Positions 1-35,181 of a DNA stretch of 35,181 bases are shown here, piece by piece (within the stretch, counting starts at the first letter, position 1; each line of letters starts with the position of its first letter). Origin of the DNA: Alphaproteobacteria bacterium (GTDB lineage Bacteria; Pseudomonadota; Alphaproteobacteria; Puniceispirillales; Puniceispirillaceae); NCBI GenBank assembly GCA_011525265.1, contig WTHV01000151.1, positions 1 to 35,181 on the forward strand. Direction: 5' to 3'. The notes under the pieces were generated by a model. That model did not search any database and was not told the origin of the DNA. It saw nothing but the letters and a program-made list of their open reading frames with translations. Made by a program: the position numbers and the translations under genes.

Positions 1-1866
1 CCCTTCTAGATTCCAAGGGCAGGTTTTCATGCACCTGCCACACATGGCACCGCCTTTGGTCGTAATGCGATAGGTGGTACATTTTTGGCTATCTGACTTC
101 CAAATCTCATAACCATTAAACATGGTTTTAGGCCCTGCGGTAATTGCACCTGATGGGCATTCACGGGCACATTTCTGGCAATTATTACAGAAATTCTGTA
201 ACCCAAAATCAATTGGCTTATCATGATGAAGCGCAAGGTCTGTTGTCACCACGCCTGATTTTAATCGAGGCCCTAAGAAAGGATGGAGGATCACTTCCCC
301 AATGCGGCTGACCTCGCCAAGGCCGCTTAATAATAAAAGTGGGGGTTGTAACACTTCGCCATCAAGCACTGTATGCGCTTTTGCGCTATAGCCCAAATTG
401 CGGAGCTGGCGTGCCATCACGCCGCCTAATAATGAAAAGCGCAAATAGGCACGCATTGACTGGGCAACCGAAATCCAATCATCGCCAGATGCGCCTTCCA
501 TCGTCTCAAAGCCTTGGTCAATGACCATGGAAATCGCATTATGATGGGGTGGGATAAGGACATCACCGCGCGCATCATGGGAATACCACGCCCATTCTGG
601 ACAAGCGGAAATGCCAACAGCATCGACCCCTAAAAAATAACTTGTGGCTTTGATATGCTCAGATAGCTCTTGCGCGCTCATCTCTGTGGAGGGGCTTTGT
701 GTTACCTCGCCATCTTGCAGTAAAACAAATGCCCCTAATGCACGCCTTTGTGCGGCAGAGGTAGCGGCCTTTTTGGCATAATAGCCGCCTGTTGCTGCTT
801 TTTGATTATCAGTGCCCATATCCCCAAATTGGGCGCGTGCAAACATATCTGTTCGCTTTGGCACGCGTGGTATATTGGCCTCATCCATATAGGTGGTCGG
901 CTTATCAACCCGCTTTAATGTCTCAAGCGGCATGGTGCTATCTTTATAATCACGGGTTTTAAAAGGATCGCGATTAAAGGCAGATTTTGAAGAATGATAC
1001 CCGAGTTTCCAACTCAAAGCTGAGCGTAATGACTTGGGCTGTTCAGCTTTTGGGGCAAGCGGCAAATCATGGGCAAGGCGCATATTTGTTGAAATAACAG
1101 CGAGGCCAAATTGCTTATCAATAAAAGGCGCGCTCACACCATCTTCATCTGCAAAGCATAGCCCTGAAGAGACAGCAAGTTTGTTGAGGCATAAATCTGA
1201 TGATGTATAGCTATGTGTTTTCGCATCAAAGCCAAGTAAGCGAATATAATTTGATAGGATGGTCGCATTCTCAGTAGCAAGCAGACAGGCTTTGTGAAGC
1301 TGGGCATCTGTAATCCAACTTGTGCCTGCCTCACCCTCATAAGGGTCACGATAGGTCTCAACAGCTATAACAATGGCGGTATCATGATGGCCAACCATAC
1401 GCGCTGGCGTTGAAACAGATTCCCGCAAGTCCGCCATAATATGATCAATGCCTGAGGCAAGAGTTTTGGTCTGGCGTGTCATAATATCTTGCGCAAGGCG
1501 GTCAATCTCTGGATTGACCTTTGGCTCTGCAAGCCATGCTTCATCAGTGATAGGCCCGATACCCACTAGGCTCGCATCTTGAAAATAGGCAAACGCTTTT
1601 AAATGTGTGGCACGCTCTTTAGGGCAATCAGGGATAACAGAGACAGCCGCATTAATATGACCATCACGAATCGTATCCATCATCGCTTGGTGATCAGCCA
1701 TCGCGTTAATAATATGATGGGGATTATCGGGGCGTGAAAAATCTAAATCAGGGGTTGTGATAGGGGCAAGGTCGGGCATCGCCTCTTGGCGTTTTAGCCT
1801 ATTGAGTGGGTATAGCCCCTCATGAACGCCTCGTTTTTTTGAGGAGAATATGCGATGCGACCTCAT
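1..1866 (-). CDS. Cobalamin-dependent reductive dehalogenase-like protein (RdhA-like, catabolic/cytoplasmic type), partial, continues past the left window edge
   Basis: Manual minus-strand translation is open for 622 codons from ATG at 1866..1864 to base 1: MRSHRIFSSKKRGVHEGLYPLNRLKRQ... It contains ...GISACPEWAWYSHDARGDVLIPPHHNAISMVIDQ... and two ferredoxin-type motifs, NFCNNCQKCARECPSGAI and CTTYRITTKGGAMCGRCMKTCPWNLEG. An AAGGAGG Shine-Dalgarno lies in the end of the upstream MFS gene. Not in the ORF track because it has no stop inside the window. Confidence 0.85.
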   Translation of the reverse strand, partial: MRSHRIFSSKKRGVHEGLYPLNRLKRQEAMPDLAPITTPDLDFSRPDNPHHIINAMADHQAMMDTIRDGHINAAVSVIPDCPKERATHLKAFAYFQDASLVGIGPITDEAWLAEPKVNPEIDRLAQDIMTRQTKTLASGIDHIMADLRESVSTPARMVGHHDTAIVIAVETYRDPYEGEAGTSWITDAQLHKACLLATENATILSNYIRLLGFDAKTHSYTSSDLCLNKLAVSSGLCFADEDGVSAPFIDKQFGLAVISTNMRLAHDLPLAPKAEQPKSLRSALSWKLGYHSSKSAFNRDPFKTRDYKDSTMPLETLKRVDKPTTYMDEANIPRVPKRTDMFARAQFGDMGTDNQKAATGGYYAKKAATSAAQRRALGAFVLLQDGEVTQSPSTEMSAQELSEHIKATSYFLGVDAVGISACPEWAWYSHDARGDVLIPPHHNAISMVIDQGFETMEGASGDDWISVAQSMRAYLRFSLLGGVMARQLRNLGYSAKAHTVLDGEVLQPPLLLLSGLGEVSRIGEVILHPFLGPRLKSGVVTTDLALHHDKPIDFGLQNFCNNCQKCARECPSGAITAGPKTMFNGYEIWKSDSQKCTTYRITTKGGAMCGRCMKTCPWNLEG

Positions 1867-1867
1867 G

Positions 1868-3100
1868 CTATGCCTCCTTATGCAAGCCCTGTTTTTGCGT
1901 GTGGCGGTAAATGACAATAGCCATCCCTAAAGAGATCATGCCTGCGATAAGAACAACAGTACAGGCGACGATAATATCACGGTCACCACCAAGCAAGATG
2001 ATGATACTGCCCAAAAGGCTTCCTGCAATCATTTGCAGCGCGCCAATCACACCAGAGCCTGTTCCGGCATATTGTCCGGCAGATTTAATGCCGCCAATGA
2101 CTGTATTGGCGATGGTAAGCCCGTTACTAAAGCCAAATAAACAGCAGGGTAGGACAATGCCTAAGACAGAGGTGACGCCAAGATATTGTGTTGCGAATAA
2201 TGCTATCAGAGACAGGCTACATAAAATGCAGCCAATAAGGACAGCGCGCTCAATCCCCAAATTCACGACAAAAAACCGATTAGCAAGGTTTCCCAAAAAA
2301 TACGCAACAGGTGTCAGCCCGAACCAAAAGCCAAATTCAAGCGTTGATACGCCAAGAGCGGCATAGCGATAAGGTAAAAAGCCATTCATGGCAAAGAACA
2401 TCCCAACTTGTGTGCCACTTACGATAGCAAACCATAGGAATAACGGAATTTTCAATACATGAAGATAGGCTCTGCCAACTGCTTTGGGACTAAAGGATGG
2501 CTTGAAATCAAAGAAGGTTTCACGCAAAAGAAATGGCAGGAATATGACAAGCGTTAAGCCTGCCCCAAAAATCATCCACATCACACCGACCCAGCCAAAT
2601 TGTGCGACAACCGCACCGCCCGTCATTAAGGCAATAATGGGCACAATGGCTTGAATCGATTGCACAGTCGCCATCTTTTTGGCGGCTTCCTGGCGTTCAA
2701 AGGCATCATTGATCATCGCCCGTGCCATTGAAATACAAGCCCCTGCACCAACACCTTGCAAAACACGTCCTAAGGTCAAGCTGGTAATAGAATCTGATAA
2801 AATTGTGATAATGCCACCAAATGCTATCATCACAGCACCTGCTAGGATGAAGGGGCGGCGTCCATAGAGATCTGAAAAAGGGCCAATCACAAGCTGGCTT
2901 GCGGCAAGCATCAACAAATAGCCTGTGAATAAGAATTGAACAGCATTCGCACTAACGCCCATCTCTGCTCTGATAAGAGGCAGCGCTGGGGTGATAAGCG
3001 TGATACCCATCACAGCTGTTCCAGTCGAAAGGCCGATGAGCCAAGATGGTGGTGCGTAAGCCGTTTTTAAATTTGTCATAAGTTTTTTATTATCTGCCAC
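1868..3100 (-). CDS. MFS transporter, DHA1 / Bcr-CflA-like
   Basis: 410 aa polytopic protein with MFS motif GPFSDLYGRRPFILAG; stop is 1 nt from the RdhA-like start codon. Start could be GTG 3100 or ATG 3079. Confidence 0.8.
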   Translation of the reverse strand: MADNKKLMTNLKTAYAPPSWLIGLSTGTAVMGITLITPALPLIRAEMGVSANAVQFLFTGYLLMLAASQLVIGPFSDLYGRRPFILAGAVMIAFGGIITILSDSITSLTLGRVLQGVGAGACISMARAMINDAFERQEAAKKMATVQSIQAIVPIIALMTGGAVVAQFGWVGVMWMIFGAGLTLVIFLPFLLRETFFDFKPSFSPKAVGRAYLHVLKIPLFLWFAIVSGTQVGMFFAMNGFLPYRYAALGVSTLEFGFWFGLTPVAYFLGNLANRFFVVNLGIERAVLIGCILCSLSLIALFATQYLGVTSVLGIVLPCCLFGFSNGLTIANTVIGGIKSAGQYAGTGSGVIGALQMIAGSLLGSIIILLGGDRDIIVACTVVLIAGMISLGMAIVIYRHTQKQGLHKEA

Positions 3101-3265
3101 AAGACGTTAATGATGGTACGTCTGATGAATGATGGACGCTAATTTTTATTAGCAAATCAATGACGCATTTAAACACAGCCCTATGGGTTTATAATAACCA
3201 ATTTACATGGTTAGACAAATTTTAAAGTCGTTTTATGTGTTCTCTGCAGATTGTTGTGATGGCAT

Positions 3266-3304
3266 AAAAATAGGCGCCAAAGGACATAGAAACCCCTTGG
3301 CGCC
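3266..3304 (-). terminator. Rho-independent terminator of the metal ABC operon
   Basis: Minus strand reads GGCGCCAA-GGGGTTTCTATGTCCT-TTGGCGCC-TATTTTTA: perfect 8-bp GC-rich arms (3273-3280 / 3297-3304) followed by a T-rich tract, just after the substrate-binding protein gene. Confidence 0.75.
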
Positions 3305-3320
3305 TTATCATGTTATATCA

Positions 3321-4211
3321 CTATTGTGATGCGCTTAGCGTTTTTGTAATGAGGTTCAAATTATGCTCGAACATCGCCACATAAGATGTCGCAGGAGCGC
3401 CTTTGACTGATAGGGCGTCTGAGTAAATTTTGCCGCCAATATCGATATTTGTCTCTCGTGCGATTTGCGCGATTAAATCGGCGTTTGAGATATTCTCAAC
3501 AAACAAAGCACCTGCGCCCACATCTTTCAAAAAGACAATCAGATCGGCAAGTTCTTTGGCTGATGGCTCTGCTTCTGTATCAATGCCTTGCGGAGCAAGG
3601 AAGGTGATATCATAGGCATTTTCAAGATAGCCAAACGCATCATGCGCTGTCACAACAATGCGGCGCTCTTGTGGAATGCCGGCAATTTTTTCAACAGCCT
3701 CATCATGCAGCGCGCGCAATTGTGAACGATATGCATCGGCATTTGCCTTGAAGCTTGCGCTATCAGCGGGGCTTGCCTTGCTGAGGGCTGCCTCAATATT
3801 ATCGACATATATAATGCCGTTTAAAAGCGAATTCCAAGCGTGCGGATCAACTTCCCCTTCGACAAGCAAAGGCATGACACCATCTGTGGCAACAGCGATA
3901 GATGCCTTTGTGCCTGACGCTTCGATTAATGTCGCAGACCAAGTCTCAAAACCCATACCATTTGTGATGATAAGATCAGCTTCGGCAACCGCAATCGCAT
4001 CACCAGCATTTGGCTGATAGAGATGGGCATCAGCATCAGGGCCAACAATGGTTGTGACAGTCGCTTTATCGCCTGCCACTTGCGAGACCATATCACCCAG
4101 AATAGAAAAGCTTGCCACAACTTTGATCTGTGCCATTGCGGTGTTTGTTGAAAATAATAGCGCTGATAGCAACACAGATTTGAAAATAAACCGTCTCATC
4201 ATACCGCCCAT
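3321..4211 (-). CDS. Metal ABC transporter substrate-binding protein, ZnuA/TroA family (PF01297-type)
   Basis: Signal peptide MMRRFIFKSVLLSALLFSTNTAMA. Candidate metal-ligand motifs DAHLYQP, DPHAWNS, VTAHDAFGYL, KIYSDAL. No long His-rich loop. Confidence 0.85.
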   Translation of the reverse strand: MGGMMRRFIFKSVLLSALLFSTNTAMAQIKVVASFSILGDMVSQVAGDKATVTTIVGPDADAHLYQPNAGDAIAVAEADLIITNGMGFETWSATLIEASGTKASIAVATDGVMPLLVEGEVDPHAWNSLLNGIIYVDNIEAALSKASPADSASFKANADAYRSQLRALHDEAVEKIAGIPQERRIVVTAHDAFGYLENAYDITFLAPQGIDTEAEPSAKELADLIVFLKDVGAGALFVENISNADLIAQIARETNIDIGGKIYSDALSVKGAPATSYVAMFEHNLNLITKTLSASQ

Positions 4212-5060
4212 TTACATTCTTTTAGATTTTGACCACATGTTACCGCGCAAGCCCAAAGGTGACAGGCATAGGCTTGCGATAAATACAATGCCGGCGACAA
4301 GGACAATAGCAGGGCCAGTCGGCACATCAGCAAGATAAAAAGATAAGAGCAACCCAGCCCAACAGCTGAAGATCGCGAATAATAATGTCACAAGAAGATA
4401 GCTTGAAATGGTTGAGACCCAATAACGTGCGGCAGTCGCAGGTAAAATCATCAGCCCCACAGCCATCAATGTGCCAAGCGATTTAAATGCTGCTAGCAAA
4501 TTAAGGACAACCAAGAACATAAACCATTGCTGAACAAGACCTGCATGAGATGATTGGCTATCATAGAAAGTCGGGTCAAAGGTCACGCTAATAAGGGGGC
4601 GCAATAACATGGTCATGCTAAGGATCGTGATGGTTGCTGTGACCCCGATCAGTAAAAGCGTATCATCACCAATGCCAAGTGTTGAGCCAAATAAGAAACT
4701 CTTTAAGGGTATGGCAGACCCTGCAGCAGATAAAATGAAAATACCCAAAGCAAGAGCTATCAAATATAAAGAGGCAAGAGAGGCATCTTCTTTGATTAAG
4801 GTACGCCGTGAGATCAGTGATGTGCCAAGTGCCACGATAACACCGGCGATAAGTCCGCCTGTAACCATCGAGACAACAGACAGCCCAAATGAGACAAAGG
4901 CAATCACAATGCCAGGTACAATCGCATGTGCCATCGCCTCACCTGCCAAAGACAGGCGGCGCAAAACAAGAAAGGCACCAATCGGGGCAATAGAGACGCT
5001 TAACACAAAGGTCGCCACAAAAGCGCGCTGCATAAAATCATAGGCAAACCAATCAAGCAT
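4212..5060 (-). CDS. Metal ABC transporter permease, ZnuB/ABC-3 family
   Basis: Polytopic protein with LRRLSLAGEAMAHAIVPGIVIAF, typical of ABC-3 permeases. ATG at 5060 has AGGAGG just upstream; the tracked ORF extends to 5075. Confidence 0.85.
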   Translation of the reverse strand: MLDWFAYDFMQRAFVATFVLSVSIAPIGAFLVLRRLSLAGEAMAHAIVPGIVIAFVSFGLSVVSMVTGGLIAGVIVALGTSLISRRTLIKEDASLASLYLIALALGIFILSAAGSAIPLKSFLFGSTLGIGDDTLLLIGVTATITILSMTMLLRPLISVTFDPTFYDSQSSHAGLVQQWFMFLVVLNLLAAFKSLGTLMAVGLMILPATAARYWVSTISSYLLVTLLFAIFSCWAGLLLSFYLADVPTGPAIVLVAGIVFIASLCLSPLGLRGNMWSKSKRM

Positions 5061-5796
5061 CTCGGCCTCCTGCATCTGTCAGGCGTGAAATCCATTGCGC
5101 TTGCGTATGTGTTAAATAGTGATGCGATATCAGGTTCTCATTTGTCACAACATCATCTGTTTTGCCAAATAAGCCACGGCCATCACCAAGCAAAAGGCAG
5201 TAATCAGCAATACCCATAACAGATGATAAATCATGCAATACGATAATAAGGGTACGCCCCTCATCACGCCATTGTTGGATAATATCAATCAGCTGTGATT
5301 CTGTGCTCTGGTCAATAGCGGTAAAGGGCTCATCAAGGATGATGGTAGGGGCATCTTGGACAATGGCTCTGGCAAAAAAGCAGCGCTGAAGCTGGCCAGA
5401 GGAGCATTCAAATAAGGGCCTGTCAGCCATATGTGTGAGGCCTGTTCGCAATAACGCATTTTCAACACGCTCTGCCATAGCGTTATTAATGCCCTGCCAA
5501 AACCCTAATTGTGGCCATACCCCCATTGTCACAGCATCTTTGACGCGCATCGGGAAATGATTATCAATTGTGGCACTTTGGCCAAGATAGGCGATGTTTT
5601 TCTTCGTCGCTCCTGCCCATTGGACAGAGCCTGAAAGAGGTGATTGAATGCCAAGTAATGTGCGAACCAATGTTGATTTGCCCGCGCCATTATGACCAAT
5701 GACCGCACAAATCTGGCCGGCGCCTAGATGAAAATCTAGCGGATTGCACAGTGCGGTGCCGTTATAGCCCAACACAATATTATGTGCAGTCAACAT
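5053..5796 (-). CDS. Metal ABC transporter ATP-binding protein, ZnuC/AztA-like
   Basis: Walker A GHNGAGKST, signature SSGQLQR, Walker B TIILDEP; overlaps the permease start. Confidence 0.87.
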   Translation of the reverse strand: MLTAHNIVLGYNGTALCNPLDFHLGAGQICAVIGHNGAGKSTLVRTLLGIQSPLSGSVQWAGATKKNIAYLGQSATIDNHFPMRVKDAVTMGVWPQLGFWQGINNAMAERVENALLRTGLTHMADRPLFECSSGQLQRCFFARAIVQDAPTIILDEPFTAIDQSTESQLIDIIQQWRDEGRTLIIVLHDLSSVMGIADYCLLLGDGRGLFGKTDDVVTNENLISHHYLTHTQAQWISRLTDAGGRDA

Positions 5797-5826
5797 GACT
5801 TTGAATCCCCACCCGTCCCGTTGATA

Positions 5827-6021
5827 TTAGCTGAAGATAATATAGCTAATGGACGTCCAAATTACAGCACATAGTAAGGCCGCGCCAGCACAAGCATGAA
5901 ACAGGCTAAGAGAGGTCAAATCAAAGGGTGACTGTGATTTACCATGCGGCGCTTGCACATGAACTGTGGGCGCTATAATAGGTGGTGATGTTACGCTGGT
6001 TTGTGAGCCAGATGGTGCCAT
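5827..6021 (-). CDS. Small protein (~64 aa) with one C-terminal transmembrane segment, first ORF after the cobalamin riboswitch
   Basis: ATG at 6021..6019 with GGAGA about 8 nt upstream; MAPSGSQTSVTSPPIIAPTVHVQAPHGKSQSPFDLTSLSLFHACAGAALLCAVIWTSISYIIFS. Tracked ORF uses TTG at 6033. Confidence 0.6.
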   Translation of the reverse strand: MAPSGSQTSVTSPPIIAPTVHVQAPHGKSQSPFDLTSLSLFHACAGAALLCAVIWTSISYIIFS

Positions 6022-6056
6022 TTTTATCTCCAAAAGGGGTTACCCGCCCCAAGAAA

Positions 6057-6272
6057 GTGGTTTCGTGATTGGCAGGTTTTCTGGCTCATGATTTATCAGT
6101 TATGTCTGCCTTCCCAAATTTGCGCGATATGGCCTATCTGCTATGCAAATTCAGTGGTCTTGTGACACACATTAATCATTTACAGCTGCGGGTACAGCTC
6201 CGGATTTGCCGTAGTCAAAAAGCGTTTAGCGCACCGGATTCCCTATTATGTTTCAGGCTTAACTGAAACCAC
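6057..6272 (-). ncRNA. Cobalamin (AdoCbl) riboswitch
   Basis: Minus strand has the conserved blocks in order: AATAGGGAATCCGGTG (6247-6232), GCTGTACCCGCAGCTGTA (6199-6182, B12-box region), CCACTG (6157-6152), GGGAAGGC (6115-6108), GAGCCAG (6087-6081), AACCTGCC (6078-6071). Possible closing stem GTGGTTTC/GAAACCAC (6272-6265 with 6064-6057). Confidence 0.93.
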
Positions 6273-6283
6273 CAATAATATCT

Positions 6284-6312
6284 CGTTTATTACTTAAATT
6301 TACCCCTGTCAA
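6284..6312 (-). promoter_or_regulatory. Candidate sigma70-type promoter for the riboswitch transcript
   Basis: Minus strand TTGACA (6312-6307) with a 17-nt spacer to TAAACG (6289-6284), just upstream of the riboswitch. The -10 match is weak. Confidence 0.4.
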
Positions 6313-6337
6313 TAAGTTCCTCAGATATAGATAGCGC

Positions 6338-7117
6338 TTATAAGATCACCAATAGGCTTAACCAGCCAGCGGTCTCGCTTAGCATTTGACTTGCACCGCA
6401 AATATCACCTGTTTGCCCGCCAATATGACGCTTTGCCATCAGGGCAAAGCCGAAAGCAACAATCACCATGACAATCAGGCTTGGCAGAATCGCAACACCG
6501 CAAAAGGCCATCATTGGAAGGCTAAGAGCTGTGGCGAAGAAAAGCGGTTTATATGTTTGGCCAGATGCCATCTCGCCAAGGCCTGTATCACGCGCAGATG
6601 GAAGTAGGCATAAATAGGCAACCATGATTGTGCGGCTGAGGATGCTGATGGTGATGATGAGCGCTATCATGTCAAAATGCGGTGGCAGAGACGCAAGGCC
6701 AAATACACGCAAAGCCATCACCATGATAAGAGCCAAGACGCCATAGCTGCCGATATGGCTGTCTTTCATAATGGCTAATTTGCGGTCCCTATCATGGCCG
6801 CCGCCCATACCATCTGCGCTATCTGCTAGCCCATCTTCATGCAATGCCCCTGTTGCCAAAAGGCCAAGGCTTAATGCCAGAAGTGCGGCAATGATTGGGG
6901 GCAGCCCTACAAATGATAAGCCGCCATAGGATAGGGCGATGATGCTGCCTATGATACTGCCAACAAGTGGGAAGGCCCACCGTGATGTTGCAAGGCTAGG
7001 CGCTTTGCCAGATAGGGTGCCGGCAGGCAGGCGGCTTAATAGCATGAAGGCCAGCTGAACCTCGATAAGACGTCCACGCACCCACCCCATTATCTTAACC
7101 AATGCCTGCTGATTCAA
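6338..7117 (-). CDS. cobS: Adenosylcobinamide-GDP ribazoletransferase (CobS; CobV in Pseudomonas nomenclature)
   Basis: LATGALHEDGLADSADGMGGG motif in a polytopic 259 aa protein; adjacent to cobT. Confidence 0.93.
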   Translation of the reverse strand: MNQQALVKIMGWVRGRLIEVQLAFMLLSRLPAGTLSGKAPSLATSRWAFPLVGSIIGSIIALSYGGLSFVGLPPIIAALLALSLGLLATGALHEDGLADSADGMGGGHDRDRKLAIMKDSHIGSYGVLALIMVMALRVFGLASLPPHFDMIALIITISILSRTIMVAYLCLLPSARDTGLGEMASGQTYKPLFFATALSLPMMAFCGVAILPSLIVMVIVAFGFALMAKRHIGGQTGDICGASQMLSETAGWLSLLVIL

Positions 7118-8096
7118 ATGTTGCCATATTATTATGACAGGCCACAGCCCCGCGCAAAATAGACAACGCTAAGGCTGCGCCAGTACCTTCACCAAGGCGC
7201 ATATTCAAGTCTAGGATGGCAGTCTTACCCATCGCTTCAAGTAATTTGATATGACCAGGCTCGACAGATTTATGACCAACAAGACAATGGTCAAGTATTT
7301 GCGGGTTGATGCCATAAAGTGGTGCGGCAGCGGCTGTGCAAATAAAGCCATCTAGCATAACAGGAATGGACGCGGCACGTGCGGCGAGGATAGCACCGCA
7401 AATGGCAGCTTGTTCACGGCCACCAAAGGCGGCTAATGCGCTGAGATCTGAGCGGCGCCCATGCATCTCAAGGCCTTTATTAATGACATCGACCTTATGG
7501 GCTTGGCCTGCGGCATCAGAGCCTGTGCCTGCGCCAACCCACTCTTTGGTCTCGCCGCCAAAGACAGACGCTGCCAATGCTGATGAGATGGTTGAATTGC
7601 CAATACCCATCTCTCCCAAAAGGATGATATCTGCTGATGTGTCAATCGATGAGGCGCCAATTGCTAGGGCATCAAATAGCTCATCTTCTGAGAGGGCTTG
7701 TGTGGTGGTGAAGTCAGCTGTTGGCTTATCCAATGAGAGAGGTACAACATTTAAATTTGCCCCACTCACACCGCATAGCTGGTTCATTGCCGCGCCACCT
7801 GCATCAAAATTGGCGACCATCAAATGGGTGACTTCTTGTGGAAAAGGGTTCACGCCTTGTGCGCAAATGCCATGATTGCCTGCAAAGATAATCGCTTGGG
7901 CATTGTCAATTTTTGGCTTGTCTTGTCCTTGCCAACTAGCAAGAAAAACAGCTAATTCTTCAAGCGTGCCAAGAGAGCCTGGTGGCTTTGTTAAGTTATT
8001 TTGATGTGCTTGTGCGGCTGATGCGATGGCGTCATTTGCTTGTGGCATATTTTGCACGAATTGTAAGACGTCATCATGATTGCCAAATTGTGTCAT
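7095..8096 (-). CDS. cobT: Nicotinate-nucleotide--dimethylbenzimidazole phosphoribosyltransferase (CobT; CobU in Pseudomonas)
   Basis: TKPPGSLGTLEELA, FAGNHGICAQGV, LLGEMGIGNSTISSALAA and FICTAAAAPLY motifs. Confidence 0.95.
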   Translation of the reverse strand: MTQFGNHDDVLQFVQNMPQANDAIASAAQAHQNNLTKPPGSLGTLEELAVFLASWQGQDKPKIDNAQAIIFAGNHGICAQGVNPFPQEVTHLMVANFDAGGAAMNQLCGVSGANLNVVPLSLDKPTADFTTTQALSEDELFDALAIGASSIDTSADIILLGEMGIGNSTISSALAASVFGGETKEWVGAGTGSDAAGQAHKVDVINKGLEMHGRRSDLSALAAFGGREQAAICGAILAARAASIPVMLDGFICTAAAAPLYGINPQILDHCLVGHKSVEPGHIKLLEAMGKTAILDLNMRLGEGTGAALALSILRGAVACHNNMATFESAGIG

Positions 8097-8132
8097 GGGT
8101 GTGTCCCCTCACCGACCAGTTATTCACGGTCA

Positions 8133-8639
8133 CTATTTTAATTTCAAAGGCATTCCAGAAATGCATGCATATACTTCGTCGACTGTCTTTGCAACGGTTT
8201 GGTTTAAACGACCTGCTTCATCGCGAAAACGCCTTGCAAGCGCATTTTCTGGCACGATGCCGGCGCCAACTTCGTTGGTTACAAAAATCACATCATCTTG
8301 GCGCGTGGTGATGGCATCCACCAATGCTTTTGTGGCTTGTGGGATATCTTTTTCTGAAAACATCAGATTTGATAGCCAAATGGTAAGACAATCAACAAGG
8401 CAGGTGCCTTGCCCATCTGTTTTGCGAAGCGCTTCTGCTAATTCTAGCGGCTCATTTATGGTGTGCCATTCATCGCCGCGCCTATCTTGATGCTCTTTAA
8501 TGCGGCTTTCCATCTCTTCATCAAAGGCTTGGGCTGTGGCAATGTAGATAAGCGGTGTGCCACGCAAAAGAGCACGCTCTTCGGCAAATCGGCTCTTTCC
8601 AGAACGCGCACCACCAGTTACTAATAGCGAGTAAGACAT
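8133..8639 (-). CDS. cobU: Adenosylcobinamide kinase / guanylyltransferase (CobU; CobP)
   Basis: P-loop LLVTGGARSGKSRFAEERA, CLVDCLTIWLSNL, VTNEVGAGIVPENALARRFRDEAGRLNQ. The conserved N-terminus implies ATG at 8639, not the tracked 8696. Confidence 0.93.
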   Translation of the reverse strand: MSYSLLVTGGARSGKSRFAEERALLRGTPLIYIATAQAFDEEMESRIKEHQDRRGDEWHTINEPLELAEALRKTDGQGTCLVDCLTIWLSNLMFSEKDIPQATKALVDAITTRQDDVIFVTNEVGAGIVPENALARRFRDEAGRLNQTVAKTVDEVYACISGMPLKLK

Positions 8640-8685
8640 GGCTAAATTCTTAGCCCAGAGAGTGTAAAAAGGGAAATCATTTTTG

Positions 8686-9279
8686 ATGTCAGCCACGCCA
8701 GCCCATAAGGTTTTGAATTTTATCAGGCACGCCCCAAGCCAGCCGGCCGGCTATCTCTATGGTCAAACAGATGCTGATATTGGCCTGATTGAAGGGTCTG
8801 TGGCAGAGGGGGTGCGCGGTTTAATTGGCGCACCTGATTTGGTGGTATGTAGCCCTGCAACAAGATGTCAGAAAACCTGTGATGGTGTGTTATCTGATGA
8901 TTATCCGCGCGAGACAAATGCTGATTTGTGGGAGCAATCATTTGGCAGATGGGACGGTCTTGCTTTCAAAGAATTGCCCGATATTGGCACTTTGCAAGAT
9001 GAGGCACTTGCCGCCTTTGCCGCACCAGATGGGGAGAGCTTTATCGATTTGTGTAATCGTGTTCAGCCTGTTATTCGCCAGATTTGCCAGATGAGGGTAG
9101 AAGAAAATATCAGTTTGTTTGTCCATGCCGGTGTTGTCCGTGCGGCATTGGCATTAGCCTTTGGCAGTTATGCGGCGGCACTAAAATGTGAAATTGACCC
9201 TTTATCAGTTACAAATTTGCGCTTTCTGGGTGACGCAGGATTTTCGGTTATGGGCGTTAATCAGACGGTGTCATCATGA
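8686..9279 (+). CDS. Alpha-ribazole phosphatase-like histidine phosphatase (CobC-type)
   Basis: Histidine-phosphatase motif FIRHAPS, later LFVHAGVVRA; within the B12 cluster. Confidence 0.78.
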   Translation: MSATPAHKVLNFIRHAPSQPAGYLYGQTDADIGLIEGSVAEGVRGLIGAPDLVVCSPATRCQKTCDGVLSDDYPRETNADLWEQSFGRWDGLAFKELPDIGTLQDEALAAFAAPDGESFIDLCNRVQPVIRQICQMRVEENISLFVHAGVVRAALALAFGSYAAALKCEIDPLSVTNLRFLGDAGFSVMGVNQTVSS

Positions 9280-10244
9280 TTTTGATAAGCGCCTTTTTGG
9301 CGGCATTGATTATCGACCGCTTTATCGGCTGGCCTGCGTGGTTATATCAGCGTCTATCACATCCCGTTGTGGCAATTGGGGCATTGATTAGCTGGCTTGA
9401 TAAGCAGTTAAATAACAGCAGCAGGTCAGATTTTCTGCGTCGTCTTTTTGGTGTGCTATGTGTGATGATAGTGTGCTGTATCTGTCTTTTGGTCTCACTA
9501 TTGCCTGCGCTAATTTATACAGGCGGTATCATTGATGGTGTGATCATTGCGATTTTGGCTTGGCCTTTTTTAGCCGCGAAATCTTTGAAAGATCATGTGG
9601 CGATGGTTGCCATGCCATTATTAGATAATGACACAGATACCGCACGCCAAGCGGTTGCGATGATTGTGGGACGAAACGCAAGCACCCTAGATGATACAGC
9701 CATAGCGCGTGCCAGTATTGAAAGCTTGGCAGAAAATACCTCAGATGGTGTCATTGCCCCTTTATTTTGGGGCATGATTTTTGGCCTTCCCGGTCTTATT
9801 ATTTATAAAGCGATTAACACGATGGATTCTATGATCGGCTATCGTAATGCGCAGTATAAAGATTTTGGCTGGGCGGCGGCACGTCTTGATGATGTGGTAA
9901 ACTTTATCCCGGCTCGCCTGACAGCCTGTCTTTATGCGCTCTCAACAAAGCGGTTTTTTACTTGTCTTAAAACAATCTTTCGTGATGGGGCAAAGCACCG
10001 CTCGCCAAATGCGGGTTGGCCAGAATCAGCGATGGCGGCCGCATTGAATAGACGCCTGTCTGGGCCGCGCATATATGATGGCGTCAAAAGTAATGATGCG
10101 TGGCTTTATAGCGAGGGGGCAGACCCAGATGGCCAAGATGTTATGAAAGCTATTCACCTTTATGATATTTTGCTGAATTGGGTGATTTTTATCGCTATGG
10201 TGTCGGTGATTTCGATGTTGTTTTATGGGTATGGCAGGTTGTAA
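9276..10244 (+). CDS. cbiB: Adenosylcobinamide-phosphate synthase (CbiB; CobD in Pseudomonas)
   Basis: DRFIGWPAWLYQRLSHPVVAIGALI, SIESLAENTSDGVIAPLFWG, NTMDSMIGYRNAQYKDFGWAAARLDD motifs. Confidence 0.95.
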   Translation: MILISAFLAALIIDRFIGWPAWLYQRLSHPVVAIGALISWLDKQLNNSSRSDFLRRLFGVLCVMIVCCICLLVSLLPALIYTGGIIDGVIIAILAWPFLAAKSLKDHVAMVAMPLLDNDTDTARQAVAMIVGRNASTLDDTAIARASIESLAENTSDGVIAPLFWGMIFGLPGLIIYKAINTMDSMIGYRNAQYKDFGWAAARLDDVVNFIPARLTACLYALSTKRFFTCLKTIFRDGAKHRSPNAGWPESAMAAALNRRLSGPRIYDGVKSNDAWLYSEGADPDGQDVMKAIHLYDILLNWVIFIAMVSVISMLFYGYGRL

Positions 10245-11218
10245 TGCGTGAACATGGCGGTGATTTAGATAGAGCCATTTCACTCTATGGTGGCACACGT
10301 CAAAGCTGGTTGGATTTGTCCACGGGCATTAATCCGCATGCCTATCATTTGCCTGATATAGCGCAAGATTACTGGGCTAATCTGCCTGATCATGCTTTAT
10401 TTGAGGCAGCAGAGCGTGCCGCACAAAAGGCCTATCATACAGATGCGCGCTGTATGCCGATTGCCGGTGCGCAACAAGCCATCCAACTCTACCCCGCTAT
10501 CATACCAAAAGGCGGGAATGATGCCCGTCTTTTAAGTCCCACCTATAATGAGCATGAGGCACAATTAAATAGACATGGCTGGCAGGTCAGTTTGTGTGAT
10601 AGGCTTGATGATTTGCGTGGCGCTGATTGTGCGGTTGTTGTGAATCCGAATAATCCAGATGGGCAAGTTTTTACCCCTCAGCAATTGGCCGCCCTAGGAG
10701 ATGAGGTTGGCACGCTGATTATTGATGAAAGTTTTTGTGACCCCCACCCAGAGGCGTCTTTATTGCCCCGCCTTGATAAGCAGATGGGTAATCGTATCAT
10801 CTTGCGATCATTTGGAAAATTTTATGGGCTTGCGGGTATGCGCCTTGGCTTTGTCTGCGGTACAGGCGCCATGATCGAAGAGATGGCAGATGGTGCTGGG
10901 AAGTGGAATGTATCAGGCCCTGCTTTGGCCGTTGGTAGCGCTGCTTTGCAAGATGTGACATGGCGTGATGAGATGATTGGCAGGCTCACCCAAGAGGCAG
11001 ATCAGCTAGATAAAATTGTCTGTGCGCATGGCTTAAAGCTTGTTGGCGGCACCACCTTGTTTCGCCTATATGAGGCAGATGATGCGCGCGCTATCCAGAA
11101 CCAGCTTGCCAAAAACTATATTTGGAGCCGTATCTTTAGCTATAATCCAAAATGGATACGCCTTGGTCTGCCAGATGCCACAGGCTGGGCCCGATTAGAA
11201 GACGCACTAGCGTCCTAG
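10244..11218 (+). CDS. Threonine-phosphate decarboxylase, PLP-dependent aminotransferase fold (CobD; CobC in Pseudomonas)
   Basis: [66 protein letters not shown] (PLP Lys). ATG at 10244 overlaps the upstream TAA; the tracked start 10178 is probably too early. Confidence 0.92.
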
Positions 11219-12672
11219 ACAGCTTTGGCCAAGATAGCGTCAATATCAAGATGCGCCTCTAGGTGATCTGCAAGCTTGTCTAATGTGGCTTCAATTGTCG
11301 CCTCAAAGGATGTATCAGCCGCTTTTACGCCTAAATTTTCCAGAAATTGCTTGCGAAAGGCATCTTGCGAAAACAGCCCATGAATATAGCTGCCTTGAAC
11401 AGAGCCATCAGCAGAGCAAGCCCCATCAGGGCGGCCATCAATCATTGCAAATGGCCTCTCACAATCTGGCCCTGTGGTCGTGCCAAGGTGGATTTCATAG
11501 CCATCAACTTCAAGCTTTGAGGCACAATGTATGGCGCGGACTGTTTTCAGCGTTTTATCAGCATGCATAGTCGTTTCAATAGCCAAAAACCCAAGGCCTT
11601 CAGTGTGACCGGCAGGCCCTTCAAGCCCATCAGGGTCAGAAATGCGTTTGCCAAGCATCTGATACCCCCCGCAAATGCCCATGATTTTGCCGCCGCGCCG
11701 ATGATGGGCGGCAAGATCAATATCCCAGCCTTGCTCGCGTATAAAGGCCAGATCTCCTCTTGTCGATTTAGAGCCAGGGATGAGGACAAGGTCTGTATCA
11801 GGCGCGATGGTCTGCCCTGCTTTGACCATGGTAAGCGCGATATTTGGCTCTTGCGAGAGCGGGTCTAAATCATCAAAATTTGCCATACGTGATAGGCATA
11901 AGCAGGCAATTTTATAAGGGGCATCATCTGATGTTTTAGCGATGTTGGATGCGATATCAAGCGCATCTTCAGCCGGCAGGCGCCATGCATCATTAAAATA
12001 GGGCAAGACGCCAAATCCTGGCCAGCCTGTGCGCTCAGCTATCAGCTGATAACCATCATCAAATAAAGAGACATCGCCGCGAAATTTATTAACGATAAAG
12101 CCTGCAATTTGTGCACGATCTGCTCCGTCCAATACCACATCTGTTCCCACAATCTGCGCGATAATACCGCCTCTATCAATATCGCCAACTAAGATCACAG
12201 GCACATTACCCGCAATAGCAAAGCCCATATTCGCAATGTCATTCGCACGTAAATTGACCTCAGCAGGGCTTCCCGCCCCTTCGACAATCACAAGATCATA
12301 TTGTGCCTTTAGGCGGTTAAAACTCATCAGAACAGGTGCCATTAATTGCGGTTTTAATGAGGCATAATCACGCGCTTTCATAGAGCTATGACGCTTGCCT
12401 TGAATAATGATTTGCGCGCCTGTTTCTGTCTCAGGCTTGAGCAAAATCGGGTTCATATCTGTATGAGGGGGCAGGCTGCAGGCGCGTGCTTGCAGGGCTT
12501 GGGCTCTACCAATTTCGCCGCCATCATGCGTGACAGCCGCATTATTTGACATATTTTGAGGCTTAAAAGGTGCGACACTAAGGCCACGGTTTTTAGCCGC
12601 ACGACATAGCCCTGCCACCAAAACAGATTTACCAACATTTGAGCCTGTGCCCTGTAACATAATCGCTGGCAT
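11215..12672 (-). CDS. cobQ: Cobyric acid synthase (CobQ)
   Basis: [63 protein letters not shown]. Confidence 0.96.
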
Positions 12673-12687
12673 GAGTGAGGACCGCCT

Positions 12688-13326
12688 TTAAAACTCAACA
12701 CCCTTTTGTGCTTTGATGCCATCTCTGAAAGGATGTTTGATCAGGGACATTTCTGTGACCATATCTGCCGCTTCAATAAGCTCTTCTTTGGCATTGCGTC
12801 CTGTTAGCACAACATGTGTCATAGGCGGTTTATGATGAAGCAGGAAGTCAACCACCTCATCAATATCAAGATAGTCATAGCGAAGCGCGATATTGATTTC
12901 ATCAAGCAAGACAAATTGCATATCAGGGTTGCTAATCAGCTCTTTGGCCCGCTCCCAACCTGCTTGTGCGGCGGCGATATCTCGTTCTCTGTCCTGTGTC
13001 TCCCATGTGAAACCTTCACCAGACACAACAAAGGTGCATTCTTGAGAAAAGCGTTGTTCTAGGAAGTCACGCTCGCCCGTGCGCCATGTGCCTTTGATGA
13101 ATTGGACAACAGCGCATGGCATTTGGTGGGCGATACAGCGCATGATCATGCCAAAGCCTGATGATGACTTGCCTTTGCCAGCACCCGTATGGACGATAAT
13201 CAGACCTTTTTCTTCGGTCTTTGTCGCCATAAGCTTATCTCTCGCAGCTTTGATTTTCTGCATCTTTTTATTGTGCGCCTCATTGCGAGCCGCGTCATCT
13301 TTTGATGGGATTTCTGAGGCACTCAT
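12688..13326 (-). CDS. cobO: Cob(I)yrinic acid a,c-diamide adenosyltransferase (CobO/BtuR)
   Basis: IVHTGAGKGKSSSGFGMIMR, VVQFIKGTWRTGE, LLDEINIALRYDYL, VVLTGRNA. Confidence 0.95.
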   Translation of the reverse strand: MSASEIPSKDDAARNEAHNKKMQKIKAARDKLMATKTEEKGLIIVHTGAGKGKSSSGFGMIMRCIAHQMPCAVVQFIKGTWRTGERDFLEQRFSQECTFVVSGEGFTWETQDRERDIAAAQAGWERAKELISNPDMQFVLLDEINIALRYDYLDIDEVVDFLLHHKPPMTHVVLTGRNAKEELIEAADMVTEMSLIKHPFRDGIKAQKGVEF

Positions 13327-13361
13327 GATGGTCTTTCCTTTAATTTAACGATTCGCCATAA

Positions 13362-13380
13362 TTGCCAGAATTCTGGGCAA
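13362..13380. promoter_or_regulatory. Imperfect palindrome TTGCCAGAATTCTGGGCAA in the cobO/cobW divergent intergenic region
   Basis: Reverse complement is TTGCCCAGAATTCTGGCAA (one-base shift from palindromic). Candidate operator or hairpin in the cobO leader. Confidence 0.35.
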
Positions 13381-13502
13381 AAGACGATCATTCGTCATCC
13401 AAAATTTTGCCACCGATGCTTTTGCACTTCTGCTTTTGATGTGATACAAAAACGGGAAAAATAAATGTCGCATTCTGGGTAGCGATTTAAGTGGCCTTGC
13501 CG

Positions 13503-13517
13503 CTAACTGATAGTTAG
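13503..13517. repeat. Inverted repeat CTAACT-GAT-AGTTAG upstream of cobW
   Basis: Perfect 6-bp arms with 3-nt spacer in the divergent intergenic region. Confidence 0.4.
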
Positions 13518-13635
13518 ATAATACCAACTCATGTTGCAAGCCTTTATCAGCATTTTATGGCTATGAACAGCGATTGTTCAGATAGTCATGATGGCTGAAT
13601 TTGGCAGTGATATAGGACAATTTTATAGGGTTAAA

Positions 13636-14673
13636 ATGCAAAATATTACAAAAATTCCCGTTACCATTATCACAGGCTTTCTAGGCGCTGGTAAGACGAC
13701 TTTGATCTCACAGCTTATGCAAAACCCGCAAGATAAGCGTTTGGCAGTGATTGTGAATGAATTTGGTGATGTGGGCGTTGATGGTGATATCCTCAAAAGC
13801 TGTGCGATTCCAAATTGTCCAGAGGAAAATATTATGGAATTGGCCAATGGCTGTATTTGTTGCACCGTGGCAGATGATTTTATTCCCACAATTGAGCAAT
13901 TAATGGCACTCGACCCTCAGCCAGATCATATTTTGATTGAAACATCAGGGCTTGCTTTGCCAAAGCCATTATTGAAGGCGTTTGATTGGCCTGATATTCG
14001 CTCTCGTATCACTGTTGATGGTGTGATTGCCCTTGCAGATGCAGAGGCGGTTGCAAGTGGGCAATTTGCACCAAACCTAGCGGCTGTTGAGGCGCAGAGA
14101 TTGGCAGATGATTCGCTAGATCATGAAACACCTCTCTCAGAAGTGTTTGAAGATCAGATTGCGTGTGCGGATATGGTTTTGTTAACCAAATCAGATTTGG
14201 CAAGTGAGGCTGATAAGCAAAAAGCCAAAGATGTCATCACTGATACCGCGCCGCGTCAATTGCCGATTATTGAAATCATTGATGGGGTGATTGACCCGCG
14301 TCTTTTGCTTGGCCTTGAGGCGGCGGCAGAAGATGATATGGATGCGCGCCCCTCACATCATGATGGTGTGCCAGAGCATGATCATGAAGATTTTGATAGC
14401 GCGATTTTTGATATTCCAGAGATTGATGATATTGACGTGCTAACCGCAAAGATTGAACGCCTTGCAGATGAGCAACATATCTTGCGCGTTAAAGGATATG
14501 CGGCTGTCACAGGTAAGCCTATGCGGTTGCTTGTGCAGGCTGTTGGCTCTCGCATTCGCACGCAATTTGACCAAATGTGGCAAGAAAGCGCGCTACGCCA
14601 AGGACGTCTTGTTGTGATAGCAGAGCATGACCATATTGATATCGCGGCAATCAATGCCATTTTGCAGGGTTAG
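13636..14673 (+). CDS. cobW: CobW-family GTPase / metallochaperone (COG0523)
   Basis: P-loop GFLGAGKTT, NGCICCTV (CxCC) and a His/Asp-rich segment SHHDGVPEHDHEDFD; next to cobN. Start could be 13588. Confidence 0.93.
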   Translation: MQNITKIPVTIITGFLGAGKTTLISQLMQNPQDKRLAVIVNEFGDVGVDGDILKSCAIPNCPEENIMELANGCICCTVADDFIPTIEQLMALDPQPDHILIETSGLALPKPLLKAFDWPDIRSRITVDGVIALADAEAVASGQFAPNLAAVEAQRLADDSLDHETPLSEVFEDQIACADMVLLTKSDLASEADKQKAKDVITDTAPRQLPIIEIIDGVIDPRLLLGLEAAAEDDMDARPSHHDGVPEHDHEDFDSAIFDIPEIDDIDVLTAKIERLADEQHILRVKGYAAVTGKPMRLLVQAVGSRIRTQFDQMWQESALRQGRLVVIAEHDHIDIAAINAILQG

Positions 14674-14680
14674 CCCATAG

Positions 14681-17600
14681 ATGCATGTATTATTTGTTGA
14701 AAGACATGGCCTAGAGGAAACAGAACAGCCGGTTGATCTTGACCATCAGCCTGCTGATTTGGTTGTCTTGTCTTTCTCAGATAGTGATTTGGGCGCATTT
14801 GCGGCCGGATGGCATCGTGCCAATGAGGCGGCAAAAGAGGGGTTCCCTTCTTTGCGTCTTGCCAATTTGGCTGCGTTAAAGCATCCAGTTTCTGTTGATA
14901 CTTATTGTGAAAAAACGCTCTGCCATGCGCGTGCCATTTTGGTGCGCTTGATTGGCGGTGTGCCTTATTGGTCTTATGGCCTGCATCAGGTGGCCAAGCT
15001 TGCCAAAAAGCATAATATCGCATTTGCCGTTATACCGGCCGATGGTCGTCCTGATAAACAGCTTGATGAGATATCAAGCGTGCCTGTTTCAACATTGCGC
15101 CGTTTGCAACATTTTTGTGAAACAGGTGGCAAGGTGGCAGCACATGCGGCACTTGCCCAATTGGCCTTGGCAGGCGGCCTTTATGCCGGCCCTGTAAATG
15201 GCGCAAAAATTGTCGGTAATGTCGGCGGCTGGTCACCTGAACAAGATGTGTGTTGTCCTGTGATCTCTTGTGGTTTTACAGAGCGGCCGCGCATACTCAT
15301 TACCTTTTATCGCTCCTTTATCGCGGCGGCTGACCTGAAGCCCATTGCGGCATTATTTGACCAATTGCGCTCTCACGGCTTTGATGTGATGAGCTTGTTT
15401 GTGCCATCGCTAAAGGCCCCTGATGCGGCGCGATGGCTAAAGCGGCAAATCGCCTATTACAAGCCTGTTAGCATTGTCAATGCGACCTTCTTTTCTGGTA
15501 AGGGTAAATCTGGAGAATCGCCGCTTGATTGTGGTGATGTGCCTGTGTTTCAGCTTGCTCTTGCCACCTCTAACCGCCAAGCATGGCAAGAGGCTGATAG
15601 AGGTCTATCGCCCGCTGATATGGCAATGCATGTGGTGTTACCAGAGGTGGATGGACGCATTTTTGCAGGGGTTGTGTCTTTCAAAGAGCCAGAGGCCTTA
15701 GATGAAGGGTTGCAATTTGCCGCAATTGCGCATCAGCCAGAAGAGGCACGAATTAAGGCTGTCGCACAAAAAATTGCCAATTGGCATAAATTACAGACAA
15801 CCCGGCTTGATGAGCAAAAACCAGCTTTGATTTTATCGACCTATCCGGGGCGGCCTTGGCAAATGGCTCATGCCGTGGGGCTTGATGCGATACAATCTGT
15901 GGAATCAATTTTATCATTCCTAGGTCATATTGAAGAGGGCACAAAACTGAATCTTGAAGCCCGCTTGCAAGATGAGACCATTAGCTGGGACTTAGCCTCT
16001 TATCGGGCCGCCTTGCAGAGCTTGCCGCGTGAGTTACAAGAAAAGCTTGCCGAGATATGGGGCGCGCCTGAGGATGATGGGCTTGTCAAAAATGGCGCTT
16101 TTCACTTCCCTGCTGTGCGATGCCATAATGCGCTTGTGGCCTTGCAACCTGAAAGAGGGGATGTGGCAGACCGTGATGCTGATTATCATGATATCTCGCG
16201 AACGCCGTCTCATAGTTATGTGGCTTTTTACCTCTGGCTTCAAAAGGCGTATCAGGCAGATGCGATTATTCATGTTGGCGCGCATGGCACATTGGAATGG
16301 TTGCCTGGCAAGGCGGTTGCTTTATCAGATGCCTGTTGGCCAGAGGCTTTGGCAGGGCATTTGCCTATCATCTATCCGTTTGTCGTGAATGATCCGGGCG
16401 AGGCTGCTCAAGCAAAACGCCGTATTGCGGCTGTGACGATGGGCCATATTCCCCCGCCTTTGCGCGTCGCAGATGCCCCCGCTCAATTTAGCTATTTGGA
16501 ATCATTGCTTGATGAATATTCCAATGCAGATGGGCTTGATCCCAAAAGACGTGATCGCCTCAAAGATGAGATTCTCTCAGAGGCAAATGCCCTTCATATT
16601 TCCGCCGATCTTGGGCTTGGTGAAGAGAGCGACTCTGCTGAGGCTTTGACCAAAATTGACTCATTTGTCTGTGATATCAAAGAAAGCCAATTTGGTGATG
16701 GCTTGCATATTTATGGTGTTGGTGGGCAAGAGCAAAAAGCCTTTGAGACACAAGACTCAATTACCTCAGAGAGGCACGCTATTCAAAAGGCATTATCTGG
16801 CAAGCTGATTTCGGCAGGGCCTGCGGGCTCACCCTATCGCGGCAGAATGGATGTGCTGCCAACGGGGCGTAATTTATATGCCAGCGACCCGCTATCAGTG
16901 CCAACAAGAGCCGCCTATGCGCAAGGGGTGAAATTGGCAGATGAGCTTGTCCGTCGTAATCTGCAAGATAAGGGCGATTGGCCATCTGGTATCATTGTGG
17001 ATTTATGGGGCTCTGCGACCATGCGTACCGCAGGTGAAGAATTTGCGATGGCATTGCATTTATTGGGGGTCAGGCCGCTATGGAATGAGGGATCAGAGCG
17101 TGTCTCAGGGTTTGAAATCCTGCCTTTGGGCGTGTTGGATAGGCCGCGTATTGATGTGACATTGCGCGTCTCTGGCCTGTTCAGGGATGTCTTTCCAACC
17201 CTTTCGACCTTATTCCAGCAAGCGGTTGAGGCATTAAGGGAGCGTGATGAGCGCCCCGAACAAAACCCCTACATCACGCTTGAAGATGATGACACAGCGC
17301 GGATATTTGGCCCTGCGCCTGGCAATTATGGTCTTGGCATGGGTGATGCGCCTGATCGTCTTGATGAGGCAGGGCGCAATGCGGCTGCACAAGCTTGGAT
17401 TGCGGCAAGTGAATATGCGATTAATGGGGATGAGATCACGCCGAATAAAAAAGCGTTACTCGCCCGAATTAAACAAGCAGATAGCTTTGTCCATTTGCAA
17501 GATATGGCCGAAACAGATTTATTGCTTTCGGCTGATTATGCCGCGCATGAGGGCGGTTTTGCGGCGGCAAAGACTATAGTTGGCGGGTCTGCTAATTTGT

Positions 17601-17977
17601 ATCATCTTGATAATACCAACCCTGAAAAGCCAGTAGCGCGCAGTGTTTCTGAGGAAATTGCCCGTGTGGTCTATGCCCGTGCTAGCAACCCTGAATGGCA
17701 CGCAGGCATGATGCGTCATGGCTATCGCGGTGCGGCTGAGATTGCAGCAACCTTGATGCATATGGCAGCTTTTTCAAATTTGGCAGATGTTGTGGGCGGG
17801 CATTTATTTGATAAATTCCACGAGGCCACATTAGATAATGAGGATGTGGTTGCCTTTATGGAAGAGGCCAATCCTGAGGCTCTGGACGCCATGCGTGATT
17901 GTTTCAGACGCCTTTATGATTCTGGCCTATGGGATACAAAGCGGAACTCTATCAGAGCGACGCTTGAGGCGGTGTGA
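14681..17977 (+). CDS. cobN: Cobaltochelatase subunit CobN
   Basis: 1098 aa; HVGAHGTLEWLPGKAVALS, AWPEALAGHLPIIYPFVVNDPGEAAQAKRR-type CobN motifs (hand-read), LPTGRNLYASDP. Confidence 0.96.
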   Translation: MHVLFVERHGLEETEQPVDLDHQPADLVVLSFSDSDLGAFAAGWHRANEAAKEGFPSLRLANLAALKHPVSVDTYCEKTLCHARAILVRLIGGVPYWSYGLHQVAKLAKKHNIAFAVIPADGRPDKQLDEISSVPVSTLRRLQHFCETGGKVAAHAALAQLALAGGLYAGPVNGAKIVGNVGGWSPEQDVCCPVISCGFTERPRILITFYRSFIAAADLKPIAALFDQLRSHGFDVMSLFVPSLKAPDAARWLKRQIAYYKPVSIVNATFFSGKGKSGESPLDCGDVPVFQLALATSNRQAWQEADRGLSPADMAMHVVLPEVDGRIFAGVVSFKEPEALDEGLQFAAIAHQPEEARIKAVAQKIANWHKLQTTRLDEQKPALILSTYPGRPWQMAHAVGLDAIQSVESILSFLGHIEEGTKLNLEARLQDETISWDLASYRAALQSLPRELQEKLAEIWGAPEDDGLVKNGAFHFPAVRCHNALVALQPERGDVADRDADYHDISRTPSHSYVAFYLWLQKAYQADAIIHVGAHGTLEWLPGKAVALSDACWPEALAGHLPIIYPFVVNDPGEAAQAKRRIAAVTMGHIPPPLRVADAPAQFSYLESLLDEYSNADGLDPKRRDRLKDEILSEANALHISADLGLGEESDSAEALTKIDSFVCDIKESQFGDGLHIYGVGGQEQKAFETQDSITSERHAIQKALSGKLISAGPAGSPYRGRMDVLPTGRNLYASDPLSVPTRAAYAQGVKLADELVRRNLQDKGDWPSGIIVDLWGSATMRTAGEEFAMALHLLGVRPLWNEGSERVSGFEILPLGVLDRPRIDVTLRVSGLFRDVFPTLSTLFQQAVEALRERDERPEQNPYITLEDDDTARIFGPAPGNYGLGMGDAPDRLDEAGRNAAAQAWIAASEYAINGDEITPNKKALLARIKQADSFVHLQDMAETDLLLSADYAAHEGGFAAAKTIVGGSANLYHLDNTNPEKPVARSVSEEIARVVYARASNPEWHAGMMRHGYRGAAEIAATLMHMAAFSNLADVVGGHLFDKFHEATLDNEDVVAFMEEANPEALDAMRDCFRRLYDSGLWDTKRNSIRATLEAV

Positions 17978-19128
17978 TGGAACGCCCGCAAGCTAAGGGA
18001 TGGTGTCCTACGACATTGGTGCCTATGCAATCAGGCGATGGGTTGATTGTGCGCATAAAGCCTGCTTTTGGGCGTCTTACCTCTGACCAAGCAAAAGCAG
18101 TTGCTGATTTAGCACGCCTTTATGGCAATGGGTTTCTCGATATCACAAGCCGCGCCAATATACAGATAAGAGGCGTGGATGAGGCCGCGCTGCCCTCTCT
18201 TATCGCCGCGCTACAAGGTCATGATTTGGCAAGCACAGATGAGGCTCGTGATAGGTTGAACCTTATTCTTGCGCCTTTTACAGATGAGACGATGATAGGC
18301 TATCACTGCGCCAAACGTCTTTATGAGGCTACAGTCTCTTTGCCAGAATTACCTGCCAAATTTGGCTTTGCGATTGATACAGGCGAAAAGCGTATCATAG
18401 CTAATGCCTCAGCAGATATCAGGATAGAAACAGATCAAAGCGGCGCTCTTATCATTAGGTGTGATGGGTGCGATACAGGCTTTCAGACAAGCCTTGATAG
18501 GATGATAGGTGATATTCAAAAGGTTTTGGCGTGGTACCTTGCCCAAAAACAAGAGGGCGCACGATTGGCGCGCATGGCACAATACGCACATGCCCAAAAG
18601 GTGCCAAAAGACTTTCGTCTCATCACACCAAATGAAACGCAGGATGATGTGCGTGTAGGCGCTCGCAAAGATGCGGGCTATGATATTCTCGGTGTGCCCT
18701 TTGGCCAATGCCATGCCGATAGCTTGTCACAATTAGCGATGCACACAAAACAGATAGAGGTGACGGTGAACCGTTGCTTAGTGGTTGATACAGGCGCTGG
18801 TGCAAAGACTGATTTTATCACCAAGCCAGATGATGGCAGGCTTGCGGTGATAGCCTGCCCAGGTGCGCCTGCTTGTGCATCAGCGACAATGGCAACACGC
18901 AATTTAGCTGAAGAATTGGCAAGTAAGATTACGGCATCAGCGGGGCTTTCGTGCGATAAAACCTATCATATTTCTGGTTGTACCAAAGGGTGCGCCGCAC
19001 CGCGTGCAACTGATATTTGTATCATTGGTGATGGTGCGCATTATGCAATCATAGAAAATGGTTGCGCGTGGGAGCCGCCATCTATTACATCGCTATCAAG
19101 TGATGATGTGTTAAAGACAGTAAAATAA
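17977..19128 (+). CDS. cobG: Precorrin-3B synthase (CobG), nitrite/sulfite-reductase-like
   Basis: GDGLIVRIKPAFGRLTSDQAKAVADLARLYGNGFLDITSRANIQIRG; Fe-S/siroheme-type C-terminal region CPGAPACASA and ISGCTKGCAAP. Confidence 0.93.
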   Translation: MERPQAKGWCPTTLVPMQSGDGLIVRIKPAFGRLTSDQAKAVADLARLYGNGFLDITSRANIQIRGVDEAALPSLIAALQGHDLASTDEARDRLNLILAPFTDETMIGYHCAKRLYEATVSLPELPAKFGFAIDTGEKRIIANASADIRIETDQSGALIIRCDGCDTGFQTSLDRMIGDIQKVLAWYLAQKQEGARLARMAQYAHAQKVPKDFRLITPNETQDDVRVGARKDAGYDILGVPFGQCHADSLSQLAMHTKQIEVTVNRCLVVDTGAGAKTDFITKPDDGRLAVIACPGAPACASATMATRNLAEELASKITASAGLSCDKTYHISGCTKGCAAPRATDICIIGDGAHYAIIENGCAWEPPSITSLSSDDVLKTVK

Positions 19129-19147
19129 AAGTAAGGGCGAGCGCGTA

Positions 19148-19777
19148 ATGCCACATATCTATGAAAAAAATGGGGCGGCCATTTATAGGGATTCTTTTGC
19201 GACAATCCGTGCTGAGGCACAATTAGCAGATTTTACGCCTGAAGAAGAAATTGTTGTTGTGCGCATGATCCATGCCGCTGGTCTCGTTGAATTAGCGCCA
19301 CACGTCAAATTCACACCCACATTTGCCATTGATGCCAGAGCAGCCCTAGAGGCAGGCGCGCCTATCTTATGTGATGCCAGAATGGTAAGCGAAGGCATCA
19401 CAAGAACAAGATTGCCTGCCAATAATGAGATTATCTGCACCCTTCATGACCCGAATGTGCGCCAGATGGCTAAAGAAGCAGGCAATACCAGATCAGCTGT
19501 GGCATTGGAATTATGGCGCCCACATCTTGAAGGGGCTGTTGTGGCAATTGGCAATGCGCCAACCGCGTTATTTCATCTTTTGAATATGCTTGAAGACCCT
19601 TCATGCCCACGCCCTGCGGCTATTATTGGCTGTCCTGTTGGTTTTATCGGCGCAAGAGAGAGTAAAGATGCGCTGATGGCAGCGCCGCCTGTGCCAAGCT
19701 GTATTGTCGAAGGTCGCCTTGGCGGCAGTGCGATTACAGTTGCAGCTGTGAATGCCCTTGCAAGCCGGATTGAGTAG
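19148..19777 (+). CDS. cobH: Precorrin-8X methylmutase (CobH)
   Basis: VRMIHAAGLVELA, AGAPILCDARMVSEGI, AIGNAPTALFHLL, IIGCPVGFIGARESKDAL. Confidence 0.96.
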   Translation: MPHIYEKNGAAIYRDSFATIRAEAQLADFTPEEEIVVVRMIHAAGLVELAPHVKFTPTFAIDARAALEAGAPILCDARMVSEGITRTRLPANNEIICTLHDPNVRQMAKEAGNTRSAVALELWRPHLEGAVVAIGNAPTALFHLLNMLEDPSCPRPAAIIGCPVGFIGARESKDALMAAPPVPSCIVEGRLGGSAITVAAVNALASRIE

Positions 19778-19783
19778 AGGCTG

Positions 19784-20515
19784 ATGACAGGTTTTGGAAC
19801 AATATATGGCGTTGGTTTAGGGCCAGGTCAGCTTGATTTGATGAGTGTGCGTGCTGACCGGCTTGTGCGTGGTGCAAAACATATCGCTTTTTTCCGAAAA
19901 GCAGGGCGCGCTGGTCATGCGCGTACATTGGCAGGGCCTCTATTGGCTGAGGGCGTGATTGAATTTGCGATGGAATATCCTGTGACAACAGAAATTCCGT
20001 TGAGTGATCCACGCTATAATCAGCAATTATCAGAATTTTATGAGGCCTGCTGTGCGCATATTATGGCAATCGCACAAGATGGTGAAGATGTGATTGTGCT
20101 ATGTGAGGGCGACCCGTTTTTCTATGGCTCATTCATGCATATTTATAATCGTGTGAAAGATCACTGTCCTGTTGAGGTGGTGCCTGCCATTACAGGGATG
20201 TCTGCGGCTTGGACTGCGACAGGGGCGCCAATTACATGGGGCGATGATGTACTAAGCGTGTTAATGGGCACGCTTGATAGGCAGACATTGGAAACACAAT
20301 TGGCACAGACCAATGCCGCTGTGATTATGAAAATCGGGCAAAATTTGCCAAAGGTGCGGCAAGCGCTTCAAGATTCTGGTCATTATGAGTCTGCTTATAT
20401 TGTGGAATATGCCGCAATGGAAAATCAAAGCGTGGCATTGCTATCTGATTATGACCAAGAACGGGCGCCTTATTTCTCGATTATCATTGTTCATGGGCAA
20501 GGGAGACGGCCATGA
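19784..20515 (+). CDS. cobI: Precorrin-2 C20-methyltransferase (CobI)
   Basis: GTIYGVGLGPGQLDLMSVRADRL, VIVLCEGDPFFYGSFMHIYNRV, VVPAITGMSAA. Confidence 0.95.
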   Translation: MTGFGTIYGVGLGPGQLDLMSVRADRLVRGAKHIAFFRKAGRAGHARTLAGPLLAEGVIEFAMEYPVTTEIPLSDPRYNQQLSEFYEACCAHIMAIAQDGEDVIVLCEGDPFFYGSFMHIYNRVKDHCPVEVVPAITGMSAAWTATGAPITWGDDVLSVLMGTLDRQTLETQLAQTNAAVIMKIGQNLPKVRQALQDSGHYESAYIVEYAAMENQSVALLSDYDQERAPYFSIIIVHGQGRRP

Positions 20516-21276
20516 CTGGGCGCATAATGGTTGTAGGGCTTGGCCCCGGGCATGAGGGGCATATCACCCCACTTGTCAGTGAAGCGGTAGCGCGTGCCAC
20601 AGATGTGATTGGCTATATCCCGTATGTTGAGCGTATTGCCCCGCGTCAGGCACTGACGCTTCACCCAACTGATAATCGTGTTGAGGCAGAGCGTGCCCAA
20701 CATGCGCTAGAGCTGGCAGAAAAGGGGCGCCAAGTGCTTATCGTCTCATCTGGCGATCCAGGTGTGTTTGCTATGGCATCAGCCTTGTTTGAAGTCTTTG
20801 AGCGTGATAGCGCAAGATGGCAGGATATCGCGATTGAAATCTTACCGGGCATTACCGCCATGCTCGCCGCCGCATCAAGAGCAGGCGCGCCGCTTGGGCA
20901 TGATTTTTGCGTCATTAACCTCAGCAATAATCTAAAGCCATGGGCGATTATTGAAAAAAGAGTGCGTTGTGCGATTGAAGCTGATTTGGCAATGGCATTC
21001 TATAATCCGCGCTCTAAATCACGGCCGGCTGAGTTTGAAAAAACACTGACCTTATTAAAGACGCATTGCCAAGATGATAGGCCAATACTCTTTGCCAGAG
21101 CTGTTTCAACAGCTGATGAGGTCATTCGCGTTGTGCCTTTGTCGCAAACAACCCCTGATATGGCAGATATGAAGACAGTGGTCATTGTTGGCTCATCCCA
21201 AACGCGCGTCGTGTTGCAAGGTGATAAGCAATGGGTTTATACGCCGCGCTCTTATCCGTTTGATAACAGCCATTGA
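20512..21276 (+). CDS. cobJ: Precorrin-3B C17-methyltransferase (CobJ)
   Basis: VVGLGPGHEGHITPLVSEAVARATDVIGYIPYVER, VSSGDPGVFAMA, AMAFYNPRSKSRP. Confidence 0.96.
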   Translation: MTGRIMVVGLGPGHEGHITPLVSEAVARATDVIGYIPYVERIAPRQALTLHPTDNRVEAERAQHALELAEKGRQVLIVSSGDPGVFAMASALFEVFERDSARWQDIAIEILPGITAMLAAASRAGAPLGHDFCVINLSNNLKPWAIIEKRVRCAIEADLAMAFYNPRSKSRPAEFEKTLTLLKTHCQDDRPILFARAVSTADEVIRVVPLSQTTPDMADMKTVVIVGSSQTRVVLQGDKQWVYTPRSYPFDNSH

Positions 21277-21992
21277 TGAACAGCCTCAGATGAGGCGACC
21301 TCATCTCTTCCTGTGATGGCAGGGCGTGTAATCATGATGACCTCTATGCCAAGCGCTCTGGCGGCCGCGATTTTTGCATAAGCACCTTTGCCGCCTGCAT
21401 TTTTTGCCACAACCATATCAATCTTGTGATGGCGCATAAGGGCTATGTCATTTTCGGCTGTAAATGGCCCGCGCGATACTTCGATCACCTTATCAGGAAA
21501 CGCAGGCTCCACCGCAGGCGCATCAACAAGGCGCAGAAGATAAAAATGTTCTGGTTTGTGATAAAATTGGTCTAAATGCATGCGACCAATGGCAAGCATG
21601 ATACGCTTATTTTTTTCCGGCAGGGCATCAGCGGCAGCGGCTATATTTGGGACATTATGCCATTTATCATTTTCTTGTGCCTGCCATGCGGGGCGGGTGA
21701 GTGCGACAAGCGGAATATTGGCCTGCTCGCAGGCGGCAATTGCATTATGGCTCATCTGAGAGGCAAAAGGATGAGTAGCATCAACCACATGGGTAATATT
21801 CGCTGATTTCAAATAGGCCACAAGACCCGCAATACCGCCAAAGCCACCAATTCGTTTCTCGATAGGCTGGGGGCGCACTCTCTCAACGCGCCCTGCATAA
21901 GAAATAGTAGCTTTCACATCAGTTTTTGAGATATACTCCGCCAACGCAGATGCTTCTGTTGTACCACCTAGGATTAGGAGATTGTGCGGCAT
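21252..21992 (-). CDS. cobK: Precorrin-6A reductase (CobK)
   Basis: MPHNLLILGGTTEASALAEYI, DATHPFASQMSHNA, VAKNAGGKGAYAKIAAARALGIEVIMI. Likely start ATG at 21992; tracked ORF extends to 22019. Confidence 0.94.
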   Translation of the reverse strand: MPHNLLILGGTTEASALAEYISKTDVKATISYAGRVERVRPQPIEKRIGGFGGIAGLVAYLKSANITHVVDATHPFASQMSHNAIAACEQANIPLVALTRPAWQAQENDKWHNVPNIAAAADALPEKNKRIMLAIGRMHLDQFYHKPEHFYLLRLVDAPAVEPAFPDKVIEVSRGPFTAENDIALMRHHKIDMVVAKNAGGKGAYAKIAAARALGIEVIMITRPAITGRDEVASSEAVHQWLLSNG

Positions 21993-23190
21993 GAAAAGTG
22001 ACCCTTGGTTAATCATCATTGGTATGGATGGCGGTGGCTATGACCGCCTGTCAGCTGATGCACAACATCATATCCAAACAGCCAAATTTATTATAGGGCC
22101 AAAACGTCACTTGTCTATGTTGCCACCTGTTGGTGCCGTGACACAAGACTGGCCTGTGCCTTTTGTAGACGGGGTTGCCCTTTTGCTTGAAAAGCGGGGC
22201 ACACCGTCTGTTATGCTTGTGTCTGGTGATCCGTTTTGGTTTGGCGGCGGCACTTCAGTAACGGCGCATCTTCAGGGTGATGAGTGGCGCGCGCTTGCGG
22301 GACATAGCTGTTTTTCACTTGCCGCCTCTGAGATGGGATGGCCGCTTGAGCATGTGATGTGCCTTGGCTTGCATGCCGCGCCCCTATCTCGGATTCGTCC
22401 TCATTTGGCGCGCAGGCAAAAGATTATGGCGACCATGCGTGATGGTGCAGCGGTGCAGGATTTGATGCGCTATCTTGTCGAAACAGGTTTTGGCGAAACA
22501 CAAGTTACCTGCCTTGAATCATTAGGTGATAAGGCGCAGAAAACCATCTCAGGCCAAGCACAAAATTTAACAGATGCCAGCCTATCGCACCCCGTGATGG
22601 TGGCATTATTAATCGACGGTGAGGGGCGTGTTATGCCGCGCACTGCTGGTCTGTCTGATGACTGGTTTGACCATGATGGGCAAATCACAAAATCACCGAT
22701 TAGGGCTTTGACATTAAGCGCGCTTGCGCCAAAAGCGGGGGAGTATTTGTGGGATTTGGGGTCAGGCTCAGGTTCGATTGCGATTGAATGGCTGTTATCT
22801 GGTGCGTCACAGCGTGCGACAGCGGTTGAAAAACACGCCGATCGTGCCAAGAGGATTGAGCGCAATGCCATGGCTCTTGGTGTTGACCATCTTGACGTGG
22901 TGCATAGTGATATCAGTGCGGCGATTCATCAGCTACCTGTGCCTGATTGTATTTTTGTTGGCGGCGGCCTGAGAGAGGCGTTGCTCACAGAGCTATGGGA
23001 CCTTATGCCAAAAGGGGCAAGGCTTGTGGCCAATGGTGTGACGATTGAAACAGATCAGTTGTTAACAAAAGCCTATGGCACGTTGGGGGGACATTTAATG
23101 CGCCTTGAGAGTGCCTCTTTGCAACCAATTGGCACAATGAACGGGTGGAAGGCGGCCTACCCGATAACGCAATGGTCTGTCACAAAGTGA
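21991..23190 (+). CDS. cobL: Precorrin-6B C5,15-methyltransferase, decarboxylating (CobL, fused CbiE+CbiT)
   Basis: SGDPFWFGGGTSV, SLAASEMGWPLEHV (CbiE half) and LWDLGSGSGSIAIEWLL (CbiT half); AGGAG upstream of ATG 21991. Confidence 0.95.
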   Translation: MKSDPWLIIIGMDGGGYDRLSADAQHHIQTAKFIIGPKRHLSMLPPVGAVTQDWPVPFVDGVALLLEKRGTPSVMLVSGDPFWFGGGTSVTAHLQGDEWRALAGHSCFSLAASEMGWPLEHVMCLGLHAAPLSRIRPHLARRQKIMATMRDGAAVQDLMRYLVETGFGETQVTCLESLGDKAQKTISGQAQNLTDASLSHPVMVALLIDGEGRVMPRTAGLSDDWFDHDGQITKSPIRALTLSALAPKAGEYLWDLGSGSGSIAIEWLLSGASQRATAVEKHADRAKRIERNAMALGVDHLDVVHSDISAAIHQLPVPDCIFVGGGLREALLTELWDLMPKGARLVANGVTIETDQLLTKAYGTLGGHLMRLESASLQPIGTMNGWKAAYPITQWSVTK

Positions 23191-23567
23191 TGGGTGGGGC
23201 GATCATCATTGGGTTTGGGTTTCGGCAATCTGCCACGCTGACAAGTTTCGAAGATGCTTTTTCCCAGATGGAGATGACCGCCTCTTGCGCAGGCATAGCT
23301 GTGCCAGATGATAAGATAGATCATCCGCATCTATTGGCTTTTGCTGAAAAAAAGGGGCTTAGGATTTTTGGTGTTTCCCAAGCAGTAATTGCCGTGATGA
23401 AGACACCAACCCAATCTCATATCATTAAACAAAAAAGACAGGTTGGAAGTGTTGCTGAGGCGGTGGCACTTGCTTTATTAAAGAAGCCAGCACGTATTGT
23501 GAGGACAAGGTGCATCTCACAAGATAGAAAAGCGGTATGTGCCGTTGCTGAAGGAGTGTTATTATGA
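23190..23567 (+). CDS. cobE: CobE / CbiG C-terminal-like cobalamin biosynthesis protein
   Basis: [17 protein letters not shown]...; position between cobL and cobM; ATG at 23190 overlaps the cobL TGA. Confidence 0.85.
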
Positions 23568-24358
23568 CAGTGCATTTTGTAGGGGCCGGACCTGGTGCGC
23601 CTGATTTGCTGACAATCCGTGGTAGAGATATTATTGCCAAATGTCCCGTCTGTTTATATGCGGGCTCGCTTGTGCCAGAGGAACTGCTTGGCTATTGCCC
23701 TGATGGCGCAAAAATCATCAATTCAGCCCTTTTGGATCTTGATGCGATTATTGATGAATGTGTTGCAGCGACCAATGCTGGTCAAGATGTGGTGCGCTTG
23801 CATTCAGGTGATTTATCCATCTGGTCTGCGATGGGTGAGCAGATAAGACGCCTTCGTGAGGCTGGTGTGCCTGTGTCTGTCACACCCGGAGTGCCAAGTT
23901 TTGCGGCCGCGGCGGCGGCGTTACAGTCTGAGCTGACACTGCCGGGGTTGGCGCAATCTGTGGTTCTGACAAGAACACCCGGGCGAGCCTCTGCTATGCC
24001 AGAGGGTGAGAGCCTTGATAATTTTGCCAAGACAGGGGCAACGCTTGCCATTCATCTTTCAATTCATAATCTGAGCTATGTCACAGACAGCCTTATTCCC
24101 CATTATGGCGCGGCCTGCCCTGCGGCCATTGTCTATCGTGCAAGCTGGCCTGATCAAAAGATTTTGAAGGGCACCTTATCTGATATCCATGAGGGTTTGA
24201 CCAAAGAGATTGAACGCACAGCCCTGATATTGGTAGGCCCTGCCCTTGGCGGGGATGGGTTTGATGAAAGCTGTCTTTATGCCACCTATTATGATCGCAG
24301 GTTTAGACCGCAATCAGCACGTGATGAGATTAAAACACCTGAAGGGACAGACAAATGA
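23564..24358 (+). CDS. cobM: Precorrin-4 C11-methyltransferase (CobM)
   Basis: [47 protein letters not shown]. Confidence 0.95.
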
Positions 24359-25668
24359 GTTTGCCAAGAGGGGTCTTAATTTCAGCGCCTAATTCTGGTG
24401 CAGGCAAAACAACGGTGATGCTTGGCTTATTGCGTGCGCTTCGCGATAGGGGCATGCAGGTGCAACCCTTTAAAAGTGGCCCTGATTATATTGACCCTGC
24501 CTTTCACCTCGCAGCCGCAGGTCGTCCCTCTTATAATCTTGATAGCTGGTCTATGTCTGAGGGGTTGATGGATGCGATTGCTGGCAAGGCTGAAGGGGCA
24601 GATATCATCTTGGCAGAAGGCTCAATGGGTTTGTTTGATGGCGTGGCTGGCCCGGGGGCATTTGGTCATGGCTCAACGGCTGAGACAGCTTTGCATTTTC
24701 ACTGGCCTGTCATTATGGTGCTAGATGTTGGCGGACAAGCCCAATCAGCTGCTGCCACTGCGCTTGGCTTTAAGACCTACTTTAAAGATTTGCCTTTTGC
24801 AGGCGTGATTTTAAATCGTGTGGCAAGCCCGCGTCATGAAAGATTAACACGTCTTGGTATGGAAAAAGCAGGCATTGAGGTGCTTGGTGTCTTGCCACGT
24901 CGCCGTGACCTTGCCTTGCCAGAACGTCACCTCGGTCTTATTCAGGCGGTGGAGCATCCTGATCTTGATAAGGCCATTGCTGGCTATGCGGAATTTCTGG
25001 CAGATAATGTTGATTTGGATAAAATCATTGCCGTTGCCCAGTCAGGGCATAAAGACAATGAGGGCGTCCTCCCACTTGCCCATCCGCCGGGACAGCGTAT
25101 TGCGCTTGCACGTGATGAGGCGTTTTCCTTTACCTATCCCCATTTGCTCAGCCATTGGCAAGATAGCGGGGCAGAGCTGTGTTTTTTCTCGCCGCTCGCT
25201 GATGAAATGCCAGATAAAGAGGCTGATGTGATTTGGTTGCCCGGCGGTTATCCAGAGCTTCATGCCGGGAAATTGGCAAATGCGCATAAGTGCTTTAACG
25301 CCATCCGCACCCATGCCAAAACACGCCCTGTTCATGGGGAATGTGGGGGCTATATGGCACTTGGTGAGGCGCTGATTGATAAAGAAGGTGTCTCTCATCC
25401 TATGCTGGGGCTTCTTGGGCTTGTGACAAGTTATGAGAAGCGTAAATTCCACCTTGGCTATCGCATGGCGACCTCTATCGCAAAGACATCCTTATTTGAT
25501 GAGGGGTCTGTATGGCGTGGTCATGAGTTCCATTATAGCCAAATTCTGACACAGCCAGATGAGGCTTTATTTTCAGTTGTCGATGCCACAGGTGATACGG
25601 TAAAAGAAACAGGCTCTGTTCGTGGTCATGTTACCGGAACATTCTTCCATATGATTGCAAAGGGATAA
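24355..25668 (+). CDS. cobB: Hydrogenobyrinic acid a,c-diamide synthase (CobB)
   Basis: [54 protein letters not shown]. Confidence 0.95.
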
Positions 25669-26408
25669 TGATGGCTGGTTTCGTTAGTTTTGTCAGCTCA
25701 GGGCCCGGTGACCCAGAATTATTGACCGTCAAGGCGGTTGAACGCCTGAAATCAGCCGATGCGATTTTATTTGATGATCTCTCATCAGGCCCGATTTTGA
25801 AATATGCTAAACGTGATGCTGATTTGGTTGGTGTTGGAAAGCGCGCTAATCGCCCGTCTCCAAAACAAGATGCTGTCAGCCAATTGTTGTTAGAACACGC
25901 CCAAAATGGCGGTCATATTGTCAGGTTGAAATCTGGTGATAGCGGTCTGTTTGGACGCTTGGAAGAAGAGCTAACAGTTTTGCGGAACGCCGGTATTCGG
26001 TATGAGATTATCCCCGGTGTGTCATCTGCGTTTGCGGCAGCTGCGGCGGCAGGTATTCCGCTGACAAGACGCCTTAATGCGCGCCGTATCCAATTTGTCA
26101 CAGGTCATGATGTGACAGGCGAATTGCCTGAGAATTTGAATCTTGCCGCCTTGGCTGATCCCATGGCAACCACGGTGGTTTTCATGGGCAAACGCACATT
26201 TGGCAAGATGCAGAAAATGCTGCAAGATTATGGCCTGCCAGCTGATACACCTGCTTTATTAGCAGAAGCGGTTGCCACATCTGAGCAGAAATTAACGCGT
26301 ACAACTATGGGTGAGCTTGCTGCCCACTTAGCACAAGAGACCTCGCCAAATCCCGCTCTAATTCTTTATGGGCCATTGGCAGACATGGATGAGGGTGATG
26401 ATGATTGA
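25668..26408 (+). CDS. cobA: Uroporphyrinogen-III C-methyltransferase (CobA/SUMT)
   Basis: SSGPGDPELLTVKAVERLKSADAILFDDL, VRLKSGDSGLFGR, IIPGVSSAFAAAAAAGIPLTRR. Confidence 0.94.
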   Translation: MMAGFVSFVSSGPGDPELLTVKAVERLKSADAILFDDLSSGPILKYAKRDADLVGVGKRANRPSPKQDAVSQLLLEHAQNGGHIVRLKSGDSGLFGRLEEELTVLRNAGIRYEIIPGVSSAFAAAAAAGIPLTRRLNARRIQFVTGHDVTGELPENLNLAALADPMATTVVFMGKRTFGKMQKMLQDYGLPADTPALLAEAVATSEQKLTRTTMGELAAHLAQETSPNPALILYGPLADMDEGDDD

Positions 26409-27171
26409 GCTCTGTCTTGTTGGCATTGGCACAGGCAATCCTGATCATGTCACCATGCAGGCTATTTCGGCATTACGGTCTGTTGATATCATCATTGTGC
26501 CACGCAAAGGTGATAAGAAAAGCGACTTAGCTGATTTGCGTCATCAGATTTGTGAGACATTGCTTGGCGATGACAGCCCGCCTTTGTTTGAATTTGATTT
26601 GCCTGTGCGCGATGATAAGAAGGCCTATTTTTCAGCTGTGGATGACTGGCATGATGCCATTGCCGCTGTCTGGCAAGAGGCGATAGATACCGCGGCGGAT
26701 AATTTGCAAAAACCCGTATCATCAGTTGGGCTTCTCATCTGGGGTGACCCGTCCTTATATGATAGCTCTTTGCGCATTGCCTCGCGCCTGTCGCCTGAGC
26801 CGAACATCACGATGATACCAGGGATTACATCAGTGCAAGCTTTGACCGCAGGCCATAAGATACCAGTGAATGAAATTGGCAAACCCTTTATGGTTACCAC
26901 TGGTCGGCAATTGCGTGATAGCGGCTTTCCAGATGATGCTGATACCATCATTGTGATGCTTGATGGGCATTGTGCGTTTCAAACGCTTGATAGGAAGGCC
27001 TATCATATTTGGTGGGGCGCCTATCTTGGGATGGAGAATGAAATCCTGATAGAGGGCGCTTTGCATGAGGTTTGTGATAAGATTATCGAAACACGCCAAT
27101 TAGCACGTACAGCGCATGGGTGGTTGATGGATTGTTATATGCTGCGGCGGCTTGGCAAAAAAGAGGAATAA
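26401..27171 (+). CDS. cobF: Precorrin-6A synthase, deacetylating (CobF)
   Basis: ELCLVGIGTGNPDHVTMQAISALRSVDIIIVPRKGDKKSDLADLRHQIC, LLIWGDPSLYDS. Start is ATG 26398 or 26401; tracked start 26368 probably too early. Confidence 0.94.
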   Translation: MIELCLVGIGTGNPDHVTMQAISALRSVDIIIVPRKGDKKSDLADLRHQICETLLGDDSPPLFEFDLPVRDDKKAYFSAVDDWHDAIAAVWQEAIDTAADNLQKPVSSVGLLIWGDPSLYDSSLRIASRLSPEPNITMIPGITSVQALTAGHKIPVNEIGKPFMVTTGRQLRDSGFPDDADTIIVMLDGHCAFQTLDRKAYHIWWGAYLGMENEILIEGALHEVCDKIIETRQLARTAHGWLMDCYMLRRLGKKEE

Positions 27172-27175
27172 AATA

Positions 27176-28045
27176 ATGAGCGCAGGGCGTATATTTATTT
27201 TTGGGCTTGGCTATGTCGGACAACATCTAGGCCACGCGCTTGCCGCGCAAGGCTGGCATATTACGGGCACAACAAGGCGGCCTGAGTTACTGCGCAGTCA
27301 GCTGCCATCTGATTGGGATATTCTGGCATTTCAAGATGATGCGCCAATGGCCGATTTATCAGACCATCTTGCTAAGGCCACCCATCTTATCACCACAATC
27401 TCAGCGATTGGCGGCTATGATCCTGTGATGCGCCATCATGCAAAAGAGCTTGCCGCATTTGATGGCTGGGCAGGCTATGTGTCCGCCACATCTGTTTATC
27501 CCGATCAAAAAGACGGGTTTGTTGATGAAAGCGTACCAGCGGCCCCTGCTACCAAAAGAGGGCAGGCCCGCCTTGAGGCAGAAAATTTATGGCTAGAGGT
27601 CTGCAAGGCAGAGATTTTGCGTGTTGCAGGTATTTATGGCCCACAGCGCAATGCCATTCGCGCGCTCTTGGATGGCAAAGCGCGCATTATCGAAAAAGAT
27701 GGGCAATTGTCAAATCGCATTCACCAAAGTGATATTACGTCAATTATATTGGCCGCGATGGCAAAACCGCGTGCGGGGCGCATCATTAATTTATGTGATG
27801 ATGAGCCAGCGGCACAAGGTGATGTGGTACGTTTTGCGGCTAAGCTTCTTGATGTTGAGCCGCCAACGCCTGTGGCCTTTGAGGATGCTGACCTGACGCC
27901 AATGGCACGGTCATTTTACGTCTCAAAGCGTAAATTGAAATCATCACTTGTCGGGCCCGAATTAGGGGTGAATTTGCGCTATCCTACCTATCGCGAAGGC
28001 TTGAGGGCTTTGTTGGAATTTGAAGTGGCAAAGGGCAAATCGTGA
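27176..28045 (+). CDS. NAD-dependent epimerase/SDR-family protein (YeeZ-like)
   Basis: N-terminal Rossmann motif IFGLGYVGQHLGHALAAQGWHITGTTR, GYVSATSVYPD, LRVAGIYGP. Confidence 0.8.
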   Translation: MSAGRIFIFGLGYVGQHLGHALAAQGWHITGTTRRPELLRSQLPSDWDILAFQDDAPMADLSDHLAKATHLITTISAIGGYDPVMRHHAKELAAFDGWAGYVSATSVYPDQKDGFVDESVPAAPATKRGQARLEAENLWLEVCKAEILRVAGIYGPQRNAIRALLDGKARIIEKDGQLSNRIHQSDITSIILAAMAKPRAGRIINLCDDEPAAQGDVVRFAAKLLDVEPPTPVAFEDADLTPMARSFYVSKRKLKSSLVGPELGVNLRYPTYREGLRALLEFEVAKGKS

Positions 28046-28074
28046 TAGCAGACATAGCAGCTAGAGGCATTGGC

Positions 28075-28512
28075 TTACTTATCTGTCCCGGGGTCTAATA
28101 AGGCTAGCAGGTCTAGCAAGGTTTCATATTTGTCCTGCCCAAGACGCGTTTTAAAGTCAGCAACAATTTGTGCTGTTTGTGCCGCGCGGTCATCAATGAT
28201 CTTTTGACCGGTGCGCGTGATTTCAATAATTTGGCGCCGCCTATCTGTCGTATCTCGCGTTTGTGTTACGAGCCCCTTTGTGCGCAAGGTTGAGGCAATG
28301 CGGGTGAGGCTTGGAAAAAGCAAGCTGGACCTATCAGCAAGTGTCTTTGTATCCATCGGGCCATAGTCTGCTAAAACACGCAAAACACGCCATTGCTGTT
28401 CTGTGATGCCAGTCTGTGAGAGCATATCGCGAATAGGCCCCATCACACCCTCGCGCGCACGGATAAGCGCAATAGGCAATGATCGTGATGTTGGCGGCAA
28501 TATGTTTGTCAT
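28075..28512 (-). CDS. hpaR: MarR-family repressor of homoprotocatechuate degradation (HpaR-like)
   Basis: PIALIRAREGVMGPIRDMLSQTGITEQQWRVLRVLADYGPMDTKTLADRSSLLFPSLTRI; divergent from the hpa operon. Confidence 0.88.
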   Translation of the reverse strand: MTNILPPTSRSLPIALIRAREGVMGPIRDMLSQTGITEQQWRVLRVLADYGPMDTKTLADRSSLLFPSLTRIASTLRTKGLVTQTRDTTDRRRQIIEITRTGQKIIDDRAAQTAQIVADFKTRLGQDKYETLLDLLALLDPGTDK

Positions 28513-28599
28513 AGAAACCCTCAATTTTCCCCGATATAATTATGGCACCACAGGGCAACTATTGACAATAACACAGTTTCTTATTTACGGTCATAATAA

Positions 28600-28611
28600 T
28601 TAACATGTTAA
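28600..28611. promoter_or_regulatory. Perfect 12-bp palindrome TTAACATGTTAA in the hpaR/hpaF intergenic region, candidate HpaR operator
   Basis: Palindrome 7 bp upstream of the hpaF start, within the divergent regulator/operon spacer. Confidence 0.45.
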
Positions 28612-28617
28612 GGATTA

Positions 28618-29010
28618 ATGATGGCGCATTTTCACATCGACTATTCTGCAAACCTTGAAACAATCATTGATATGACAGCGTTATGCGAGGCAATCCGCGC
28701 CTGTGCAGCGGCTAGTGAGACATTCCCCACAGCAGGTGTTCGTGTGCGTGCAACGCGCGTGGATCATTATGCGATGGCAGATGGTCATAAGGCTCATGGT
28801 TTTATTGATATGTCTGTGCGACTTCGTGCGGGGCGTACTGATGAGGTGAAACAGCAAGCAATGGCAGAGATTTTTGCAACATTAAAAGACTTCACCGCAC
28901 AGGCTATGGAAACCCATTCCATCGCCATTTCAGCAGAGATGCGTGATATTGATGCTGACCTGTCACCGAAATTTGGCAATGTACGCGACCATATGGAGGG
29001 CACGCAATGA
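28618..29010 (+). CDS. hpaF: 5-carboxymethyl-2-hydroxymuconate delta-isomerase (HpaF)
   Basis: MAHFHIDYSANLETIIDMTALCEAIRACAAASETFPTAGVRVRATRVDHYAMADG; first gene of the operon. Confidence 0.9.
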   Translation: MMAHFHIDYSANLETIIDMTALCEAIRACAAASETFPTAGVRVRATRVDHYAMADGHKAHGFIDMSVRLRAGRTDEVKQQAMAEIFATLKDFTAQAMETHSIAISAEMRDIDADLSPKFGNVRDHMEGTQ

Positions 29011-30518
29011 GCGTTTTAGATGAAAATATTAAAAAGCTTGAAGGCTATCTTGCTCGCTTTAAAGATACAGGCATTTTAAATCGTATCGCAGGCCAAGATG
29101 TGGTGGGATCGCAAGGGGCGTTCCAGACAATTTCACCTGTTGATAAATCTGTTATTTGTGATGTTGCCCATGGTGATGCCACAGATATTGATGCTGCAGC
29201 AAGTGCTGCCCATGATGCTTTTGCGGCGTGGCGTGATATGCCAGCAGAAGAGCGCAAGAGCATTTTGATCCGCATTGCTGATGCCATTGAGGCACGCGCA
29301 GAAGAGATTGCGCTTTGCGAATGTTGGGATACAGGACAGGCTTTTAAATTTATGTCAAAGGCCGCTTTGCGTGGGGCAGAGAATTTCCGCTATTTTGCTG
29401 ATCAAGTGGTTCAAGCGCGTGATGGTCAACATTTGAAATCGCCGACATTGATGAATGTCACCACAAGAGTCCCCATTGGCCCTGTTGGTGTTATCACGCC
29501 TTGGAATACCCCGTTCATGCTATCAACATGGAAGATTGCGCCTGCCCTTGCGGCTGGTTGTACAGTTGTCCATAAGCCTGCCGAAGCCTCCCCACTTACG
29601 GCGCGTTTGCTTGTTGAGATTGCCGAGGAAGCTGGTTTGCCAAAAGGTGTATTAAATACCGTTAATGGCTTTGGCGAAGTGGCAGGTAAGGCACTTTGTG
29701 AACATCCCAAGATTAAGGCTATTGCCTTTGTTGGTGAAAGCCGCACAGGTAGCCTCATCACCAAACAAGGGGCAGATACCCTAAAGCGCAATCACCTTGA
29801 ATTAGGGGGCAAAAACCCCGTGATTGTATTTGATGATGCAGACCTAGAACGCGCACTTGATGCAGCTATTTTCATGATCTATTCCATCAATGGGGAGCGC
29901 TGTACCTCATCATCTCGGCTGTTGGTTCAAGACACAATCCAAGAGGCGTTTGAGGCCAAATTAATAGAGCGTGTGAATCATATCACAGTTGGCCACCCGC
30001 TTGATCCCAAGACAGAAGTTGGCCCACTTGTCAGCCAAGAGCATTTTGACAAGGTGACAAGCTATTTTGAAATTGCAAAACAAGATGGTGCGACAATTGC
30101 GGCAGGAGGTAGAGCGGTCGGTGATGAAGGGTATTTCATCCGCCCGACTTTATTCACAAAGGCGCATAATAAAATGCGTATTGCACAAGAGGAAATCTTT
30201 GGCCCTGTTCTTACCTCGATTGCTTTTTCAACCGAAGAAGAGGCTCTTGCGATTGCCAATGATACGGCCTATGGCTTAACAGGTTATGTATGGACAAATG
30301 ATTTGACCCGCGCTTTGCGCTTTACTGATAAGCTAGAAGCTGGAATGATTTGGGTTAATTCTGAAAATGTCCGTCACCTGCCAACACCATTTGGCGGCGT
30401 CAAAGCAAGCGGCATTGGCCGTGATGGCGGTGATTGGTCATTTGAGTTTTATATGGAGCAAAAGCATATTGGTTTTGCAACTGGTCAGCATAAAATCACA
30501 AAATTGGGAGCATTGTAA
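29007..30518 (+). CDS. hpaE: 5-carboxymethyl-2-hydroxymuconate semialdehyde dehydrogenase (HpaE)
   Basis: Aldehyde dehydrogenase signature: GVITPWNTPFM, LELGGKNPVIVFDDADLERAL, INGERCTSSSRL; operon context. Confidence 0.9.
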   Translation: MSVLDENIKKLEGYLARFKDTGILNRIAGQDVVGSQGAFQTISPVDKSVICDVAHGDATDIDAAASAAHDAFAAWRDMPAEERKSILIRIADAIEARAEEIALCECWDTGQAFKFMSKAALRGAENFRYFADQVVQARDGQHLKSPTLMNVTTRVPIGPVGVITPWNTPFMLSTWKIAPALAAGCTVVHKPAEASPLTARLLVEIAEEAGLPKGVLNTVNGFGEVAGKALCEHPKIKAIAFVGESRTGSLITKQGADTLKRNHLELGGKNPVIVFDDADLERALDAAIFMIYSINGERCTSSSRLLVQDTIQEAFEAKLIERVNHITVGHPLDPKTEVGPLVSQEHFDKVTSYFEIAKQDGATIAAGGRAVGDEGYFIRPTLFTKAHNKMRIAQEEIFGPVLTSIAFSTEEEALAIANDTAYGLTGYVWTNDLTRALRFTDKLEAGMIWVNSENVRHLPTPFGGVKASGIGRDGGDWSFEFYMEQKHIGFATGQHKITKLGAL

Positions 30519-31501
30519 TGCCCGTACCTGCGCCAAATCTCTATCCTGATTTTAACACAATACGCCTCAGCCATCTGTGCTTGAATGTTGCTGATCTGGG
30601 CGTATCAAAAACCTTTTACACAGATATCCTTGGGATGCAGGTAACAGATGAAACTGACAGCCATATCTATTTGCGCGCGATGGAAGAACGTGGTCACCAT
30701 TGTGTGATTTTACAGAAATCAGATCAGCCAGGCACGGTTGAGGTTCTCGGTTTTAAGACGTTTGATGAGGATGATGTTGATCGCGCTGAAGCCTATTTCA
30801 AGGCAAAAGGGCGCCCAACACAATGGGTGGAACGCCCTTATCAAGGCAAAACACTGCTGACATCTGATAATATGGGCATACCGCTTGAGTTTTATCATAA
30901 GATGGATCGCCTTGCGCCAATTCATCAAAACTATGCGCTATATCGCGGTGTAAAGCCCTTGCGTATCGATCATTTTAATTGCTTTAGCCATGATGTTGAT
31001 GCCTCTGTGGCATTTTATTCAGATTTCGGTTTCCGCGTTACAGAATATACCGAAGATGAAAAGAGCAAAAAATTATGGGCAGCATGGATGCACCGTAAAG
31101 GTGGTGTTCATGATATGGCTTTTACAAATGGCACAGGCCCGCGTATGCACCATGTCGCCTTTTGGGTGCCAACGCCATTGAATATCATTGATTTGCTTGA
31201 TTTGATGGCCACCACCGGTTATGTCGCGAATATTGAGCGTGGGCCCGGTCGCCATGGTATCTCGAACGCCTTTTTCTTATATATTCTAGATCCAGATGGG
31301 CACAGAATCGAGATTTATTGCTCAGACTATCAAACAGTCGATCCAGACCTTGAGCCTATTAAATGGGATTTAACTGACCCGCAAAGGCAAACGCTATGGG
31401 GCGCTGCTGCACCAGAAAGCTGGTTCAAGCATGGCACAAAATTTGTGGGTGTTGATACAAAAGAGTCGGACATTACAGCAAGTCCGATAATCGCCCCATG
31501 A
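30518..31501 (+). CDS. hpaD: Homoprotocatechuate (3,4-dihydroxyphenylacetate) 2,3-dioxygenase, vicinal-oxygen-chelate extradiol type (HpaD)
   Basis: Two VOC halves: LSHLCLNVADLGVSKTFYTDILGM and RIDHFNCFSHDVDASVAFYSDFGF; MHHVAFWVP, GRHGISNAFFLYILDPDGHRIEIY. Confidence 0.9.
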   Translation: MPVPAPNLYPDFNTIRLSHLCLNVADLGVSKTFYTDILGMQVTDETDSHIYLRAMEERGHHCVILQKSDQPGTVEVLGFKTFDEDDVDRAEAYFKAKGRPTQWVERPYQGKTLLTSDNMGIPLEFYHKMDRLAPIHQNYALYRGVKPLRIDHFNCFSHDVDASVAFYSDFGFRVTEYTEDEKSKKLWAAWMHRKGGVHDMAFTNGTGPRMHHVAFWVPTPLNIIDLLDLMATTGYVANIERGPGRHGISNAFFLYILDPDGHRIEIYCSDYQTVDPDLEPIKWDLTDPQRQTLWGAAAPESWFKHGTKFVGVDTKESDITASPIIAP

Positions 31502-32355
31502 TGCGCTTTACCACTTTTTCTGTCGATGGCAGATTTTATTATGGCGCGGTTACGGATGAGGGGATGATTGCCCTGAATGATAGATTCCCGCAATGGCCGA
31601 CTTTGCGTGATGTTATAGAGGCAGGCGGTTTGGGTGAATTGACAAAGGAAGCTGAGGGCGCGCTCATCACCCATAAAGCGTTTCAGTTTGAGATGGTCAT
31701 GCCAAATGCCAGACGTATTTTGTGCGTTGGTGTGAATTTTCCTGATCGAAATGCCGAATATAAAGATGGCAGTGAACAGCCAAAATATATGTCACTATTC
31801 CCGCGCTTTGCCTCTGGTTTTACAGGTCACAACCAGCCTTTGATCAGACCGCCTGAAAGTCACCAATTAGATTATGAAGGTGAGGTGGCGATTGTAATTG
31901 GCAAAAGGGGTCGTCGTATCTCACAAGAGGCCGCTTATGACCATATTGCGGCTTTGACCATTTGTAATGAAGGCACAATTCGTGATTGGGTGCGCCATGC
32001 TAAATTCAATGTCACGCAAGGCAAAAATTGGGATAAGTCAGGTGCGATTGGCCCATGGCTTGTGCCATTTACCGATGCTTCTCAGCTTGATGATGCGCGT
32101 ATTGTAACACGGGTGAATGGTGAGGTGCGCCAAGATGATAAACTGCGGCGCATGATGCACCCTATTCGCCGCGAGATCGAATATATCTCAACCTTCATGA
32201 CGCTTGAAGCAGGTGATATCATTGTCACAGGCACGCCAACAGGCTCTGGTGCGCGTTTAGACCCACCACAATATTTGAAGCCAGGTGATATTGTTGAAGT
32301 TGAAGTAAATGGCATTGGCACTTTGCGTAATATGATTGAGGATGAACAGCTATGA
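31498..32355 (+). CDS. hpaG: Fumarylacetoacetate hydrolase-family protein (HpaG-like decarboxylase/isomerase, single domain)
   Basis: CVGVNFPDRNAEY, LDYEGEVAIVIGKRGRRIS, AALTICNEGTIRDW, TLEAGDIIVTGTPTGSG. Confidence 0.78.
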   Translation: MMRFTTFSVDGRFYYGAVTDEGMIALNDRFPQWPTLRDVIEAGGLGELTKEAEGALITHKAFQFEMVMPNARRILCVGVNFPDRNAEYKDGSEQPKYMSLFPRFASGFTGHNQPLIRPPESHQLDYEGEVAIVIGKRGRRISQEAAYDHIAALTICNEGTIRDWVRHAKFNVTQGKNWDKSGAIGPWLVPFTDASQLDDARIVTRVNGEVRQDDKLRRMMHPIRREIEYISTFMTLEAGDIIVTGTPTGSGARLDPPQYLKPGDIVEVEVNGIGTLRNMIEDEQL

Positions 32356-33152
32356 CGCCTGAAGAGCATAGACAAGCTGCGGCAGATTTATTACAGGCAG
32401 AGGAGACGCGCACGCAAATCGGGCTGTTGACAAAGCAGTATCCTGATATGGGGATGGATGATGCGTATGAAATTCAAAATGCGATTTATCAGGCGAAGCT
32501 TGAAAAAGGGCGTCATGTTATCGGTTGGAAAATTGGTCTGACCTCAAAAGCCATGCAATATGCGCTGAATATTGATATCCCTGATAGCGGTATTTTGTTT
32601 GATGATATGGGTTTTGATTGCGGGGCCACTGTACCAAAAGGGCGCTTTATTCAACCGCGTATCGAAGCTGAGATCGCCTTTGTCATGAAATCATCTCTGG
32701 GCGGGGCGGATGTCACGCGTGAAGATGTAATAGCGGCAACAGATTATGTGGCGCCCTCACTTGAAATTCTTGATACACGTATTGTGCGCCTTGATGCGCA
32801 GACAGGGAAAACACGCACAGTCTTTGATACGATTAGTGATAATGCGGCAAATGCCGGTATTGTGTTGGGGCGCGAAAAGCACGCCGTCACTGATTTTGAT
32901 TTACGATGGGTTGGTGCAATTACCTCGCGCAATGATGCGGTTGAGGAAACAGGCCTAGGTGCAGGCGTTTTGAATGACCCGATAGAAAGTGTCGTATGGC
33001 TTGCCAGACGCATGGCACATTATGGTCAGAGCATTGCCCCTGGTCAGATTATTTTGTCAGGCAGTTTCATCAGACCTGTTGAATGTCCCTCACAAACTCA
33101 TATCCACGCTGACTTTGGTGATTTTGGCTCGGTAGATATTTCCTTCGCCTAG
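32352..33152 (+). CDS. hpaH: 2-oxo-hept-4-ene-1,7-dioate hydratase (HpaH)
   Basis: AYEIQNAIYQAKLEKGRHVIGWKIGLTSKAMQ, IDIPDSGILFDDM, FIQPRIEAEIAFVM, GQIILSGSFIRPV. Confidence 0.9.
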   Translation: MTPEEHRQAAADLLQAEETRTQIGLLTKQYPDMGMDDAYEIQNAIYQAKLEKGRHVIGWKIGLTSKAMQYALNIDIPDSGILFDDMGFDCGATVPKGRFIQPRIEAEIAFVMKSSLGGADVTREDVIAATDYVAPSLEILDTRIVRLDAQTGKTRTVFDTISDNAANAGIVLGREKHAVTDFDLRWVGAITSRNDAVEETGLGAGVLNDPIESVVWLARRMAHYGQSIAPGQIILSGSFIRPVECPSQTHIHADFGDFGSVDISFA

Positions 33153-33167
33153 ACAGGTTTGTCTTTT
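33151..33167 (+). terminator. Weak candidate terminator after hpaH
   Basis: AGACA-GGTT-TGTCT followed by TTTAT; short stem between convergent genes. Confidence 0.3.
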
Positions 33168-35100
33168 ATCTTGGTGCGATCATGAAGTGATCAAAAAATG
33201 CCGCCACGGCGTCATGTGCCTGAACTGGCAAGATAGCGCCCACATGCTGATCAGGTCTTACGATGACAATACAGCCTTCGTCCTTATTGATGTGACGCGC
33301 TGCAAACACGTCATGCGCATCTTGATTATGGAAAAGTTTTTCATAATCCGTTAGCCCATATTTGCCCTTTGCTGGCCATAGGTAATTTGGCAAGTCAGGC
33401 ACTGATAAATCATCTTGTTGGAAGATGGCATAGGTATCGATTAGAGAATCGATATCACTATTTTGCGCAGTGTATTTCAGCACGGGTGAGGCAGGGTCAT
33501 TTGCAAGAAAATCGACCAATTGATAGGCATCAGATGTTGGGCTTGTGGGGTTTTGTGCGCCTCCAAATAAGAAGAGACGCCACCGGCCATCTGCTTTGAC
33601 CAAATGCCCTAAATGTTGTTGGCGCCCATCAGCAAGGCGTGTGGCTTGGCACGAATGAAAGCGTTGGCCGATTTTAAAGCCCGGTGCCAAATGCTGATGC
33701 TCTTGACCTGTGCAAATATAAGAGGGGAAATATTCAATGGAAGTGCCGCTGACAAAACCGCTTTGACGCTTCATGAAAGCTTCAATTTCTGCTGTATCAA
33801 TTTTGGCTTTTTCAGATGTGTCGCCAGCAGCTGGTCTTGTCGCCACAAGCTTAGATAATTCCCTGTCAGCATCGATCAGCTGTTGCGCGACCTTGCGCCG
33901 TTCGGTGCTATAAGTATCTAAGAGTTTTGGCTCATACTTGCCTTGTAATACGCCAGCTAGCTTCCAGCCAAGATTAAAGGTATCTGGCAATGAGGTGTTT
34001 AGACCCCAACCGCCCTTTGGGCTGTGGGTGTGGCACGCATCACCTGCAACAAAGGCACGCGGCATGACAGAGGCAGGGCTTCCAACGGGTCTGTCATCAA
34101 AGCGCTCTGCGAGACGTTGGCCAACGGAATAAATAGACCACCATGCCACTTCTTTGACATCTAACACATAAGGGTGGAAGATTTTTTGTGCCTTTGCGAT
34201 AAGGTCTTGTTCGGTCACATTGATATCCGTTGCGCGCATCTCAGGATCAATCGTATCTAGCTCAATGTAGAAACGAATTAAATACCCTCCCTCGCGCGGG
34301 ATGGTCATGACCGCACCATAATCTTTTGATTGGATAAAGCTTTTAATACGGATATCTGGAAAATCTGTGTTGAGCAAAATATCCATAACACCCCATGCTT
34401 TATTCGCACTATCGCCAATAAGCTTGATATCTAGGCTTTTGCGGACAATGCTTCGCGCCCCATCACTTCCCACGGCAAAACGTGCTTTTACGGTTTCAAT
34501 TTTCCCTGCGCCAGCTTCATCAACTCTCTTGAATGTGGCTGTTATGGGGTAGGCGGTGATATCTTGTGTCAGGCTTTCATCAACCTCAAGGGCAAGTAAT
34601 TCGCGGCTATAATGGGGGCGCAGATTGCTAACAGAATTTGCCATCCCATCAATGAGTAATTCATGCAAGCGTGCTTGGTTGACAATGCCATGCGTAAATT
34701 CTGACAAGCCTGCTCTGGCATCAGCAATTTTCTCTGTGCGCTTGATATTTTGCGGGTTTGCAGGGTCTGGTTCCCAGAAGGTGTTTTGCTTGAGCTGATA
34801 GGTCTCTTTGACGACCATTTCACTGCTGTTGAAAGCTTCCATGATCTCGATGGTGCGGCATGAAATCCCATCAGCGCGCCCAAATAAAAGGGGCCCTGAG
34901 GTCATATCTGTGATGCAGGTTGTAAGGTCTGGAAATTCTGACATTTGGCGCGCCATGGTAAGCCCCGCCGGACCTGTGCCAACAATCAGCACATCGACTT
35001 TACTTGGAAGATCTTCAATTGGCGGCGCTGGATAAGGCTTTCTGGCGGCGTCTGGCACTTGATAATTACCAGGCTTAAAACCATTCAAATGAAATTGCAT
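33166..35100 (-). CDS. FAD-dependent aromatic monooxygenase, phenol 2-monooxygenase / 3-hydroxybenzoate 4-monooxygenase-like
   Basis: N-terminal VDVLIVGTGPAGLTMARQMSEF, ARFAVGSDGARSIVRKSL, AFVAGDACHTHSPKGGWGLNTSLPDTFNLGWKL; 644 aa as in phenol-hydroxylase-type enzymes. GAGGAG upstream of ATG. Confidence 0.87.
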   Translation of the reverse strand: MQFHLNGFKPGNYQVPDAARKPYPAPPIEDLPSKVDVLIVGTGPAGLTMARQMSEFPDLTTCITDMTSGPLLFGRADGISCRTIEIMEAFNSSEMVVKETYQLKQNTFWEPDPANPQNIKRTEKIADARAGLSEFTHGIVNQARLHELLIDGMANSVSNLRPHYSRELLALEVDESLTQDITAYPITATFKRVDEAGAGKIETVKARFAVGSDGARSIVRKSLDIKLIGDSANKAWGVMDILLNTDFPDIRIKSFIQSKDYGAVMTIPREGGYLIRFYIELDTIDPEMRATDINVTEQDLIAKAQKIFHPYVLDVKEVAWWSIYSVGQRLAERFDDRPVGSPASVMPRAFVAGDACHTHSPKGGWGLNTSLPDTFNLGWKLAGVLQGKYEPKLLDTYSTERRKVAQQLIDADRELSKLVATRPAAGDTSEKAKIDTAEIEAFMKRQSGFVSGTSIEYFPSYICTGQEHQHLAPGFKIGQRFHSCQATRLADGRQQHLGHLVKADGRWRLFLFGGAQNPTSPTSDAYQLVDFLANDPASPVLKYTAQNSDIDSLIDTYAIFQQDDLSVPDLPNYLWPAKGKYGLTDYEKLFHNQDAHDVFAARHINKDEGCIVIVRPDQHVGAILPVQAHDAVAAFFDHFMIAPR

Positions 35101-35181
35101 TTACCGCTCTCCTCATTTGTGTTCATCAGTGCTGCCACAAACAACATGTCTTTGCCTGTTTAACTAATACGATAACAGCCT

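Follow-up and report, generated by a model that had tools for sequence, protein, structure and literature searches.

Our analysis revealed a conserved small gene directly behind the cobalamin riboswitch of the window (the whole stretch of 35,181 nucleotides that was analysed), and we consider it probable, at roughly 0.6, that this gene encodes an accessory subunit of a metal ABC importer of the AztABC/ZniCBA type, which is here switched by vitamin B12 for cobalt. The small open reading frame (ORF) is confirmed as a real, conserved coding gene, and it is more than a chance ORF since 75 of 77 scorable loci have a homologous ORF in the same place and dN/dS values stay well under 1. The small proteins constitute an unnamed family, whose genes immediately precede that of the ATPase across an entire branch of zinc and (probably) cobalt importers. 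The features concerned are:

5827..6021, minus strand: small one-helix membrane protein of 64 aa (ORF, homologues, selection, AlphaFold2)
6028..6031, minus strand: Shine-Dalgarno GGAG of the small gene (sequence; position conserved in relatives)
6036..6050, minus strand: P13/L13 hairpin GGGG-CGGGUAA-CCCC, abutting the Shine-Dalgarno of the small gene
6054..6291, minus strand: cobalamin riboswitch aptamer, RF00174 (101.4 bits, full-length)
6188..6194, minus strand: L5 loop UACCCGC, complementary to L13 (sequence; L5/L13 covariation in relatives)
5053..5796, minus strand: ATP-binding protein, AztA-like (183.7 bits, equivalog cut-off 220)
4212..5075, minus strand: permease of the ABC-3 family, AztB-like (214 bits, cut-off 280)
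3321..4211, minus strand: substrate-binding protein, AztC/ZniA-like (269.8 bits, cut-off 350)
6338..27171, no single strand assigned: cobalamin biosynthesis cluster adjoining the importer (NCBIfam)

The small gene and its operon

The small ORF runs from its ATG (6019-6021) to its stop codon (5827-5829), with the Shine-Dalgarno GGAG located 6 nt from the ATG, and the ATPase gene (5796-5053) follows as the next gene on the strand 30 nt downstream. In outline the protein reads MAPSGSQT...HVQAPHGK...FHACAGAALLCAVIWTSISYIIFS. Its AlphaFold2 model, based on a 43-sequence alignment, contains a single helix (residues 35-63, pLDDT 94-97) and a disordered N-terminus. By the positive-inside rule, the polar N-tail (residues 1-34) is predicted to be cytoplasmic; the net charge of this tail is positive in 47 and negative in 9 of 75 homologues. 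An earlier sequence-only reading had described a protein of about 64 amino acids with one C-terminal transmembrane helix, encoded by the first gene after a B12 riboswitch, and was right in each of these points. It had also considered that the protein might clearly match a known unrelated family, but Pfam, NCBIfam and PHROGs gave zero family matches. Comparison with PDB profiles yielded weak, meaningless matches only (CydC, E 0.02), and no relatives were found on the viral contigs searched.

For all three importer proteins the closest named NCBIfam models are those of AztABC, yet all three score below the equivalog cut-offs. Solved relatives of the substrate-binding protein include AztC (5W56) and ZniA (8SVC). 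The permease is not of the ZnuABC type, as it scores 214 bits against AztB versus 74 bits against ZnuB, and it is 27.9% identical to the ZnuB-like protein of its own genome. According to the ORF list the operon ends with the binding-protein gene at 3321 and holds no AztD; the large ORF thereafter (1868-3100) encodes an MFS-type transporter. The best match to a Zur box in the window has 6 mismatches. Ten genes of the adjoining cobalamin cluster were confirmed by NCBIfam, namely cobS, cobT, cobU, cbiB, cobQ, cobO, cobW, cobN, cobJ, and cobB. The same genome encodes a separate ZnuABC-like locus (L179, contig C40) with a Zur-box-like site of 3 mismatches and without a small ORF.

Conservation and selection of the small gene

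Scanning species genomes with a permease alignment gathered 80 related loci, mainly from Alphaproteobacteria (Ruegeria, Roseibium/Labrenzia, Shimia, Amylibacter, Filomicrobium, Rhodospirillales MAGs) and some from Gammaproteobacteria. The first relatives found had the gene order riboswitch, small ORF, ATPase. Among the 77 of these 80 loci with a scorable upstream region, 75 carry a one-helix homologue of 34-90 aa directly before the ATPase gene; the small gene is disrupted at locus L085 and absent at L081. Two additional loci (L180 and L182) were recovered with the small-protein profile alone, and L182 represents a divergent sister branch in which riboswitch and small ORF are both present. The gene adjoining the riboswitch operon at L182 (3372-5411) resembles by sequence methylmalonyl-CoA mutase, a B12 enzyme. 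A further locus (L181, the G357 match) was taken as chance, the permease being absent from that stretch. Within the window's own order the distribution is patchy, with about seven of 136 genomes detected by profile. Profile A2, which was too narrow, matched only the own genome among 289 genomes of the class, and a plasmid search using the Ruegeria permease gave zero matches.

The conserved core of the family is C/N-L-T-E-x-S-x3-L-x3-A-x3-S-x2-L-W-x2-I-x-A-V-I, in which T (72), S (74), W (75), and I (73) are near-invariant among 77 aligned sequences. The conserved residues cluster on a single side of the helix (p=0.003 for the conservation moment at 100 degrees). Pairwise dN/dS values are mostly 0.04-0.4, pooled pN/pS values for eight groups of close relatives range from 0.14 to 0.55, and differences by codon position amount to 1310/726/2529, third positions being the most variable. 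The small gene is under purifying selection, and the conservation in relatives on which the sequence-only reading had made its proposal depend was thus observed.

At 46 of 75 loci the stop codon of the small gene overlaps the ATPase start codon or lies right beside it (TGATG, TAATG, ATGA or adjacent), and elsewhere the spacing extends to tens of nucleotides. One might read this arrangement as that of a leader cistron only, whose translation extends riboswitch or Zur control to the ATPase gene and whose peptide has no job of its own. Such a reading would suit a gene that is first in the operon and starts directly behind the riboswitch hairpin, and a separate, poorly conserved cistron that looks like a coupling cistron does exist in Rhodobacterales. 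However, the variable spacing, the near-invariant T/S/W/I, the conserved helix face, and the persistence of the gene under different regulators argue against it; we consider it unlikely and rejected it as the main explanation because selection acts at the amino-acid level.

Many Rhodobacterales/Stappiaceae loci encode an extra ORF of 25-42 aa in the last 110 nt or so ahead of the small ORF. It is preceded by a second Shine-Dalgarno (GGAGG(T/A)GGCG-ATG), and its stop codon overlaps the start codon of the small gene (ATGA/TGATG). It was seen at L101, L104, L111, L112, L114, L116, L118, L119, L122, L124, L125, L133, L135-L138, and L140. Since its sequence is poorly conserved, this extra ORF looks like a coupling cistron.

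Riboswitch control and the probable metal

The RF00174 aptamer is the sole match in the 89%-complete genome. Its L5 loop UACCCGC is perfectly complementary to the L13 loop GCGGGUA (6041-6047), and the variable base of both loops co-changes in most relatives (A with U, C with G), with a mismatch in a minority. This covariation is what the known L5-L13 kissing loop would lead one to expect. Folded alone, the P13 hairpin is not unusually stable (z=+1.2). Since its Shine-Dalgarno is located right behind a hairpin whose loop is complementary to the aptamer, the small gene is predicted to be the cistron most directly under translational control of the riboswitch. At several related loci (L102, L104, L112, L114, L116, L135, and others) a short reading frame, e.g. 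MFQAV... or MCHAA..., begins right after the P13 hairpin; it spans an apparent ACGGC-GCCGT hairpin, which is followed by a candidate hairpin masking the Shine-Dalgarno (CCCCGTCCG...CGGAGGAGG). Frame and hairpins together might act as a translational relay.

In the mechanism that we propose, adenosylcobalamin would switch an operon of four genes. When B12 is plentiful, the kissing loop would hold the hairpin beside the ribosome site and shut translation of the small gene; under B12 shortage, importer and small subunit would be made and would bring in cobalt for the neighbouring cobalamin pathway. The conserved helix face of the subunit would pack on the permease, and the protein may stabilise or tune the permease/ATPase complex with its tail at the cytoplasmic exit.

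Judging by regulation and gene neighbourhood, cobalt is most likely the metal of the window importer, since the operon has the sole B12 riboswitch, cob genes adjoin it, and CbtA, CbiM, NicO, and HupE were not found in the genome, although its incompleteness (89% complete, 278 contigs) limits such absences. B12-riboswitch control together with cob-gene context, which serves as a criterion for cobalt importers, is present at the window operon. In binding proteins of the AztC type, the canonical metal ligands are not known to discriminate between zinc and cobalt. Across the clade RF00174 was detected at 60 of 70 tested loci. Nine of the ten riboswitch-less loci retain the small gene, which argues that the gene tracks the importer and not the riboswitch, and most of these ten constitute one nested branch of the permease tree, so that this branch appears to have lost the riboswitch and retained the small gene. 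At seven of the ten (L093, L096, L100, L121, L129, L130, and L142; mostly gammaproteobacteria) genes for a COG0523 GTPase and a WD40 protein follow the binding protein, a gene context that has been tied to zinc (PMC2770081).

Sister importers and the scope of the family

Our outgroup consisted of 30 AztB-like loci with 41-50% permease identity, chosen since the window-clade profile gave no convincing match in them, and was later extended to 52; sister-group permeases are about 40-50% identical to that of the window. The sister loci were selected as the highest-scoring AztB matches within a single sampled class, and the frequencies apply to that class. The sister loci were first taken to be without the small gene. 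This was overturned by a scan with a motif-free rule (28-110 aa with a hydrophobic helix and a Trp close to the C-terminus, the ORF ending where the ATPase gene starts), by which 45 of 52 sister (AztABC/ZniCBA-type) loci encode a small one-helix ORF, compared with 0 of 12 ZnuABC loci including that of the own genome (Fisher p=1.5e-8). The first window-clade HMM had been too narrow, giving two sister-clade proteins scores of only 0.015 and 0.064. That the small ORF might be a chance ORF or an annotation artefact is hardly credible: it is short, mostly unannotated, and without a known family, but conservation, position, and selection speak against it, as does the lack of any match at the ZnuABC loci under the same rule.

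Sister-clade proteins share an invariant Arg, then a Trp and a WA (R-x12-W-x4-WA), whereas the position of this Arg, 12 residues before the Trp, is mostly Leu or His in the window clade. Aligned with hhalign, the small-protein alignments of the two clades matched with E=4.5e-5 and a probability of 69%. This is only suggestive since the match comprises one hydrophobic helix, and the shared operon position is the stronger argument; homology of the two groups is moderately supported. A B12 riboswitch was found at none of 20 sister loci scanned, and a Zur box resembling TGTTATAATATAACA was seen at most sister loci, commonly with 0-3 mismatches versus about 5-7 in shuffled sequence.

These data also bear on the idea that the small protein is a cobalt-specific subunit, i.e. 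one that works like CbiN or CbtB and enables an importer of the zinc type to take cobalt. The B12 control at 60 of the 70 loci in the window branch and the difference in motif between window clade (CLTExS) and sister clade (SAGxRL) would fit it, but the same subfamily occurs at riboswitch-less loci with zinc-type COG0523/WD40 neighbours and homologues stand beside Zur-boxed importers. We regard the idea as quite unlikely, and the distribution of homologues indicates that the small protein is not cobalt-specific. The accessory subunit suggested by the sequence-only reading remains our preferred reading, while the tie to cobalt and riboswitch did not hold for the family.

CbtB, a short protein with a single helix, belongs to cobalt loci under B12 regulation, and its Pfam family (PF09489) had zero matches among 43 members of the small-protein family. 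The cobalt importer CbiMNQO also includes a small membrane protein, CbiN; however, CbiN has two helices and an extracytoplasmic loop (PMC7689651), whereas a single helix is predicted for the window protein, which gave no match to CbiN in Pfam. The sequence-only reading had seen no likeness to CbiN or CbtB, and we agree. Cobalt import under B12-riboswitch control is also described for the ABC importer CbtJKL of Sinorhizobium meliloti, but its binding protein is BtuF-like and of a different ABC family from that of the window, and a small subunit is not described for it (PMC7689651).

The ZniCBA zinc importer has been published from Klebsiella pneumoniae (PMC10797113) and Rhizobium leguminosarum (PMC12183173). 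It shares its ABC architecture with the window importer, and both have a one-helix ORF directly before the ATPase gene; the difference is in regulation, which is Zur/zinc control in ZniCBA and a B12 riboswitch instead in the window. The K. pneumoniae zni locus is located between mltB and pncC, in the order mltB, Zur box, 35-aa one-helix ORF (MFTSIFMASGAVRAAIAGVLLAALWLATWWAVTLP), zniC, and the ORF joins zniC by an ATGA overlap. We identified such unannotated one-helix ORFs of 33-39 aa between Zur box and zniC-like ATPase gene at L241, L245 (1388-1495), and L244, with Enterobacter hormaechei, K. pneumoniae, and E. coli 536 as hosts; the Enterobacter binding protein matches the ZniA structure 8SVC with E=6.8e-152. 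The Zur motif of R. leguminosarum precedes zniC by 153 bp (PMC12183173), a gap that leaves room for such an ORF. A term search of both papers (PMC10797113, PMC12183173) returned zniC, zniB, and zniA only, without mention of the small ORF, and no small protein was reported in the open-access literature searched on these operons. The small ORF therefore appears to have been missed in ZniCBA, as far as these searches show.

AztABCD of Paracoccus denitrificans differs, as it lacks the small ORF and includes AztD, a periplasmic zinc chaperone. Among public records of plasmids and genomes, 0 of 11 aztA/aztB-annotated or AztD-type operons had the small ORF; these include operons of Paracoccus, Sinorhizobium, and Shinella as well as Klebsiella aztABCD. 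It was present in nearly all other operons examined (Skermanella, Bartonella, Thioclava, Gemmobacter, Comamonas, and Neorhizobium, as well as Enterobacter, Klebsiella zni, and E. coli 536), the exception being one Bradyrhizobium locus; a Roseomonas operon stayed outside the tally as its ATPase is not annotated. Most of these small ORFs are unannotated, and those of Skermanella (WP_202684557.1) and Comamonas (WP_175506313.1) are listed as hypothetical proteins. Given the AztD-type operons, the Bradyrhizobium locus, and the 7 of 52 sister loci without it, permeases of this type do not always require the small ORF. The distribution could also be read as replacement of AztD, with the small protein aiding the docking of the binding protein or accepting metal on the cytoplasmic side, and the His-rich N-tails of several sister-clade members would agree with this. 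We hold it to be improbable, since the predicted tail is cytoplasmic and AztD periplasmic, His-rich tails are a minority, and the mutual exclusion may just reflect two lineages.

Zinc and manganese importers of cluster A-I are treated as consisting of three parts, i.e. binding protein, permease, and ATPase. The conserved helix is encoded before the ATPase gene in over 100 loci examined, published ZniCBA included, which suggests that earlier reconstitutions and mutants of such importers may have missed one component. As a tentative generalisation, Azt/Zni importers of this cluster without AztD might possess an overlooked obligate fourth subunit, a helix of 30-90 aa with N-in/C-out topology that is bound to the permease and replaces AztD. 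The class might then have moved between Zur/zinc and B12-riboswitch/cobalt control, with a zinc-type context again in some gammaproteobacteria, and carried the subunit along. CbiMNQO and NiCoT were likewise not found in the 89%-complete genome of the window, and its operon is a strong candidate cobalt importer for B12-making alphaproteobacteria.

The His-containing N-terminus, which the sequence-only reading had stressed, is not a feature of the family. At least one His occurs in only 20 of 75 homologues and two or more in 5 of 75, and metal binding by His was therefore rejected as the main role. Strongly His-rich N-tails were observed in the sister clade at L145, L148, L154, L160, L171, and L190, e.g. 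HDRDHAHHDHAHHDHA, and these might represent a cytoplasmic metal-binding tail.
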